A stretch of DNA of 64,000 bases from Flavobacterium piscisymbiosum (GTDB taxonomy: Bacteria > Bacteroidota > Bacteroidia > Flavobacteriales > Flavobacteriaceae), in NCBI RefSeq assembly GCF_020905295.1, contig NZ_JAJJMM010000001.1:3100001-3164000 (forward strand), written 5' to 3'. The position numbers and the translations under genes were made by a program. Below the pieces are notes generated by a model. The model saw only the letters and a list, made by a program, of their open reading frames with translations. It did not search any database and was not told the origin of the DNA. Below, one piece after another: positions 1 through 64,000 of this stretch (the stretch's first letter is position 1; each line of letters opens with the position of its first letter).

Positions 1-73
1 CAAAAAGTGCGCTTCCACAACCTCCAAAAACTAGCCAATAAGTTCCAAAGAACTCTGCAAATAATTTTTTCAT
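1..73 (-). CDS. aqpZ: Aquaporin Z, N-terminal fragment (cut by window edge)
   Basis: Only the first 24 codons are inside the window. They read MKKLFAEFFGTYWLVFGGCG then SALF, which is the typical first transmembrane helix of bacterial aquaporin Z (a KxxAEFxGTxWLVxGGCGSA pattern). The family forms a tetrameric water channel in the inner membrane. The start ATG is the complement of 71-73. It lies 29 bp downstream of the DoxX-like gene on the same strand, so the two may be co-transcribed. The pore NPA motifs fall outside the window and cannot be checked. Confidence 0.8.
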   Translation of the reverse strand, partial: MKKLFAEFFGTYWLVFGGCGSALF

Positions 74-102
74 AATAAAATAATTTAATTAATAGTTGAT
101 TG

Positions 103-459
103 TTAAAGGGTATATTGGTATGCCCAAAAAATCAAAACAAATTGTAAGGGCAAACGTACAAATAAAATCCAATTTGGTAAACCAAAACTTGCTTTTTTAT
201 TTTGATACATGAAAAGATTCGCAGGAAATACAGCTATTAATAATGCTATAATTCCCCACGCAGCAAAATTTGTTGTGTAACTAATCATCAGGAGTATGCC
301 AAGAACAACTTCGGCAACTCCGCTTAAAATATTTATTAATTTGGGGTTCGAGAAAAAGGGCGGAATGATTCTGATGTACATTCCGGGATTTCTAAAATGA
401 TTTAATCCGGCAATAATATAGAGCGCTGCCATTAAATATAAATGCCAAGGTAAATTCAT
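103..459 (-). CDS. DoxX-like small membrane protein
   Basis: A 118-residue integral membrane protein with four hydrophobic stretches, at about residues 5-20, 42-60, 66-84 and 98-115. The N-terminal pattern AALYIIAGLNHFRNPGMY and the overall size match the DoxX/DoxD-like family. Members are poorly understood inner-membrane proteins, some linked to quinone or redox processes. No enzymatic residues can be named. It lies just upstream of aqpZ on the same strand. Family assignment is fairly sure; function is unknown. Confidence 0.7.
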   Translation of the reverse strand: MNLPWHLYLMAALYIIAGLNHFRNPGMYIRIIPPFFSNPKLINILSGVAEVVLGILLMISYTTNFAAWGIIALLIAVFPANLFMYQNKKASFGLPNWILFVRLPLQFVLIFWAYQYTL

Positions 460-546
460 GATAATTAAATGTTTATCACGAATTTATAAAAAAATTAACA
501 ATTATTACATTACAAGTCTCTTTTTTTTAGATCCGGATAAAATAAG

Positions 547-1443
547 TTAATTTTTACGTTTAAAATTGACGTTCATAATAATTATGGCAAGAATGATCAG
601 GACAATTCCAATCCATTGAGAAAGAATAACTTGTTCGTCTAATAATACATAAGCCATCATTACGGAAACAGGAAGTTCAAGTGCTGAAACAATACTTCCT
701 AAACCAATTCCGGTTAATGGGAAACCTGCAGTCATAAGCATAGGAGGAATAATAGTTCCGAAAAGAGCTAAGATAATTCCCCATTTCATGAAGATCTCAA
801 AGTTAAAAGGAGTAACCTGAGTAGCAATTGCGAATGAAAATACAATTACCGATCCTCCTAAAAGCATATATAAACTACGTTGTGCTGATGAAATCTCTGT
901 AGCAACGCTATTTGCCGTAAACATAGTTGTAGTAAATGAGGCTGCTGCCAAAACTCCCCAGGCAAGACCGCGCCAGTCAAGATCTACATCATTATGAATG
1001 ATATTGGTAGCCAGAACAGTACCAATAAGTACAATAATTACAGCAATTACTTTTTGTTTTGATGGTAATTTTTTTTCTAAAAACATTTCCAGTAAAACTC
1101 CCATCCAAACGGTTTGCATTAATAAAACAATACCAATAGAAACCGGAATATATTTTACAGCCAGATAATAGAATAAACTTGTCATACCTAATGATGTACC
1201 GGCAAGCATTAAACTGAATATATTTTTTTTGGTCGCTTTTACAACCTTATCCTTATGTTTTGCTTTTTGAAAAGCGTTTATCAATAAAATACCAATGATT
1301 CCTAATATAAATTGAGATGTGGTTACTTCGGCAGTTGTATATCCTTCTGAATAGGCCATTTTTACGAAAGTAGCTAACATTCCGTAAGTTGTAGCACCTA
1401 TTGCTACTAAAAATACTCCCTTTAATACATTGTTTTGTGACAT
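547..1443 (-). CDS. EamA/DMT-superfamily exporter
   Basis: A 298-residue protein with about ten transmembrane helices arranged as two EamA repeats (roughly 8-145 and 158-292). It has the usual drug/metabolite transporter look: a helix break near TTAEVTTSQF and a second-repeat segment near SALELPVSVMMAYVLLDEQV, where the ELP...LxEx pattern is characteristic. Members export amino acids or other metabolites across the inner membrane; the substrate cannot be read. It ends KRKN, a positive cytoplasmic tail. It is probably transcribed alone, with more than 100 bp on either side. Confidence 0.85.
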   Translation of the reverse strand: MSQNNVLKGVFLVAIGATTYGMLATFVKMAYSEGYTTAEVTTSQFILGIIGILLINAFQKAKHKDKVVKATKKNIFSLMLAGTSLGMTSLFYYLAVKYIPVSIGIVLLMQTVWMGVLLEMFLEKKLPSKQKVIAVIIVLIGTVLATNIIHNDVDLDWRGLAWGVLAAASFTTTMFTANSVATEISSAQRSLYMLLGGSVIVFSFAIATQVTPFNFEIFMKWGIILALFGTIIPPMLMTAGFPLTGIGLGSIVSALELPVSVMMAYVLLDEQVILSQWIGIVLIILAIIIMNVNFKRKN

Positions 1444-1597
1444 CTTAACTTGTTTAGATTAAAAAAATAAAGCCGGCAAAGGTAAGTTATTTTGTTTAGG
1501 ATTTAATAGAAAATGCTATTAAACATTATTATGAGTTTGGTTTTCGGCTTAATTTATATGCTAATATTGTGAATTTGATATAATTGTATGAAATAAA

Positions 1598-1630
1598 AAA
1601 CCCATCAAAATATAGAATTTCGATGGGTTT
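1598..1630 (-). terminator. Intrinsic terminator of the nrnA-gldI-PPIase operon
   Basis: Arms AAACCCATC (1598-1606) and GATGGGTTT (1622-1630) pair with an A/T-rich extension inside. On the minus strand the hairpin is followed by a T run (complement of the A run ending at 1600). It lies 27 bp beyond the stop of the last PPIase gene. Confidence 0.8.
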
Positions 1631-1656
1631 GAATATATTCTGATAAAATAAAAATC

Positions 1657-2799
1657 TTATTTTGTTAAAGGCTGTTTTTGGTATGTTTCAATTTCAAAAA
1701 CCAAAGTAGAGTTTGGCGGAATAACTCCTCCGGCACCCTTTTCTCCGTAAGCTAAATTTGAAGGAAGAAAGAAGATTGCTTTTTCTCCATCAGTCATCAT
1801 GTCTAATGCTTCGATGAAACCAGGAATCATTCCGTCTTTTTTACCTACTGTAAACGGGAAAGCCTGATATCCTTTTTGAGCATCGCGGTTTGCATCATAT
1901 TTGCCATACGCTTTTGCAACGCTTGCAATACTGCTGTCAAAAAGATTTCCATTTTCAAAATACCCTGCATAGTGGAAATAAATGTTAGAACCTTCGGCAC
2001 CTTTTACACCAGTTCCTTTTTTAGTAACAACATATTGTAAACCTGATGCAGTTGTAGTGGCTTTTGCTTTAGTAGCAGCAAAATAAGCTGCTTTTTCAGT
2101 TACGACTTTTTGCGATTCAGCTTTTTTAGATTCTTGCTTTTTTGCATCATCAGCTAAAACTTTTACAGCATTAAACTTTTTAGCAGCATCGCCTTTGCGG
2201 GTAATGGTAATTTTTGTCATGATATCATCCTGAACAATTTTGTTTACATTATCCATTCCTGAAACTACATGACCAAAAATAGTATGTTTTCCGTTTAACC
2301 AAGGAGTTTCTTTATGTGTGATAAAAAACTGACTTCCGTTTGTAGCAGGGCCAGAATTTGCCATTGCAAGAACACCGCCTTTTTCGAATTTTAATTCTTC
2401 AACAAATTCATCTTTAAAAGAATATCCAGGACCTCCAGAACCGTTTCCGTCCGGATCTCCACCCTGAATCATAAAGTCATTGATTACTCTGTGAAATTTT
2501 AATCCGTCGTAAAAAGGTTTTCCTTTAAGTCTTTCTACTTTTACATTAGGATTATTTCCTTCTGCCAAAGAAATAAAATTAGCTACCGTTACAGGAGTTT
2601 TGATGTATTCTAATGATAGAACAATATCATCTTTTGTAGTTGATATGGTAGCAAAAATTCCATCGTTTGGATTGGTTGCCGGAGCCACTTTTGTCGCTGC
2701 TTTTGTTGCAGGCGCTTTTGGTTTTGCTACGGGTTTCTTTGTCTGAGCCTGAATGTTTACTACTGCCAGGCAAAATAAAAATAGAAATTTAAACTTCAT
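1657..2799 (-). CDS. Exported cyclophilin-FKBP fusion peptidyl-prolyl isomerase (signal peptidase I type)
   Basis: A 380-residue protein with a signal peptide ending at VNIQAQ (about residue 19), then a Lys/Ala/Pro-rich linker (20-45). A cyclophilin domain follows (about 48-215), with FHRVINDFMIQGGDPDGNG and NGSQFFITHKETPWLNGKHT active-site segments. A C-terminal FKBP domain (about 245-378) has GMIPGFIEAL and LAYGEKGAGGVIPPNSTL. Both halves keep the substrate-binding residues of their families, so both may isomerise prolyl bonds in periplasmic or secreted proteins. The FKBP half has about 24 extra residues after LFDSS. It is a paralogue of the neighbour at 2838, 38 bp away, and is the last gene of the operon. 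Unlike that neighbour it has no lipobox. Confidence 0.88.
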   Translation of the reverse strand: MKFKFLFLFCLAVVNIQAQTKKPVAKPKAPATKAATKVAPATNPNDGIFATISTTKDDIVLSLEYIKTPVTVANFISLAEGNNPNVKVERLKGKPFYDGLKFHRVINDFMIQGGDPDGNGSGGPGYSFKDEFVEELKFEKGGVLAMANSGPATNGSQFFITHKETPWLNGKHTIFGHVVSGMDNVNKIVQDDIMTKITITRKGDAAKKFNAVKVLADDAKKQESKKAESQKVVTEKAAYFAATKAKATTTASGLQYVVTKKGTGVKGAEGSNIYFHYAGYFENGNLFDSSIASVAKAYGKYDANRDAQKGYQAFPFTVGKKDGMIPGFIEALDMMTDGEKAIFFLPSNLAYGEKGAGGVIPPNSTLVFEIETYQKQPLTK

Positions 2800-2837
2800 G
2801 ATTTAGAATTTAAGTCTATATTGATTTTATAAATAAT

Positions 2838-3917
2838 TTATTGTGGCTTTTCTAATAATTGAATTTCGAAAATAATGTTAGCGTTTGGCGGAATAACTCC
2901 TCCTGCACCAGTTGCTCCGTAAGCTAAGTGCGACGGAATAAAAAGTATTGCTTTATCTCCAAATGAAAGTTGCTCGATTCCTTCGATAAATCCAGGAATC
3001 ATACCATCTTTACGACCTGCCTGAAAAGGGATAGGCTGGTAACCGTGTTGATCTGCTCTTGCTGCATCAAATTTTCCGAAAGCTTTATTTACCTCTTCTA
3101 CGCTTGAGTCAAACAAAGTTCCGTCTTCTAAGAAACCTGAATAATTAATGTATAATTGAGTTCCTGCAGTTGGTTTTTTACCTGTTCCTTTTTCAGTAAT
3201 TAAATATTCTAAACCTGAAGTTGTTTTAGTTGTCTTTGGTTTAACAGAGGCAAAATATGCTACTTTTTCTTTTTGAACTCCGGCGTATTTACCCTTTTCT
3301 TTGGCAATTTCAGAGAAATAATCGTGAAATACTTTTACAGCATCAAACTTTTTAGCGGCTTCACCATTTCTGATAATTGTTACGGCAACGATCGTATCGC
3401 CTTGTTTTACCTGATTTACAATTTCCTGACCTTTTTCTACAACATGACCAAAAATAGTATGTTTTCCGTCTAACCAGGGAGTTTCAACGTGCGTGATAAA
3501 AAATTGACTGCTGTTTGTTCCAGGTCCATTATTGGCCATTGCTAAAACTCCTGCTTTGTCAAATTTTAAATCCGTTATTTCGTCTTTAAATTTATATCCT
3601 GTATCTCCTGAACCAGTTCCTTCAGGATCTCCAGTCTGAATCATGAAATTTTCAATAACTCTGTGAAATTTTAATCCATTAAAAAAAGGTTTATTTTTTA
3701 AATAATCTTTTGTTACAAACTCATTTTTACCTTCGGCTAATGTTACAAAGTTAGCTACAGTAACTGGTGCTTTTGTGTAATCTAATTCAACAATAATGTG
3801 CCCTTTATTGGTTTCAATATCTGCATATAAACCATCAGGTAGGTTGCTGTGCTCGTCTTTGCAAGAATACAATGAGCTAACGGTAACAGCTAGTAATAAT
3901 AGAATACTCTTTTTCAT
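2838..3917 (-). CDS. Lipoprotein cyclophilin-FKBP fusion peptidyl-prolyl isomerase
   Basis: A 359-residue protein beginning with a lipoprotein signal (SSLYSC, Cys at about residue 19). A cyclophilin domain (about 30-195) contains FHRVIENFMIQTGDPEGTG and NSSQFFITHVETPWLDGKHT. An FKBP domain (about 225-358) contains GMIPGFIEGIEQLSFGDKA and LAYGATGAGGVIPPNAN. The domain order and the extra loop after LFDSS are the same as in the gene at 1657, so the two look like a tandem duplication. Here the protein should be membrane-anchored in the envelope. It starts 16 bp after gldI on the same strand, within one operon. Confidence 0.88.
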   Translation of the reverse strand: MKKSILLLLAVTVSSLYSCKDEHSNLPDGLYADIETNKGHIIVELDYTKAPVTVANFVTLAEGKNEFVTKDYLKNKPFFNGLKFHRVIENFMIQTGDPEGTGSGDTGYKFKDEITDLKFDKAGVLAMANNGPGTNSSQFFITHVETPWLDGKHTIFGHVVEKGQEIVNQVKQGDTIVAVTIIRNGEAAKKFDAVKVFHDYFSEIAKEKGKYAGVQKEKVAYFASVKPKTTKTTSGLEYLITEKGTGKKPTAGTQLYINYSGFLEDGTLFDSSVEEVNKAFGKFDAARADQHGYQPIPFQAGRKDGMIPGFIEGIEQLSFGDKAILFIPSHLAYGATGAGGVIPPNANIIFEIQLLEKPQ

Positions 3918-3933
3918 TTTTAAAATGTTGTTT

Positions 3934-4599
3934 TTATGGGTTTATTGTATCTTTTTTAGTTGGAGCTGCAGGTTTTGGTGTTGCAGGTTTTGCAGCAGCT
4001 GTAGTGGTTGTAGTGGCAGTCTGACCCGCTACAGGCGTTGGTTTAGCCGCCGGATCCGGTACGAAATTACGAAGTGTAACCGTGCAAATTAAGGATTGAT
4101 TGGTTCCTATTTTTTTGTTGTCTCCGTGATATCCGTAAGCAATATGCGAAGGAAATAAGAAAGTTACGGTTTCATTTTTATGCATCATTTTGATACCATC
4201 GCGCAATCCCATCATGATTTCCTGTTTGTCTACATAATAAGTTTGAGGGCCAAGATCAGCTTCAGAATAAATAATTTTACCGTCTATGTCTTTTACTTCC
4301 AGATTAAAATAAGCGATATCTCCTTTTTTAGGTGTCGAAAGATCTGTTGTGTTTTTTTCGTCATAATACAACCAGTATCCTTTTCTTGTAGCGTAATATT
4401 TTATTTTCGGATTGCTTTTGATTATTTTTTTAATGACCTCTTCTTCGTTGGCTACTAATTTTTTATTTCTGTCCACCGATTTCTTCATGAAAGTACCCGA
4501 AGCCTGAGAAATAGGTCTTCTGGCTTCTTCGTGTTGTTTACAGCTCACCAATAAAACAGCAAAAAGTAGGGTGTAAATGCTTAGTTTTAAGTAGTTCAT
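3934..4599 (-). CDS. gldI: Gliding motility-associated FKBP-type lipoprotein GldI
   Basis: A 221-residue protein with a lipobox (AVLLVSCKQ, Cys at about 20). A single FKBP-type domain (about 75-185) shows QEIMMGLRDGIKMMHKNETV, FLFPSHIAYGYHG and a final beta strand. The tail is rich in Pro, Ala and Thr. Size, lipobox and domain match GldI of gliding Flavobacterium, an envelope peptidyl-prolyl isomerase needed for gliding, where it probably helps fold motility or type IX secretion components. It starts 6 bp after nrnA and is followed at 16 bp by another PPIase. The name rests on family resemblance and on the run of PPIase genes. Confidence 0.85.
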   Translation of the reverse strand: MNYLKLSIYTLLFAVLLVSCKQHEEARRPISQASGTFMKKSVDRNKKLVANEEEVIKKIIKSNPKIKYYATRKGYWLYYDEKNTTDLSTPKKGDIAYFNLEVKDIDGKIIYSEADLGPQTYYVDKQEIMMGLRDGIKMMHKNETVTFLFPSHIAYGYHGDNKKIGTNQSLICTVTLRNFVPDPAAKPTPVAGQTATTTTTAAAKPATPKPAAPTKKDTINP

Positions 4600-4605
4600 A
4601 TGGGG

Positions 4606-5610
4606 TTATATTTTTAGTTTATTTACTAAATCTTCAAATTTCTTCACGGTTTCTTCCATCGAAACGTCAGATCTTCCGCCGGCCGCATTGCTATGTCCGC
4701 CACCATTAAAGTGATCTCTTGCAAATTGGTTGACGTCGAATCCGCCTTGTGAACGGAAAGAAATCTTGATAATTTTTTCGTCTTTATTTTCGATAAAAAT
4801 AGCAGTAAAAACAATACCTTTTATACTTAGTCCGTAATTAACGATTCCTTCAGTATCACCTTTTACATAATCAAAGGAATCCAGTTCTGCCTGAGTAAGT
4901 GTAGTATAGGATGTTTTGTGTTCCTCAAGCACTTTCATATTCTGTAAAGCGCGACCTAATAATTGTAAACGGCTGTATGAACTATTATCAAATAATAAAA
5001 CAGGAATCTGAGTGTTTTCGACTCCTAAATCAATTAACTCTGCAATAATTCTGTGCGTGTTTCCTGTTGTTCCCGGAAAACGGAAAGAACCTGAATCCGT
5101 CAATATTCCGGTATAGATACAAGTGGCAATGGTTTTGTCTAAATCTTCTTTTCTACCTAAAAAAGAAATGAAGTTATACACCATTTCGCAAGTTGATCCA
5201 AACGAAGTATCGGAATAGGTATAAGCTGCATAATCATCCGGTTTTTGGTGGTGGTCGATCATGATAAACGGAGCCGTTAGCTTTGCTAAAGTATGTTCCA
5301 TTTCGCCTGTACGATGAAAAGCATTAAAGTCTAATGTGAAAATTAGCTCAGCTTCTTCTAATATTTTGGTGCAGTTTTCAGTGTCTTTTTCGAAGATTTT
5401 TACCGTTTCAGAACCTGGTAACCAGGCTAAAAAATCAGGAAAATCATTGGGAGCAATCACAGTTGGCTGATGATTGTTTTTTAATAAAAAATGGTATAAA
5501 CCTAAGGTTGAACCCATAGCATCCCCGTCAGGGCCTCTATGTGGAATTATGGCGATTTTCTTTGGGGTAGCGAGTAACAATTGTATCGCTTGAATATCTT
5601 GTATTTTCAT
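4606..5610 (-). CDS. nrnA: DHH/DHHA1 phosphoesterase (NrnA-type oligoribonuclease / pAp phosphatase)
   Basis: A 334-residue cytoplasmic protein. The N-terminal DHH domain has IPHRGPDGDAMGS (metal ligands H24, D28, D30), TLDFNAFHRTGE and the eponymous MIDHHQ near residue 140. The C-terminal DHHA1 domain ends with the substrate-binding HFNGGGHSNAAGG near 300-312. This matches NrnA-type enzymes, which degrade nanoRNAs or pGpG and dephosphorylate pAp. It is the first gene of a minus-strand operon that continues with gldI. Which substrate is used cannot be read. Confidence 0.85.
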   Translation of the reverse strand: MKIQDIQAIQLLLATPKKIAIIPHRGPDGDAMGSTLGLYHFLLKNNHQPTVIAPNDFPDFLAWLPGSETVKIFEKDTENCTKILEEAELIFTLDFNAFHRTGEMEHTLAKLTAPFIMIDHHQKPDDYAAYTYSDTSFGSTCEMVYNFISFLGRKEDLDKTIATCIYTGILTDSGSFRFPGTTGNTHRIIAELIDLGVENTQIPVLLFDNSSYSRLQLLGRALQNMKVLEEHKTSYTTLTQAELDSFDYVKGDTEGIVNYGLSIKGIVFTAIFIENKDEKIIKISFRSQGGFDVNQFARDHFNGGGHSNAAGGRSDVSMEETVKKFEDLVNKLKI

Positions 5611-5639
5611 AGTGTGCGAATTTACATTTTTTTAATGTA

Positions 5640-5978
5640 ATGTTGAAATCATTTTACAGATTAACACACTTTTATTAGTTGTCAGTTTTCGGTCGCTCCT
5701 GATAGCTATCGGGATCAGTCTCAGTTTTCAGTTTTCTGAAATAGAGTTGATTGAAAAAAAGTAATAATGGTACGCAGATGAAACGGATTCGCTAAAGCGA
5801 AAACGCGGATTTTAAACGGATTTTTTCTTTTTGGAATTTGGGATTTGCTTTTTGGAATTTAAGTTTTTTTATTTCACAGAGATTCTCAAAGAAAGCTCAG
5901 AGGTGCACAAAAAGCATTAGAATAAGACTGATTTATTTTTTTGTTGGAATTTGGAATTTATTTTTTGGAATTTGAAAT
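5640..5978. other. Intergenic region with degenerate repeat words and two small palindromes
   Basis: No gene is supported in these 339 bp. They contain CAGTTTTC repeat words (5682-5735) interrupted by a GC-richer block around the palindrome GATAGCTATC (5701-5710). A second repeat built on AAACGGATT words is interrupted by the palindrome TTCGCTAAAGCGAA (5788-5801). There are also repeated TTTGGAATTTG words (5831-5865 and 5942-5980), the last running up to the stop of the CLC gene. Confidence 0.6.
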
Positions 5979-7220
5979 TTAAAAATAAAAATTCAATCTC
6001 TGATATAGCTTGTATTTCGCCCCTTTCACAATTTGCGATTTATAAATTCCCACAGAGCCCGAAGAAAAATAAGCAATTGTACAGGCAATGGCAATAAATA
6101 ATCCGGGTTGAATGCCAAAAAGTTCCATTCCCATAATAGTGCAGGCGATAGGCGTGTGGGTTGCTCCCGAAAATACAGCTACAAATCCTAAACCTGCCAG
6201 AAGCGCTATTGGTAAAGGAATTATTAAGGATAAGGCACTTCCTAAAGTGGCGCCTACAAAAAATAATGGAGTTACTTCGCCACCTTTAAAACCTGCTCCT
6301 AAAGTAAATCCTGTGAATAAAATTTTAAGTAAAAAATCATACCACATATTGGCATTCGAAAATGAATCTACAATAACCGGAACACCTAATCCTGCAAATT
6401 TTGTTAAACCAAAACCTGCTATGGCAATCGCCAGAATTATTCCTCCTATAAAAGGACGTAGTGGCGGATATTTAATTTTAGAAAAAAGTGAACCCCAAAA
6501 ATGTGTACTTCTGGAAAATAATAAAGCTGCAAAACCTGATAAAACTCCAATGATAATAACGTAGCATAAAGTTGAAATGCTAATTTCAGGAATAACTGGA
6601 ATACTGTAATGCGTATGTTTTACCTGCCAGAATTCTACAGTAAAATAAGCAACGTAAGCTACTGAAAAGGATAAAATAATACTTTTGAAATTGATTTTAC
6701 TAAAGTATAAAACCTCCAAAGCAAAAATAGCGCCCGCTAACGGAGTTCCAAAAACCGATGCAAAACCGGCACTGATCCCGAGGATAATTAGAATTTTTCT
6801 TTCGGAATTATCTAAATTAAAAATCTTGGTAAATTGATCGGCAATTGCTCCTCCCATTTGAACAGCAGTTCCTTCACGACCGGCAGAACCTCCAAATAAA
6901 TGAGTAATTAAAGTTCCTAAAAGCACTAAAGGAGCCATCTTGAACGGAATAACTTTTTTGGGATTTTCGTATTCTTCGAGTAATAAATTATTGCCTTTTG
7001 CAACAGATTCTCCCCAATAATAGTAGCTAAAACCTACCAATAATCCGCCGAAAGGCAAAAGCCAGATAATCCAGTCGTGGTGAATTCTAAATTGTGTTAC
7101 AAATTCTAAAGCAACCAGGAAAAACGCTGATGCAGATCCGGATAGAATACCTATCAAAACGCATATTAAAATCCATTTGAAAGTGGTCGGGAATATTTCT
7201 TTTAGTTTTTGAGAAGTCAT
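5979..7220 (-). CDS. CLC-family antiporter, probably fluoride/proton (CLC-F) type
   Basis: A 413-residue polytopic membrane protein of the CLC fold. The filter segments are GSAGREGTAVQMGG, with the external gating Glu at 116 (GREGT rather than GREGP), and GAGFKGGEVTPLFFVGATLG, with a second Glu at 315 followed by Val-Thr-Pro. A Tyr (GIYKSQ) lies at 393. From family knowledge, the GREGT and GGEVTP segments with a central Glu and a Thr are marks of CLC-F exporters that expel fluoride in exchange for protons. I chose the ATG at 7220. The longer GTG start at 7250 would translate part of a noncoding repeat (TTCGTGGCAAACTTT). No fluoride riboswitch is recognisable upstream. Being a CLC is sure; fluoride specificity is inferred. 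Confidence 0.8.
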   Translation of the reverse strand: MTSQKLKEIFPTTFKWILICVLIGILSGSASAFFLVALEFVTQFRIHHDWIIWLLPFGGLLVGFSYYYWGESVAKGNNLLLEEYENPKKVIPFKMAPLVLLGTLITHLFGGSAGREGTAVQMGGAIADQFTKIFNLDNSERKILIILGISAGFASVFGTPLAGAIFALEVLYFSKINFKSIILSFSVAYVAYFTVEFWQVKHTHYSIPVIPEISISTLCYVIIIGVLSGFAALLFSRSTHFWGSLFSKIKYPPLRPFIGGIILAIAIAGFGLTKFAGLGVPVIVDSFSNANMWYDFLLKILFTGFTLGAGFKGGEVTPLFFVGATLGSALSLIIPLPIALLAGLGFVAVFSGATHTPIACTIMGMELFGIQPGLFIAIACTIAYFSSGSVGIYKSQIVKGAKYKLYQRLNFYF

Positions 7221-7350
7221 TAAGCGTAAAAAGTTTGCCACGAATTTCACTAATTTTCACTAATTAATAGCTTTTTAATTGAGAAAAATAAAAAAAGTGT
7301 CTTTTTTGAATCTTTAATCTGTAACAAAAAATAATGAAAAGTTTTAACCG

Positions 7351-7419
7351 CAAATTGCACAAATTTTCACAAATTAATAATTTGTAATAAAAAGAATTAG
7401 CGAAAATTTGTGCAATTTG
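7351..7419. repeat. Long hairpin repeat (25-bp arms)
   Basis: Arms 7351-7375 and 7395-7419 are inverted copies with 2 mismatches in 25, built from the words CAAATTGCACAAATTTTC and GAAAATTTGTGCAATTTG. It lies between the Rid-family gene and the CLC gene, both on the minus strand, and could form a strong RNA hairpin. Confidence 0.8.
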
Positions 7420-7433
7420 TAGTTGAAAAATAG

Positions 7434-7817
7434 TTACTGTACAACTGCTGTAAATTCGATTTCTACTAAATATTCAGGCGCAACGAGTTTGCTGATTTCA
7501 TAAAAACCAGTTGTAGGTTTTATATCTTTAAAAAATGAAGCGTGAGCTCTTGCTACTTCTTCAAAAGAAGTAATATCGGTAGTGAAAATTCGGGTTCTGA
7601 TTACGTCTTTCATTCCAACATTCAAATCTTCCAAAACTTTTTCAACACGTTCCAGGATGTTGTAGGTTTGAGCATAAGCATCATCGGCTTTTACTTTTTC
7701 GCCATCAACAATTGCCACAGTTCCTGAAACTTCAATGATATTACCAATTCTTACCGCGCGGCAATATCCCATTTTGTCCTCCCAAGGTGATCCTGTTAAG
7801 ATGTTTTCTCTTTTCAT
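7434..7817 (-). CDS. Rid (YjgF/YER057c/UK114) family protein lacking the catalytic arginine
   Basis: A 127-residue protein with the trimeric chorismate-mutase-like Rid fold, seen in GNIIEVSGTVAI, DVIRTRIFTTDITSFEEVARAH and the C-terminal LVEIEFTAVV. In RidA the enamine/imine deaminase needs an Arg in the segment PAR(S/T)xVxV. Here that segment reads KPTTGFYEIS, with Thr103 where the Arg should be. It is therefore probably not a RidA imine deaminase but one of the other Rid subfamilies, of uncertain role. It is a single gene followed by a hairpin repeat. Confidence 0.8.
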   Translation of the reverse strand: MKRENILTGSPWEDKMGYCRAVRIGNIIEVSGTVAIVDGEKVKADDAYAQTYNILERVEKVLEDLNVGMKDVIRTRIFTTDITSFEEVARAHASFFKDIKPTTGFYEISKLVAPEYLVEIEFTAVVQ

Positions 7818-8187
7818 TTCTTTATATTTTATTGAATTTGTTTCTTCGATTTTAAATCAAATTCCGGTTAGTTAATTTCGCTGCAATTTATAAAATATAC
7901 AACTGATAAAGAACCAAATTAGATTGAAATCAATTCGTAAAACGTTCTTTTTTGTGATATTTTGAGTAGAAATAAAAGATGATTTTTTATCACTCACGAT
8001 AGCTATCGGTCACTATCATTAAGTTAATCTTTCTTTTAGTAAATTATGTTTAATCTTTTTCTCACAGAGACGCAAAATTTGCAAAAGTCTTTCACGCAGA
8101 TTTAAAAAGATTTAAGCAAATCTACACAGATTATAATTAAAATAAATCTGCTCAAATCTGCAAAATCTGCGTGAAACAAAATCTTTA
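7818..8187. repeat. Intergenic region with a hairpin repeat of AGATTT/AAATCT words
   Basis: No gene is supported in these 370 bp. Arms near 8090-8122 and 8145-8176 pair imperfectly. The outermost 13 bases, TTTCACGCAGATT (8090-8102) and AATCTGCGTGAAA (8164-8176), are perfect complements. A small palindrome CGATAGCTATCG lies at 7998-8009, in a block flanked by CACT. A similar core occurs at 5701-5710. Confidence 0.65.
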
Positions 8188-8493
8188 TTACTCAATTTGA
8201 TGCTGCTCGTAAAGGCGAAGTTTATTTTGGGTAACAGTAAGGTTTTGCTGCAATGCTTCGATTTTGTCTAAAAGATTTGCAATGACATCAATACCTTCTA
8301 AATTGATTTTAAGGTCATAATGCAGGCGTATCATTTTTTCTACGGCGGGTAATTGTTCCGGTTGTAGATATTCGTCTTCTTCCAGAAAAATAATTTTCAC
8401 TAAACCATAATTATGAAGCTCTGTTATAAAAGTATTTTCAATTTCGTGATACAGACAAAACTGTTTTATCTGAATTAAGTTTTTACTATTCAT
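8188..8493 (-). CDS. cbpM: CbpM-like chaperone modulator
   Basis: A 101-residue protein of the MerR-like CbpM family, consistent with segments [21 protein letters not shown] and [34 protein letters not shown]. In E. coli CbpM binds the J domain of CbpA and inhibits its co-chaperone activity. The gene overlaps the end of the cbpA-like gene by 8 bp on the same strand, the usual cbpA-cbpM arrangement, so translational coupling is likely. The assignment rests on weak sequence similarity plus strong context. Confidence 0.8.
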
Positions 8494-9412
8494 GATTTCT
8501 TAATTTAGCTAGTTCTTCGAATAATTCTTTTTCTTTTGCGGATAATTTTGTTGGAACTTTTAACGTATAAGTAATGTATAAATCCCCAAACTGATTGTCT
8601 TTTTTATACACAGGAAATCCTTTTTCTTTCAGTTTTACTTTCGTTCCGGGTTGAGTTTCCGGGGCTACTTTTATTTTTACTTTTCCGTCAAAAGTATTCA
8701 CATAAATTTCGCCTCCTAAAATGGCCGTGTATAAATCCAGGTCAACATCAGCATATAAATTATTGCCTTCTCGTTTAAATTCTGAATTGTTATCAATTAA
8801 AAAAGTAATATATAAATCCCCGTTTGGTCCGCCATTAGCGCCCGGTGCTCCATGATTAGGAATTTTTATAATTTGTCCGTTTTCGACTCCGGCCGGAATT
8901 GTAATTCGGATATTTTTGCCGTTTACCGTTAGGTTTTGTTTGTGCGTAGTATAAGCTGAAGCTAAGTCAAGTTGCAATTCAGCATTAAAATCCTGTCCGC
9001 GGTATTTTGCCTGACCTCTTGAACTTCTTCCTGAAGAACCGTACATAGAATTGAAGAAATCAGAAAAATCACTTCCTGAAAAATCTCCTCCGCCAAAATC
9101 AGAATAACTTTGATTACCGCCTTGCTGTTGTCTGGAATATTGTTGCTGTTGGTTGGGATCGTAACCTGCTTTTTCGAATTCATCAGCATGCTTCCAGTCT
9201 TTTCCGTATTTGTCGTATTTTTTACGATTTTCGGGATTGCTTAAAACTTCATTGGCTTCGTTTATTTCCTTGAATTTTTTCTCTGCTTCCTTATCATTCG
9301 GATTCAGGTCAGGATGATATTTTCTGGCCAGTTTTCTATAGGCCTTTTTAATCTCGGCTTCAGTAGCCGATTTTGTGATATCTAATACTTTATAATAGTC
9401 AATATAGTCCAT
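8486..9412 (-). CDS. cbpA: CbpA-type J-domain co-chaperone
   Basis: A 308-residue DnaJ-class protein. The J domain is at 3-70 with the HPD motif (residues 33-35) that stimulates DnaK ATPase. A Gly/Ser/Gln-rich linker follows (about 80-135, including [19 protein letters not shown]). The C-terminal substrate-binding beta domains (about 140-300) lack the zinc finger of DnaJ. This is the class II (CbpA) architecture. It is followed by an overlapping cbpM-like gene that would regulate it. It acts in the cytoplasm with DnaK. Confidence 0.9.
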
Positions 9413-9569
9413 TTGCTTGTATTTTTATAAAGATAAATTAAAATCTTGAAGTTACTCATAACTTATTAAATGTCAAAGTAAAAAGAGCATTTTTGTATTA
9501 ATACTCTTGTTTTAAGAAATATGAATCAGTATTTGTTTTGTTTGAGTTAAATCTTACTTTTTAGTAGGG

Positions 9570-9600
9570 TTTTGCAATTATTTCTTCTATAATTGCAAAA
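9570..9600. promoter_or_regulatory. Perfect 12-bp inverted repeat upstream of a lipoprotein gene
   Basis: TTTTGCAATTAT (9570-9581) and ATAATTGCAAAA (9589-9600) are exact complements with a 7-bp spacer. Outer GTAGG/CCTAC words could extend the pairing. It lies 47 bp before the ATG at 9648. It could be an operator or an RNA hairpin in the leader; no T run follows, so a terminator is less likely. Confidence 0.5.
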
Positions 9601-9647
9601 ATAAACCTACAATTAATTGTGGAATTTAACCTTTTAATCTTTAAATT

Positions 9648-10079
9648 ATGAAGAAATTATCTTTTTTAAAATCAACCTTTAGTCTTGTTCTTGTATTGAC
9701 GATGTCAATCTTATTAGTAAATTGTAGTTCAAGTAGTAATGATGATGACTATCTACCATCAACAGGCAATACCTTTAATCCAACTGATTTTGCTTTAACA
9801 ATTAGAAAAACAGAATTAAACGATGGGAATAAATGGATGATGTCTGTATATTACGATTTAAAAAACACTTCACAGATTTCATATAATAAGTATGAGCAGG
9901 GGAGTTTTAATATTAGGTTTACGGTAAAATCTACGGATGGTACAATATATCAAACAGTTACAATCATTCCTTACATTGAAGCAGGGGTTACAGTGGGTGA
10001 TTTTACATATTTGGATGCTGTGAATAACACAAAAACACTTGATCCTGCAACTCTTACAGCAGTAATTGAAAAGCAATAG
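9648..10079 (+). CDS. Small lipoprotein, probably surface exposed
   Basis: A 143-residue protein with a lipoprotein signal peptide. The Cys at about residue 26 (LLVNCSSSSNDDD) is followed by Ser and then three Asp. Ser/Asp-rich stretches directly after the lipid-anchored Cys act as a surface-export signal in Flavobacteriia, so the mature protein may sit on the cell surface. The rest (about 45-140) is a predicted beta-rich domain without a recognised family. It is transcribed alone, with an inverted repeat upstream and a terminator 34 bp downstream. Confidence 0.75.
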   Translation: MKKLSFLKSTFSLVLVLTMSILLVNCSSSSNDDDYLPSTGNTFNPTDFALTIRKTELNDGNKWMMSVYYDLKNTSQISYNKYEQGSFNIRFTVKSTDGTIYQTVTIIPYIEAGVTVGDFTYLDAVNNTKTLDPATLTAVIEKQ

Positions 10080-10112
10080 ATTTTTTGTTTAAAATTTGAT
10101 AGACAGAATTTT

Positions 10113-10146
10113 AAAATCCAATTGGTGTAAAAGCTGATTGGATTTT
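10113..10146 (+). terminator. Intrinsic terminator
   Basis: AAAATCCAAT (10113-10122) pairs with ATTGGATTTT (10137-10146) and a long T run follows. It lies 33 bp after the stop of the lipoprotein gene. Confidence 0.85.
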
Positions 10147-10309
10147 TTTTATTTATATTTTGGCAGGTTTTTTGCTTTCCAAAAATTAGCCTAATATATT
10201 GTTATAATAGTCTTAAAGTTGTAGCGCCTAATTAAATTATGCTATTTTTGTGATGCTATGCTTTAATCTTATAAAATTTTTAAAAGCCGATTCGATAATA
10301 CTTTTTTCA

Positions 10310-11026
10310 ATGAAGCACATCTTATTTTTCATATTATTTTTTACCGCTGTCACTGTTTCAGCTCAAACTGAATTTGGTACTAAATACAGACCTATCGCAG
10401 CACCTAAATTTGGTGCAAAGCCAAAGAAGACTCCAATACCAGAGGTTAAAGATCCTCAGGCTGATAATATGGATATACCAAGTATAAAAACGCCAAACGT
10501 TTTTGATAATACCAGTATCACTCCAAAATCGCAATTGCAGGTAGGGGCAGAGAAAAGTAAATTTACGATGTCTACTGAAACTGATTTTGCCAATCCGGGT
10601 GATCGTTATGTGCCAAAAATGGAAAAAGATTTAGATAAGGCGCTAAAAGATGCCGGACTAAAAGAGGGCAGGGGAACTTTAGTAAAAAGAAATATTTCGC
10701 TGGGAGATTTTAGAACAAAATCGAAATATTTTATTGTAAAATTTCGCGATTTTGGCGCAATAGATGGCGATATGGTAAAGGTTTTGTCTAACGATCAGGT
10801 TATTAGAGATCAGATAATTTTGCAGTCTAATTTTATAGATGTGAAAATTGATCTGGCTAATGGTTTTAATAAATTAGATTTTCAAGCATTAAATATTGGG
10901 GCATTAGGAGGGAATACTGCTGAAATTCGAGTTTATGATGACAAAGGACAATTAGTAACCAATGATTATTGGGATAATCTTGCGGCAGGTTTTAAAGCTT
11001 CGATAATAGTAACAAAAGAAGAATAA
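10310..11026 (+). CDS. Exported protein of unknown function
   Basis: A 238-residue protein if started at the ATG at 10310, which gives a clean signal peptide (FFILFFTAVTVSAQ, cleavage after about residue 18). An in-frame ATG 60 bp upstream adds a non-signal-like extension and is rejected. The N-terminal third is Pro- and Lys-rich and low in complexity. The C-terminal part (about 120-238) looks like a beta-sandwich (FIVKFRDFGAIDGDMVKVLSNDQ, TAEIRVYDDKGQLVTNDYWDNL). The protein is probably periplasmic or secreted. I do not recognise a named family. Confidence 0.75.
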   Translation: MKHILFFILFFTAVTVSAQTEFGTKYRPIAAPKFGAKPKKTPIPEVKDPQADNMDIPSIKTPNVFDNTSITPKSQLQVGAEKSKFTMSTETDFANPGDRYVPKMEKDLDKALKDAGLKEGRGTLVKRNISLGDFRTKSKYFIVKFRDFGAIDGDMVKVLSNDQVIRDQIILQSNFIDVKIDLANGFNKLDFQALNIGALGGNTAEIRVYDDKGQLVTNDYWDNLAAGFKASIIVTKEE

Positions 11027-11054
11027 GATACAATCAGTTCGTTGCATCTTATTC
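11021..11054. terminator. Inverted repeat overlapping the stop codon, likely bidirectional terminator
   Basis: GAATAAGAT (11021-11029, containing the TAA stop) pairs with ATCTTATTC (11046-11054). It separates convergent genes, the plus-strand gene ending at 11026 and the MFS gene ending at 11084. Confidence 0.5.
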
Positions 11055-11083
11055 TAATTCGTGTTTTTTAGTTTTAATAATTA

Positions 11084-12349
11084 TCAATCTTTCGCCAGTT
11101 CAGGAGTATTATTCGGTTTTCCTTCGCCAGTTTCTTTTAAAAGAAAACTAACCAGAATTGCTATCGAAATTCCAATTATCCAGAATAAACCTGCTTGTTG
11201 AAAATGCATAATTTTATCCGTAGTATCATTTAATGTTTGTCCGAACAAACGACTGAATAACGGACTTAAAAGCGTTGTTACTCCAAAAGTTATAAAATTA
11301 ATGGCTCCTGTAGCACTTCCTTTTACATTGTCAGGATTCGCTTCTTTAATTATAGAATACGGAATCATTGCGGCACCAGAACCAACGCCTAACAAAAACA
11401 TACTGATTTTCGTAGGAAGTAAATCGGGGAAATACAATAACTGAATCAGACTCAAAATCATAAATAACGCTCCAAATATTAAAACAGGTTTACGTTTGTT
11501 TATTTTATCTGTGATATATCCTAATAACGGACAGCCAAACACCCAGCCAAAAGCAACCATCGCACTCGAAATTGTTGCACTATGAAAGTCGAAAGCACGA
11601 TCTTTCTGGAAAAAATCTACTGCCCAAGTCATAGCAAATATAGTGGTTGGAGCAAATAATAATCCTGAAACGACTCCGCACAACCAGGATTGAGGATTAC
11701 TAAAAACAACTTTATAAGGTTCAAGCAAGCTTTGTTTTTTTACTATAGTTTCTTCCTTTTTCTCGACTACGTTTGCCGGAGTTATAAACCAAAGTCCAAA
11801 AGCAACGATTATAGTAAAAATTCCAATAGAAAGCCAGAAGGTATAAATGTTCATTCCTTTTTCGATTAAAGGGCCTACAACAAATTGTCCTGCTGAACCG
11901 CCGAGCATTCCTAAACATTGAGTAAAACCAATTGCAGTTGCCAATGATTTTGAAGAGAATCCTTTACTGGCCAAATACACACAACCCGGAAAAGCGAAGG
12001 CACATCCGGCACCTTGAAATAATCGTCCAGTCACTCCGCTAAACTGACTTGAAATCATAAACAGCAAACAGCCAATTCCTAAAATAAATGCTCCGGCGAA
12101 GAGCGAATATTTGGCTCCAAATCGATCCAGGGCAATTCCTGCGATCAAACTACAGGTAGAATAGGTATAATAATAAGTTCCTATAATAGTAACCAGTCTG
12201 ATCTCGCTTACCGAAAAACTATTCGAGAGTTCAGGAAGCATTACAGCCGGGGAGGAGCGTATAACATAATCTAAAAAATAGAAAAGCAAACCAAATACCC
12301 ATGCAATAATGTAATATTTAGTATATGATTTATTTGTATTGATGTCCAT
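11084..12349 (-). CDS. MFS transporter
   Basis: A 421-residue major facilitator with twelve predicted membrane helices in two halves and a central cytoplasmic loop (about 195-215, VVEKKEETIVKKQ). The helix 2-3 loop has the MFS signature as GIALDRFGAKYSL, and GYITDKINKRKPVL is the equivalent in the second half. The N-terminal segment YFLDYVIRSSPAVMLPELSNSF resembles hexuronate/anion-symporter-like members. The substrate cannot be read. The gap to the pyruvate oxidase gene (186 bp) is filled with repeats, so co-transcription is uncertain. Confidence 0.82.
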   Translation of the reverse strand: MDINTNKSYTKYYIIAWVFGLLFYFLDYVIRSSPAVMLPELSNSFSVSEIRLVTIIGTYYYTYSTCSLIAGIALDRFGAKYSLFAGAFILGIGCLLFMISSQFSGVTGRLFQGAGCAFAFPGCVYLASKGFSSKSLATAIGFTQCLGMLGGSAGQFVVGPLIEKGMNIYTFWLSIGIFTIIVAFGLWFITPANVVEKKEETIVKKQSLLEPYKVVFSNPQSWLCGVVSGLLFAPTTIFAMTWAVDFFQKDRAFDFHSATISSAMVAFGWVFGCPLLGYITDKINKRKPVLIFGALFMILSLIQLLYFPDLLPTKISMFLLGVGSGAAMIPYSIIKEANPDNVKGSATGAINFITFGVTTLLSPLFSRLFGQTLNDTTDKIMHFQQAGLFWIIGISIAILVSFLLKETGEGKPNNTPELAKD

Positions 12350-12380
12350 AAAAATGTATTTCTTTTATTTTGAGATTAGG

Positions 12381-12520
12381 TGTATAAACACGAATTTGCT
12401 CCGCCTGTTCGCTATCGCTCGGGTCACGAATTGCCACTAATTCATTTTGTGAAATTAATTTCACAAACAAAAAAGGTTTTAAAATTTGTGCTAATTCGTG
12501 TAATTAGTGTTTGTATTCAA
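12381..12520. repeat. Hairpin repeat with perfect 22-bp core palindrome and a 28-bp insert
   Basis: The core is a perfect 22-bp palindrome at 12446-12467 centred on AATT (GTGAAATTAATTTCAC in the middle). Outer words CACGAATT and AATTCGTG pair around it. A GC-richer 28-bp block (12397-12424) interrupts the left arm and is flanked by an 8-bp direct repeat, CACGAATT (12389-12396 and 12425-12432). This looks like a small insertion with a target duplication. Confidence 0.65.
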
Positions 12521-12535
12521 GTGTAAAAATCAGTT

Positions 12536-14272
12536 TTAGATGCCTTCTTTTAAATGCTTATAATTAGATTTTATAGTATCTAAAACTTCTTCCATTTTAC
12601 CGCCAAGCATTAGTCTTGTCATCGATTTTGCCATACCTACAACTTGTTCCCATTCTACTTTTGGTGGCATTGCCAGCGCATTTGGGTTGGTGAAAATATT
12701 CAGTAAAACAGGACCATTATGTCTGAAAGCATTTTCGATTGCTCCTTCAACTTCTTCGGGTTTGTGAACATTTACGCCCTGAAATCCCATTGCCTGAGCG
12801 ATTAAACCAAAGTCAGGATTTACCATATCGGTTTCGTTATCAGGAAGGCCATTCACTTCCATTTCGAGTTTTACCATTCCTAAAGCACGATTATTAAAAA
12901 CAATAATTTTTATAGGAATTTCATATTGTTTAATGGTTGCTAAATCCCCCAATAACATTGAGATACCACCATCACCACACATGGCAATAACTTGTCTTTC
13001 AGGATGTGCGAGAGCTGCTCCTATAGCCATTGGCATTGCATTGGCCATAGATCCGTGATTGAAAGAGCCCAGCATTTTTCGTTCTCCTGTTCCTTTTATA
13101 AAACGGGCTCCCCAAACGCAGGTCATCCCGGTATCGACAGTAAAAATAGCATCTTTGCTCGCCAATTTATCAATGATATGTGCAACGTATTCGGGTTGAA
13201 TTGTGTCTTCTCCGCCATTATCATTAATATACGTATTCATGTTTTCTTTTACGCTGGCGTATAGTTTTAGCTGTGCCTGTAAAAAACTATCATCGGTTTT
13301 GGTTTCCAAAAGGGGTAACAAAGCTTCTATAGTGTTGGCGACATCACCGCATAATCCCATATACAGATTGGCTCTTCGGCCTAAACGTTCTGTGCTGGTA
13401 TCGATTTGAATAATTTTATTATCACCAGGCATGAATTTATCGTAAGGAAAATCAGTTCCTAATAATAAAACCAAATGCGATTCGTGCATGCTATGATAAG
13501 CAGAAGGCTGACCAAGTAAACCTGTCATTCCTATTTCGTTAGGATTATTAGGCTGAATACTCATTTTTCCTCGGAAAGAATATCCTACGGGCGCTTTGAT
13601 ATGCTGTGATAATTGTACTACCTGATCGTGAGCTTTTTCGGCACCAATTCCACAGAATAAAGTGATTTTGGAACTCTCATTGATCGCTTTTGCTAAAAGT
13701 TGTAATTCCTGATCAGAAGGTCTGATAACCGGATTACAATGAAAAAATTGGGTAGATATATTGCTTTCAACCGCTTTCATTTCAGAAACATCGCCGGGTA
13801 AACCAATTACCGCAACGCCTTTTTTGCCCAAAGCATGCTGAATTGCTGTTTGTATAATTCGGGGAGCTTGTTCTGCGGTCATAATCATCTGATTATAATG
13901 ACTGCAATCGTCGAAAAGTTTGATGGTGTTGGTTTCCTGAAAATAATCCATTCCCATTTCGGGCGTATTTATGGTCGAGGCAATGGCTAATAAAGGAACG
14001 TGCGAGCGATGTGCATCGTACAAACCATTTATTAAGTGCACATGTCCCGGGCCGCAACTTCCGGCACAAACCGCAAAACCGTCTAATTCGGCCTCGGCAG
14101 CAGCTGCATAAGCGCCTACTTCTTCATGGCGAACATGAATCCATTTTATTTTTCCGTTTCTCCGTATTGCATCATTAAAATGATTTAAACTATCGCCGGT
14201 AACCGCATAAACGCGTTTTACTCCGGCTTCTACCAACATGTCAACTAATTGTTCTGCAACTATTTTACTCAT
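12536..14272 (-). CDS. poxB: Pyruvate dehydrogenase (quinone) / pyruvate oxidase PoxB
   Basis: A 578-residue thiamine-diphosphate enzyme. The N-terminal Pyr domain has the catalytic Glu in VRHEEVGAYAAAAEA (about residue 50) and GSCGPGHVHLINGLYDAHR. A central FAD-binding domain lies at about 190-340. The C-terminal PP domain has the metal-binding GDGGISMLLGDL with NN near residue 460. The C-terminus is a helix of about 30 residues (MAKSMTRLMLGGKMEEVLDTI...), similar in place to the membrane-binding helix of E. coli PoxB. The reaction is oxidative decarboxylation of pyruvate to acetate and CO2 with electrons passed to quinone at the inner membrane. Length matches the family. It appears to be monocistronic. 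Confidence 0.88.
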   Translation of the reverse strand: MSKIVAEQLVDMLVEAGVKRVYAVTGDSLNHFNDAIRRNGKIKWIHVRHEEVGAYAAAAEAELDGFAVCAGSCGPGHVHLINGLYDAHRSHVPLLAIASTINTPEMGMDYFQETNTIKLFDDCSHYNQMIMTAEQAPRIIQTAIQHALGKKGVAVIGLPGDVSEMKAVESNISTQFFHCNPVIRPSDQELQLLAKAINESSKITLFCGIGAEKAHDQVVQLSQHIKAPVGYSFRGKMSIQPNNPNEIGMTGLLGQPSAYHSMHESHLVLLLGTDFPYDKFMPGDNKIIQIDTSTERLGRRANLYMGLCGDVANTIEALLPLLETKTDDSFLQAQLKLYASVKENMNTYINDNGGEDTIQPEYVAHIIDKLASKDAIFTVDTGMTCVWGARFIKGTGERKMLGSFNHGSMANAMPMAIGAALAHPERQVIAMCGDGGISMLLGDLATIKQYEIPIKIIVFNNRALGMVKLEMEVNGLPDNETDMVNPDFGLIAQAMGFQGVNVHKPEEVEGAIENAFRHNGPVLLNIFTNPNALAMPPKVEWEQVVGMAKSMTRLMLGGKMEEVLDTIKSNYKHLKEGI

Positions 14273-14641
14273 GGATTATATTTTTAAAATTAATATTCAG
14301 ACAGTACAAACATTGGTTATGGTTTACTTTCTTAATGATTATATTTTAAGATACACTTGGTTATGATGTAAAAACGGTTTTTGGTATGGTTTTATAAATT
14401 TAGGGATTTTTTTTGAAGGTACTGAGTTTTTTTTGAGTTACTAAGGCTCTAAGATTTTTTTTAAGTGGCTAAGGTTCTGAGGTACTAAGTTACTAAGGTT
14501 TTTTTTTGGGTAAAATGCAAAAAAGGTTCAAAGGAACAAAGTTTTCGCACTTTGTTTACCTTTGAACCTTCGTTTTTAAGAATCTAAGATTTAGTTTTTT
14601 TAACTTAGAAGCTTAGTAACTTAGAACCTTAGCAACTTAGA
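14273..14641. repeat. Large nested hairpin repeat with 8-bp periodicity
   Basis: These 369 bp hold no gene. From about 14437 to 14641 they form nested inverted repeats. The outer arms are built of 8-bp units of the type CTAAGGnn on the left (to about 14505) and nnCCTTAG or nnACTTAG on the right (14601-14641). Inner arms AAGGTTCAAAGG and CCTTTGAACCTT flank an AAAG...CTTT stem. The right edge abuts the stop of the next minus-strand gene. Confidence 0.7.
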
Positions 14642-15169
14642 CTAGAATGGATCCGCAGTTACTCTAAACTTCATATTTGCTTTTACAGTTACATCTTTGG
14701 TAAGGGTTTCTTTTAATGTAACCTGAGTTCTTATTTTATATTTATCGGCTTTAATGTATTGATCTAGTCTGGCATCGGTACAAATTAAATCTAGTGCATT
14801 GCTTGTAGAGTTGATATTATCCTGATAGGCTAATTCGATTTCGTCAGCATCAGTTGTGGAGATGTAGAGATGAATTGATTTTAAAAATGTAAAAGTTTTA
14901 TCTGAAGGATCAGAAATCATTAATTTAAGAGATCTTATTTTTACATCTTTTACCAAATTCGCTTTGGTTTTGTTGTTACTGAATTCAGCCGAAGAATTTG
15001 TAGTAACATCAGGCGTAATAATTTCTGATGGCAGATTGATAGGTAAATTGCTTTTTATTTTAATAGAAGCTTCATTAGAAATAGTAAAAGTCAATAAGTC
15101 GTCTACCGCATCGCAAGAGGTTACAAAGACAGTTAAAAAAAGAAAAAGAGCAATAAGTTTTGATTTCAT
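14642..15169 (-). CDS. Lipoprotein of unknown function
   Basis: A 175-residue protein with a lipoprotein signal (LTVFVTSCDAVDDL, Cys at about 19). The mature part is predicted to be beta-rich (SIKIKSNLPINLPSE, KIRSLKLMISDPSDKTFTFLKSIHLYIS, YKIRTQVTLKETLTKDVTVKANMKF). Ser/Thr/Asn content is high and there are no catalytic motifs. I know similar lipoproteins in flavobacteria but no function. The gene is flanked on both sides by long TTAG-type hairpin repeats, which isolate it from its neighbours and may act as terminators. Confidence 0.75.
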   Translation of the reverse strand: MKSKLIALFLFLTVFVTSCDAVDDLLTFTISNEASIKIKSNLPINLPSEIITPDVTTNSSAEFSNNKTKANLVKDVKIRSLKLMISDPSDKTFTFLKSIHLYISTTDADEIELAYQDNINSTSNALDLICTDARLDQYIKADKYKIRTQVTLKETLTKDVTVKANMKFRVTADPF

Positions 15170-15221
15170 GGTTATGGTTTTTCGTTTAAATACGATGTTT
15201 CTTGAATGTTGGTTTTTTTTA

Positions 15222-15309
15222 AGATACTAAGTTTCTAAGGTGCTAAGTAACTAAGTTTTTTTGACGATCCAACAACTTAGAAACTTAGCACCTTAGAAAC
15301 TTAGAATCT
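15222..15309. repeat. Long hairpin repeat with 36-bp arms, TTAG family
   Basis: Arms 15222-15257 and 15274-15309 are inverted copies with only 3 mismatches in 36 and a 16-bp loop. Each arm is built of 8-bp units carrying CTAAG or CTTAG. It lies between the divergent lipoprotein gene (minus) and guaA (plus), just upstream of the guaA promoter. Confidence 0.85.
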
Positions 15310-15358
15310 ATATAGAAAAAAAATCAAAATTCCATTTTTCAAATTCGAATATAAAAAG

Positions 15359-15366
15359 TATTTTTG
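15359..15366 (+). promoter_or_regulatory. guaA promoter -7 element, probably leaderless
   Basis: TATTTTTG matches the Bacteroidota -7 consensus TAnnTTTG. It ends only 3 bp before the ATG at 15370. With the usual start about 5-7 bp downstream of the element, transcription would begin at or next to the A of the ATG, giving a leaderless mRNA. No clear -33 TTG is at the standard distance. Confidence 0.6.
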
Positions 15367-15369
15367 CGC

Positions 15370-16899
15370 ATGCAACACAACGTACTTATTTTAGATTTCG
15401 GATCGCAATATACACAGCTTATTGCGCGTAGAGTTCGCGAATTAAATATATTCTGCGAAATTTTCCCTTACAATCACTTTCCTAGTGATTTATCACCTTA
15501 TAAAGCCGTAATTTTAGGAGGAAGCCCTTTTTCTGTTCGTGCAGAAGATGCTCCACATCCTGATTTATCTCAAATTCGAGGCAAACTACCTATGTTGGCA
15601 GTTTGTTACGGAGCACAATATTTAGCCCATTTTAGTGGAGGTGAAGTCGCTGCTTCGAACACCAGAGAATATGGTAGAGCTAATTTATCTTATATTAAAG
15701 AAGGGGAAACTTTCTTTAACGGAGTTTCAGAAAACAGCCAGGTTTGGATGAGTCATAGCGATAGTATCAAGGCTTTACCAACCAATGCAGTGAAATTGGC
15801 AAGCACGCATGATGTAGAATATGCTGCTTACAAAATTGAAGGCGAAACCACTTATGCAATTCAGTATCACCCTGAAGTTTTCCATTCTACAGATGGATCA
15901 AAAATGCTGAAAAACTTTTTAGTAGATATTGCAGAAGTTCCTCAAAACTTTACACCAAATGCTTTCGTAGAGGAAATGGTGGGAGAATTAAAAGAGAAAT
16001 TAGGAAATGATAAAGTGGTTTTAGGATTGTCAGGCGGAGTAGATTCTACTGTAGCTGCAGTTTTATTACACCAGGCCATTGGTAAAAACTTATATTGTAT
16101 CTTCGTAAATAACGGTTTACTTCGTAAAAACGAATTCCAAAATGTATTAGATCAATACAAAGGAATGGGATTGAACGTAAAAGGAGTAGACGCCGGAGAT
16201 CGTTTCTTAAGCGAATTGGCCGGAATAAGTGATCCAGAAACAAAACGTAAAACTATTGGTCGTGTATTTATCGAAGTTTTTGATGATGAATCACATTTGA
16301 TCGAAGATGTAAAATGGTTGGCGCAAGGAACTATTTATCCTGACGTAATCGAATCGGTATCTGTAAAAGGACCATCGGCAACGATTAAATCACACCATAA
16401 TGTAGGTGGATTGCCGGATTATATGAAATTAAAAATTGTAGAACCACTAAGAATGTTGTTTAAAGACGAAGTTCGTAGAGTTGGTGCTACTTTAGGAATA
16501 GATCCTGAATTGTTAGGAAGACACCCTTTTCCGGGACCAGGATTATCAATCAGAATTTTAGGAGATATTACTCCTGAAAAAGTTCAAATCTTGCAAGATG
16601 TTGATGCTGTTTTTATCGACGGCTTAAAATCTTGGGGATTGTACGACAAAGTTTGGCAGGCTGGAGCAATTTTGCTTCCGGTAAACAGTGTTGGTGTGAT
16701 GGGCGATGAGCGTACTTACGAAAAAGTAGTAGCGCTTAGAGCTGTAGAATCAACAGATGGTATGACTGCTGACTGGGTTCATTTACCTTACGATTTCTTG
16801 ATGAAAGTGTCGAATGACATTATAAATAAAGTAAAAGGCGTGAACCGCGTGGTTTACGATATTAGCTCAAAACCACCAGCAACAATTGAGTGGGAATAG
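15370..16899 (+). CDS. guaA: GMP synthase (glutamine-hydrolysing)
   Basis: A 509-residue enzyme converting XMP, ATP and glutamine to GMP. The N-terminal class I glutamine amidotransferase (about 1-190) has the nucleophile Cys79 in [10 protein letters not shown] and the His/Glu pair in YHPEVF. The ATP pyrophosphatase domain has the PP-loop LSGGVDST near 223. The C-terminal dimerisation domain contains [14 protein letters not shown] and ends KPPATIEWE, as is universal in GuaA. I use the ATG at 15370. A TTG two codons upstream overlaps the -7 element and is rejected. A strong terminator follows. Confidence 0.97.
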
Positions 16900-16910
16900 T
16901 ATTGTTTTTC

Positions 16911-16944
16911 AAATTAAGGCGTTACATTTGTAACGCCTTAATTT
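16911..16944 (+). terminator. Strong intrinsic terminator after guaA
   Basis: AAATTAAGGCGTTAC (16911-16925) and GTAACGCCTTAATTT (16930-16944) pair perfectly over 15 bp with a 4-base loop, followed by further T residues. It separates guaA from the LysM genes. Confidence 0.92.
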
Positions 16945-16960
16945 TTTAAACCTACTATTT

Positions 16961-18871
16961 ATGAGAGAATTTTTAACGATTTCTCTTGTCTTTATTTTGT
17001 CTTTTAACAAAATAACTGCGCAAGATTCAATTATTGAACACAAAATTCAAAAAGGAGAAACTGCCTATTTTATTGCCCAAAAATACAAGGTTTCTGTTGA
17101 TGAAATTTACAAACTCAACCCCGAGTCGCAGAGCGGAATCAAAGACAATCAAATTATTAAGATTCCGGTTCACTCAGCAGAAAAAGAAAATTCAAACCAG
17201 CAAATTACTCATGTTGTTGGTCCCAAAGAAACCCTTTTTGGTTTATCAAAACAATATAATATTACTGTAGAAGCGCTTCAAAATGCAAATCCTATTTTGG
17301 CCAACGGACTTCAGATTGGTCAGGAATTGATTATTCCGCAAAATCCAAATCTTCTTAAAACTGAAAGCACAACTTCTTCAAAAGTGACGCATCAGGTTGT
17401 AGCCAAAGAATCACTGTTTAGTATCGCGAGAGCCTATAATGTTTCGGTTAATGATTTAGAAAATCTAAACAAAGACCTTCTTATTAACGGATTGCAAATT
17501 GGTCAGACGATTTCAATTCCAAACAAACGAAAAACCTTAGACGGACGAGTTCGCGTGATCAATCAGGAAACGGTTTTTCATGTGGTTGAACCAAAGGAAA
17601 CTAAATTTTCGATTGCCAAAAAATACAATATTTCTATCGATCAGTTAGAGTCTCAAAATCCCGAAATTGTAAACGGATTAATTGTTGGCAATAAATTAGC
17701 TATTAATACCAAGGAAGTAAAACCAACTAACGAAAGCGAAGAATTGATGTTGGCTTTAGCCGAAAAACAAGTTGTAGTCGAAAAAGGAAAAGCCAAAACG
17801 GTTGAACTGGAAGATTTGAAAGACAGATTGGTTGTTCAGAAAGAAATGAATCAGAAGATTATTAAGATTAATGATTTGAAAGTGAATCTGAATGACATGA
17901 ACGGTTCTAAAGAAAATTCGGTTGAAAAATTACGTTTGGTTCTGGAAGCCAATAAAAATGTACAGGATATTTTAATGGCAAAATTAGATTCGTTGGTGAA
18001 CACGATGAATAGTGATTTGGTCGATTTAAAAAGAATGGACATTTTGAATGTCGATGAATCAAAAAGATTAGAAAAACGATCGTATGAAAGCATCGGGAAA
18101 ACCAGTGAATTATCTTCTCAACTAAAAAAAGAATTGGCAGAAAACCGAAAAGCCTATGCCGGTTTAATGAATAAGGTAGAAAAAATTGCTGTTGAAGAAA
18201 ATCAGGAATACAAGAAGAAAATCCGCGAAAGCGAAAAAAATACAAACGTTACTTCTTTGCAGCAAAGACTTTCATTAGAAGAAATAAAAAGATATAAAAT
18301 AGAACAGGAGCAGGGCGATGCGCAAAATCAACTTTTAATTGCTAAGATTGATTCGCTTGATACGCAGAAAAAAATCGAAGTAAAAAGACATATCAGCAAA
18401 GCGACTTATTATAGTATGGAAGCCCGCAAGTTTGATGATAAACTGGCTTTGATAAAATTGAAAAAGTATCAGGATGAAGCCATTAAAAAACAAGATAAAT
18501 CAACTTCTGCTGAATCTGCAAAAACAATTTCGCTTGAAGAAATGAAGCGTGAACTTAAGGAAAATCCGCTTAGAGCAGACAAAACAGTAAAAGTTGAAGT
18601 TTATGATAATCTTAAAGAAGTTTCAAACGGCTATTACTTAGTTTTAGGTATATTTACAGACTCGTCGCTGAGAGATAAGCTCATTATGAAACTCATTGAT
18701 TCTGGTGATTTTAACGCTAGTTTCTTCTTTAATATCAACAGTCTTTCGTACTATGTTTACTCAGATATGTACCAAAATATGGAAGAAGTGCTCTATAAAT
18801 GCAAGAAAAACGAAGAAGATGAGTTATATAAAGAGGTTGTTATTGCTAAGGTAGAAATTGATCTTAGATAA
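16961..18871 (+). CDS. Exported protein with four LysM domains, coiled coil and SPOR-like C-terminus
   Basis: A 636-residue protein with a signal peptide (to about residue 20, NKITAQ). Four LysM peptidoglycan-binding repeats lie near 25-68, 83-126, 143-186 and 206-250. Each has the pattern HxVxxKETxFxIAKxYNxSxxxLxxxNP...GLxxGxxLxIP. Next comes a long Lys/Glu-rich helical region, probably coiled coil (about 255-530). The C-terminal segment of about 90 residues (NGYYLVLGIFTDSSLRDKL... YVYSDMYQNMEEVLYKCKK) resembles SPOR-type domains seen in flavobacterial gliding and T9SS-associated envelope proteins. The protein should sit in the periplasm on peptidoglycan. The next gene, 95 bp on, also carries four LysM domains. 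Confidence 0.8.
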   Translation: MREFLTISLVFILSFNKITAQDSIIEHKIQKGETAYFIAQKYKVSVDEIYKLNPESQSGIKDNQIIKIPVHSAEKENSNQQITHVVGPKETLFGLSKQYNITVEALQNANPILANGLQIGQELIIPQNPNLLKTESTTSSKVTHQVVAKESLFSIARAYNVSVNDLENLNKDLLINGLQIGQTISIPNKRKTLDGRVRVINQETVFHVVEPKETKFSIAKKYNISIDQLESQNPEIVNGLIVGNKLAINTKEVKPTNESEELMLALAEKQVVVEKGKAKTVELEDLKDRLVVQKEMNQKIIKINDLKVNLNDMNGSKENSVEKLRLVLEANKNVQDILMAKLDSLVNTMNSDLVDLKRMDILNVDESKRLEKRSYESIGKTSELSSQLKKELAENRKAYAGLMNKVEKIAVEENQEYKKKIRESEKNTNVTSLQQRLSLEEIKRYKIEQEQGDAQNQLLIAKIDSLDTQKKIEVKRHISKATYYSMEARKFDDKLALIKLKKYQDEAIKKQDKSTSAESAKTISLEEMKRELKENPLRADKTVKVEVYDNLKEVSNGYYLVLGIFTDSSLRDKLIMKLIDSGDFNASFFFNINSLSYYVYSDMYQNMEEVLYKCKKNEEDELYKEVVIAKVEIDLR

Positions 18872-18966
18872 TAATTGGCGATAAAATAACAAGTGGCAAG
18901 AATCTTGCTTTAAAGAGATTTTAGTAACTTGTTTTGAATTAAAAATTAAATTGTTTTAAGTCTATT

Positions 18967-21051
18967 ATGAAGTATTATTCAACATTATTGTTTCTCGTTT
19001 TTTTTGTAACATTTTCTGCTTTTTCACAAGAAAAGGTCATTAAATATACCGTTGCGAATGGAGAAACGATTAACCAGATTGCTGTAAAATTTAAGGTTAC
19101 GCCTTATGATATTTATGCATTAAACCCCGATGCCAGAAGTGGTATAAAACCCAATACAGTTTTACTGATCCCTACCAATAATGCAAAATCTGCAGCGGTT
19201 AAAACAGAAACAGCTGTGGCAAAAACGGGCGGTAATACCAAAGAAATAATTCATGAAGTACAGCCAAAAGAAACTTTTTATAGTATCGAAAAAAAGTATG
19301 GTATCTCTGATGAAGCTTTGAAAGCGGCAAACCCTACTTTAGAAAAAACCGGAGTTCAGATTGGGCAAAAACTGGTGATTCCTGCAAAAGGATCAGTTGT
19401 AAAATCGGCAGTAAAATCTTCGGTAGCGGCTGAAAAACCAGCGAAAGAAAAAGCTCAGGAAAAATATGTGTATCATGATGTTGTGGCAAAAGAAACTAAG
19501 TTTTCGATCGCTAAACAATACGGAATAACCATTGAAGAATTAGAAAAACGCAATCCTGAAATTGTGTCTAATTTACCCGTAGGATACCGATTAACCATAA
19601 AAGGAAAAGCGCCTAAAACAGAGACTTCAAGTCCTGTTGTTACTAACACTGCAAAACCGGTTGAAACTGCTAAAAAGGCTATAACTTATATGGAGTATCA
19701 GGTAAAACCAAAGGAAACTTTTTATAGTTTAGGAAGAACTTTTCACATTTCTCAGGAAGAATTAACGGCATTGAATCCGTCACTTTCTGAAGGTGTAAAA
19801 GAAGGAATGGTTTTAAAAGTTCCTGCAGGATATTTAGCTCCGGCTCCAATTATTCCACAGCAGCAACCTGTTGAAAAAGCAGTAGAAAATTCAAATACCG
19901 GAGGTTCTATACAAATTGTAGATAAAGTAAAATCTGAAACTGTATCAGCTAGTCCTGAAGTAGTAGAGCTTACAAAGAAAAGAGGGCAAAATGATCGTAA
20001 AAAATTAGTTTTATTGTTGCCTTTTAATTTGAATAAAATGCAGAATGATACAACAAGTACTGCTACACGAATTAAAAACGATAAATTTTTGAATATGACT
20101 CTTGATTTTTATTCAGGAGCAATGATGGCGATCGACTCGGCTAAAACCTTAAAATTGCCAATTGATGTGGTAATTTATGATTCTCAGGAAACAAAAACAA
20201 CATCAAATGTTTCGACTTTGATGGCTCAGAATAAATTGCAGGATGCCCATGCAGTAATTGGACCATTTTATCAAAATAATGCTGAGGCTACAGCAAATAC
20301 ATTACGTTTGTTTAATGTTCCGGTGATTTCGCCATTATCAAAAGATAAAGCGAACCCGATCGATAATTTATATCAGACGATACCATCTAATGATGTGGTG
20401 AGAAATGCGATGTTTGATTATATGCGTGCGAAAAACGGAAATATCGTTGCTGTTGTTGATAAAAAGAAAGAATCAGTAATTAGTTATATCAAACAAAACC
20501 AAAAAGGTGTTGTTTTTGCAGCTTTGACAGAAACAGGAGGCCTTGATGTAGCGAACTTAAAAAGTTTGCTATTACCTAACAGAATGAATTATGTGGTAAT
20601 GGAAACCGGAAACACGGCAATGGTGAAAACTACCATTAAAGCTTTGCTGGATGCACAAAAAACATGTCAGGTACAATTGGTTATTTTAGAACCAAACAAC
20701 ACATTGGATACTGACGAAATTAGTTTTGATAATTTAGTAAAACTGAAATTAATGTATCCGTCTGTAACTCGTGAAAGCGATGAACCAGGAGTTTTAATCT
20801 TTGATAAAGAATACAGATTGAAGAATAAGATAAATCCAAATACTTATGCAACACGCGGATTTGATGTTACTTTTGATACGATGATGCGTTTGGTGCAAGG
20901 AAAAACATATCAGGAAACAGCAGATTTAATGACAACGGAACAAGTTGACAATAAATTTCAATTTTATAAAAAAGAAGATGGTGGACACGCCAATAAAGGA
21001 GTGTACATTTTATATTACGATTCAGACTTAACTTTAAAAGTAGCCAATTAA
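18967..21051 (+). CDS. Exported LysM x4 protein fused to a type I periplasmic-binding-like domain
   Basis: A 694-residue protein with a signal peptide ending at TFSAFSQ (about 20). Four LysM domains (about 24-68, 95-138, 165-208, 237-283) are separated by Lys/Ala/Thr linkers. From about 340 to the end there is a domain resembling type I periplasmic binding proteins (KKLVLLLPFNLNKM, LDFYSGAMMAIDSAKTLKLPIDVVIYDS, AHAVIGPFYQNNAEATA, PVISPLSKDK). The binding-protein half without a transporter nearby resembles the arrangement of LpoA-type activators of peptidoglycan synthases. That is inference only. It overlaps the osmC-like gene by one base (TAATG), so the two are co-translated. Confidence 0.8.
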   Translation: MKYYSTLLFLVFFVTFSAFSQEKVIKYTVANGETINQIAVKFKVTPYDIYALNPDARSGIKPNTVLLIPTNNAKSAAVKTETAVAKTGGNTKEIIHEVQPKETFYSIEKKYGISDEALKAANPTLEKTGVQIGQKLVIPAKGSVVKSAVKSSVAAEKPAKEKAQEKYVYHDVVAKETKFSIAKQYGITIEELEKRNPEIVSNLPVGYRLTIKGKAPKTETSSPVVTNTAKPVETAKKAITYMEYQVKPKETFYSLGRTFHISQEELTALNPSLSEGVKEGMVLKVPAGYLAPAPIIPQQQPVEKAVENSNTGGSIQIVDKVKSETVSASPEVVELTKKRGQNDRKKLVLLLPFNLNKMQNDTTSTATRIKNDKFLNMTLDFYSGAMMAIDSAKTLKLPIDVVIYDSQETKTTSNVSTLMAQNKLQDAHAVIGPFYQNNAEATANTLRLFNVPVISPLSKDKANPIDNLYQTIPSNDVVRNAMFDYMRAKNGNIVAVVDKKKESVISYIKQNQKGVVFAALTETGGLDVANLKSLLLPNRMNYVVMETGNTAMVKTTIKALLDAQKTCQVQLVILEPNNTLDTDEISFDNLVKLKLMYPSVTRESDEPGVLIFDKEYRLKNKINPNTYATRGFDVTFDTMMRLVQGKTYQETADLMTTEQVDNKFQFYKKEDGGHANKGVYILYYDSDLTLKVAN

Positions 21052-21452
21052 TGACATCAACAGTAACCTATTTAGGAGATTTAAGAACAAAATCAATTCA
21101 TGTGCAATCGGGAAGCGAAATCATTTCTGATGCACCTTTAGACAATAACGGAAAAGGAGAAGCATTTTCTCCAACAGATACAGTTGCCAATGCTTTAGCA
21201 AGTTGCATGATGACCATTATGGGAATCAAAGCGCGTGATTTAGGCGTAGATTTCATTGGCTCAACTGCCGAAGTAACGAAGATAATGAACGCTGAACCAA
21301 GAAGAATTGGAGCGATCGAAATTGCTTTTGAAATGCAGGGTGTTGCAGATGAAAAAAATAAAACTATCCTGGAACGTGCTGCAATGACGTGTCCGGTGTT
21401 TTTAAGTTTAAGCAGTGAAATTGAAAAACGTATTACTTTTAGCTGGAAGTAA
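21051..21452 (+). CDS. OsmC/Ohr family protein
   Basis: A 133-residue protein of the OsmC fold with the two redox Cys of the family, C52 (NALASCMMTIMG) and C114 (AAMTCPVFLSL). These form the active site of thiol peroxidases that reduce organic hydroperoxides. Spacing and the Pro after Thr-Cys fit the OsmC rather than the Ohr branch; the exact substrate is unknown. The ATG overlaps the stop of the LysM gene (TAATG). A terminator follows 20 bp after the stop. It is probably cytoplasmic; no signal peptide is present. Confidence 0.85.
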   Translation: MTSTVTYLGDLRTKSIHVQSGSEIISDAPLDNNGKGEAFSPTDTVANALASCMMTIMGIKARDLGVDFIGSTAEVTKIMNAEPRRIGAIEIAFEMQGVADEKNKTILERAAMTCPVFLSLSSEIEKRITFSWK

Positions 21453-21472
21453 TAGTAAAGCGATCAAATAAT

Positions 21473-21502
21473 AAAAAGCCATTCGACACTGAATGGCTTT
21501 TT
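21473..21502. terminator. Terminator after osmC-like gene (bidirectional)
   Basis: AAAAAGCCATTC (21473-21484) and GAATGGCTTTTT (21491-21502) are perfect complements with a 6-base loop. The A/T tracts on both sides make it suitable for either strand. Confidence 0.9.
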
Positions 21503-21612
21503 CTGTTTTATAAAAAGGTTAAAATTAACCTCAAAGTATATTGTTGTGAAAAAAGGATATGATATTTTATATAACAAATCATTTTAAACGCAAAGTATAT
21601 AAAGGTTTGTTT

Positions 21613-21780
21613 TTACTTTACATAAGCGAACTTTGTGTTTTTAAACATATTATTAAATAAAAAATGGTAGTACGCTCTGCGATAAAATTTATCCTTAATT
21701 TTCATATCTCCACAGGTTTTGTATTGATCTAACATTATTGATAAAAAATAATTATCATTACTAAAATAGTAGGAATATTC
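21613..21780 (-). pseudogene. Possible degraded coding remnant
   Basis: On the minus strand an open stretch reads SIMLDQYKTCGDMKIKDKFY and continues to AYVK before a stop at 21613. Its amino acid mix looks like real protein, yet it has no supported start: extending it 5' runs antisense into the neighbouring lipoprotein gene. It may be the C-terminal remnant of a lost gene, or chance. I do not recognise the family. The rest of the 386-bp gap between 21452 and 21839 holds only the terminator at 21473. Confidence 0.2.
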
Positions 21781-21838
21781 GTAAGATTTAATTATTATAC
21801 TTAACTTGCTCAAATGTTGTATTTTAATTATTTGTAAA

Positions 21839-23104
21839 ATGAAAAAGCTGAAAATTTTTAGTATTCTTTTGGGTATTCTTATTACTGTACTATTTTCCTC
21901 TTGTTTTCGTCTAGGTAGGGGATTTAAAATAAAGAGAGTGGAGAAGACCCCTACCATGGAAGAATATTATGCCTCAGGAAATTATTATCAGGCATTTTGG
22001 AGTGCTATTACTATTTTAGAGAAAAACAACTCGGAGGAAAAGAGAAACGGTGCACTTTCTATTATAGAAGATTCTTATGCAAAATATCTTGAAAAAGAAG
22101 AATCTATATTGGAGTATGACGTAAAAACATACAAGGATGATGTTGATTTTAATTATGGGCGTATAAATATAGATGTCAATAGTAAAACCAAGAAACTTTA
22201 TGAAAGGTGTAAGTACTTTCAAGATGATTATAACCGTGTCCGAACTTCTATTAAAGATATTGGGCCCATGTATTATGGAGGAAGAGAGCTTGTTTTTCCT
22301 CTAAAAGATTACTCAGGACTTGTTAAAAAAACAAAAGATAAGTACAGTGATTTAGTATATCTAGTGGCAAAGACCTATACAGAGGGGCGTACATACCCAT
22401 CGTCCCAAGATGCAAAAAAAGATTATAGGGAAGCTTATAAGGTATATGTACAATTACAAAAATTTGATAACGGGTATAAAAAAGACGAAGTAATAAAATT
22501 AAAAGATGAAGCCTATAAAAACGGACTGAACTATGTTACTATAAATTTTGCTAATTCAATAAAAAAGTATGCAGTAACAGAGAAAGAGGTTCTTGCTGGT
22601 TTAGATCTTGGGGACTGGATAACAATAGGAAAGGATGCTAAAGGGAAATACGATTTTAATATGGTAGTTACGGTTGAGAATTTTGATATTAGTAAAGGAG
22701 ATCTTCAAAGAACGGTTTTTGATAAAGAAAAAGAAATTGTAATTCAGGAAAACGTGCCAGATAGAGATAGAAGACCAGTTGTTGTTTCCAGACGTAGGTT
22801 GTTAAAAAGCAGATTGGAAATTATTGATTTGTTTAAAGAGGCATTTATTGGAGGAACGATAAAAATAGTAGATAATTATTCAAAGAAAACGAAAACATTT
22901 ACAATTGAAGCGCCAAGTATTTTTAAATATTCGTATGCTATGCAGGAAGGGGATATACGCGCAATTGATCCAGAATATTTGCCATTGCTGGATAAAAAAC
23001 CTACTGCTCTTCCTACCGATTATGAAATGAGTAAAATAGGTTTAAAATTGTTTAGTGAAGAATTAGCATCAAAAATTATTGGTGAAACTTATCAAAATTA
23101 TTAA
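21839..23104 (+). CDS. Lipoprotein of unknown function, helical N-terminal half
   Basis: A 421-residue protein from the ATG at 21839, giving MKKLKIFSILL... with a lipobox (FSSCFRLG, Cys at about 22). An in-frame ATG 33 bp upstream adds MLKCCILIICK and is less likely. Residues 35-240 are helical and TPR-like (YYASGNYYQAFWSAITILEK, DAKKDYREAYKVYVQLQKF). Residues 250-421 appear to be a mixed or beta domain (YDFNMVVTVENFDISKGDL). No motif points to an enzyme. It is probably an envelope-anchored scaffold or binding protein. It is a single gene with a terminator 27 bp downstream. Confidence 0.75.
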   Translation: MKKLKIFSILLGILITVLFSSCFRLGRGFKIKRVEKTPTMEEYYASGNYYQAFWSAITILEKNNSEEKRNGALSIIEDSYAKYLEKEESILEYDVKTYKDDVDFNYGRINIDVNSKTKKLYERCKYFQDDYNRVRTSIKDIGPMYYGGRELVFPLKDYSGLVKKTKDKYSDLVYLVAKTYTEGRTYPSSQDAKKDYREAYKVYVQLQKFDNGYKKDEVIKLKDEAYKNGLNYVTINFANSIKKYAVTEKEVLAGLDLGDWITIGKDAKGKYDFNMVVTVENFDISKGDLQRTVFDKEKEIVIQENVPDRDRRPVVVSRRRLLKSRLEIIDLFKEAFIGGTIKIVDNYSKKTKTFTIEAPSIFKYSYAMQEGDIRAIDPEYLPLLDKKPTALPTDYEMSKIGLKLFSEELASKIIGETYQNY

Positions 23105-23130
23105 ATTTAAATCAGTACCGGATTTTAGAT

Positions 23131-23169
23131 AAAAAAGCCATCAAAGAATAATTTCCTGATGGCTTTTTT
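23131..23169. terminator. Bidirectional terminator between convergent genes
   Basis: AAAAAAGCCATCA (23131-23143) and TGATGGCTTTTTT (23157-23169) are perfect complements with a 13-base loop. It ends both the plus-strand lipoprotein gene (stop at 23104) and the minus-strand GH35 gene (stop at 23188). Confidence 0.9.
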
Positions 23170-23187
23170 ATGTTTACTGAAATGATT

Positions 23188-25047
23188 CTATAATCCTTTC
23201 TCAGGTTTTAAATCTTCAAGAATTGGGGTTAGCATAGTCTTTATTTCTTTTTGGATAATTTCGTTTTTTTGTTCGAAAACTACAATGTTGTTTTTTCCTT
23301 TTTTAAGCCAGCATCCCGGTAAGTACAATGTTTGTTGGGGGCCAATGCTCCAATAACGTCCAATATTAATTCCGTTTACAAATACAATTCCTTTACCCCA
23401 ATCACGCATGTCCAGAAAGGTATCTCCGGTTTTAGTGAGATTAAAAGACCCCTGATATAAAGTAGGACGATTTATTTTGCCTGAGTTTTTATACGCTGTT
23501 AAATCTGGTGGCGTGGTCATTGGTAATTTATACATTTCCCAATCGCCGGTAATGGTTTCTCCGTTAATCACTACAGGACTAATGATACCTTTATTGTTGG
23601 CATTAATTTGAGAACCATAATTAATACGTCCCATGTTTTCGACCAGAATGTCTAAAGTGGCATTAAAAGGAACTTCGATTTCGCAATCGTATTTTTTGTA
23701 ATATCGGTTCAGTTCTGCTACTTTTTTCCCGTTAACATAAATAATGGCATAATCACGTAATCCTTTCAATTCTAATTTCCCACTAATGGGTTGTGTAAAT
23801 TTTTTGCTGTACCAAATATAACCATCGCCTTGATTTAATTGTTCAAATGTTTGCGGATTATCTTCAATAACGGGTGTAATTTTCGATTTAAAATCGGCTA
23901 AATTTACTGCTTTTGTCAGCTTTATATTTGGGATAGTGATTACTGGTATTTGGGTAGGAATAGTAGGAGTTTCATTTGTTTTTAATAATTCTCTTAACGC
24001 ATTGTATTTTGGAGTTGCCCAACCCGCTTCGCTAATAGGAGCGTCATAATCATAGGAAGTCATGTCTGGCTGAATATCGTGTTCTTTATCATAGTTGGCA
24101 CCCGAGGTAAAGCCAAAATTCGTTCCGCCATGTACCATATAATAATTGAAAGAAACCTGATTGTCCAGATATTTTTTGGTCTGACGAACGGTTTGTTCCG
24201 GTTTTTGTGTCGGGAAAGGTTCTGCCCAATGATCCAGCCAGCCAGGATAAAATTCGGCAACCATATAAGGTCCCTGATTATTATTAAACTGATTGACAAC
24301 GGCTTTTAACTTTGCAATGTCGCTTTCTCCATTGGCAGTTGGTAAAGCGCCCGGCAAAGCTCCGCCTTCAAACAACCAGCTTCCGTCTGATGTAAAAAAT
24401 GGCACTTCAAAACCAACATCTTTTAATTGCTGAAAAACGGCGGCGCTGTATTTTTTGTGCTCTTCTAACGGGATATCTTTACGTTGGGCGACATAAGAAC
24501 CAAATTCATTTTCGCCCTGAACCATAATAATTGGTCCACCTTTGGTAATTTGTAAATCTTTGACTTGATTGTACAATTCGGTAAAATAGGCTTTGGTTGC
24601 AGTTAGATATTCTTTGTTATTGCCGCGAATCACCATATTAGGAACATTTTGTAAAAACCAAGGATAACCGCCAAATTCCCATTCGGCACATACGTAAGGA
24701 CCCGGTCGAAGAATAACAAATAAACCTTCTTCCTGCGCTGTTTTAATGTATTCGGCTAAGTTTTTATTTCCGGTTTTAAAATCCCAAACCCCGGGAGTAA
24801 TTTCGTGATAGTTCCAGAAAACGTAGGTTGCCACAGCATTTAAACCCATTGCTTTCATCATTTTTAAACGATGACGCCAATACGGTTGTGGAATTCTGGA
24901 ATAATGCATTTCGCCTGAATGAATCTGAATTGGTTTTCCATTCAACAAAAAATTCCCATCGCTTATGGCAAAAGTTTGTTTTTCTTGTGCTGTTAATGCT
25001 GAAAGGATAAAGAAATTAAACAAGAGAATTAAATAAACTTTTTTCAT
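23188..25047 (-). CDS. GH35 beta-galactosidase, exported
   Basis: A 619-residue protein with a signal peptide (FFILSALTAQ, about 21 residues) and a GH35 TIM barrel (about 25-360). The acid/base Glu181 is in GGPIIMVQGENEFG and the nucleophile Glu265 in MVAEFYPGW; VRPGP-type and YVCAEWEFGGYPWF segments line the site. C-terminal beta domains (about 400-615) include GKGIVFVNGINIGRYWSIGPQ. It removes terminal beta-linked galactose, most often beta-1,3 or beta-1,4 in this family. It is the last gene of the minus-strand arm of the sugar locus. A terminator-like hairpin separates it from the GH109 gene, so it may be expressed less than, or apart from, that gene. Confidence 0.9.
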   Translation of the reverse strand: MKKVYLILLFNFFILSALTAQEKQTFAISDGNFLLNGKPIQIHSGEMHYSRIPQPYWRHRLKMMKAMGLNAVATYVFWNYHEITPGVWDFKTGNKNLAEYIKTAQEEGLFVILRPGPYVCAEWEFGGYPWFLQNVPNMVIRGNNKEYLTATKAYFTELYNQVKDLQITKGGPIIMVQGENEFGSYVAQRKDIPLEEHKKYSAAVFQQLKDVGFEVPFFTSDGSWLFEGGALPGALPTANGESDIAKLKAVVNQFNNNQGPYMVAEFYPGWLDHWAEPFPTQKPEQTVRQTKKYLDNQVSFNYYMVHGGTNFGFTSGANYDKEHDIQPDMTSYDYDAPISEAGWATPKYNALRELLKTNETPTIPTQIPVITIPNIKLTKAVNLADFKSKITPVIEDNPQTFEQLNQGDGYIWYSKKFTQPISGKLELKGLRDYAIIYVNGKKVAELNRYYKKYDCEIEVPFNATLDILVENMGRINYGSQINANNKGIISPVVINGETITGDWEMYKLPMTTPPDLTAYKNSGKINRPTLYQGSFNLTKTGDTFLDMRDWGKGIVFVNGINIGRYWSIGPQQTLYLPGCWLKKGKNNIVVFEQKNEIIQKEIKTMLTPILEDLKPEKGL

Positions 25048-25072
25048 TTTATTTGAAATTGATGATGTTTAT

Positions 25073-25109
25073 AAAAAGCAAGAGAGCACTATGAATTGCG
25101 CTCTCTTGC
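25073..25109 (-). terminator. Terminator or attenuator between GH109 and GH35 genes
   Basis: GCTCTCTTGC (25100-25109) and GCAAGAGAGC (25078-25087) pair perfectly over 10 bp with a 12-base loop. On the minus strand five T residues follow (complement of 25073-25077). It lies 25 bp after the GH109 stop. Confidence 0.8.
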
Positions 25110-25133
25110 TAACCTAACTAACCAATAAATTTA

Positions 25134-26513
25134 TTATTCTGAAAACTCTAATTTTTGTAATTTTTTCCATCCGCCACGAGTGAAATCAGGAATTTCTACA
25201 GGAGACGAGTTATTATCAAGTGAGATCTCTGTTAAAGGACCTAAGCAAGACCATTCTGCAAGATCGTAAACATCCATGTCTAGAGGAAGTCCTTTTTGAA
25301 GACAGTGAATCAATCGGTAATCCATCACGAAATCCATTCCGCCGTGACCGCCTACTTTTTTAGCTTTTTCTTCGATATCTTTTACAATTGGATGCTTGTA
25401 TTTTGCCATCAATGCTTTTTTAACATCTTCAGGAACAAATGAATGTGCACTTAATTTTTCGTGATTTGGTTTTACATCATCTCCTAATGCTGCACCGTCT
25501 AAAGCATAACCTTCTAACGGATATTTGTTGGCAAAACCTTTAGTTCCGCTCAATTGATACATTCTGCTGTACGGACGAGGAGACGTAACATCATGCTGAA
25601 TCTGGATTGTTTTTCCGTTTTCGGTACGAATCATAGTCATGGTATGATCTCCGTTTCTAAAATCTTTAATTTCCTGACCTGATTTTTCTTTGATGTAAGC
25701 AGGATTTCCTACCGCTTTTGTATCCATAGAAACTAAGAAATTCATTTTATCACCACGGTGAATATTCAAAGCCTGACAAGCCGGTCCCATACCGTGAGTT
25801 GCGTAAATATCACCTCGGTGTTTGATGTTGTAATCCATTCTCCAGTTGTTCCAGTATTCGCCCCAAAATGGTTGAAGACCGTGAATGTAAGAACCTTCGG
25901 CATGAAGAATTTCTCCAAACACACCTTGCTGTGCCATATTTAATGTCGTTAATTCGAAGAAATCGTAAACACAATTTTCAAGTTGCATACAATGTTTACG
26001 TGTTTTTTCGGAAGTATCAATAAGGTCCCAGATTTCTTTCATGGTCATAGCACCCGGAACTTCGATTGCTACGTGTTTTCCGTCTTTCATTGCCTGAACA
26101 CCTATTAAAGCATGATGTTTCCAATCTGTTGCGATGTAAACCAAATCAACATTTGGCAAGGCAGTAACTTTTCTCCAGGCATTTTCATCTCCAAAAAATT
26201 CCTGAGCTTTAGGAAGACCAGCTTTTGTTAAAATTTCATTAGCCGATTGTGTGTTTTTCTCTGTCATATCGCAAAGCGCTACGATTTCTACTCCGGGAAT
26301 ATGTGTCATACGCTCAACAGCTCCCGGGCCACGCATTCCTAAACCAATAAAAGCAACACGAACAGTTGGAATTGGAGCAGTAGCCAAACGCAAAACATCT
26401 TGCTGACCTTTTGGACGGGTTGGTGTTTTGGTTTTGATCATTTGTGCCGATGCGATTGCTCCTCCAAACAACAGACAGGCCACTAACATGAATTTTAAAA
26501 TACTAGTTTTCAT
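25134..26513 (-). CDS. GH109-type NAD-dependent glycosidase (alpha-N-acetylgalactosaminidase), exported
   Basis: A 459-residue protein with a signal peptide (GGAIASAQ, about 24 residues), then a Rossmann fold (about 50-170) with VRVAFIGLGMRG. A Gfo/Idh/MocA C-terminal domain follows (HAEGSYIHGLQPFWGEYW, YATHGMGPACQALNIHRGD). Size, export signal and these segments match family GH109, which cleaves terminal alpha-GalNAc from glycans by an NAD-assisted elimination/addition mechanism. A secreted oxidoreductase-like protein inside a SusCD locus supports a glycosidase role. It lies 92 bp after the DUF5077 gene. Substrate specificity is inferred from the family. Confidence 0.82.
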   Translation of the reverse strand: MKTSILKFMLVACLLFGGAIASAQMIKTKTPTRPKGQQDVLRLATAPIPTVRVAFIGLGMRGPGAVERMTHIPGVEIVALCDMTEKNTQSANEILTKAGLPKAQEFFGDENAWRKVTALPNVDLVYIATDWKHHALIGVQAMKDGKHVAIEVPGAMTMKEIWDLIDTSEKTRKHCMQLENCVYDFFELTTLNMAQQGVFGEILHAEGSYIHGLQPFWGEYWNNWRMDYNIKHRGDIYATHGMGPACQALNIHRGDKMNFLVSMDTKAVGNPAYIKEKSGQEIKDFRNGDHTMTMIRTENGKTIQIQHDVTSPRPYSRMYQLSGTKGFANKYPLEGYALDGAALGDDVKPNHEKLSAHSFVPEDVKKALMAKYKHPIVKDIEEKAKKVGGHGGMDFVMDYRLIHCLQKGLPLDMDVYDLAEWSCLGPLTEISLDNNSSPVEIPDFTRGGWKKLQKLEFSE

Positions 26514-26605
26514 AATGAATTAATTTGATTTGAAATGATGATAATCTAAATGCTGATTATCGGGAATTATTGTTTTTGTAAATTGTTTATTTTTAAAACG
26601 TCTTT

Positions 26606-27925
26606 TTAAGGTAATGTGTCAAAACTTATTTCTGGTTTTTTATTGTTTAAAGGTCTTGTAAAGATCGTTTTTGGTGTTGTATAGTTGTTGAAAAAACCGC
26701 CGTTTTTTAGATAAAAAGAAGTATTGTCGAGTCCGCCTGCAAAATCTATTCGATATTCTTTTCCTCCAGTATTATCTGTTGTAAAACGAGCTGAATTGAT
26801 CTCTGACCAAACTCCTTTATCATCACAAACCCATTGATTGTTGAATAGTACTTTACGAGACAAATCGCCTTGTTCCGGAATAAAATTTTCTAAGAACGAA
26901 TGAAATCTTTTTAAATACGTATTCGTTTCAGGACGATTAAAACTAGCGATTAATAGCCATTTTTGCAATTCAGGTGCATAAAAATAGGCAGTATACGTGG
27001 TTGTATTATTGTTTTGAGGGAATCCTTGTAATAAAAATTTATAAGTAGTTCCTGCTTTCCAGTTGTATTTAAGATAGCTTTGACCGCCAGAACCTTCATT
27101 TCCAAATTCGCCTGTGTGAACATTTTCGCCTTTTTTAAGCATTTTAATTTTATGTGATTCAGGAATACTGGCCGGATCATCAGTATTAAAAGGACTCCAT
27201 ACAGAAAATAAAACTCTTCTTTCTGAAGCCGAATTGACCTGAATACCAAAGTAACCTTCTCCAAAACCATTAGCCATAAAATAAGAACCAATTTTATCTT
27301 CGTTTTCCGGAACGGTAACTTCGTTATAATACCATTTTGCATTGATGTTTTCAGGAACCTGATAGTTTAAATGTACCGATGGCCCGCGACGTCCCCAATG
27401 ATAAAAATTGCCTTCATTATTTGGAACATAGGATATTTTTCCGTCATAATCTGCGCTCGAAATAGTCAGGCGATTTATAGCAGGAAAACGATCTCCTGTT
27501 TTACTGATTCCTTTTATCTTAACGGCAACATAACCTTCCTGATTAATTTTCCAGGTACCAATTGTTACCGCTTTTTTTGAAGTATCAAATTTTACTTTTT
27601 TGGCTTCATTATTAATCGAAAATTCTAATTCTGATTTTCCAACTACTTCTACCGATTCTTCAATAGTTAACTGAAAACTTCCGCCTTTCGAAATTCTGAA
27701 ATAAATGGTAAAAAATTCTTCGGCACTGGTCCAGTTTTCAATTCCGTTATCCGTAATAGTGTTGCTTTCTAAATGTTTCGAGCTGTAAGCGTTTCCAGCT
27801 AACGGGAGCGAAATACTGTTTTTTTGATTTTTTAAAGAAGAATCTTTCTCAGTAATTTCGCTATTCTCTGTACAGGAAAAAGATACAAGTAATGAAGCAA
27901 AAAATAAGTAAAATAAGTTTTTCAT
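26606..27925 (-). CDS. DUF5077/DUF3472 carbohydrate-locus lipoprotein
   Basis: A 439-residue lipoprotein (lipobox SFSCTENS, Cys at about 18). The N-terminal region (about 40-165, IPLAGNAYSSKH-like start and FYFRISKGGSFQLTIEE-type strands) matches the DUF5077 jelly-roll. The following part (about 170-380, WGRRGPSVHLNYQVPENINAKWYYNEV, LFSVWSPFNTDDP) matches DUF3472. These proteins are common in Bacteroidota glycan loci and probably bind or process sugars at the surface; no activity can be assigned. It is separated from susD by a hairpin (27962-27988). Confidence 0.75.
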   Translation of the reverse strand: MKNLFYLFFASLLVSFSCTENSEITEKDSSLKNQKNSISLPLAGNAYSSKHLESNTITDNGIENWTSAEEFFTIYFRISKGGSFQLTIEESVEVVGKSELEFSINNEAKKVKFDTSKKAVTIGTWKINQEGYVAVKIKGISKTGDRFPAINRLTISSADYDGKISYVPNNEGNFYHWGRRGPSVHLNYQVPENINAKWYYNEVTVPENEDKIGSYFMANGFGEGYFGIQVNSASERRVLFSVWSPFNTDDPASIPESHKIKMLKKGENVHTGEFGNEGSGGQSYLKYNWKAGTTYKFLLQGFPQNNNTTTYTAYFYAPELQKWLLIASFNRPETNTYLKRFHSFLENFIPEQGDLSRKVLFNNQWVCDDKGVWSEINSARFTTDNTGGKEYRIDFAGGLDNTSFYLKNGGFFNNYTTPKTIFTRPLNNKKPEISFDTLP

Positions 27926-27961
27926 GGTATCGATAGTTCGTTTATTTCTTTTTTAAAATTA

Positions 27962-27988
27962 CCTCTCTAATCAACCAAATTAGAGAGG
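27962..27988 (-). terminator. Attenuator hairpin between susD and downstream enzymes
   Basis: CCTCTCTAAT (27962-27971) and ATTAGAGAGG (27979-27988) are perfect complements with a 7-base loop. On the minus strand it is followed by TAATTTTAAAA, only modestly T-rich, so partial termination or RNA protection is more likely than a full stop. It lies 26 bp after susD. Confidence 0.7.
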
Positions 27989-28014
27989 CTTCAAAAACAA
28001 AACAATTCTAATAA

Positions 28015-29712
28015 TTATGGATTTTGAGTTAAAGTTCCAGGATACGCATTAATTTCTGATTGCGGAATATATTGAACCACTCTCAAGCTTGAAGCGGGCC
28101 AGTCTGTCATTGGTAAATGAGGACCAGGATAATGACGCGTCATCGTTTGACCATTTCTGTAAACATCGTAACCTCTATGTGCTTCAAACGCTAACTCTAA
28201 CTGACGTTCTTCATCTACTCGTTGTACAGCATTTGTACTGTTTAATGATGTATAACCGCCACCAACAATCGATCTTTCGCGAATTATGTTTAAGTTGGTT
28301 AAAGCACTATTATAATCACCTTTTTTAACATATGCTTCTGCCATGTTCAAATACATCTCGGCCAATCTTGAAATAGAAGGAGAGTAGAGGTGAGAGTCGT
28401 TATTTTGCAAAGAACATTTTGTAATGTAGAACATTGGATACACACGGTTTAGCAGCATCATATAATCTTTTTCGCCTGTATACGTTTTGCCTTCATATTC
28501 AATCGAATATTGATTTTCGGCTGCATTTACTGCAGTTAAGTTATAATCAGCATTTCCTATTGTGATATAAAATGTACCATTAGGATTTGTTTTTAATGGT
28601 TGTTGCATATAGTTATAACCTGTTTGTGTACCTGTAGCATTTTTAACGTCATAAATAAAACGGAATGCCTGAGTTTTGTTTCCTGCATCGTCTGTGGTAT
28701 ATTGCGGATCAATAAAAGCCCAACGCGCATCTTTCTTTAAACCTGATTTTCTTAATAAATCGAGATACTTTGCACTAGCGTACATTTCGCCCCAGCCCTG
28801 ACCTTGAATATTAGCGTACATACCGCCAATTCCGTAATAATGATCGAAACCTGAAAATTCTGAAGCTACTCTTTTAACAGCAAAAATGGTTTCAGTCTGC
28901 TCATCAGAATCTGGTGCATAAGTATTGAATTTCATAAAACTTTCACGACTCAATAATTTATATTTTCCGCTTGTAATTACTTTATTCGCATATTCTATAG
29001 ATTGTGTTGCGTATTCCTGATTAGGATTTTCATAGGTCCCACTCATATATAAGTATACTCTCGAAAGCATTGCCTGAGCAGCTTCTTTAGTAGCATACGC
29101 CGCTGATCTATCAACAGTCATTAAAGATTCGGCTTTTTTCAAATCACTAATTGCTTGCTCATACGTATCTTTTACTGTTGATCTGTCTGGTAATCTCAGA
29201 TTATTTAAATCTGGAGGTAAACCATTTACAATTGGCACTCCTAAATTAGTTTCAGGTGATTGTGCGTAAGGTCTTCCGTAAGTGCGGCATAAATAAAAAT
29301 AAATCATACCTCTTAAATAATAGGCTTCACCAAGTTGTTGGTTTACAGCAGGACTTTCTCCTTCTGAAATCATTTTGATCAAATCGCTTGATTGTGAAAC
29401 GATTTTATAACTGTTATTCCAAAAGACAGATAACCTGTCATTGTTAGGAATATGCTGATACGAAATAAAAGAGTAAAATGAATCTGTAGAAGTTCCTCTA
29501 ATCATAATATTATCGCCAGGATACTCTCCAACTCTGTGCATAACATCAGACCAGCCTTTTAATTGTGCGTAACAGCCATTTAACAAAACCTCTACGGCAG
29601 CTACTTTATCTTGTTCTATTTTGTCTTTTGTGTATGCATTAAATGGTTCTCTGTCTAAATCACATGAGGACAGGAAACTAATCGCCATACATAATATAAA
29701 TATCTTTTTCAT
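28015..29712 (-). CDS. SusD/RagB-family glycan-binding lipoprotein
   Basis: A 565-residue lipoprotein (lipobox LSSCDLDRE, Cys at about 17). The N-terminal SusD-like region (about 20-220) contains AEVLLNGCYAQLKG-type helices and EAYYLRGMIYFYLCRTYG; the C-terminal RagB/SusD region (about 320-565) has LAEMYLNMAEAYVKKGDYNSALTNLN and LAFEAHRGYDVYRNG. SusD proteins cap the SusC transporter on the cell surface and present glycans to it. It directly follows susC (9-bp gap). The SusCD pair and neighbouring enzymes indicate a glycan with GalNAc and galactose ends. Confidence 0.92.
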   Translation of the reverse strand: MKKIFILCMAISFLSSCDLDREPFNAYTKDKIEQDKVAAVEVLLNGCYAQLKGWSDVMHRVGEYPGDNIMIRGTSTDSFYSFISYQHIPNNDRLSVFWNNSYKIVSQSSDLIKMISEGESPAVNQQLGEAYYLRGMIYFYLCRTYGRPYAQSPETNLGVPIVNGLPPDLNNLRLPDRSTVKDTYEQAISDLKKAESLMTVDRSAAYATKEAAQAMLSRVYLYMSGTYENPNQEYATQSIEYANKVITSGKYKLLSRESFMKFNTYAPDSDEQTETIFAVKRVASEFSGFDHYYGIGGMYANIQGQGWGEMYASAKYLDLLRKSGLKKDARWAFIDPQYTTDDAGNKTQAFRFIYDVKNATGTQTGYNYMQQPLKTNPNGTFYITIGNADYNLTAVNAAENQYSIEYEGKTYTGEKDYMMLLNRVYPMFYITKCSLQNNDSHLYSPSISRLAEMYLNMAEAYVKKGDYNSALTNLNIIRERSIVGGGYTSLNSTNAVQRVDEERQLELAFEAHRGYDVYRNGQTMTRHYPGPHLPMTDWPASSLRVVQYIPQSEINAYPGTLTQNP

Positions 29713-29721
29713 GATTTTGTT

Positions 29722-32700
29722 TTAAAGAGTTAAGTTAAGTCCTAATACAATTTTGCGTGTTGAAGGATACACATGTGTAGCAACACCAGAAATAATATAT
29801 TGCTGCGTTGCATCATTGTAAGTAGGAGGAAGCTCAGGATCTACACCAGAATAATGACTAATGGTAAAAAGATTTTCTCCGGCGATATACAATCTTAGGT
29901 TCGAAATATGAAGACGCTGAATAGGTACATTATATCCAAAAGTAATACTGCGCATTTTTAGGTAAGTTCCTGTTTCTAAGAAACGAGAAGATGCTTTGTT
30001 CGACTGGCTACTGTTATCATAAAGTGCCTGAGGATGTGTTGCAATATCACCCGGTTTTTCCCAACGGCTCCATCCGCTGTGAAGTACCATTTGGTTTCTG
30101 TCATTATAAGCACCATCTGAATCAAATTCGGCTCTGGCATAATTATAAATTTGTCCTCCAACAGAATAACTAAAAATAGCCGAAAAGTCAAAATTCTTAT
30201 AATTTAAAGTTGTAGAGAACCCTCCAAAAAAGTCCGGAGTATAAGTTCCTATTGCCTTTTGATTTTTAGAAGCATCAGCGTAACTGTTTGTTTTTACGCG
30301 CTCTCCGGCAGCATTTGTAGTGTACCATTGTGGTTTTCCGTTTGTAGGATCAACACCTGCCCATTCTGTTAAATACCAGCTGTCAACATCTTTACCCGGT
30401 GTTAATAATTTGCTTGCTGAACCCGCAACACCACTACCATCTCCTACAATAATTTGTTGTCTGTCTCCATAAAGGCTTGTTACCTTATTTTTATTCGTAC
30501 CAATGTTAGCATCTACAGACCAATTAAAATTGTCTCCTTTAATGATGTCTACATTAATAGAAGCTTCAAAACCTCTATTGTTTACCGCACCTACATTTCT
30601 CCATATCCCGGTAACTCCAATAACTCCCGGAAGTGGTACATAATACAATAAATCAGAAGTGTTTTTATTATAATAATCCAAAGTAATGTTTACTCTTTTA
30701 AAGAAGCTTACATCCAGACCAACACCAGCTGTAAACGTTTTTTCCCAACTTAAATCAGGATTAGCTAATTGCGATATTAGTGCTCCGGGGCTTTCATTAT
30801 AGCTACTTTTTGAGAAAGAATATAAAGGAAGATGAGGATACAAACTGTTAGGTCGGTTTCCTACAGAACCGTAACTAGCTCTAAGTTTTAAGTTGTTGAT
30901 ATAATCTGCGTGAAAGAATGCTTCATTATGAATGTTCCAGCCTCCACTTATAGAGTAAAAGTTACCATATTGTGCATTTTTACCAAAGTTAGACGCTCCG
31001 TCACGACGAAAAGATACTTGTGCCAAATAGCGGTTATCATACGAATAATTAACATTTGATAATAACGATTGTACAGCCCATTGCTGTCTTCCGCCACCTA
31101 CTTTTTCAGGAACAGCAGCAGCATCCGGAGCTACAATTCCTGGAGGAATTCCAGTTGCAATTCCCTGACTAAATTTTCTATTGTATTCATTCCACTCATA
31201 ACCTGCGATAGCATTAAAGTTATGTTTGCCAAATGATTTATTAAATTTTAATAATTGATTGGTATAGATTCTGTTATAAGTATCAAAGTTATCTTCGATT
31301 CTGCCTTTTACAGCTAATCCGCCAGAAGATCTTGGATCTGTATAATAAGTTGAATTTGAATTGCCAAAAATATAATTGTTTACAGAAGAAAAAGTCAACC
31401 AGCTTGTAAATTTAATATCAAAATCAAGATTAGCTCTCACGGTGTAATTTTCAGATTCACCGTAATTCCATTGCAAATCATATAAATAGTTTGATCCCGT
31501 AGTATTGACCCAAGTTGGGTTTGGAGCGTTTCCTACCAAAGATCCATCTTCCATATACGGACTATCCCAAGGCATATTTCCGTACAAAGCACCAACACTA
31601 TGTTGTTGATCATAGGTTGTTTCTCGGGTTAAATTTATTTGTGGTCTTAATGTAAACCAAGTATTTGGTTTGTATTCAAATTTCATAAGACCATTATATT
31701 TTTTGTAATCATAACCTTTAATCGCTCCGGTTTCTTTATAAACCCCTACAGAAACATAACTTTTAAAGTTTTCACCTCCGCCACTTATCGATAAATTATA
31801 ATCTTCTGCAATACCGGTTTGGGTAGCATTATCCCACCAGTCAAAGTTTTTATTTCTTAATTCCGGATTCCACCACCAAACATTCTCGAATGCTTGTTTG
31901 TTTTCGAATGAATCATATAAATCATATAATTGAGCGCCATTCATAATTTTAAAATTTCCGTTGTTTAAAGTAGTCATGGCAGTTTTGGCAGAAAAACTAA
32001 TAACAGCTTTTCCTGTTTTTCCGCTTTTAGTTGTAACGACAATTACACCATTTGCTCCCTGCGAACCGTAAACTGCTGTAGAGGCAGCGTCTTTAAGAAC
32101 CGTCAACGTTTCAATATCAGATGGATTCATGTTGGCAGAACTATTCCCCACAATAACTCCGTCAATTACCCATAAAGGATCTGTACTTCCGTTGACGGTG
32201 GTTTTTCCTCGAATTACTATTTTTGCTATCGCTCCCGGTTGACCTCCACCTGTATTTACATATACTCCGGAAGCTTTTCCTGCAAGCATGTTTTCGACAG
32301 AAGGAGTCGTTACATCAACAATTTTTTTACTGTCTAAAGTTTGTAATGATCCGGTTAAGCTCTCTTTTTTGATCTTGCTGTAACCTACAATTACAACCTC
32401 GTTCATTTGTTCGCCAGCTTCTTTCATTACTACTTTAAGAGCATTGTTTCCTGCTGGTATTTCCTGGTCTTCCATTCCTAGAAAAGTAAAAACCAGTATA
32501 GTACCCTCATTTGGAACTTCAATAGCAAAACTTCCGTCGATATCAGTTTGCACTCCCTTTGTTGTGCCTTTTATAACAACATTTACACCTGGAACCGGAA
32601 TTCCTTTTTGATCTACAACCTTTCCTTTTACGATTTTTTGAAACGCAGGTAAATTAATTTCATTTACCGGAATCTCTTTAGAAGGTGCTGCCGTTGTAAT

Positions 32701-32805
32701 TTGAAAACTTAAAGACAACAAGGAAAGTACTGTTGTTTTTAAACTCTTTTCAAGTACAGTATGCATCCTAAAATTTTTAGGTTTTTTTGAGAATACTTTG
32801 TTCAT
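29722..32805 (-). CDS. SusC/RagA-family TonB-linked outer membrane transporter
   Basis: A 1027-residue outer-membrane protein. A signal peptide follows a basic N-terminus (an internal Met at residue 14 is an alternative start). Next is a carboxypeptidase-regulatory-like domain (about 57-130, GKVVDQKGIPVPGVNVVIKG), then a TonB-box-like EVVIVGY (about 136-142). The plug domain (about 150-265) shows LAGKASGVYV, IRGKTTVNGS and VLKDAASTAVYGSQGANGVI. A 22-strand barrel runs to the C-terminus. It imports oligosaccharides handed over by SusD, powered by TonB. It is first in the minus-strand arm, with a leader of about 150 nt and a dual-operator promoter at 32960-33043. Confidence 0.95.
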   Translation of the reverse strand: MNKVFSKKPKNFRMHTVLEKSLKTTVLSLLSLSFQITTAAPSKEIPVNEINLPAFQKIVKGKVVDQKGIPVPGVNVVIKGTTKGVQTDIDGSFAIEVPNEGTILVFTFLGMEDQEIPAGNNALKVVMKEAGEQMNEVVIVGYSKIKKESLTGSLQTLDSKKIVDVTTPSVENMLAGKASGVYVNTGGGQPGAIAKIVIRGKTTVNGSTDPLWVIDGVIVGNSSANMNPSDIETLTVLKDAASTAVYGSQGANGVIVVTTKSGKTGKAVISFSAKTAMTTLNNGNFKIMNGAQLYDLYDSFENKQAFENVWWWNPELRNKNFDWWDNATQTGIAEDYNLSISGGGENFKSYVSVGVYKETGAIKGYDYKKYNGLMKFEYKPNTWFTLRPQINLTRETTYDQQHSVGALYGNMPWDSPYMEDGSLVGNAPNPTWVNTTGSNYLYDLQWNYGESENYTVRANLDFDIKFTSWLTFSSVNNYIFGNSNSTYYTDPRSSGGLAVKGRIEDNFDTYNRIYTNQLLKFNKSFGKHNFNAIAGYEWNEYNRKFSQGIATGIPPGIVAPDAAAVPEKVGGGRQQWAVQSLLSNVNYSYDNRYLAQVSFRRDGASNFGKNAQYGNFYSISGGWNIHNEAFFHADYINNLKLRASYGSVGNRPNSLYPHLPLYSFSKSSYNESPGALISQLANPDLSWEKTFTAGVGLDVSFFKRVNITLDYYNKNTSDLLYYVPLPGVIGVTGIWRNVGAVNNRGFEASINVDIIKGDNFNWSVDANIGTNKNKVTSLYGDRQQIIVGDGSGVAGSASKLLTPGKDVDSWYLTEWAGVDPTNGKPQWYTTNAAGERVKTNSYADASKNQKAIGTYTPDFFGGFSTTLNYKNFDFSAIFSYSVGGQIYNYARAEFDSDGAYNDRNQMVLHSGWSRWEKPGDIATHPQALYDNSSQSNKASSRFLETGTYLKMRSITFGYNVPIQRLHISNLRLYIAGENLFTISHYSGVDPELPPTYNDATQQYIISGVATHVYPSTRKIVLGLNLTL

Positions 32806-32959
32806 ACTCTTGTTTGGTTTTGGTTAATGATTGTGTTTTTTGTTAGTCGTTTTTTTTAAGTTTCCTGGCTCTTTAAGACTCACTTTTTGGTTGGTTGAGA
32901 AAAGGATTAAAAGCGATGAAAAAGAGCCAATAAATGCGTTGTATTTTATTATTATTCGA

Positions 32960-32990
32960 CGAAACTATCGATTATATTTTTATTAACCAA
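32960..32990 (-). promoter_or_regulatory. susC promoter (-33 and -7)
   Basis: On the minus strand, TTG (complement of 32988-32990) and TAGTTTCG (complement of 32960-32967, one mismatch to TAnnTTTG) are separated by 20 bp. The same pair with the same spacing and almost the same surrounding sequence occurs at 35466-35496. Expected transcript start is near 32953, about 148 nt before the susC ATG. Confidence 0.75.
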
Positions 32991-33006
32991 GAAAAAACAC
33001 GAAAAA

Positions 33007-33043
33007 TGTGCTCGAACACACAAAAAAAGTGTTCTCGAGCACA
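33007..33043. promoter_or_regulatory. Twin LacI-type operators at the susC promoter
   Basis: TGTGCTCGAACACA (33007-33020) and TGTTCTCGAGCACA (33030-33043) are near-perfect 14-bp palindromes with a central CG, typical of LacI-family operators. Their centres are 23 bp apart, about two helical turns. They lie just upstream of the -33 element. Reverse complements of exactly these two sequences occur in the same order relative to transcription at 35414-35450, upstream of the kinase gene and next to the LacI-family regulator gene. Confidence 0.85.
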
Positions 33044-33440
33044 TAAAATTGTACGATACGTTTTTTTTAATATAAAATCATGTGATTATTCTAAAAAAAA
33101 GCACAAAAAGCACATCGCTTTATTTTAGGCGTATTCGCAACTATGATATTTTATTTTTAAGGAATAAAAACTAGTTGTTTGTATTTCTAAGAATATCGCA
33201 ATCATCAATTAATTTGTTTAATAATAAATCAAACTTTTAAAGGTTTTAAATTGATCCGTTTTTTCTTATTATTTACTTTTTAAATAAAAGTGCAATAAAA
33301 AAAGCGATTAGGTTTTAAATAAAAGATTCACTTATATTAGCATTTTTATAAGAAGTTTTTTTAAGTCGATTTTCTACCTTTTAAAATGATTAAAATGCTT
33401 CAGGATGTCATTTTCATTAAATTAAATTTTTCCAAAAAAT

Positions 33441-34091
33441 ATGCACGAAATTTTAAAAGAATATCAAGTAGTTTTAATCGAAAAAAAACAAATAAATAAC
33501 GACCCAATTTTGAATTCTTCTGTATGGGAAAAAGCAAATTGTTTAACTGATTTTTGTTCTCCGTGGAAAAATGATTCGTTTTCGAAAATTGAATTTAAGG
33601 CGCTTCATGATCACGAAAATTTCTATTTTAATTTTAGGGTTTTTGATACTGATATTTATATCGATCAAAAAGACAATAGTTTCCTGAGTATAGGAAACTC
33701 AGATCGGGTAGAACTGTTTTTTAGAACCAATGAATCCTTAAATCCTTATTATTGCCTTGAAATGGATACATCAGGCCGAATAATGGATTTTAAAGCGCTT
33801 CCTGAAAAGAATTTTGATTTTAACTGGAAATGGCCTAAAAAGGATATAGAAGTAAAAACTTCAAAGGATGTAGTTTCATTTATTGTTGAAGGAAAAATTA
33901 GTATTCAATCCCTAAAAGATTTAAATTTAATTCAGAACAATACAATTGAAGCCGGAGTTTTCAGGGCAAAATTCGCTCTGGTCGAAAATCTGCAATACGA
34001 ACCCACCTGGATTTCGTGGGTAAACCCAAATACTGAAACGCCTAATTTTCATATCGCTTCTTCGTTTGGGAAGTTTGTTTTAATGAAATAG
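33441..34091 (+). CDS. CBM9-like carbohydrate-binding protein without signal peptide
   Basis: A 216-residue protein whose whole length resembles the beta-sandwich of carbohydrate-binding family 9 and related DOMON-like domains: NDPILNSSVWEKANCL, KALHDHENFYFNFRVFD, IGNSDRVELFFRTNES, YYCLEMDTSGRIMDF. The late segment FRAKFALVENLQYEPTWISW and the end FHIASSFGKFVL also fit. No signal peptide or lipobox is visible at this start, which is unusual for a glycan-binding protein. It is transcribed away from susC, between the two operator cassettes. It may bind sugars in the cytoplasm, or the true start may be mis-set. Confidence 0.72.
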   Translation: MHEILKEYQVVLIEKKQINNDPILNSSVWEKANCLTDFCSPWKNDSFSKIEFKALHDHENFYFNFRVFDTDIYIDQKDNSFLSIGNSDRVELFFRTNESLNPYYCLEMDTSGRIMDFKALPEKNFDFNWKWPKKDIEVKTSKDVVSFIVEGKISIQSLKDLNLIQNNTIEAGVFRAKFALVENLQYEPTWISWVNPNTETPNFHIASSFGKFVLMK

Positions 34092-34145
34092 GTTTAGAAA
34101 AAGAGGCAAAGGTTCAAAGGTTCAAAGGGACAAAGTTTAAGAGGT

Positions 34146-34308
34146 TTTGCCCACGGATTAAACGGATTCAAACTGGTTTTCGCTGGTTTTTTAGTACAAG
34201 GTTGATAAAAAAAATCTGCTAAATCTGTTAAATCTGCGAGCAAACTTTGCCACACAGATAAAAAAAGTCCGTGTAAACCAGTTTGAATCCGTTACATCCG
34301 TGGGCAAA
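34146..34308. repeat. Long hairpin repeat with 34-bp arms
   Basis: Arms 34146-34179 and 34275-34308 are inverted copies with 2 mismatches in 34, starting TTTGCCCACGGAT. The 95-bp loop carries further repeat words (AATCTGCTAAATCTG). It separates the convergent CBM9-like and LacI-family genes and may act as a terminator for both. Confidence 0.85.
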
Positions 34309-34312
34309 TAAT

Positions 34313-35353
34313 TTACAATACGTAAAACGAAGCATTCTCCACATTAATAATATCAATAGGCAACAAGATTGTTTCCGGGATATCTTTGCGGAATAAGAAA
34401 TGCTCTACCAAAGTACTAACACCTAAATAAGCCTGTCTTTTTTGATTTTGATGAATTAAAAAATGCACCAATCCCTGATTCAGGAAGTTGACATTCTTTT
34501 CGACTAAATCGTAACCAATAATGGCAATTTTTTTATTTTTTAAAGGAGCTAAAATCGAAGCAATCTGATACGCTTTAGAAGTTGTGATAAAAATCCCTTT
34601 CAGGTTTGGATTTTCTTCCAAAAAGGCCGAAAATTTACTTTCGACATTAGGATGTTTTAATTTTAAAGTAGTTAAAGAAAAATCGGCAATCTTCTTTTCG
34701 TCGAAATAATTTCTAAAACCCTTTTCTTTTTCCTGCATGTGAACTGCATTTTTTACGCTTTCATCTATGTGTACAATCGCAATTTGCCCCTCAGTTAAAA
34801 TCAAATTCATTAAACTGGCGGCGACACGACCACTTTTATGCAAATCCTGCCCCACAAAACTCTTAATAGATTCGCTTTCAATTTGGTTATTAAAAGTGTT
34901 TACGATTATTTCGAGTTCGTCATATTGTTTTACGATTTCAAGCGTTTCCTTATGAAATAAAGGAGCAATTAAAACGGCGTCTGGCGATTGTTTAAGAATC
35001 GTTTCGTGCGCATTTAAAAACGATTTTTTGCTTTCAGGATTAAAGTAATGGGTTTCTATAATAACACCGTACGCTTTAAACTCTGTTTTAGCTTCCTGAA
35101 TTCCGTTTACGCACGGCAGCCAATATGGATCTATTTCCGGATCCGGAAGTAAAACGCAAATACGATACACTTTAGTGTTTTTTAAATTACGGGCAATTAA
35201 GTTAGGCTCATAATTAATGACGTTCAAGACTTCATTAATTTTATCCAGCGCCGTTGGAGAAACTTTTCCTCTGTTATGCAAAACACGATCTACAGTTCCT
35301 TTAGAAACTCCGGCCATTTTTGCTATATCCTTAATAGTGTACTTTTTATCCAT
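34313..35353 (-). CDS. LacI-family transcriptional regulator of the sugar locus
   Basis: A 346-residue protein with an N-terminal LacI helix-turn-helix (about 5-27, YTIKDIAKMAGVSKGTVDRVL) and hinge helix (about 45-62). A type I periplasmic-binding-like sensor domain follows (about 65-346, YRICVLLPDPEIDPYW, SFVGQDLHKSGRVAASLM, IAIIGYDLVEKN). The family binds palindromes with a central CG and senses a small sugar or sugar phosphate. The operators at 35414-35450, only 61 bp upstream of its start, and at 33007-33043 are the obvious targets, so it likely controls both arms and itself. Whether it represses or activates is unknown; the operators lie upstream of -33. Confidence 0.88.
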   Translation of the reverse strand: MDKKYTIKDIAKMAGVSKGTVDRVLHNRGKVSPTALDKINEVLNVINYEPNLIARNLKNTKVYRICVLLPDPEIDPYWLPCVNGIQEAKTEFKAYGVIIETHYFNPESKKSFLNAHETILKQSPDAVLIAPLFHKETLEIVKQYDELEIIVNTFNNQIESESIKSFVGQDLHKSGRVAASLMNLILTEGQIAIVHIDESVKNAVHMQEKEKGFRNYFDEKKIADFSLTTLKLKHPNVESKFSAFLEENPNLKGIFITTSKAYQIASILAPLKNKKIAIIGYDLVEKNVNFLNQGLVHFLIHQNQKRQAYLGVSTLVEHFLFRKDIPETILLPIDIINVENASFYVL

Positions 35354-35413
35354 ATAAGCAAATATAGAAACTTTGCTTTAATTATTTAAAAAAATATTGT
35401 TCGAATTAATAAG

Positions 35414-35450
35414 TGTGCTCGAGAACATTAATTTAGTGTGTTCGAGCACA
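35414..35450. promoter_or_regulatory. Twin LacI-type operators between regulator and kinase genes
   Basis: TGTGCTCGAGAACA (35414-35427) and TGTGTTCGAGCACA (35437-35450) are exact reverse complements of the two operators at the susC promoter. They have the same 23-bp centre spacing and the same order relative to the downstream gene. They sit between the divergent LacI-family and GHMP kinase genes. Confidence 0.85.
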
Positions 35451-35465
35451 TTTTTAGTTTTTTTC

Positions 35466-35496
35466 TTGGTTTATAAAAATATAATCTATAGTTTCG
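35466..35496 (+). promoter_or_regulatory. Promoter of the sugar-catabolism operon (-33 and -7)
   Basis: TTG (35466-35468), 20 bp, then TAGTTTCG (35489-35496). This is a near-copy of the susC promoter, including the flanking AAAATATAAT and GTTTCGT words. Expected transcript start is near 35502, about 84 nt before the kinase start codon. Confidence 0.75.
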
Positions 35497-35585
35497 TAGA
35501 ATCAAAACCAAAAAAACAGCGTAAATTCTTAACCTATTAATGTTGTAATTATTTGTATTGCAATGTTTTATTATAAAAATTATAA

Positions 35586-36677
35586 GTGAAAAAAATTACT
35601 TCATTAGCTCCCGGCCGAACGTGCCTCTTTGGGGATCATCAGGATTATTTAGGATTGCCGGTTATAGCCTGTGCAATCGATCGAAATATAAAACTAACCG
35701 CCGAACAAAATACTGCAAATACGTTTGTGCTTAACATGATCGATATTGGCGAAATCAGGGTTATTAATATCGATGCTACTTTCGATACATTAGAACCTCG
35801 CGATTATTTTGCCTCTTCGTTACGCGTTTTGCGACGATATGGTTGTGTGCCCAATGTAGGTTACACCATTACCATTACAGGGGATATTCCTATAAATTCA
35901 GGAACATCAAGTTCATCGGCTTTATTGATGGCCTGGATTCGATTTTTGATTGATGCTTTTGGAGTTGATCACGAAGTTACTCCTGAATTTATAGCCAAAG
36001 TTGGATATGAATCTGAAGTTTTAGAACACGGAGAACCAGGCGGAATGATGGATCATTTTAGCATTGGGGTAGGGAATGTGGTGTATATTAATACCAAAGA
36101 ACCTTTTTCGTTTAAAGTAATCAGATCAGATCTTAAAGGTTTAATAACAGGAGTTTCGGGCGTGCCCAAAGAAACGATTGGATTGATTGGCGAAATAAAA
36201 GGAAACGCTTTAATGTCGATTGGCATTGTAAAACAAAATTTTCCTGATTTTGATTTGAATACTTCTGAAATAGAAGATATAGATCGCTACAGAAATTGTT
36301 TACCAGATCGATTGATTCCGTTTTTTGAAGCCGCGCTAAAAAATTTCCATTATACCAAAGAAGCTTTAAAAGAATTCGAAAAGCCTGTTTTAGATCTCAA
36401 AAAAATTGGCGTATTAATGAATCAGCATCATGAAGTTTTACGTGATTTATTGAAAATTACAGTACCAAGAATCGATGATATGATCAATGCAGCTTTGCGT
36501 GCAGGAGCATACGGAGCTAAAATTGTAGGTTCTGGCGGTGGCGGAAGCATTGTGGTAATTGCCAATCCTGAAAAAGAAGCCGCGGTAATCGAGGCTATTT
36601 TAAAAGCCGGTGCAGAAGAAGCTTACGCGGTTGCTGTAGATCCGGGCGTGAGAATTATAGAAAATATTGAAATTTAA
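35586..36677 (+). CDS. GHMP-family sugar kinase (galactokinase/N-acetylhexosamine kinase-like)
   Basis: A 363-residue kinase with GHMP motif 1 (APGRTCLFGDHQDYLG, 8-23), the ATP-binding motif 2 (PINSGTSSSSALL, 102-114) and motif 3 (KIVGSGGGGSIVVI, near 320). Motif 1 reads GDHQDY where galactokinases have GEHTDY, so the sugar is probably not plain galactose. In this locus an N-acetylhexosamine or galactosamine 1-kinase is plausible. The start is GTG at 35586; an ATG at 35563 is out of frame. It is first in a plus-strand operon, 9 bp before the nucleotidyltransferase gene. Product identity is inference; the fold is sure. Confidence 0.82.
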   Translation: MKKITSLAPGRTCLFGDHQDYLGLPVIACAIDRNIKLTAEQNTANTFVLNMIDIGEIRVINIDATFDTLEPRDYFASSLRVLRRYGCVPNVGYTITITGDIPINSGTSSSSALLMAWIRFLIDAFGVDHEVTPEFIAKVGYESEVLEHGEPGGMMDHFSIGVGNVVYINTKEPFSFKVIRSDLKGLITGVSGVPKETIGLIGEIKGNALMSIGIVKQNFPDFDLNTSEIEDIDRYRNCLPDRLIPFFEAALKNFHYTKEALKEFEKPVLDLKKIGVLMNQHHEVLRDLLKITVPRIDDMINAALRAGAYGAKIVGSGGGGSIVVIANPEKEAAVIEAILKAGAEEAYAVAVDPGVRIIENIEI

Positions 36678-36686
36678 AAAATAAAT

Positions 36687-37562
36687 ATGCACAACAATTT
36701 AGTTATTCTGGCAGGTGGAGCATCATCCCGAATGAAAAAAGAAGCCGTTCTTGATAATTTATCAGCAGAAGAAATCGCTCAGGCAAACGAAAGAAGTAAA
36801 GGTTTAATTGGTGTTGGCGCAAGCGGAAGGCCTTTATTAGATTATCTTTTATTGAATGCCAAAAAAGCAGGATATAAAAACATCTATATTATTATAGGAG
36901 AACAAGGCGAGTTGTTTAAGGAATTTTACGGAAGTCAAAATCTTAATAATGATTTTCACGGACTCAACATTTCCTTTGCCGTACAATATATTCCCGAAGG
37001 AAGAGTAAAACCCTTTGGCACAGCCGATGCTTTGTTTCAGGCTGTAGAACAATTTCCGGAATTAACCTCGCAGCAATATTCTGTTTGTAACAGTGACAAT
37101 TTATATTCGGCGAAAGCCTTATTAGCACTTAGAGAAACAACTAGTCCTAATGCTTTTATCGCTTACGATCGTGATGCATTAGAGTTTCCGTCTGAAAGGA
37201 TTTCGCGTTTCGCTATTGCAAAATTAGATCATAACAATCAATTATTAGACATTCTCGAAAAACCTTCTGCCGATGTTTTAGCAGATTACAAAGATGTCGA
37301 AGGAAAAATAAGAGTGAGTATGAATGCTTTTAAATTCAACGGAAGTACATTATATACCCATCTTAAAAATTGTCCCGTTCATCCGGAAAGAGACGAAAAA
37401 GAATTACCAACCGTACTTTTAAATTCAGTAAAAGAACATCCAAATACCACTTTGGGAATTCCGTTTTCAGAGCACGTTCCGGATTTAACGGCCAAAGAAG
37501 ATATTGCCGATGTCAAAGCATATTTAAAACAATATTATCCTGTTTTAGACTGGCAAGCCTAG
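36687..37562 (+). CDS. Sugar-1-phosphate nucleotidyltransferase-like protein
   Basis: A 291-residue protein with the nucleotidyltransferase fold: LAGGASSRM (8-16) binds the NTP, ADALFQAVEQF follows near 113, and VCNSDNLY (near 132-139) sits where these enzymes bind the metal, with Asn-Ser-Asp in place of the usual Gly-Asp. The loop between LAGG...RM and the first helix is long (EAVLDNLSAEEIAQANER). It follows the GHMP kinase by 9 bp, so the two probably act in sequence: sugar to sugar-1-phosphate to NDP-sugar. The exact sugar and nucleotide are unknown. It is cytoplasmic. Confidence 0.78.
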   Translation: MHNNLVILAGGASSRMKKEAVLDNLSAEEIAQANERSKGLIGVGASGRPLLDYLLLNAKKAGYKNIYIIIGEQGELFKEFYGSQNLNNDFHGLNISFAVQYIPEGRVKPFGTADALFQAVEQFPELTSQQYSVCNSDNLYSAKALLALRETTSPNAFIAYDRDALEFPSERISRFAIAKLDHNNQLLDILEKPSADVLADYKDVEGKIRVSMNAFKFNGSTLYTHLKNCPVHPERDEKELPTVLLNSVKEHPNTTLGIPFSEHVPDLTAKEDIADVKAYLKQYYPVLDWQA

Positions 37563-37671
37563 AAAAAATTAACAAAAAATTGATATCTAATTTACGAATA
37601 AGTACAACTTATTAGAGTACTTTTATTTTAAATTTGCAAAAAAAATGCATTAAATTGTATTTTAATTGCAA

Positions 37672-37679
37672 TATATTTG
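37672..37679 (+). promoter_or_regulatory. Possible internal promoter (-7 element) before the MFS gene
   Basis: TATATTTG matches TAnnTTTG and lies 66 bp before the MFS ATG, in the 183-bp gap after the nucleotidyltransferase gene. No TTG is at the standard distance (one lies at 14 bp), so confidence is modest. Confidence 0.4.
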
Positions 37680-37745
37680 CAAAAGTGTTGACGTTATTTT
37701 AGATAGAAAAAAGTACTAATCTATTAATAATCAACCAAAAAAAAT

Positions 37746-39125
37746 ATGTCAAACATTGAAAGTGTATTACAAATAGAAAAAAGGAGTACCATTATTCCGA
37801 TGATCATTTTAACCGCTTTATTTTTTATTCTAGGTTTTGTTACCTGGCTCAACGGTCCTTTAATTCCATTTTTTCAATTGGCTTGTGAGTTAACCTCTTC
37901 TCAGGCTTATTTTGTAACTTTTGCTTTTTACATCGCTTATTTTGTAATGGCAATTCCGTCATCATGGGTAATCGAAAAAGTAGGGTATAAAAATGGTATT
38001 TCGTTAGGATTATTGATCATTGCTGCGGGCGCATTTATGTTTTATCCCGCTGCCGAAAGCCGAACTTTTGTATTGTTTTTAATTGCATTATTTGTAATGG
38101 GAACCGGTTTGGCCATTTTGCAGACAGCATCAAATCCATATGTGGTCGTTATTGGTCCACGAGAAAGTGCTGCGGCGAGAATTAGTGTTTTGGGAATTGC
38201 AAATAAAATGGCAGGATTCGTAGCTCCGCTGATATTAACAGCTTTGGTTTTGTCTAATATGCAGGAGTTTACGGCAGATAAAATAGCATTGCTGGATTCG
38301 GTTTCAAAATCAAACGCATTAAATTCTCTTGCATTGCAATTGCAAAGACCTTACCTTTATATGGGATTAATTATAATGGTTTTGGCGCTTTTAGTGAAGT
38401 TATCGCCACTTCCTGAAATTGATTTGGATGAAGAAGGAAATGTAACCCATTTGAGTATTTTTAAACAAATGAGAAATGCGTTCAAACGCCCTCAATTGGT
38501 TTTAGGAGTAATCACGTTAATGCTCTATTTGTCTGCCGAAGTTTTAGCGGGAGATTCTATTGGAGGTTTCGGAAAAGAATTAGGAGTTTACGGAACAGAA
38601 GGAAATTTTTATTTAAAATTGACTTCTTTCACAATGTCGGCAATGGTTGTGGGGTATATTTTAGGAATCACATTAATACCTAAATATCTTTCGCAAGTTA
38701 CGGCGCTAAAGGCATCAGGAGTTTTAGGCGTAATTTTAGTTTTGGCAATTGTTTTTATTTCGCCAAAAATAATGTTTCAGTTACCCGGGATTCCAAATTT
38801 ACCGGTCGTGATACTTTTAGTAGCATTACTGGGCCTGGCAAATGCGTTGTGCTGGCCTGCAATCTGGCCAATGGCGCTGGAAGATTTAGGAGGCTATACT
38901 AAAATTGGAAGTGCAATTTTGATCATGGGTATTATAGGAGGAGCCATTTTTCCTTTGTTATACGGATTGATCACAGAAAATATAAACGCATCAAATATTG
39001 CAAACGGAACCGTTGAAATTTCGAAAAGCGGAAATCAGATTGCCTATTTAATGTTGTTGCCATCTTATTTAATGATTCTTTTTTACGCTATAAAAGGACA
39101 TAAATATCGAAGTTGGAAAATGTAA
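37746..39125 (+). CDS. Sugar MFS transporter (FucP/NagP-like)
   Basis: A 459-residue inner-membrane carrier with twelve helices. It has the features of the FucP-type sugar:H+ symporters: FFILGFVTWLNGPLIPFFQ in helix 1, VMAIPSSWVIEKVGYKNGI in the helix 2-3 loop, GTGLAILQTASNPYVVVIGP in helix 4. The second-half segment GLANALCWPAIWPMALEDLGGYTKIGSA is very typical. Relatives carry fucose, glucose/galactose or GlcNAc (NagP). In this locus it likely brings the monosaccharides released by the GH enzymes into the cytoplasm, including an N-acetylated amino sugar. The NagB/PIG-L gene follows at 26 bp. Confidence 0.88.
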   Translation: MSNIESVLQIEKRSTIIPMIILTALFFILGFVTWLNGPLIPFFQLACELTSSQAYFVTFAFYIAYFVMAIPSSWVIEKVGYKNGISLGLLIIAAGAFMFYPAAESRTFVLFLIALFVMGTGLAILQTASNPYVVVIGPRESAAARISVLGIANKMAGFVAPLILTALVLSNMQEFTADKIALLDSVSKSNALNSLALQLQRPYLYMGLIIMVLALLVKLSPLPEIDLDEEGNVTHLSIFKQMRNAFKRPQLVLGVITLMLYLSAEVLAGDSIGGFGKELGVYGTEGNFYLKLTSFTMSAMVVGYILGITLIPKYLSQVTALKASGVLGVILVLAIVFISPKIMFQLPGIPNLPVVILLVALLGLANALCWPAIWPMALEDLGGYTKIGSAILIMGIIGGAIFPLLYGLITENINASNIANGTVEISKSGNQIAYLMLLPSYLMILFYAIKGHKYRSWKM

Positions 39126-39151
39126 CGAGAGGAATTAAAAAAAACTATATC

Positions 39152-41080
39152 ATGTTAAAAAGTAAAACAGACAAAGCGACAGGATTCGAGAAACGATTTG
39201 AAAACATCAATACAATTGTTTTCGAAAATTCTGGTGAAGCATCAAAAGCAGTAGCGCAGGAAATTGCAGCTTTAATTCAATCCAGGCAAAAAGAAAGTAA
39301 GCCTTGCATTTTAGGACTTGCAACAGGATCTTCTCCAAAAGGATTGTACGCTGAATTGGTTCGCTTGCATAAAGAGGAAGGTTTGAGTTTTAAAAACGTA
39401 ATCAGTTTTAATTTGGATGAATATTATCCAATGGAACCAAACTCCATCAATAGTTATGTTCGTTTTATGAAAGAATTACTGTTTGATCACGTTGACATTT
39501 TACCTGAAAACTCTCATGTTCCAGACGGACTTTTAACAAAAGAACAAATCGCAGATTATTGCCACGAATACGAAGCTAAAATTGAAGCTCTTGGCGGAAT
39601 TGATCTTCAGATTCTGGGAATTGGTGGTAACGGACATATAGGTTTTAATGAATCAGGTTCACTACAAAACTCTAAAACCCGTTTGGTCGCTTTAGATCAT
39701 ATTACAAGAGTTGCTGCAAGTAAAGATTTCTTTGGTTTGAGTAATACGCCAAGAACTGCTATCACGCTTGGAGTTAAAAAAATCATGGAAGCGAAAAGAG
39801 TCATCTTATTGGCTTGGGGAGAAGGAAAAGCAAATGTGGTAAAAAGATCTGTAGAGGATGAAGTTACGAATAGAGTACCGGCTTCATTTTTGCAGGAGCA
39901 CAACAATGCCGTTTTTATTTTAGATAAAGAAGCTTCTTCAAAACTTACGAGAATTAACAAACCTTGGCTGGTAGAAAAAGTAGAATGGACAGATAAACTG
40001 ACTCGTAAAGCAGTTTTAGGATTGGCACTTCAGCTTAAGAAACCAATTTTAATGCTGACAGATGCTGATTATATCGAACACGGAATGAGCGATTTATTAG
40101 CTGATTCTGGTCCTGCATACGACATCAACATTAAGATTTTTAATAAATTACAAAATACAATTACAGGCTGGCCAGGTGGAAAACCAAATGCAGACGATTC
40201 TAACCGTCCTGAAAGAGCAGAACCGGCCAAAAAACGTGTATTGATTTTTAGTCCGCATCCTGATGATGATATTATTAGTATGGGGGGAACTTTTATGCGT
40301 TTGCAAGATCAGGGACATGAAGTGCACGTTGCGTATCAAACTTCGGGAAATATCGCTGTAGCGGATGATGAAGCGTTGCGTTTTGCAAGATTCGTAATTG
40401 ATTACAATGAAAAATTCGGAATCAAAAGTCCTGAAGCAGATGATATTTACAAAAAAGCCCAAACTTTCCTTGAGAATAAAAAGAACAGTGAAATAGATAT
40501 TCCCGAAGTTCGTTACATCAAAGGATTAATTAGAAAAGGCGAGGCGAGAGCAACAAGTCATTTTGTTGGTTTAAGTGATGATCAGATTCATTTTATGGAA
40601 TTGCCTTTCTACGAAACCGGAACAATCGAGAAAAAACCAATCGGACAAGAAGATATTCAGTTGACGATGGATTTAATCGAAAAAATTAAGCCACATCAAA
40701 TATATGCTGCAGGAGATTTAGCAGATCCGCATGGAACGCACAAAGTATGTCTGGATGCTATTTTTGAAGCTGTAAAAGCACTTAAACCAAAATCATTTAT
40801 GGATGATTGCTGGTTATGGTTATACCGTGGAGCTTGGCAGGAATGGGGAATTGACGAAGTCGAAATGGCTGTACCAATGAGCCCGGATCAGGTTTTGGCA
40901 AAACGTCACGGAATCTTCAAACACCAATCGCAAAAAGACGGTGTTGTTTTTCAGGGAACTGATGCCCGTGAATTCTGGCAAAGAGCCGAAGACAGAAATG
41001 CCGAAACTGCTGCTTTGTACCAGGAATTAGGTTTGGCAACGTACGCAGCGATGGAAGCTTTCGTGAGATGGCACTATTAA
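39152..41080 (+). CDS. nagB: Glucosamine-6-phosphate deaminase fused to a PIG-L/LmbE deacetylase domain
   Basis: A 642-residue two-domain protein. Residues 20-290 are NagB: LGLATGSSPKGLY (phosphate loop), FNLDEYY (D89, E90) and GIGGNGHIGFNESGS (catalytic His near 162). Residues 360-642 are a PIG-L/LmbE zinc deacetylase: VLIFSPHPDDD (H369, D371, D372) and DPHGTHKVC with a further zinc His. NagB turns glucosamine-6-phosphate into fructose-6-phosphate plus ammonia. The second domain could remove the N-acetyl group first, replacing a separate NagA, which is absent nearby. The start at 39152 follows the MFS stop by 26 bp; an earlier start at 39113 overlaps that gene and lacks support. Confidence 0.88.
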   Translation: MLKSKTDKATGFEKRFENINTIVFENSGEASKAVAQEIAALIQSRQKESKPCILGLATGSSPKGLYAELVRLHKEEGLSFKNVISFNLDEYYPMEPNSINSYVRFMKELLFDHVDILPENSHVPDGLLTKEQIADYCHEYEAKIEALGGIDLQILGIGGNGHIGFNESGSLQNSKTRLVALDHITRVAASKDFFGLSNTPRTAITLGVKKIMEAKRVILLAWGEGKANVVKRSVEDEVTNRVPASFLQEHNNAVFILDKEASSKLTRINKPWLVEKVEWTDKLTRKAVLGLALQLKKPILMLTDADYIEHGMSDLLADSGPAYDINIKIFNKLQNTITGWPGGKPNADDSNRPERAEPAKKRVLIFSPHPDDDIISMGGTFMRLQDQGHEVHVAYQTSGNIAVADDEALRFARFVIDYNEKFGIKSPEADDIYKKAQTFLENKKNSEIDIPEVRYIKGLIRKGEARATSHFVGLSDDQIHFMELPFYETGTIEKKPIGQEDIQLTMDLIEKIKPHQIYAAGDLADPHGTHKVCLDAIFEAVKALKPKSFMDDCWLWLYRGAWQEWGIDEVEMAVPMSPDQVLAKRHGIFKHQSQKDGVVFQGTDAREFWQRAEDRNAETAALYQELGLATYAAMEAFVRWHY

Positions 41081-41361
41081 GTTGCTAAGGTTCTGAGGGG
41101 CTAAGATTCTAAGTTTTTTTTAGGGTTTAAAAAATATTCGCCACGCATTCACGCATTATATTTAAAACTAATTCGTGAATTCGTGGTGATTTTTTTATCT
41201 GTAATTTTTTGAATACAGACTTCAGGTATTTTATTTATGGTGAAAATCATTTTAATTCTTTTAATCTGTGGCAAAAAATAATAGCTTTGCGTTAATTAGA
41301 AGCAAGAAGAAAGAATCAGTCTATATTCTTTTCTCTTGCTTCTTTCTTCTTAAAAAAAAAT
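41081..41361. repeat. Repeat-filled gap after the sugar operon
   Basis: The gap opens with TTAG-type 8-bp units directly after the stop (41082-41113). A hairpin repeat follows with arms 41139-41158 and 41169-41188 (3 mismatches in 20, CCACG...CGTGG words). No gene is supported. These hairpins may end transcription of the sugar operon. Confidence 0.65.
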
Positions 41362-41598
41362 ATGGAACCAGACAAAAAACTTCTCATAAAATTAGCCCAT
41401 ACCAAAATGCCTTTCGGGAAATACGAAGGACGATTTTTAATCGATTTACCGGAGTATTATGTCGTTTGGTATCATAATAAAGGATTTCCTAATGGTGAGT
41501 TGGGGCAGCAACTGGCACTTGTCTACGAATTAAAATTGAATGGTCTGGAGGAGTTGATTAGAAACATTAAAAAGCAGTATCCTAAGCCTTTAAAATAA
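41362..41598 (+). CDS. DUF3820 family protein
   Basis: A 78-residue protein matching DUF3820: LAHTKMPFGKYEGRFLIDLP, EYYVVWYHNKGFPNGELGQQL and LYEL-like helix near the end. The family is small and cytoplasmic, sometimes found near exonuclease or quorum-sensing regulatory genes, with no settled function. A longer overlapping frame (41268-41477) is a shadow. Sequence conservation with the family pattern MPFGKY is strong. Confidence 0.8.
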   Translation: MEPDKKLLIKLAHTKMPFGKYEGRFLIDLPEYYVVWYHNKGFPNGELGQQLALVYELKLNGLEELIRNIKKQYPKPLK

Positions 41599-41652
41599 AA
41601 TAGTAAGAAAAATCTTTTGCTATTTCGATTTTTTTATTTAAGTTTGGTATAT

Positions 41653-41852
41653 AAAAATATTACAATTTTTAAAAACTAATTGATACCACAGAATTCAAGA
41701 CTGAATTTGCGAATGTGTACAAGTCAATATTTTGAAATTATAATATTTGAATACATAAAAAATATTATAATTTTTAAAAACAAATTGACACCACAAAATT
41801 CAAGACTGAATTTGTAAATGTGTACAAGTCGATGTTTTAAAATTATAATATT
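41653..41852. repeat. Two imperfect direct repeats of about 95 bp
   Basis: Copy 1 (41653-41747) and copy 2 (41758-41852) are direct repeats offset by 105 bp, differing at about 9 positions. Both contain CCACARAATTCAAGACTGAA and TGTACAAGTC. They fill most of the 362-bp gap before the TPR/TonB-like gene. No gene is supported inside. Copy 2 ends close to the upstream alternative ATG at 41859. Confidence 0.8.
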
Positions 41853-41960
41853 TTTTTTATGCCAAAACTTAACTCCGTATCAAGTATAACTTACGAGTAC
41901 CTGAAACAAGACCTTGCGTATTTTTCAATTCTATTTCGATCTTCCTATAAGAATACGGTA

Positions 41961-42638
41961 ATGAAGTTTGCTTTTCTGCTTTTTACTCAAATTTGTATTT
42001 CGCAAAATATCGAGGTTAATCAATTATTGATCGATGGAGAAAAAGCCTTTATTGAAAATGACTTTTTATTAGCAAAAGAAATCTATACAAAAGCGACAAA
42101 TCTTGGATTGAAAAATAAAGATTGTTGGTTTAATCTAGCTATTTCTGAATTAAAATTAGAAGAAAATGACAATGCCTGTGAGCATTTTTATCAAGCTTAT
42201 TTGCTAGATGATGGAGAAGCATTAGAATTAATTAAAAAAAATTGCCCTAATTTAAGAAACGGTTCAATAATGTCGGTAAATGATGTTGAAGAAAAACCTA
42301 AATTCATCTATAAAGAGGAAAAAGATTTACTTATAGAAGGAAATAATTTAAACCCTAAATATGTTCGGCTTTTAACTAGAAGATTACAGAGGTCTAGAAT
42401 TATGTCTAAATATGGAGGCAGTGTATCTATTCAATTTCTAATTAACGATGCAAATGGTTTAGACATAAGAAAGTTAATAGTTAGAGGAGATACGAATGAG
42501 ACTGAAATCATTAACAAAGAAGTATTATCAATTTTAAATAATTTGGTTATTTATGTTTCAGCTAAAAATAAAGGAGTGAGTGTTGGTCTGTTGGAAAAAT
42601 ATTTCTTTACAATCAATTTTATCATGAAGCCTTATTGA
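41961..42638 (+). CDS. Exported TPR-like protein with TonB-like C-terminal domain
   Basis: A 225-residue protein from the ATG at 41961, which gives a short signal peptide (FAFLLFTQICISQ). An in-frame ATG at 41859 adds 34 residues that would bury this signal and touches the direct repeats. Residues 20-90 look like one or two TPR motifs (LLIDGEKAFIENDFLLAKEIYTKAT, KDCWFNLAISELKLEENDNACEHFYQAY). Residues 125-225 (YGGSVSIQFLINDANGLDIRKLIVRGDTN) resemble the C-terminal domain of TonB-like energy transducers, but the usual Pro-rich linker is absent. Role unknown; probably periplasmic. Confidence 0.65.
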   Translation: MKFAFLLFTQICISQNIEVNQLLIDGEKAFIENDFLLAKEIYTKATNLGLKNKDCWFNLAISELKLEENDNACEHFYQAYLLDDGEALELIKKNCPNLRNGSIMSVNDVEEKPKFIYKEEKDLLIEGNNLNPKYVRLLTRRLQRSRIMSKYGGSVSIQFLINDANGLDIRKLIVRGDTNETEIINKEVLSILNNLVIYVSAKNKGVSVGLLEKYFFTINFIMKPY

Positions 42639-42764
42639 TATAAAAAAACAAAGGATTTAACTTTTCTTCATAAGATACAAATCAATATTAAAAATTTTCT
42701 AAGTTTAAATAAGTTGAAAAATCCCTTTTAAATTTATTTGTTAATAACTTTGAAGTATTCTTTA

Positions 42765-42793
42765 TTGTGTACCTGAGTGTTTTTTTATTTTTG
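42765..42793 (+). promoter_or_regulatory. Promoter of the small membrane protein gene
   Basis: TTG (42765-42767), 18 bp, then TATTTTTG (42786-42793), a full match to the Bacteroidota -33/-7 pattern. Expected start is near 42799, giving an 18-nt leader before the ATG at 42817. Confidence 0.65.
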
Positions 42794-42816
42794 TAATAAT
42801 TAACATAAAAAACAAT

Positions 42817-43146
42817 ATGCAAAATAATACCAAAGGTTCAAATTTTAGTCAGTTTTTCGGTATTATTTCAGTGATATTATCAGTTGTCGGTGGATTTTTT
42901 TTAGTGCTTAGTGGTATTACTTGTATTATAAGCCTTGTGATTGCAATTCCTTTTGGAATAGTGGCTGTTTTTCTGGCGATTATGGGTATAATATTTGGGA
43001 GGATAGGAGTATCTCAGGCAAAAAAAAACAATAGTTCTTTATTGGTCCCCAATACAGGTGTAATATTAGGTACTGGTGTTATTTCTGTTGTTTTTATAGG
43101 TTTTTTAGTTGTTTTATTTATGATTTCATATGCCTTGTTTCGTTAA
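42817..43146 (+). CDS. Small membrane protein, DUF4190-like
   Basis: A 109-residue protein with two or three long hydrophobic segments (about 13-38, 42-62 and 77-108). Between them a short polar loop reads FGRIGVSQAKKNNSSL. The pattern of two glycine-rich helices around GxxGVxxAKKN is that of the DUF4190 group of small bacterial membrane proteins of unknown role. It has its own well-matched promoter and no clear operon partner; the next gene starts 248 bp on. Confidence 0.7.
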   Translation: MQNNTKGSNFSQFFGIISVILSVVGGFFLVLSGITCIISLVIAIPFGIVAVFLAIMGIIFGRIGVSQAKKNNSSLLVPNTGVILGTGVISVVFIGFLVVLFMISYALFR

Positions 43147-43323
43147 TTGATTTAGTAATTGTTCGTATTATTTGTTTTTTCATATTATAATCTTGTCATA
43201 ATCTGAAAACTTAAAATTAACAGGGTAATATTCAAAAAAACATCCAATTCAAAGTTAAAACTATCGATTACGAAATCATCTAATCGTTCTAATTAAAATT
43301 TTGCAAATTATCTCATTCTCTAA

Positions 43324-45008
<1,685 letters not shown>

Positions 45009-45089
45009 TAATTAATATTCTAAAGAGTGTAACTTTTGAGGTCAACTCATTACTAATACGCTGTAACGAATAACCTTTTTTAAATTATA

Positions 45090-46991
45090 ATGGAAGAAAA
45101 AAAATTTGATCTTAATTCAATCATTGGTTTTGTATTGATATTTGGAATTTTGGTTTGGATTATGTACCAAAACCAACCTTCTGATAAGGAAATTGCTGCT
45201 GAAAAAGCCAAGAAAGAATTAGTTGCCAAACAAGAAGCACAAGCAAAAACTGATAAGACTAAAACAGCTGTTTTACCAGTTGCTGCAACAACTCCGGGAG
45301 ATACAGTTCAGTTAGCGCAATTGCAAAAAACATTAGGTGGTTTTGCTTATTCGGCTACACTTCCTTCTGCAAAAGAAGGTTTTACAACTATCGAAAACGA
45401 TAAGATAAAACTAAAAATTGCTAACAAAGGTGGTTACATCGTTGAGGCAACCTTGAAAGAATTCAAAAGATTTGAGAAAAATTCAGGACAATTAGTAGAA
45501 TTAATCAAAGACAATAATTCTAATTTAAATATCCAGTTACAAACAACGGATAACAGAACTTTAAACTCTAAAGATTTATATTTTGAGCCAACACTGACTA
45601 AAAACGGTACAGATCAAATATTGACTATGCGTTTGAAAGCAGGTGCTAACGAATTTTTAGAATATAAATATGTATTAAAATCAAATGAATATTTAGTTGG
45701 TTTTGATATTCGTTCTCAAGGATTGAATAAAGTTTTAAATTCTTCTAAACCATTAGATTTACAATGGGATTTAAAAACATATAGAAACGAAAAAAGTATT
45801 TCTTATGAAAACCGTTATGCTGAAATTTATTATGAGCACGGAGATCATAAAATCAATTATGCAGGTTTAGGAAAGCATGAAGAAGATTCTGTTGATAAAG
45901 TTAGTTTTATAGCTTATAAACAGCACTTTTTTACTTCTATTCTTTTAACTGAAAAAGCATTTGAAAAAGCTAAATTAGAGTCTACTAATTTGGTGAATGA
46001 TGAAAAAATAGATACCATTTTTACTAAACAATTTAAAACGAACGTTCCTTTAGCATTTACTAATGGAGAAGTTGATTATAAAATGAGTTGGTATTTTGGA
46101 CCGGCTGATTACAAAGTTTTAAAATCATACGATAAAAATTTCGAAAAAATTATTCCATTAGGTTGGGGAATTTTCGGTTGGATCAACAAATGGATCTTTA
46201 TTCCTTTGTTCGGATTTTTAGCTTCATTTATTCCGTACGGAATTGCAATTATCATCTTTACGATTATCATCAAAATTGCGATGTCGCCAATTACGTATAA
46301 GTCTTTCTTGTCTCAGGCTAAGATGAAAGTTTTACGTCCGGAGATTACAGAATTGGGTGAAAAATTCAAAAAAGACCCAATGAAGAAACAACAGGAAACG
46401 ATGAAGTTGTACAACAAAGCAGGGGTAAACCCAATGGCAGGATGTATCCCGGCATTGATTCAGCTTCCGTTTATGTATGCGTCATTCCAGTTCTTCCCGT
46501 CGGCTTTTGAGTTAAGACAAAAAAGTTTCCTTTGGGCAGACGATCTATCATCATTTGATGCTGTTGTAAAATTACCATTCCACATTCCGTTATACGGAGA
46601 TCACATCAGTTTGTTCCCGATTTTGGCAGCAATCGCGATTTTTTTCTATATGAAAATGACTTCAGGAGATCAGCAAATGGCAGCGCCTCAGCAAGAAGGT
46701 ATGCCGGATATGGCTAAAATGATGAAAATCATGATTTATGTTTCGCCATTAATGATGTTAATTTTCTTCAATAGTTATGGTGCAGGTTTGAGTTTGTATA
46801 ACTTTATTTCAAACTTAATTACTATCGGAATTATGTTTGTTATTAAAAATTACATTGTTGATACAGATAAAATTCATGCTCAGATTCAGGAGAATAAATT
46901 AAAAGAGCCTAAAAAGCAAAACAAGTTTCAGCAACGTCTTCAGGAAGTGATGGAGCAACAGGAAGCTGCAAAAAAACAGAATAAAAAATAA
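45090..46991 (+). CDS. yidC: Membrane protein insertase YidC
   Basis: A 633-residue inner-membrane insertase. An N-terminal helix (about 10-26, IIGFVLIFGILVWIMYQNQ) is followed by a large periplasmic P1 domain (about 70-360). The conserved insertase core (about 370-600) includes SPITYKSFLSQAKMKVLRPE, the KMLYNKAGVNPMAGCIPALIQLPF-like segment and FNSYGAGLSLYNFISNL. The tail is Lys/Gln-rich, as expected for ribosome contact. It inserts membrane proteins with or without SecYEG. It lies 81 bp after pyrG, and a terminator follows. Confidence 0.95.
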   Translation: MEEKKFDLNSIIGFVLIFGILVWIMYQNQPSDKEIAAEKAKKELVAKQEAQAKTDKTKTAVLPVAATTPGDTVQLAQLQKTLGGFAYSATLPSAKEGFTTIENDKIKLKIANKGGYIVEATLKEFKRFEKNSGQLVELIKDNNSNLNIQLQTTDNRTLNSKDLYFEPTLTKNGTDQILTMRLKAGANEFLEYKYVLKSNEYLVGFDIRSQGLNKVLNSSKPLDLQWDLKTYRNEKSISYENRYAEIYYEHGDHKINYAGLGKHEEDSVDKVSFIAYKQHFFTSILLTEKAFEKAKLESTNLVNDEKIDTIFTKQFKTNVPLAFTNGEVDYKMSWYFGPADYKVLKSYDKNFEKIIPLGWGIFGWINKWIFIPLFGFLASFIPYGIAIIIFTIIIKIAMSPITYKSFLSQAKMKVLRPEITELGEKFKKDPMKKQQETMKLYNKAGVNPMAGCIPALIQLPFMYASFQFFPSAFELRQKSFLWADDLSSFDAVVKLPFHIPLYGDHISLFPILAAIAIFFYMKMTSGDQQMAAPQQEGMPDMAKMMKIMIYVSPLMMLIFFNSYGAGLSLYNFISNLITIGIMFVIKNYIVDTDKIHAQIQENKLKEPKKQNKFQQRLQEVMEQQEAAKKQNKK

Positions 46992-47003
46992 TAAGTTATT
47001 TAT

Positions 47004-47034
47004 AAAAAAAATCTCGATTCGTCGGGATTTTTTT
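47004..47034 (+). terminator. Terminator after yidC
   Basis: AAAAAAATCTCG (47004-47015) and CGGGATTTTTTT (47023-47034) pair with one G-T wobble and a 7-base loop, with a long T tract. The T tract overlaps a TATTTTTG word (47034-47041) that could be the -7 element of the next gene. Confidence 0.8.
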
Positions 47035-47090
47035 ATTTTTGAAACATACTTTATTAAAGTGAATTTCGTTAAAGTTTAAAATAAAATACA

Positions 47091-47807
47091 ATGATTTATA
47101 AAAAAATAATAATTGCATTACTTTTCTTAAATGCTGTTTTAGTATCGGCGCAGGACTTTAATAAAACAGATGCTAACGGAAAAAAAGACGGTGTTTGGAA
47201 AGGTGTTTACGAAGTTTCTAAACGTCAGCGTTATGAAGGAACTTTTGATCACGGAAAAGAAACCGGTATTTTTAAATTTTTTGATGATACTAAAAAAGGT
47301 GATGTTGTAGCAACACGTGATTTTACGGCTAATGACGGAAGTTCGTATACTATTTTTTATGATCAGAATAAAAATAAAGTAAGCGAAGGAAAAGAAGTTG
47401 GTAAAGCACGTGAGGGAGAATGGAAATATTATCACAAAGCTTCTAAAGTATTGATGACGCTTGAAAATTATAAAAATGGCAAATTAGCAGGTTTAAGAAC
47501 CGTTTATTATCCCAACTCAAAAATTGCCGAAGAAATGAATTATGTAAATGGTTCGAAAGAAGGAATCTATAAAAAATACGGTCAAAACGGAACTCTTTTA
47601 GAGCAAAGTACCTATAAAAATAATGAATACAACGGCGAGGCTGTCTTTTATGACGCAGATGGAGTTGTAGCATCAAAAGGAAAATTTGTAAACGGAAAAA
47701 AAGCAAATATGTGGCAGTTTTACTTAAAAGGTAAATTAACCAAAGAAGTCAATATGAGCGATCCGAAAAGTAGCTATCAGGTAGATTCGAAACCTAAAAT
47801 GAATTAG
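47091..47807 (+). CDS. Exported YwqK/MORN-type repeat protein
   Basis: A 238-residue protein with a signal peptide (FLNAVLVSAQ, about 20 residues). It then carries a chain of MORN-2-like repeats of 20-24 residues: GKKDGVWKGVYEVSKRQRYEG, GKETGIFKFFDD, GKAREGEWKYYHKASK, GKLAGLRTVYYPNSK, GSKEGIYKKYGQNG, NNEYNGEAVFYDADG and GKKANMWQFYLKGK. Such repeats form an elongated beta sheet. Related annotations call them YwqK antitoxin-like, but no toxin partner is here. In Bacteroidota these are envelope proteins of unknown job. Confidence 0.8.
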   Translation: MIYKKIIIALLFLNAVLVSAQDFNKTDANGKKDGVWKGVYEVSKRQRYEGTFDHGKETGIFKFFDDTKKGDVVATRDFTANDGSSYTIFYDQNKNKVSEGKEVGKAREGEWKYYHKASKVLMTLENYKNGKLAGLRTVYYPNSKIAEEMNYVNGSKEGIYKKYGQNGTLLEQSTYKNNEYNGEAVFYDADGVVASKGKFVNGKKANMWQFYLKGKLTKEVNMSDPKSSYQVDSKPKMN

Positions 47808-47874
47808 ATTTTTTTATTTATAAACTTATCTTTTAATTTAAATACTTAAGTTTATAGACTAAATATTAAACTCT

Positions 47875-48921
47875 ATGAAACTTAAAACTTTACTATTATT
47901 TTTATTTATCTCAAGTGCGTATGCATAAAATCAGCCTGATGCTGAGAAGTTTATAAATGAAGGTGTTGTCCTTCATGATAAAGGAGACTACAACGGGGCG
48001 ATTGATAAGTATAGTAAAGCTTTAGAAATTGATAAAAATAACTTGCTGGCATTATCTGAAAAAGCGATGTCACTAAACGCGGCAGGTAAATATGTGGAGT
48101 CAATCGATGTTTCTAAACATGCTATTTTAACCCATGCTAATGAAGATCTTAAAAATGTATATGTTAGTTATGCTAATGCATTAGATCATCTTAAAAAGAC
48201 TGATGAGGCATTAACTATTTACCAGGAAGGGATTCAAAAATATCCAAATTATTATCAATTGCAATTTAATAAAGGAATTTGCTATACTAATAGTAATCGA
48301 TATAGCGAAGCAATTCTTTGTTTTCAAAAATCTCTTCTTATCAATCCCAAACATGCAGGTTCTTTAAATGCTATTGGAATTCTGGAAATGGGCGAACATA
48401 GAATTCCTGCAATATTGGCTTTTTCAAGATTTTTAATTGTAGAACCTCAAACATCTCGATCTAAAAAGAATCTTGAAAATATAAAAAAATTATTGACGCA
48501 GGGAATTCAGAAAACCGGTGAAAAATCGATCACTATAAATATTAATTCTAATGTGCTGTCTGATTCTACTGGTATAAAAAAAGAAAATGATTTTTCACAA
48601 GCAGATTTGATTCTATCGATGGCTTCAGGTTTAGATTTTGATAAAAAAAATATTAAAAAAACAGAAGTTGAAAATTTTATCAGAAAGTTTGAGGTTATTT
48701 GTGCTTCACTTGAGGAAACAAAAAATAATAATTTTGGTTTTTACTGGGAAACCTTTGTTCCCTATTTTATTGAAATGAAAAATAAAAAATTCATTGAGGC
48801 TTTTGCTTACATTGCTTTTGTTGATTCAGAGAGCGAAGATGTTGCAAAATGGCATAAAAAAAATCAATCTGAATTAGATAAGTTTTATAATTGGTCAAAA
48901 GATTATAAGTGGAAAAATTAA
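47875..48921 (+). pseudogene. Exported TPR protein gene interrupted by an in-frame stop after the signal peptide
   Basis: Translation from the ATG at 47875 gives MKLKTLLLFLFISSAYA, a complete signal peptide. TAA (47926-47928) comes exactly at the expected cleavage site. The same frame then continues without a stop for 330 codons (NQPDAEKFINEGVVLHDKGD...). The TPR part covers roughly 25-170 (DKGDYNGAIDKYSKALEIDKNN, ALDHLKKTDEALTIYQEGIQKYP, FNKGICYTNSNRYSEAILCFQKSL). A further helical domain follows to the end. A CAA-to-TAA change (Gln after AYA) explains it. It is either a recent pseudogene or a sequencing error. A shorter TTG-started product from 48043 would lack the signal peptide. Confidence 0.8.
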
Positions 48922-49032
48922 TAGATAATAGATTTTTCGGGTTGCAAAATTTACAGCAAAGTAAAATCTTGAAAATTCGTGCAATTCGTGGCAAACTATT
49001 TTTTAAATTTGATTCACTAATACTTTGATTCA

Positions 49033-49590
49033 ATGGAATTAAACGAACTTATAGGGCGGTTTTTATTGTTGTTTTTCTCAATTCTGATTTTGTATTTTTT
49101 CTCTAACAGAAAAGATAATGAAACTATAAATCCGTTGATGGTTATTGTTGGTCTTTGTACTTTTTCGCTTTGTTATTTGTTTACCAAAATCGAAATAGGA
49201 GTGGGGATAGGATTCGGGTTATTTGCGATTTTCTCTATATTAAGATTTAGAACCCAATCTTTTACTGTAAATGCAATTATTTTTCTTTTTGCCACGATAA
49301 CACTCTCGATTTTAGATATAATGTATCCGTACGAAAAGATCGAAGTTTTGTTGTTTTTTCAATTAATTATTATTGGATTTTACATTGCCGCTTCCATTTT
49401 GGTCAGTAAAAAAATCTCTAAGTATTTGAATGTAGTCGATGTAAAAATTCCTTTGGAAGGAGATTTTTCATTAAACAATCAAAACATTCGAAAATCGATT
49501 CAGCAAAAGATAAATGTTGAGGATTTTGATTTTAAAATTGTGCTGATCAATACCGTTTCTAACGAAATCGACCTTTTGGTTTATTATTGA
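49033..49590 (+). CDS. DUF4956 family membrane protein
   Basis: A 185-residue protein with four or five hydrophobic segments in the first 130 residues (about 10-25, 37-51, 54-70, 78-96 and 104-124). A cytoplasmic alpha/beta-like tail follows (about 130-185, VVDVKIPLEGDFSLNNQNIRKSIQQKINVEDFDFKIV). The layout GVGIGFGLFAIFSILRFRTQSF is typical of DUF4956, which elsewhere often sits next to a polyphosphate-polymerase (VTC-like) gene; none is here. Its stop codon abuts the stop of the convergent gene at 49591 with no spacer. Confidence 0.8.
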   Translation: MELNELIGRFLLLFFSILILYFFSNRKDNETINPLMVIVGLCTFSLCYLFTKIEIGVGIGFGLFAIFSILRFRTQSFTVNAIIFLFATITLSILDIMYPYEKIEVLLFFQLIIIGFYIAASILVSKKISKYLNVVDVKIPLEGDFSLNNQNIRKSIQQKINVEDFDFKIVLINTVSNEIDLLVYY

Positions 49591-51486
49591 TTATTCATTA
49601 AAGGGTCTGACTTGTTTGATGTATAAATCCCTGTTTTTGCCCACAATTTTAAATTCGATATCAACCGGATGATATCTGTTTTTTCTCCAGTAACGATACA
49701 TTTTAGCTTCAATTTTTTGGCTTACAAGAAAAAGCCGACTCATCTCTTTACGGCTCAATAAAGGCTCATTGTTGTTTAAATTAGAGTTCGAAGTATAATC
49801 AATATCAAAATCGTCATCATCAGTTCCCATATTAAAATGATACGCAACAAATTGTTCGCAAACTTCTCCTTTTTCCGGTTTTACAACTGAGTTTTCTCCT
49901 TTTTGAATGTTCACCGTAATGCCCGGAAAGTTTTTACGGAAAATGTTTTTGGTAATTATTACGCCATTTGCGAGTTCATCCGGAAAAGAACGATGGACTA
50001 AAACTCCCATGGCAATATTTCTTTGGTCAATACCAAAAAGTTCTCTTTCTCCATAAGAGCCCTCATTCCATACACTGGCCCACACTTGTTTAATCGCTTT
50101 TTCGAAGGTTTTCACGCTGTCGCCTACAATTCCGGTTTTTGAGTCGTATAAACCTGCGCCATTAAAATCATCTAAATCTTCGGCATTGGTTGAAGAACGG
50201 AATCGGAAGTTTTTGAAAGAAGCATTTTTAAAGGTCTCATTTAGCTTTGCTATTAATTGAGGATTGATAGGTTCTTTTTTTATGGCATCCCTGATTTTTT
50301 TTAATTGTTGCTTTACCCAAACTGCCGAATCTTTATGTGTGTTTGCTAAAAGCTCATTAATCAAAGGTGAAATAGATTTACTTTGAACGTGCTTTATATA
50401 AAAATAAAAGGGAATTGCATGCGTGTTTTCAGGTGTTTTGAATTGAATATCTTTAGAAATTGCAATTAAATACGCTAAGTTTTGCGCTTTTGAACCAATA
50501 TAATTAATTCCGTTTTTAGGTATTTTACTGAGATCTACCATCGAAGTTACAGTGGTGTCAATAATGAGTTTTTTCTTTTTTGTATTGGCTTTTTGAACAA
50601 TTTTTTTATTGGTTTCTTTAACGTAAAAAGTATCGATTTCTATCTTTAGCTCTACTTTTCTACCCAATAATCTTTTAAGGTTATTGTCTTTTAATGCATT
50701 TGTATAAGCCATAATCGGAATCTTTCGGTTTTTGCCCAAAAGTACCAAATGGCTTAAGGGTGTCTGAAGTTCATTAACAATTATTCCTCTTACATTAGGC
50801 AAAATATCCGGTGTTCCGTCTACAATTATAATTTCGTCAGAATTTGGTTTTGTACTTTCGAGATCCTTTAGTTTATATTGTTTCAGGATTCCAACATTGC
50901 TTCCGGAAACTACTTCCTGATAGGTTATTTCATTAAAAATAAAATCTGATTTCACGCAAGGAATTTTAAATTTATTCTGTTGAAACCATTCCATCTTTTC
51001 GGGATTATTCAAATAGAATTTCAAATTAGAACCTATAAAAGTCGATTGTACGATTAAATTATAAAAGCGCTCAATCAGGGCAATTGGCATATGATCTGAA
51101 GCTGCCAATTCGAAAACCCACTTATCAGTTCCTTTAATATGATTTAGATTTCCCAGCAAATAATTCCTGTTTTTATCGGTATCACTGTAATTTTCATTAT
51201 TAAAAATTTCAAGATCCTGGCTGTAGCTTAAGTAGTTGGTGACAAAATCATAATGTAGCGGAATCAATGTACTATCGAAGTAATACATTTTTTGTTTTTT
51301 TAGATCGTAAACAATTTTTACCGATTCGATATTCGAAAATTTGTCTGATAACGGTTTACCTCTAAACGCCTTATAAGCTTCATAATTAGACAAAGTAGCG
51401 CTGTATCTTTGTGCATTTAAAGAAGTTACGATAAGCAAAAAAATAAAACTACAAATGTATTTGTACATGACATTTTTATTGATCAT
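49591..51486 (-). CDS. Exported PEP/pyruvate-binding (PEP synthase-like) protein
   Basis: A 631-residue protein with a signal peptide (FIFLLIVTSLNAQ, to about residue 26; Met7 at 51468 is an alternative start). After a unique N-terminal region comes the phosphohistidine mobile domain with QTPLSHLVLLGKN (His246). Then follows an ATP-grasp PEP/pyruvate-binding domain (about 320-631, FRFRSSTNAEDLDDFNGAGLYDS, SVWNEGSYGERELFGID, DIEFKIVGKNRDLYIKQVRP). In PEP synthase and PPDK the ATP-grasp domain comes first and the enzyme is cytoplasmic. Here the order is reversed and the protein is exported to a compartment without known ATP. Function unknown. Confidence 0.8.
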   Translation of the reverse strand: MINKNVMYKYICSFIFLLIVTSLNAQRYSATLSNYEAYKAFRGKPLSDKFSNIESVKIVYDLKKQKMYYFDSTLIPLHYDFVTNYLSYSQDLEIFNNENYSDTDKNRNYLLGNLNHIKGTDKWVFELAASDHMPIALIERFYNLIVQSTFIGSNLKFYLNNPEKMEWFQQNKFKIPCVKSDFIFNEITYQEVVSGSNVGILKQYKLKDLESTKPNSDEIIIVDGTPDILPNVRGIIVNELQTPLSHLVLLGKNRKIPIMAYTNALKDNNLKRLLGRKVELKIEIDTFYVKETNKKIVQKANTKKKKLIIDTTVTSMVDLSKIPKNGINYIGSKAQNLAYLIAISKDIQFKTPENTHAIPFYFYIKHVQSKSISPLINELLANTHKDSAVWVKQQLKKIRDAIKKEPINPQLIAKLNETFKNASFKNFRFRSSTNAEDLDDFNGAGLYDSKTGIVGDSVKTFEKAIKQVWASVWNEGSYGERELFGIDQRNIAMGVLVHRSFPDELANGVIITKNIFRKNFPGITVNIQKGENSVVKPEKGEVCEQFVAYHFNMGTDDDDFDIDYTSNSNLNNNEPLLSRKEMSRLFLVSQKIEAKMYRYWRKNRYHPVDIEFKIVGKNRDLYIKQVRPFNE

Positions 51487-51574
51487 TAAAAGTAATTAAA
51501 AAAAGCAATCAATTTTATCTACCATGCCATTATATAAACTAATGAAAACTACCGCTATTATCAAAAATAGGACT

Positions 51575-51582
51575 TATCTTTG
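51575..51582 (+). promoter_or_regulatory. mnmA promoter -7 element
   Basis: TATCTTTG matches TAnnTTTG and is followed by GCACCCTTG, a context frequent at flavobacterial starts. It lies 29 bp before the mnmA ATG. No TTG is at the standard -33 distance. Confidence 0.5.
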
Positions 51583-51611
51583 CACCCTTGTAAAAATATA
51601 AACGATTTAGA

Positions 51612-52799
51612 ATGAAACGTGTAGTTGTTGGACTTTCCGGTGGAGTAGATTCGAGTGTTGCTGCTTATTTATTGCAACAGCAAGGATACGAAGTTATTGG
51701 CCTTTTTATGAAAAACTGGCATGATGATTCGGTTACTATTTCTAATGAATGTCCTTGGTTAGAGGATAGTAATGATGCTTTATTAGTAGCTGAAAAACTC
51801 GGAATACCGTTTCAAACTGTCGATTTAAGCGAAGAATACAAAGAAAAAATCGTTGATTATATGTTCAACGAATACGAAAAAGGGAGAACTCCAAATCCTG
51901 ACGTACTTTGTAATCGCGAAATCAAATTTGATGTATTCATGAAAATTGCTTTAAGTCTTGGTGCTGATTACGTAGCAACGGGTCATTATTGTCAAAAAAA
52001 TGAAATCGAAGTAGATGGAAAACCTGTTTACCAATTGATTGCCGGTGCTGACAATAACAAAGATCAATCGTATTTTTTATGTCAGTTGTCTCAGGATCAG
52101 TTGGCGAAATCTTTATTCCCAATTGGTGCTTTAACAAAACCTGAAGTACGTGAAATCGCTGCCGAGATGGATTTAGTAACAGCCGAAAAGAAAGATTCAC
52201 AAGGATTATGTTTTATTGGGAAAGTTCGTTTACCGGAATTCCTGCAACAAAAATTGCAGCCTAAAGACGGTAAAATTGTTCAGATTGATAAAAACGATCC
52301 AATTTACGCTATCGAAAAACCTGCTGGATTATCGTTGCAGGAAGAACTGAAATTAGAAGCTAAAAAACGTGATTATCTTCCAACAATGGGTAAAGTAGTG
52401 GGCAAACATCAGGGAGCGCATTATTTTACAGTGGGACAACGTAAAGGTTTGAATGTAGGCGGAACAACAGATCCGTTATTTATCATCGCTACAGACGTTG
52501 AAACCAATACCATTTATACAGGTCTAACAAGTCAGCATCCTGGATTGTTTAAAAAAGCTTTGTTTATAGAAAAATCTGAAGTACACTGGATTCGTACTGA
52601 TTTGGCTTTGCAAGTTGGTGAAACTATGGAAGTAATGGTGAGAATTCGTTACCGCCAGCCTTTACAAAAAGCAACCTTACACCAATTTGAAGACGGAATG
52701 TATATTGAATTTGAAGAGCCACAATCAGCAATTACTGAAGGTCAGTTTGCGGCTTGGTATTTCGATAATGAATTAGTTGGTTCGGGAGTAATTTCTTAG
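51612..52799 (+). CDS. mnmA: tRNA-specific 2-thiouridylase MnmA
   Basis: A 395-residue enzyme that makes 2-thiouridine at the wobble position (U34) of tRNA for Lys, Glu and Gln. The PP-loop is [12 protein letters not shown] (7-18). The catalytic Cys100 is in [14 protein letters not shown] and the second Cys200 in SQGLCFIG; these form the persulfide pair. [14 protein letters not shown] marks the central domain, and a beta-barrel lies at the C-terminus. Length is normal, with a slightly longer insert around 225-255. The gene is followed by the subtilase gene at 45 bp. Confidence 0.96.
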
Positions 52800-52844
52800 C
52801 TTTATACTTTTTTACAAAGGTTTTGCCTTTTAAAAAAGTAAACT

Positions 52845-54446
52845 ATGAAGTGTTATTTTACGTTTCTTTTATTGGCGTTTTGTTCTGTGATGTTTTCGCA
52901 AGAAGATGCGTGGGTTTATTTTAAAGATAAGCCAAGTGCACAAACGTATTTAGATAATCCATTAACGATGCTTACGCAACGTGCGCTGGATCGAAGAACC
53001 AATCAGAATATTCCCTTAAATCTTACCGATGTTCCTTTAGAAGCGACCTATGTCAATCAGGTCAAACTAAGTTCAGGAATAACTGTAATGGCACAATCGA
53101 AATGGTTGAATGCGCTTCATATTCGCGGAACTCAAAACAATATTTTATCTTTAAAAACATTATCATTTGTAGATAAAGTAGTTTTTGCGAATAAAAACCT
53201 CAATACAACTTCTAAAAAAGTTTCAGAAAATCAGGTCTTTCAATCAAAAGATAATCTCAAAACAACAATCAATTATAGTTACGGATCTTCTTCCAACCAG
53301 ATTCAAATGCTTAACGGTCAGGTTTTGCATCAACAAAATTATACTGGTTCAGGAAAAATAATAGCCGTTTTGGATGCTGGTTTTCCGGGAGTGAATACGG
53401 CTCAGCCTTTCAAGAAACTTATCGATAACCATCAAATTTTAGGCGGTTACGATTTTGTGAATAGAAACAATGATTTCTATACTGGCGATGACCATGGGAC
53501 AATGGTACTTTCTACAATGGGCGGTTACAAAGAAAATGCTTTAGTAGGTACTGCTCCTGACGCTAATTATTACTTATTTATTACGGAATACGATCCTACA
53601 GAAAACCCTGTAGAAGAATCGTATTGGGTCGAAGCGGCAGAGGAGGCAGATCGTTTGGGAGTTGATATTATTACGACTTCTTTAGGGTATTTTGGTTTTG
53701 ATAATGCCAATTATAGTCATACTTACAGTGATATGAATGGTACGACGAATTTTATTTCGCGTGGTGCCGAAATTGCTTTTAGTAAAGGAATTGTAGTAGT
53801 GGCTTCGGCAGGAAATGAAGGAAATACAGCAGAACCTCATGTAGGTGCTCCGGCAGATGCTGTTTCTGTGATTACAGTTGGTGCTGTTACGGGGTCAAAA
53901 ACAAAGTCGCCTTTTAGTTCTATTGGACCAAGTTATGACTTAAGAATTAAACCCGATGTTATGGCGCAGGGAACTGCTGCTGTAATCTCTGATATCGCAG
54001 GAAATATCACAACGGTGAACGGAACTTCGTTTTCGTGCCCAATTATGGCGGGAATGATTGCTTGTTTATGGCAGGCTTTTCCGTCGAAAACGAATAAAGA
54101 AATCAGGCAAATGGTGCTGCAATCTTCAGACCGATATGCTAATCCTGATAATAATTATGGTTACGGAATTCCAAATTTTGGGATGACTTTAGGAGTAGAA
54201 GACTATAAAACCTCAGTTTCTGTTTTTTCTGTATTTCCTAATCCGGCTCAAACTACAGTTTCTTTTTTGTTTGAAAATAATGCAGCTTCTGTTTCAATTT
54301 ACTCAGTTTTGGGTCAAAAAATAATCGAAAAACAAATTACCAGTCAAAATCCGATTCTTTCTGTTGAAGCTTTAAAAAGCGGACTCTATTTTTATACTTT
54401 TGATGCTGATGGTTTGCACAAAACAGGAAAGATTATCAAACAATAA
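52845..54446 (+). CDS. Subtilisin-like serine protease (S8) secreted by the type IX system
   Basis: A 533-residue protein with a signal peptide (FCSVMFSQ, about 19 residues), a propeptide-like region (about 20-160) and a peptidase S8 domain. The triad is Asp177 (IAVLDAGFPG), His217 (DDHGTMVLS) and Ser395 (NGTSFSCPIMAG), with the oxyanion Asn324 (SAGNEG). The last 70 residues (VFPNPAQTTVSFLFENNA... SGLYFYTFDADGLHKTGKII) are a type A T9SS C-terminal sorting domain. The enzyme should pass the outer membrane via type IX secretion and be attached to the surface or released. It is a secreted protein-degrading enzyme. Confidence 0.94.
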   Translation: MKCYFTFLLLAFCSVMFSQEDAWVYFKDKPSAQTYLDNPLTMLTQRALDRRTNQNIPLNLTDVPLEATYVNQVKLSSGITVMAQSKWLNALHIRGTQNNILSLKTLSFVDKVVFANKNLNTTSKKVSENQVFQSKDNLKTTINYSYGSSSNQIQMLNGQVLHQQNYTGSGKIIAVLDAGFPGVNTAQPFKKLIDNHQILGGYDFVNRNNDFYTGDDHGTMVLSTMGGYKENALVGTAPDANYYLFITEYDPTENPVEESYWVEAAEEADRLGVDIITTSLGYFGFDNANYSHTYSDMNGTTNFISRGAEIAFSKGIVVVASAGNEGNTAEPHVGAPADAVSVITVGAVTGSKTKSPFSSIGPSYDLRIKPDVMAQGTAAVISDIAGNITTVNGTSFSCPIMAGMIACLWQAFPSKTNKEIRQMVLQSSDRYANPDNNYGYGIPNFGMTLGVEDYKTSVSVFSVFPNPAQTTVSFLFENNAASVSIYSVLGQKIIEKQITSQNPILSVEALKSGLYFYTFDADGLHKTGKIIKQ

Positions 54447-54458
54447 TTACATTTTTGA

Positions 54459-55403
54459 ATGAATAAAATTACACAGCTTTTTAATATAAAATATCCCATT
54501 ATTCAAGGCGGAATGATCTGGAATAGCGGTTATAAATTAGCTTCGGCAGTTAGTAATGCGGGAGGTTTAGGTTTAATTGGTGCTGGCTCGATGTATCCTG
54601 AAGTTTTAAGGGAACATATCCAGAAATGCAAAAAAGCAACTGATAAACCGTTTGGGGTTAATATTCCGATGTTATATCCCAATATCGAAGAAATAATGAA
54701 TATCGTGATCGAAGAAGGTGTGAAAATCGTTTTTACTTCGGCTGGAAATCCTAAAACCTGGACTTCTTTTTTAAAGGAAAAAGGAATTACAGTTGTACAT
54801 GTGGTGAGTAGCAGTGTTTTTGCATTAAAAGCCCAAGAAGCCGGAGTTGACGCCATTGTTGCCGAAGGTTTTGAAGCTGGTGGACACAATGGCCGCGATG
54901 AAACCACAACTTTGACTTTGATCCCGATGGTGAAAGAAAAAATTCAGATCCCAATTATTGCGGCAGGCGGAATCGCAACCGGACGCGGAATGCTTGCTAC
55001 AATGATTCTTGGTGCAGATGGTGTTCAGGTAGGAAGTCGTTTTGCGGCATCGATAGAATCGTCTTCGCACAATAATTTTAAAGAAACGATAGTTAAGGTT
55101 AAAGAAGGTGATACACAATTGACATTGAAAGAATTAGCTCCGGTGCGTTTGATCAAAAATAAGTTCTACAATGATGTTCAGGAATTGTATGAAAAATGTC
55201 CATCCAAAGAAGATTTAGTGCAGCTTTTAGGAAGAGCACGAGCCAAAAAAGGAATGTTTGAAGGCGATCTTGAAGAAGGCGAACTCGAAATTGGACAAAT
55301 TGCAGGATTGATTCATGAAATATTACCTGTAGAAAAAATTATTCAAGAAATGATCACCGAATTTGAAATTGCTCGTCAGGAAAAGGCTAAATTTGAGTTT
55401 TAA
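54459..55403 (+). CDS. Nitronate monooxygenase / FabK-like FMN oxidoreductase
   Basis: A 314-residue TIM-barrel flavoenzyme. Motifs are PIIQGGMIW (13-21), GGLGLIGAGSM (35-45) and FEAGGHNGRDETTT with the catalytic-position His143. The phosphate-binding IIAAGGIATGRGMLATMILGADGVQVGSRF lies around 166-195. The family includes nitronate monooxygenases (detoxify alkyl nitronates) and the enoyl-ACP reductase FabK. Motifs alone do not fully separate them, but His in AGGH is shared. It starts 12 bp after the subtilase stop, so co-transcription is possible but functionally unexplained. Confidence 0.82.
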   Translation: MNKITQLFNIKYPIIQGGMIWNSGYKLASAVSNAGGLGLIGAGSMYPEVLREHIQKCKKATDKPFGVNIPMLYPNIEEIMNIVIEEGVKIVFTSAGNPKTWTSFLKEKGITVVHVVSSSVFALKAQEAGVDAIVAEGFEAGGHNGRDETTTLTLIPMVKEKIQIPIIAAGGIATGRGMLATMILGADGVQVGSRFAASIESSSHNNFKETIVKVKEGDTQLTLKELAPVRLIKNKFYNDVQELYEKCPSKEDLVQLLGRARAKKGMFEGDLEEGELEIGQIAGLIHEILPVEKIIQEMITEFEIARQEKAKFEF

Positions 55404-55423
55404 TTATCTGCATAAAATACAAT

Positions 55424-55834
55424 ATGAATTCTATCCGCACCTATATAGTACTATTTTTTTTAGGGCTTTGTTCGCAACAAGCTTACAGCCAAACGTATCA
55501 GTTTAAAACTTCGGGATTTAGTGTTTTAGAAAAAAATGAAAGAGGTAAATGGGGCGAATGGTCCAATCTTGATCTGGTCAATTTATCAGTTGTTCTGGAT
55601 ACCAATAAGCATAGAATTGTAGTTTATTCTCAGGAAATCCAGCTTTTTAAAATACTTGATTATATCGAACGTGAGGAAAATGATACTGATATTGTTTACT
55701 CTTTTATGTGTAAAGATAATGATGGGCGAGACTGTAAACTATCTATTATTACCCGAAAAAAGCAAGATTACAGAAAGCAATTATATATTAATTACGACGA
55801 TCATATTATTGTTTATAATGTTTTTAGTGTTTAG
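55424..55834 (+). CDS. Small exported protein of unknown function
   Basis: A 136-residue protein with a signal peptide (YIVLFFLGLCSQQAYSQ, about 23 residues). The mature part is short and probably beta-rich (TYQFKTSGFSVLEKNERGKWGEWSNLDLVNLSVVLDTNKHRIVVYSQ). It lies 20 bp after the nitronate monooxygenase gene on the same strand. I do not recognise a family. Two overlapping frames (55656-55841) are shadows. Confidence 0.65.
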   Translation: MNSIRTYIVLFFLGLCSQQAYSQTYQFKTSGFSVLEKNERGKWGEWSNLDLVNLSVVLDTNKHRIVVYSQEIQLFKILDYIEREENDTDIVYSFMCKDNDGRDCKLSIITRKKQDYRKQLYINYDDHIIVYNVFSV

Positions 55835-56002
55835 GTTTTAAAAATAAACTGATATTACCCGTTTTTAGAGTATGATAAATTTCTACAATGCTATAAATTT
55901 GATGCTAATACGTTATTTATATACTTTAAGATTCAATTGAATAATCTTTAAAAATATAAATAAAGCATTGTAGATAAGAAGAAACATTAAAAAACGAATA
56001 TC

Positions 56003-56185
56003 ATGATTTGGAGTAATTTATTAATTGGAATTTATGTTTTGATTTTAATAGCGAATGGTTATTTCTGGTATAAGTACAATAAAAAGGCTTCTGCAGATCA
56101 GAAAAAAAAAGAAGGCTGGAATAATTATTACTTAATAGGAACGATTTTTATTCTCACGTTATTATTTCAAAAAATGGGTTGGTAA
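56003..56185 (+). CDS. 60-residue membrane protein
   Basis: A 60-residue protein with two hydrophobic segments (about 4-24 and 44-58) around a Lys-rich loop (KYNKKASADQKKKEGWNN). The N-terminus IWSNLLIGIYVLILIANGYFWY looks like a membrane helix. No family is recognised. Codon use fits the neighbourhood and a plausible start lies in a 168-bp gap, so it is kept as a probable small gene. Confidence 0.5.
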   Translation: MIWSNLLIGIYVLILIANGYFWYKYNKKASADQKKKEGWNNYYLIGTIFILTLLFQKMGW

Positions 56186-56293
56186 ATAATAGTCTTAAAT
56201 TATTTAAAAACAATAAACCCGACAAATTTCTAAATCTATCTGGTTTGTTGTAAAACTTAGAGCCTTAGCATCTCAGCACCTTAGTACCTTTCT
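56186..56293. repeat. TTAG-type repeat before DUF4268 gene end
   Basis: Between about 56250 and 56292 the sequence is built of 8-bp units with CCTTAG, ACTTAG or CTCAG, the same word family as at 14601-14641 and 15274-15309. Only one arm is present. It abuts the stop of the minus-strand gene. Confidence 0.5.
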
Positions 56294-56731
56294 CTAAGAA
56301 TCAATATCCTTGATAAAGTCATCATACTCCAGGTAAAACATTTCCAGAGCATTCATTTTTTCGAAAAAGAAATCAAAAATAGTATCCCAATTATTGCGAT
56401 TGCTGAAACCTACACCTTGTATTTCAGTCCAGATTCTGCTGATGGTTTTTCCGCTTTCCAGAGTATAATTTTTTTCGAAAACCAAATCTTTAATAAATTC
56501 TTCTTCGAGAATATTTTTTAGAGCTTCTAATTTTTCAAAATAAGCATTTCTTTTTTCATCGCTTCTTTGTTCAATGTCAATTAAAACCTGAGCTTTTTTA
56601 TTGTCTACATAAAATTTAAAAGAGAAATCTTTAATCTTGGTATCATACAATACCCATTTACGAGGATATTTTTCGGCGAAAGCCACCCAAAATTCTCTTT
56701 TTATTCTTTGTGATTCTTCTTTACTGTACAT
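56294..56731 (-). CDS. DUF4268 family protein
   Basis: A 145-residue cytoplasmic protein matching DUF4268: RIKREFWVAFAEKYPRKWVLYDTKIKDFSFKFYVDNKKAQVLIDIE, KRNAYFEKLEALKNILEEEF and WDTIFDFFFEKMNALEMFYLEY. The fold is related to nuclease-like or DNA-binding-like domains in larger proteins, but the stand-alone form has no known role. Divergently placed from the NUDIX gene. It has its own start with no clear partner. Confidence 0.8.
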   Translation of the reverse strand: MYSKEESQRIKREFWVAFAEKYPRKWVLYDTKIKDFSFKFYVDNKKAQVLIDIEQRSDEKRNAYFEKLEALKNILEEEFIKDLVFEKNYTLESGKTISRIWTEIQGVGFSNRNNWDTIFDFFFEKMNALEMFYLEYDDFIKDIDS

Positions 56732-56822
56732 TTTTATGGCTTTGATTTTAGAAAGCTTGTAGAAACGCGTTTTCTAAACTATATTTATATTTTATTTGAA
56801 AATACAAAAATAAACTTTGAAT

Positions 56823-57473
56823 ATGGATTTTCAAGATTTTTTACAATATGTTCCTAATTTAATTCCAGTTGAACTACCGGCAGTCGCCTCACATATAAAA
56901 ATGGCTCCAAAAGAGCGCATAGAAGCCTTAAAGAATTTAGATTTAAAAATAGAGAATCCAAGAATTGCTGCCGTAATGATGTTGTTTTATCCAAAAGAAG
57001 GAAAAACACATTTAGTGCTAATTGTTCGTAATGCTTATAATGGAGTTCATTCTTCGCAAATTGCTTTCCCAGGAGGAAAGTACGAAACAACCGATTCAGG
57101 TTACGAGGAAACAGCGCTGAGGGAAACTCATGAAGAAGTGGGTGTTTCTCCCGAGAAAATAGAGGTAGTAAAGCATTTTACCCCAATGTATATTCCGCCA
57201 AGTAATTTTTTGGTGCATCCATTTTTAGGCATTGCCAAAGAAGAACTTTCGTTTTATCCGGATATTAGAGAAGTAGCCGATATAATAGAATTACCTTTGT
57301 CTGTATTTTTAAACGATGAGATTATTGTCGAAGCCACATTGTCAACTTCTTATGCTAATAATATTTTAGTTCCTGCGTTTAATATTCAAAATCATATTGT
57401 TTGGGGTGCGACTGCTATGATTTTAAGTGAATTGAGAGATGTCCTGAAAATTACTTTTGAAGAAAACTCGTAA
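56823..57473 (+). CDS. CoA pyrophosphatase (NUDIX hydrolase)
   Basis: A 216-residue protein with a NUDIX domain (about 50-200). The NUDIX box reads GGKYETTDSGYEETALRETH then EEVGV, with the UPF0035-type preface LIVRNAYNGVHSSQIAFPGG that marks the CoA-pyrophosphatase (NudL/PCD1) branch. It splits CoA to adenosine 3',5'-bisphosphate and 4'-phosphopantetheine. I use the ATG at 56823; a TTG two codons upstream overlaps a TTTG word that may be part of the -7 element. If so, the mRNA has almost no leader, as for guaA. Confidence 0.85.
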   Translation: MDFQDFLQYVPNLIPVELPAVASHIKMAPKERIEALKNLDLKIENPRIAAVMMLFYPKEGKTHLVLIVRNAYNGVHSSQIAFPGGKYETTDSGYEETALRETHEEVGVSPEKIEVVKHFTPMYIPPSNFLVHPFLGIAKEELSFYPDIREVADIIELPLSVFLNDEIIVEATLSTSYANNILVPAFNIQNHIVWGATAMILSELRDVLKITFEENS

Positions 57474-57560
57474 AAGAGTAAATTTAACAATTTGATATTC
57501 ATTATAATAACAATTTATTTCCGAAATTGCTTTATAGTTCTGCTAAAAGAATAATTTTTG

Positions 57561-57568
57561 TATGTTTG
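57561..57568 (+). promoter_or_regulatory. Promoter -7 element of the acyltransferase gene
   Basis: TATGTTTG matches TAnnTTTG. Expected start near 57574 leaves a leader of about 25 nt before the ATG at 57599. No TTG is at the standard distance. Confidence 0.5.
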
Positions 57569-57598
57569 CGTTCTAACATAAAAATACAATAAACAGCT

Positions 57599-58429
57599 AT
57601 GGGATTGTTTAAACGAAATCCTTTTGGACATATATTATTCATCAAGAAATGGTTAATCCGAATTTTAGGAGCCATGACCCACCGAAGATATAGAGGTTTT
57701 AATGACTTACAGATTGAAGGATCTGAAATCATTAAAACGCTTCCGGATACAAATGTTTTGTTTATATCAAATCACCAAACTTATTTTGCCGACGTTGTCG
57801 CGATGTTTCATGTCTTTAACGCAAGTTTAAGCGGACGTCAAGATACTATTAAGAATATTGGCTATCTGTGGCAGCCCAAAATGAATATTTATTACGTGGC
57901 GGCCAAAGAAACGATGCAAGCGGGTTTATTGCCAAGAATTTTAGCTTATGTTGGTGCTATTACTGTAGAAAGAACCTGGCGCTCAAAAGGTGTCGATGTT
58001 ACAGAAAAACGTGATGTTAACCCAAATGATACGGAGAATATTAGAATCGCACTCGAAGATGGCTGGGTAATTACGTTTCCGCAAGGAACTACAAAATCGT
58101 TTAAACCGGTTCGTAAAGGAACAGCGCATATCATAAAACAGCATAAACCAATTGTAATTCCTATTGTTATTGATGGTTTCCGTCGTTCGTTTGATAAAAA
58201 AGGTTTAAGAATGAAGAAAAAAGGAATTCTACAATCCTTTATCATCAAAGAACCTCTCGATATTGATTATGAAAACGATACAATTGATGAAATCGTAGAA
58301 AAAGTAGAATACGCTATCGAACAGCATCCGTCATTTTTAAAAGTCATTCCAGCCGAAGAAATCAAGGTAGAAGAAGAGCTTAATGAAATGAGAAGATGGA
58401 GTTATAAAGCTTCTGAAAGCGAACATTAA
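57599..58429 (+). CDS. PlsC-like 1-acyl-glycerol-3-phosphate acyltransferase with altered motifs
   Basis: A 276-residue protein of the PlsC acyltransferase fold. Block I reads FISNHQTYFADV, with His59 and Asp65 (HX5D, where most relatives have HX4D). Block III reads ITFPQGTTKSF where FPEGTR is usual (Gln replaces Glu). Later segments KGTAHIIKQHKPIVIPIVIDGF fit block IV. Such enzymes place the second acyl chain on lysophosphatidic acid at the inner membrane, or act on amino-lipids in Bacteroidota. The altered motifs suggest a different acceptor; the assignment to the superfamily is sound. Confidence 0.78.
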   Translation: MGLFKRNPFGHILFIKKWLIRILGAMTHRRYRGFNDLQIEGSEIIKTLPDTNVLFISNHQTYFADVVAMFHVFNASLSGRQDTIKNIGYLWQPKMNIYYVAAKETMQAGLLPRILAYVGAITVERTWRSKGVDVTEKRDVNPNDTENIRIALEDGWVITFPQGTTKSFKPVRKGTAHIIKQHKPIVIPIVIDGFRRSFDKKGLRMKKKGILQSFIIKEPLDIDYENDTIDEIVEKVEYAIEQHPSFLKVIPAEEIKVEEELNEMRRWSYKASESEH

Positions 58430-58530
58430 AAAAGTTTCAGGTTAAAGTGTTTTTAAAAAAAAACTTAGTCCCGAAGCCTCGGGATAGTGCCTTAGAATCT
58501 TAGCAACTTAAAAAAAGCTTTGTCCCTTTC
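58430..58530. repeat. TTAG-type repeat with GC-rich mini-palindrome
   Basis: ACTTAG-type units (58463-58468) and CCTTAG/ATCTTAG units (58490-58506) are interrupted by TCCCGA (58469-58474) and TCGGGA (58479-58484), a small GC-rich hairpin. It separates the convergent acyltransferase and membrane-protein genes. Confidence 0.55.
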
Positions 58531-59163
58531 TTAGAAATCAATTTTCTTCAATTCTTTATAATTAGCGTATAATCTGCGTAATAAAGTTCCGTAAATTAAT
58601 CTGTAAATACACCAGAATATACCCAATAAGCCCAATATTGTGAGGATTAAAATTCCCATAGTAAAGAACATTGCTTTTCCGTCTGCGGCTAATTTTTCTC
58701 TTAAAAAGCTCATATCTGGATTGTAAACAAAGGTGATAAAATAACTGAATATAGATATGATCACGAGCATTCCTAAATTATACCATACATAATACTGAAC
58801 TGTTTTTCTTGTTCTTAGAATGGCACTCATTAACATTTTTGTAGCGACAGTTGTTGAAATTGTTTTGTAGTTTTTATAAAAATTAATCACAAAAAATAGT
58901 ACAACTATATAATTGAAATAGGTTAAAATATCAAGAGCCAATACTATTTCGGGATGATTCATTTTTCGCAACAAATCATCGGTATTGATAAATACGTTCG
59001 AGAGCGACCACAATAAAAATTCCAAAATGCTAATAACCAAAATCCACTTCACGGTTGAAGAAGATTGTTTGTGAATCATTTTATAAATCTCTTTTTCAGA
59101 AATTTGTTGAAAAGAATCCGAGTTCTTTTTCCAGTCTTTTTTTAGTAAATCCAGTTCTTTCAT
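58531..59163 (-). CDS. Membrane protein, partner of the ECF sigma factor
   Basis: A 210-residue protein. The N-terminal 37 residues are polar and cytoplasmic-looking (KELDLLKKDWKKNSDSFQQISEKEIYKMIHKQSSS). Four hydrophobic segments follow (about 38-56, 78-100, 125-148 and 165-195). It starts 8 bp after the sigma factor gene. This is the place and layout of a membrane anti-sigma factor. However, the sequence does not show a zinc-binding anti-sigma motif, so the role is inferred from position. Confidence 0.7.
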   Translation of the reverse strand: MKELDLLKKDWKKNSDSFQQISEKEIYKMIHKQSSSTVKWILVISILEFLLWSLSNVFINTDDLLRKMNHPEIVLALDILTYFNYIVVLFFVINFYKNYKTISTTVATKMLMSAILRTRKTVQYYVWYNLGMLVIISIFSYFITFVYNPDMSFLREKLAADGKAMFFTMGILILTILGLLGIFWCIYRLIYGTLLRRLYANYKELKKIDF

Positions 59164-59171
59164 AATAATTT

Positions 59172-59666
59172 TTAAGGATTTAATATTTTTTTAAGTTTCC
59201 CTTTAATTCTGTTCATTTTCACACGTGCATTCACTTCGCTGATTCCGAGAGTTTCGGCTATTTCCTGATAATCTTTGTCTTCTAAATACATAAAAACTAA
59301 TGCTTTTTCGATGTCATTAAGCTGATATACCGCTTTGTACATCAGTTTAATCTGTTCTTCTTCTTCATAATTGTAATCGACATCTTTTATAAAATGCTGA
59401 TGACTCTCGTACTCTACAGTCGGTACGGTTCGTTTGGTTTTTCGATATAAGGTAATGGCGGTATTCAAGGCAACGCGATACGTCCAGGTCGAAAATTTAC
59501 TGTCGCCTCTAAATTTAGGATAAGCTTTCCATAACTGAATGGTGATTTCCTGAAACAAGTCTTTATGAGCATCTTCGCCGGCAGTATATAACCTACAAAT
59601 CTTGTGGATTATATTCTGATTTGCCTGCAATTGCGCAACAAATGACTGTTCTAGATTTTCGCTCAT
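59172..59666 (-). CDS. ECF-type RNA polymerase sigma factor
   Basis: A 164-residue sigma-70-family protein. Region 2 (about 12-85) has DLFQEITIQLWKAYPKFRGDSKFSTWTYRVALNTA, which contacts core polymerase and the -10 element. Region 4 (about 108-160) has LNDIEKALVFMYLEDKDYQEIAETLGISEVNARVKMNRIKGKLK, the -35-binding helix-turn-helix. No regions 1 or 3 are present, so it is the ECF class. It is co-transcribed with a four-helix membrane protein 8 bp downstream, a likely regulator. Confidence 0.9.
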   Translation of the reverse strand: MSENLEQSFVAQLQANQNIIHKICRLYTAGEDAHKDLFQEITIQLWKAYPKFRGDSKFSTWTYRVALNTAITLYRKTKRTVPTVEYESHQHFIKDVDYNYEEEEQIKLMYKAVYQLNDIEKALVFMYLEDKDYQEIAETLGISEVNARVKMNRIKGKLKKILNP

Positions 59667-59833
59667 AAAGTATTAGTAGTGTTGAAATCACTTTTGTTAC
59701 AAACTCTTTTGCTTTTTTGCCACGAATTCACAAATTTCCCGAATTATAGCAAGCTTATTAATTAATAGAATATTTAAAATTTGTTTTTAAATTATAAAAA
59801 TCCGTTTAATCCGTAATATCCGTGAGCTAATTT

Positions 59834-60895
59834 TTATAATTCACGCGTTTTGTAATAATTCACCATTAGGTCTACAAATTTGCTATACCCTTCCATTCCG
59901 TCCTTTTGATTGTTTGTTTTTAGGAAATTATCATAAAAAACATGAAAACCTTTATCTATAAAAGTATCATATTGTTTCCAGAAATCCTGACTTTCCTGAT
60001 AGTTTTTTAAGATTCCAACATGAACGGTTTTCTTTAATTGTTTAAATATTTTTTCATCTTTCGCTTGCCAGATGCCTAAACAATAACGCAAAGCAAAACT
60101 ATATCCTGAATATTGATAATATAAATTATCATTTTTAACAGATGATAAAACGCCTATAAAGTTGCACTCACTTTCACTGGCAAATCCCATTTGGTGTGCC
60201 ATTTCATGACAGCTTGTAAGCGGGAAATTATACATTGGTAGTAAATCATTTACCTGAGCTTCATTCGTAAAGGGATTCAAATATCCGCCAAATCCCATAT
60301 AAGTTAAAGGCAGGCTGAAAAGAGATTTTTTTACGCTAATGATTTCATATTTAAAATAAGGATGTTCTTTTGCAAGATTTTCATATCCCTTAAGATTCAT
60401 CTGAAAGGCTTGTTCCTGTGAATAGGGGAAAACGATTTTTGTGCTGTCATTTTTATTAATTTGGAACTGAATTTCATTTGTTTTTACAATAAGTTTTTTG
60501 GTAAAAGCCAATAATTCAGCATCAGTATATTCTCTTTGAATTTTCATTTTTTCGAAAAGAGGTTCTCTGTAATAGTTGAATGCCCAAAGCAAATGAAAGA
60601 AAAAGTAGAATATAGATAATACGCTCAAAGCTTTAAGAAGATTATCTTTCCATTGCAGTTTCCAGGTTTTTCGGGTTTTCCAGATCCATCGAATCAAAAA
60701 AATGATCAATATAGAATAAATGCAATCTCCCACAGAAAACGGAATTCTGCCTAAAACAATTCTTGAAAAATGAGAGATTTTCGAGTACAATCCGTTGCTG
60801 TAAAATCGTTCGATAAATTCAGGGAAAAAGCGCAGAATTTTTAAGAGGATAATTTGAATTAACAGGAATAAAGGAAGAAGATATTTTGATTTCAC
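59834..60895 (-). CDS. DUF3810 membrane protein with HExxH motif
   Basis: A 353-residue protein. Three membrane helices are at the N-terminus (about 5-24, 55-72, 86-106). A periplasmic or cytoplasmic domain contains LTSCHEMAHQMGFASESECNFIG: H230, E231 and H234 form a zincin HExxH and a later Glu could be the third ligand. This is the DUF3810 signature, an uncharacterised, probably metallopeptidase, family of Bacteroidota. It is flanked by repeat-rich gaps on both sides, so is probably monocistronic. Confidence 0.78.
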   Translation of the reverse strand: MKSKYLLPLFLLIQIILLKILRFFPEFIERFYSNGLYSKISHFSRIVLGRIPFSVGDCIYSILIIFLIRWIWKTRKTWKLQWKDNLLKALSVLSIFYFFFHLLWAFNYYREPLFEKMKIQREYTDAELLAFTKKLIVKTNEIQFQINKNDSTKIVFPYSQEQAFQMNLKGYENLAKEHPYFKYEIISVKKSLFSLPLTYMGFGGYLNPFTNEAQVNDLLPMYNFPLTSCHEMAHQMGFASESECNFIGVLSSVKNDNLYYQYSGYSFALRYCLGIWQAKDEKIFKQLKKTVHVGILKNYQESQDFWKQYDTFIDKGFHVFYDNFLKTNNQKDGMEGYSKFVDLMVNYYKTREL

Positions 60896-60951
60896 AGTTT
60901 AAATTTTGTATACGTAAATATAAATACAATATTGATTTATAAAAAAAGTTA

Positions 60952-61070
60952 GCAACGAATTCCGCGAACTTTCACTAATTATTAGTTTATAATTTTACAA
61001 AATAAGATAGTATTTGTGAAATTGTATTTTAATTTCAAGAAGATTATTGCTAATTCGTGAAATTCGTGGC
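60952..61070. repeat. Imperfect hairpin repeat, CGAATT/AATTCG words
   Basis: Left arm near 60952-60991 (GCAACGAATTCCGCGAA...) pairs imperfectly with right arm near 61049-61070 (GCTAATTCGTGAAATTCGTG). It separates the divergent DUF3810 and PepD genes. Confidence 0.5.
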
Positions 61071-61090
61071 GAAAAAAAATATAAACTTTG

Positions 61091-61098
61091 TAACTTTG
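61091..61098 (+). promoter_or_regulatory. pepD promoter -7 element
   Basis: TAACTTTG matches TAnnTTTG and lies 34 bp before the ATG at 61133. No -33 TTG is at standard distance; the hairpin repeat occupies the upstream region. Confidence 0.5.
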
Positions 61099-61132
61099 GA
61101 ACTCTTAATTGTTAAACTTCAAACAAAATATA

Positions 61133-62593
61133 ATGAGTCAGGAAATAAGAAATCTGGAACCTAAAGCGCTATGGAATAAATTCGCTGATTTAAACGCTGT
61201 TCCGCGTCCGTCAAAGAAAGAAGAACGAGTAATCGAGTTTATGAAAAACTTTGGAAGCAGCTTAGGTTTAGAAACTTTTGAAGACGAAATTCGAAATGTA
61301 ATCATCAGAAAACCGGCAACTCCAGGGATGGAAAACCGCAAAGCAATCGTTATGCAAGGGCATCTTGATATGGTGCACCAAAAAAATGCAGATACAGTTT
61401 TTGATTTCGATACTCAGGGAATCGACATGTATGTAGACGGTGACTGGGTTCGTGCCCGTGGTACAACTTTAGGAGCTGATAATGGGTTAGGAGTGGCTAC
61501 AATTATGGCTATTCTTGAAAGTAAAGATATTCCGCATCCTGCAATCGAAGCTTTGTTTACTATTGATGAAGAAACCGGAATGACGGGAGCTTTAAATTTA
61601 AAAGGAGGAATTCTTCAGGGGCAAATTCTTTTGAATTTAGATACAGAAGAAGATGATGAAATTGATATAGGTTGTGCTGGTGGAATCGATGTAACGGCTA
61701 CAAGAAGCTATAACGAAGAAGAAGTTCTGGAAGGATCAGTTGGACATATTATTACCGTAAAAGGGCTTAATGGAGGTCATTCAGGAATGGATATTCATAA
61801 AGGTTTAGGTAATGCCAATAAAATCATGAACCGCTTGTTATTTGATGCTTTTGAAAACTTTGGTTTGCAAGTGGCTGAAATCAACGGAGGAAGTTTAAGA
61901 AATGCTATTCCGAGAGAAAGCGTTGCAAAAGTAATTATTTCTGAAATGTTTGATGAAGCGTATATTTTTGATATGCAGGAAATCATCAATGATATCAAAG
62001 CGGAATATAAAACGACTGAACCTAATTTATCGATCGAAATCGTAAAATGCGATTTACCTGAAAAAGTAATGGATTTAGGTGTTCAGGAAGGAATCATCCG
62101 CGCTATTTATGCTGCTCATAATGGAGTTTACAGAATGAGCGCTGATATGGAAGATTTAGTTGAAACTTCAAATAATATTGCCAGAGTTATTGTAAAAGAT
62201 GGTGAAATATCTATTGGATGTTTAACACGTTCATCTGTAGAAACTTCAAAATTTGATTTGGCAAATGCATTGCGTTCTGCTTTTGAATTGGTAGGTTGCG
62301 AAGTAGAATTATCTGGTTCTTACCCAGGATGGACGCCAAATGTAAATTCTGAAATATTAGATACTTTGGTTGGAATCTACGAAAAACAAAATAATGAAAA
62401 GCCAAAAGTGGTAGCTTGTCACGCAGGTTTAGAATGTGGAATCTTAGGAACAAATTACCCTGATATGGATATGATTTCTTTTGGACCAACAATCCATGGT
62501 GCGCATTCACCAGATGAAAGAGCAAGTATTTCTTCGGCTCAAAAATATTGGAAATTTGTGTTAGAAATTCTTTCGAATATTCCGGTTAAATAA
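61133..62593 (+). CDS. pepD: Aminoacyl-histidine dipeptidase (PepD, M20 family)
   Basis: A 486-residue zinc peptidase. Metal-site segments are MQGHLDMVHQK (H77, D79), LGADNGLGVA (D116) and TIDEETGMTGA (E146, E147, the catalytic pair). Further conserved parts are LNGGHSGMDIHKGLGNANK and, near the end, HAGLECGILG and GPTIHGAHSPDE, with the last metal His. PepD hydrolyses Xaa-His dipeptides (carnosinase-like) in the cytoplasm. I use the ATG at 61133 (MSQEIRN...), as in the family; the frame upstream to 61109 is not supported. Confidence 0.93.
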   Translation: MSQEIRNLEPKALWNKFADLNAVPRPSKKEERVIEFMKNFGSSLGLETFEDEIRNVIIRKPATPGMENRKAIVMQGHLDMVHQKNADTVFDFDTQGIDMYVDGDWVRARGTTLGADNGLGVATIMAILESKDIPHPAIEALFTIDEETGMTGALNLKGGILQGQILLNLDTEEDDEIDIGCAGGIDVTATRSYNEEEVLEGSVGHIITVKGLNGGHSGMDIHKGLGNANKIMNRLLFDAFENFGLQVAEINGGSLRNAIPRESVAKVIISEMFDEAYIFDMQEIINDIKAEYKTTEPNLSIEIVKCDLPEKVMDLGVQEGIIRAIYAAHNGVYRMSADMEDLVETSNNIARVIVKDGEISIGCLTRSSVETSKFDLANALRSAFELVGCEVELSGSYPGWTPNVNSEILDTLVGIYEKQNNEKPKVVACHAGLECGILGTNYPDMDMISFGPTIHGAHSPDERASISSAQKYWKFVLEILSNIPVK

Positions 62594-62600
62594 AGTAATC

Positions 62601-62663
62601 AGTTTTCAGTCACAGTTTTCAGTTTCTCATTGAGACTGAAAACTGCGACTGCGACTGAAAACT
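62601..62663. repeat. Hairpin repeat of AGTTTTCAGTC words
   Basis: AGTTTTCAGTC (62601-62611) and GACTGAAAACT (62653-62663) are exact complements; an inner AGTTTTCAGT/ACTGAAAACT pair nests inside. The right edge overlaps the last bases of the 36-residue gene. It can act as a terminator between convergent genes. CAGTTTTCAG words also occur at 5682-5735. Confidence 0.75.
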
Positions 62664-62772
62664 AATCTCTCTTAGGACTATTTTTCTTCTCTCTTTTTTC
62701 TTCTTTCTTTTCTTTAGCCGTTTTTAACGGTTCTTTTTTTGCTGTTTTTTTAGCATCCTGACTCTTAGCCAT
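62662..62772 (-). CDS. 36-residue lysine-rich protein
   Basis: An open frame from an ATG (complement of 62770-62772) to TAG (complement of 62662-62664). The product begins MAKSQDAKKTAKKEPLKTAK, continues with a run of Lys and Glu, and ends NSPKRD. Half its residues are Lys or Glu; no hydrophobic core. Very similar tiny basic proteins occur in many flavobacterial genomes, so it is likely real. It may bind nucleic acid or ribosomes, but this is a guess from charge alone. Confidence 0.65.
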   Translation of the reverse strand: MAKSQDAKKTAKKEPLKTAKEKKEEKREKKNSPKRD

Positions 62773-62972
62773 AATATCTTGATTTAGTTTGTATTATTTA
62801 TTTTAATAGTAAATGTAAGGTTTTTTATAATCCTAAAGGCATAAAAAAATCCCCAATTTATAAAATTAAGGATTTGAGTTTAAGAAAGTATTGATTATTA
62901 TGTTTTGGTGTTACTGCAGAGTAAAACAAAATAATTTCAGATAAATTTCAATCTAAGTTGGAAATTTATCAA

Positions 62973-63446
62973 TTATATTTCTTTTAAAAGTATGGGTTTT
63001 CCATTTACTTCCATTCTTTCTATTTTTTCATCATTTGGGAATAGTGGCCAAAATTTAGCCATAAAAGATCTGGTCTTTCCTGCTTTTAAAATCATTTTGT
63101 AATTCTCGGTAGTTGTAGTTATCTTCATTCCTTGTACCACTTGATGAATATCGTATTTTTTGTTGTTTTTGTCAATAAGGAAAAATTTTTGAAAATCTAT
63201 TTCTACGTCTGAGTTAGTAGTATTGGAGAATTGTATCAATACTGTTTTAAATTTATGTCCTTTTTGATAATAATTAGTTTGATAAAATCCTGCATCTCCA
63301 TATGCAGAAGATTTAGAGCTGTAAAATCTTTTTATGCTATATGTTACGCCATCTGAAAAATCAAACTTATTTTCTTCTATTCTTTGCGCATTTATATGTT
63401 GTAATATGCCGCAGCATACTAACAGAGTAAGTAAAATTTTTTTCAT
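62973..63446 (-). CDS. Exported protein of unknown function
   Basis: A 157-residue protein with a signal peptide (LLVCCGILQHINAQ, about 20 residues). The mature part is a likely beta-sandwich (SIKRFYSSKSSAYGDAGFY, KTVLIQFSNTTNSDVEIDFQKFFLIDKNNKKYDIHQVVQ, MILKAGKTRSFMAKFWPLFP). The middle segment resembles DUF4352-like domains that carry NTxxxVEIDFxxFxLIDxxNKKY. This is a weak hint only. The next gene upstream starts 31 bp away on the same strand. Confidence 0.65.
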   Translation of the reverse strand: MKKILLTLLVCCGILQHINAQRIEENKFDFSDGVTYSIKRFYSSKSSAYGDAGFYQTNYYQKGHKFKTVLIQFSNTTNSDVEIDFQKFFLIDKNNKKYDIHQVVQGMKITTTTENYKMILKAGKTRSFMAKFWPLFPNDEKIERMEVNGKPILLKEI

Positions 63447-63477
63447 TATTTTTTTTAGTTGTTCGCTGCAACGGCTG

Positions 63478-63984
63478 TTATAACAAGGTTTTTTTTATTT
63501 TTCTTTCATATTCTGTTTCAAAACCAAGATAACTAATATCATTTAGTTTTATAATTTCGTTTTCACTCCAATTGGAATCTTCATCAATTAAATGTAATTC
63601 AACTGAATCATTTGTTACCCATAGTATTTTACCAACAAAAAATGAATCTTCATTATCATAGGTAAAAATTGAAACTACTTCGGATACTAAGCTTTTCAAT
63701 GATTTTTCTAAATCTTTAAAGTCATTCAAATTAATATTAGCTAATAAACTTTCTGAGTTGTCATTTTTCAATTCTGCATAATCGTTTTCTTCCCATGTTC
63801 TATATTTTTCAATATCACTGTTTTTCACAATAGTATATCCGTCAAACTTTTCGTTTTCTTCGTCAAAATTAAGAAGCATAACTATTTCAGAGTTTGCTAC
63901 GACACACTTTCCCGTGTAAATATCATTTACAATTGGTGCAAGATCAAGATCTACGATTAATTTTCTTTCTGCTATTTCTTCCAT
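63478..63984 (-). CDS. Cytoplasmic protein of unknown function
   Basis: A 168-residue acidic protein without signal peptide or membrane helix. Strand/helix alternation is seen in LIVDLDLAPIVNDIYTGKCVVANSEIVMLLNFDEENEKFDG, then a helical stretch DFKDLEKSLKSLVSEVVSIFTYDNE and a small beta-rich end (SFFVGKILWVTNDSVELHLIDEDSNWS). It reads WVTNDSVELHLIDED, reminiscent of SH3/Tudor-like folds, but I assign no family. It precedes the exported gene at 31 bp, so the two may share a transcript. Confidence 0.6.
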   Translation of the reverse strand: MEEIAERKLIVDLDLAPIVNDIYTGKCVVANSEIVMLLNFDEENEKFDGYTIVKNSDIEKYRTWEENDYAELKNDNSESLLANINLNDFKDLEKSLKSLVSEVVSIFTYDNEDSFFVGKILWVTNDSVELHLIDEDSNWSENEIIKLNDISYLGFETEYERKIKKTLL

Positions 63985-64000
63985 TTGTAAGTTACGTATT

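Follow-up and report, generated by a model that had tools for sequence, protein, structure and literature searches.

Paired CG-centred palindromes upstream of both promoters of a glycan locus in Flavobacterium piscisymbiosum

Bacteroidota glycan loci with a known switch are mostly controlled by hybrid two-component systems, ECF sigma/anti-sigma pairs or SusR-like proteins. The DNA analysed here, a stretch of 64,000 nucleotides from Flavobacterium piscisymbiosum (the window), contains a gene for a LacI-family regulator between two operons on opposite strands, each preceded by nearly the same promoter cassette. This raises the question which protein uses the two cassettes and whether it turns the operons on or off.

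Layout of the locus

Towards its gene, each cassette consists of TGTGCTCGAGAACA, 9 bp, TGTGTTCGAGCACA and a further 46-47 bp with TAGTTTCG at the end (Table 1). The initial annotation had described this cassette in two copies, and both lie at the coordinates that it gave. Apart from the four 14-bp sites, the window has no exact match to TGTKYTCGARMACA; with up to two mismatches there are 10 matches, compared to a mean of 3.68 and a maximum of 9 in 100 shuffles. The operators are identical in both cassettes and the 9-bp spacers differ at four positions. Downstream of the proximal site the copies are separated by three substitutions and one indel, compared to about four substitutions and one indel over some 58 bp in the earlier description. 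Each 14-mer is an imperfect palindrome, matched in 6 of 7 pairs, and TGTGCTCG is the outward-facing half-site of both. The palindromes are even and have a central CG, which is usual in LacI-family operators (PMC4052901, section 9). The -7 element, placed at -12 to -5, has the consensus TAnnTTTG in the available text of PMC9723704; both core promoters of the window possess TTG and a -7 box spoiled to TTTCG.

Table 1 Features of the locus (positions in the window)
Feature	Position	Strand	Remarks
GH35 beta-galactosidase-type protein	23188..25047	-	
GH109-type protein	25134..26513	-	best solved relatives: GH109 and alpha-N-acetylgalactosaminidase
DUF5077-DUF3472 protein	26606..27925	-	
SusD-type glycan-binding protein	28015..29712	-	
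SusC-type TonB-dependent receptor	29722..32805	-	first gene of minus arm
-7 element TAGTTTCG, susC promoter	32960..32967	-	39 bp past proximal operator
-33 element TTG, susC promoter	32988..32990	-	
Proximal operator, susC promoter	33007..33020	-	TGTGTTCGAGCACA, centre about -58.5
Distal operator, susC promoter	33030..33043	-	TGTGCTCGAGAACA on minus strand, centre about -81.5
LacI-family regulator, 346 aa	34313..35353	-	LacI HTH 6-51, Peripla_BP_4 66-318, no C-terminal extension
Consensus -7 box TATATTTG	35359..35366	-	directly before regulator ATG; by sequence and -12 to -5 placement (PMC9723704, available text)
Distal operator, kinase-operon promoter	35414..35427	+	centre about -80.5; 60 bp from regulator start codon
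Proximal operator, kinase-operon promoter	35437..35450	+	centre about -57.5
-33 element TTG, kinase-operon promoter	35466..35468	+	
-7 element TAGTTTCG, kinase-operon promoter	35489..35496	+	38 bp past proximal operator
GHMP-family sugar kinase	35586..36677	+	first gene of plus arm
Nucleotidyltransferase	36687..37562	+	
MFS transporter resembling NagP	37746..39125	+	466.5 bits, under family cut-off 625
NagB-like / PIG-L fusion (glucosamine-6-phosphate deaminase-like)	39113..41080	+	

The regulator combines an N-terminal LacI-type HTH (PF00356, 52.5 bits, cut-off 27) with a sugar-binding domain resembling periplasmic binding proteins (PF13407, 106.8 bits, cut-off 35.1). The closest solved sensor domain is PDB 3gbv (E 9.3e-39, regulator residues 57-344), a putative LacI-family regulator; this structure comprises the sensor domain only, and the molecule name gives no function. 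Since the protein stops two residues beyond the match to this sensor-domain relative, the LacI-type tetramer helix is absent. Its gene adjoins the second cassette as had been noted, at a distance one bp shorter than the 61 bp given there. The regulator mRNA is predicted to be nearly leaderless, with a start at about 35354. Both neighbouring operons probably serve the uptake and use of one glycan, and GalNAc-containing O-glycans are the likely substrate.

Operator placement and the direction of control

The distance between operator and core promoter was counted in oriented pairs, i.e. those in which only one end is followed by TAnnTTnG at 33-44 bp, which applies to 103 of 111 unique pairs with 75-bp flanks; six of the other eight have no box on either side and two have one on both. 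In all 103 the proximal operator ends 38 (n=33) or 39 bp (n=70) before the -7-like box, including one (G440) which is probably misoriented because of a third operator in between. Boxes 44-55 bp from the pair ends are also common (39 of 222 ends) and on recount are mostly of the regulator's TATATTTG type. For single operators, taken free of the 33-44 bp limit, 124 of 229 boxes in the range of 20-60 bp are at 38/39 bp, and a second peak at 46-53 bp on the other side is again mostly the regulator's own box type. A separate scan over 24-54 bp gave 110 of 119 operator-like rows at 38/39 bp among 150 matches listed, or 110 of 124 if five rows with TGTTTTCGAAAACA, excluded from this class, are included; five of the 110 come from related genomes and lie on a pair's distal side. 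Among these matches, genomes lacking an orthologue of the regulator contributed none of the 119 rows and, with the TGTTTTCGAAAACA rows, one of the 124 (G010).

The core promoters themselves are usually defective. Among 124 promoters, 98 possess TTG and a non-consensus -7 box, 8 a consensus -7 box without TTG, 15 neither and 3 both; 1 of 102 had both by a box pattern that overlooks part of the consensus boxes, a bias from which the larger count is free. Ordinary upstream regions of the F. piscisymbiosum genome contain TAnnTTTG 41 times and TAnnTTCG 4 times in sense orientation.

The spacing between the operators is 23 bp at 87 of 104 promoters, 22 bp at five, 21 bp at two, 24 bp at one and 44-45 bp at two, and at seven a second operator (up to three mismatches) is missing; the box pattern behind this count misses some consensus boxes. 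A reversed consensus, allowed three mismatches over 32 offsets, matched at 10 of the 104 promoters versus 97 for the real one.

The constant position of the sites is suggestive of a regulator that turns the genes on. We consider it rather likely that the LacI-family protein activates both operons from about -58, with a second, helping dimer at about -81. One dimer would bind the proximal CG-centred operator and the other would cooperate with it from the distal one, and together they would recruit RNA polymerase with the main sigma factor to a core promoter whose weakness belongs to the design. We infer a sugar from the glycan as the signal. Outer-membrane uptake and cleavage (SusC/D, GH109, GH35) and cytoplasmic sugar use by the kinase, the nucleotidyltransferase, the NagP-like transporter and the NagB/PIG-L protein would thereby be switched on jointly.

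The same regulator could instead repress both promoters from -58/-81, by contacting RNA polymerase or by blocking an activator, until the sugar releases it. Most of the characterised LacI-family proteins are repressors, and E. coli GalR represses from -60.5, so that operators near -60 are compatible with contact repression; furthermore, the kinase-side pair, 60 bp from the start of the regulator gene, fits negative autoregulation. However, the operators of the 103 oriented pairs are upstream of the core promoter and never overlap it, their position varies by no more than 1 bp over genes and genomes, and the rarity of cores with both boxes is nothing that a repressed promoter would need. Repression is therefore credible but unlikely. 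A poor -7 box taken alone proves a weak promoter only, and three of the 124 promoters have both boxes.

Activation may also extend beyond this locus. About evenly balanced in our judgement is the wider proposal that a flavobacterial LacI-family protein acts as a true activator of glycan loci through a standard module. Such a module would comprise an obligatory dimer locked at -58, an optional cooperating dimer (sometimes two) stacked upstream at intervals of 21-24 bp, and a core deficient in -7 or -33, and it would be placed before susC, sugar-kinase and further loci family-wide. If this is true, target promoters can be located from sequence alone by the rule that an operator ends 38-39 bp ahead of a poor -7 box, and the cassette is a candidate for an inducible promoter in the genetics of flavobacteria.

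Distribution of the pair and its origin

The F. piscisymbiosum genome (6,487,610 bases) contains no third pair spaced 23 bp at up to three mismatches, the search that the initial annotation had proposed, and the 31-bp core promoter was likewise found only in the two window copies at this tolerance. The claim of the initial annotation that one design serves both arms holds, and only these two promoters were found in the genome. Exact single operators occur five times, namely the four of the window and one at position 276493; at up to one mismatch there are 35 single sites versus 23 for a reversed control, which places single sites close to background. The exact operator with the box pattern gave no further promoter among the matches listed, and neither did the operator followed by 39 bp and TANTTTMG at up to three mismatches, a search made with the 39-bp form only, in which the reversed control had one match.

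Among 299 genomes of the genus, 63 contain the operator pair and all 63 possess an orthologue of the regulator; the pair occurs in 0 of 231 genomes without the orthologue and is missing in 5 of 68 with it (Fisher p 2.5e-59, a value which ignores kinship, related genomes not being independent). Four of these five retain at least one single palindrome: in G092, G117 and G151 it occupies the proximal position and is as far from TATAGTTTCG as is usual, and the palindrome of G270 is followed 38 bp on by a poorer box, TAGATTTC (counted by eye). In the fifth, G105, no site was found in the 9.5 kb read, nor by the 23-bp-pair search or the operator and box pattern among the matches listed. Of 299 genomes drawn from the family, 12 (F. 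piscisymbiosum included) have the pair, and the orthologue is present in all 12. An orthologue of at least 46% identity occurs in 44 genomes, of which 32 have no 23-bp pair (up to two mismatches), though some of these have 22-bp pairs or single sites. Three loci with variant-operator pairs (L126, L128, L129) may belong to another regulator; a regulator for them was not found.

The LacI-type regulator whose gene lies between the operons is very likely the protein that binds the paired sites. The sites might belong to another DNA-binding protein such as a global sugar regulator, with the LacI-family gene as a bystander, and the genome does have 9 LacI-type genes. Against this stand the one-way co-occurrence of pair and orthologue and the position of the pair 36-45 bp upstream of the start of the regulator match in 8 of 11 other-genus genomes that have it. 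In addition, a strict scan of 20 kb around each of the 8 other LacI-type genes for pairs of CG-centred palindromes 14-60 bp apart yielded one pair, spaced 21 bp (genome position 1530775), and none at 23 bp; the 23-bp pair was therefore rejected as a general feature of the LacI proteins of this genome. We regard a bystander role as very improbable.

A DNA loop of about 2.4 kb, joining the cassettes through a regulator tetramer, had been proposed as the alternative to activation, and operator pairs do flank the regulator gene, with a median distance of 2,371 bp between them (44 genomes). Yet this distance ranges from 1,512 to 18,196 bp in the same genomes and shows no helical phase (Rayleigh p 0.18-0.48, 30 genomes). 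Further pairs, as located in 33 genomes among the matches listed, occur at distances of 17-20 kb, at about 100 kb (G150) or on different contigs. With variable, unphased distances and without the C-terminal extension of the tetrameric, looping LacI type, a loop is highly improbable; activation is favoured because the placement is fixed and the core promoter usually defective.

That the second cassette was recently copied from the first and resembles it by shared descent only is hardly tenable: the few differences past the operators (46-47 bp) and a within-genome identity of 0.929, slightly above the 0.917 between kinase and susC sides across genomes (sd about 0.03), would fit, but same-side cores of different genomes are as alike (0.922 and 0.931, 24 genomes) and the spacing is side-specific, with 38 bp in 26 of 28 kinase-side and 39 bp in 25 of 25 susC-side copies. 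The slight excess is all that the comparison offers for recent duplication or gene conversion, and the word duplicated in the initial annotation does not hold in this sense. Because the two cassettes of one genome are about as alike as same-side cassettes of different genomes, selection suffices to explain the likeness, and the cassette is a promoter design within the genus rather than a recent duplication. An old duplication and an independent origin cannot be told apart by core identities.

Comparison with known systems

E. coli GalR at the gal operon is similar in that a LacI-family dimer near -60 touches RNA polymerase. It loops to an internal operator; here none was seen downstream, and the other pair lies at a variable distance. 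Class I activation by CRP (-61.5, -82.5) resembles the present arrangement in activator sites about equally far upstream of a weak core, and the fixed placement found here (38/39 bp in 103 of 103) on promoters with both boxes in only 3 of 124 cases agrees with it. CRP belongs to another protein family, and here the promoter is of the Bacteroidota type with -33/-7 boxes.

LacI-family regulators have already been described at polysaccharide loci. A LacI-family gene lies beside a xylan locus in Gramella flava (PMC5306329), and others are at xylan systems with TonB-dependent transporters (PMC12125979); these concern xylan, and the available parts of both texts describe neither an operator geometry nor an activator role of the LacI-family members. 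The activator XylRA is an AraC/LacI hybrid of Vibrio in the latter text. KdgR, UxaR, UxuR and UxmR of Bacteroides are LacI-family sugar regulators from the same phylum, listed for uronate pathways (PMC3878776, in whose available text the word activator is absent). No description of a LacI-family protein as a position-locked activator of glycan loci was found in open-licence PubMed Central texts.

RafR of Enterobacteriales and ScrR of Burkholderiales have obligatory double sites for which cooperative binding of two dimers has been inferred (PMC4052901, section 9). As here, two CG-centred palindromes are about two helical turns apart, at 21-22 bp in RafR/ScrR compared to mostly 23 bp in the present pairs, which occur beside single sites. 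Within the scope of that section, the present system is distinguished from both by the fixed upstream placement on a weak promoter, the SusC/D loci and a distal site that is missing at some promoters.

Architecture of the locus and distribution of the cassette

The gene of the LacI-family regulator is flanked by two divergent operons in the window. According to the initial annotation, each arm is headed by a cassette comprising a distal and a proximal operator (14-bp palindromes), a TTG at −33 and a −7 box, and the analysis bore this out for the operator sites and the order in which they stand, the 23-bp step and the shared downstream portion.

Features of the glycan locus (positions in the window)
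Feature	Position	Strand	Location
SusC, SusD, DUF5077-DUF3472, GH109, GH35 (gene order)	32805 down to 23188	−	minus arm
susC-side cassette	32960-33043	−	head of minus arm
CBM9-type gene	33441-34091		between the two arms
LacI-family gene	34313-35353	−	between the two arms
Regulator's own promoter	35354-35366	−	
Kinase-side cassette	35414-35496	+	head of plus arm
GHMP-family kinase, nucleotidyltransferase, NagP-like MFS transporter, NagB/PIG-L fusion (gene order)	35586-41080	+	plus arm

A search of the own genome for operator pairs with a 23-bp step (≤3 mismatches), suggested in the same annotation, returned these two places only, and the 31-bp core promoter from the −33 TTG to the −7 box is likewise restricted to them. 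Single operator sites are near background (35 at ≤1 mismatch versus 23 with the reversed pattern). At least one real pair is present in 63 of 299 genomes of the same genus, the reversed control of the pair being zero throughout.

A protein search revealed an orthologue of the regulator in 68 of these 299 genomes (best match 57–100 % identity); among the matches listed, the best ones in the other genomes reach at most 36 %, and this gap separates the 68 from the rest. All 63 pair-bearing genomes fall within the 68, and none of the 231 genomes outside them contains a 23-bp pair. Among 299 genomes drawn across the family, 12 contain the pair (≤2 mismatches), the own genome counted, and all 12 belong to the 44 whose orthologue reaches 46 % identity or more; in 8 of the 11 from other genera the pair precedes the beginning of the regulator match by 36–45 bp.

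Of the five genomes with an orthologue but no pair, G092, G117 and G151 retain one palindrome in the proximal position, at the customary distance from TATAGTTTCG; G092 contains an additional single palindrome, and in G151 the regulator is located at a contig end. In G270 a palindrome is found upstream of the nucleotidyltransferase gene and is followed, at 38 bp, by a poorer box (TAGATTTC); no palindrome is present in the 9.5 kb read from G105. Since single palindromes are kept in such genomes, either one can apparently stand alone, the proximal one being the putative core.

Operator geometry and core promoter

The box position was measured for 111 unique pairs, each taken with 75-bp flanks; in 103 of them a TAnnTTnG box lies 33–44 bp past one end only, and its distance is always 38 bp (33 pairs) or 39 bp (70 pairs). 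The pair itself is directional, with exactly TGTGCTCGAGAACA upstream and TGTGTTCGAGCACA downstream in 74/103. Around operator-like 14-mers (≤1 mismatch, each strand), 124 of 229 boxes at 20–60 bp are positioned at 38/39 bp; a second cluster, 46–53 bp from operators, consists mostly of TATATTTG, the type of −7 box that the regulator gene itself has. A separate scan of 299 genomes covered TAGTTT at 24–54 bp from TGTNNTCGANNACA. Among the 150 hits listed, 110 of 119 operator-like ones are at 38/39 bp and none is from a genome without orthologue; with five set-aside hits added back, these values are 110/124 and 1/124.

The step to a second operator, scored for 104 promoters, is 23 bp in 87, 22 bp in five, 21 bp in two, 24 bp in one and 44–45 bp in two, while seven have no second operator at ≤3 mismatches. 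Three-operator arrays exist in G094, G168 and G293 and, in another genus, in the two genomes G300 and G534. If the sigma-A −7 box is placed at −12 to −5, as in a start-site map of F. psychrophilum (PMC9723704), the operator centres are predicted at about −57.5/−80.5 on the kinase side and −58.5/−81.5 on the susC side.

TAGTTTCG occurs in 81 of the 103 oriented pairs and a TTTG box in just one. A count over 103 ordinary upstream regions from the own genome gave 41 sense and 13 antisense occurrences of TAnnTTTG, and four and five, respectively, of TAnnTTCG. Among 124 promoters, 98 combine a TTG near −33 with a non-consensus −7, eight have a consensus −7 without TTG, 15 have neither and three both; these numbers carry no kinship correction. 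Conservation of the 20 bp separating the −33 and −7 boxes (32960-32990 and 35466-35496) is 64–97 % at individual positions when different genes and genomes are compared. In the promoter of the regulator itself, a consensus −7 box (TATATTTG) lies five bases upstream of the ATG, an arrangement which recurs in relatives; because of this position the regulator mRNA is probably almost leaderless.

Likeness of the cassettes and mode of regulation

The cassettes had been described as duplicated. A recent copy as origin of the second one was rejected by a comparison of 24 genomes in which a single locus contains both cassettes (taken from the 30 closest orthologue loci): cassettes of one genome share a core identity of 0.929, versus 0.922 (kinase-kinase) and 0.931 (susC-susC) between genomes, and 0.917 crosswise. 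The operator-to-box distance is 38 bp in 26/28 cases on the kinase side and 39 bp in 25/25 on the susC side. The likeness appears to be upheld by selection.

The locked upstream placement and the weak core promoter fit an activation by RNA polymerase contact from −58, in which the proximal dimer would touch the polymerase and a second dimer at −81 would cooperate with it. Repression from the same operator place, for which GalR is a precedent at such an upstream position, is rather unlikely. A loop of about 2.4 kb joining the cassettes, also proposed initially, has little support: the pairs lie 1.5 to 18 kb apart in 44 genomes with no helical phase, further pairs exist at distant places, and the regulator is without a C-terminal extension.

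Candidate substrate and known systems

The best solved relatives of the GH109 protein are the GH109 enzyme 6t2b (E 7.9e-91) and the alpha-N-acetylgalactosaminidase 2ixa (E 4.1e-72). In other genomes, further pairs precede SusC-type genes (loci L120, L122, L123, L124, L125) or a DUF3472-GH109 operon (L121); a GLAA-B-type (GH110-like) gene is near the pair in L120, and M1-peptidase genes are near those in L121 and L122. Loci with variant operators encode an APH-type kinase, accompanied by GH20 and GH29 in L126 and by GH35 in L128 and L129. In L130, from another genus, the operon opposite the same regulator contains genes for a nucleotidyltransferase, an APH-type kinase and a UDP-sugar-epimerase-type protein. 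Judged by the GH109 relatives and this gene content, the sequences point to GalNAc-containing O-glycans as the putative substrate. Among solved structures, the relatives of the kinase are of several kinds: mevalonate kinase (E 1.2e-23), galactokinase (3.1e-19) and GalNAc kinase (3.6e-16).

The variant operators have TGTGCACGAGCACA as centres and keep the 23-bp step. The L130 operon (8850-13030) contains the APH-type kinase and epimerase-type genes in place of the window's GHMP-type kinase; unrelated sugar kinases have likely been swapped. In L124 a gene for a cytochrome-c-type protein (16220-17209) follows the SusC-type gene behind the pair. Two CG-centred palindromes 21 bp apart (L115, genome position 1530775) are situated near a different LacI-type gene of the own genome.

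Double sites of LacI-family regulators with spacing peaks at 13, 22 and 32 bp, as well as RafR and ScrR with double sites only, are already reported (PMC4052901), as are LacI-family genes adjoining polysaccharide loci (PMC5306329; PMC12125979). No account of this LacI-family/glycan-locus promoter system was found in the open-licence full-text literature searched. This system departs from the published double sites and LacI genes in its fixed operator position ahead of a poor core promoter and in its optional distal site; furthermore, the operon for SusC/D and that for the sugar kinase would be under joint control.
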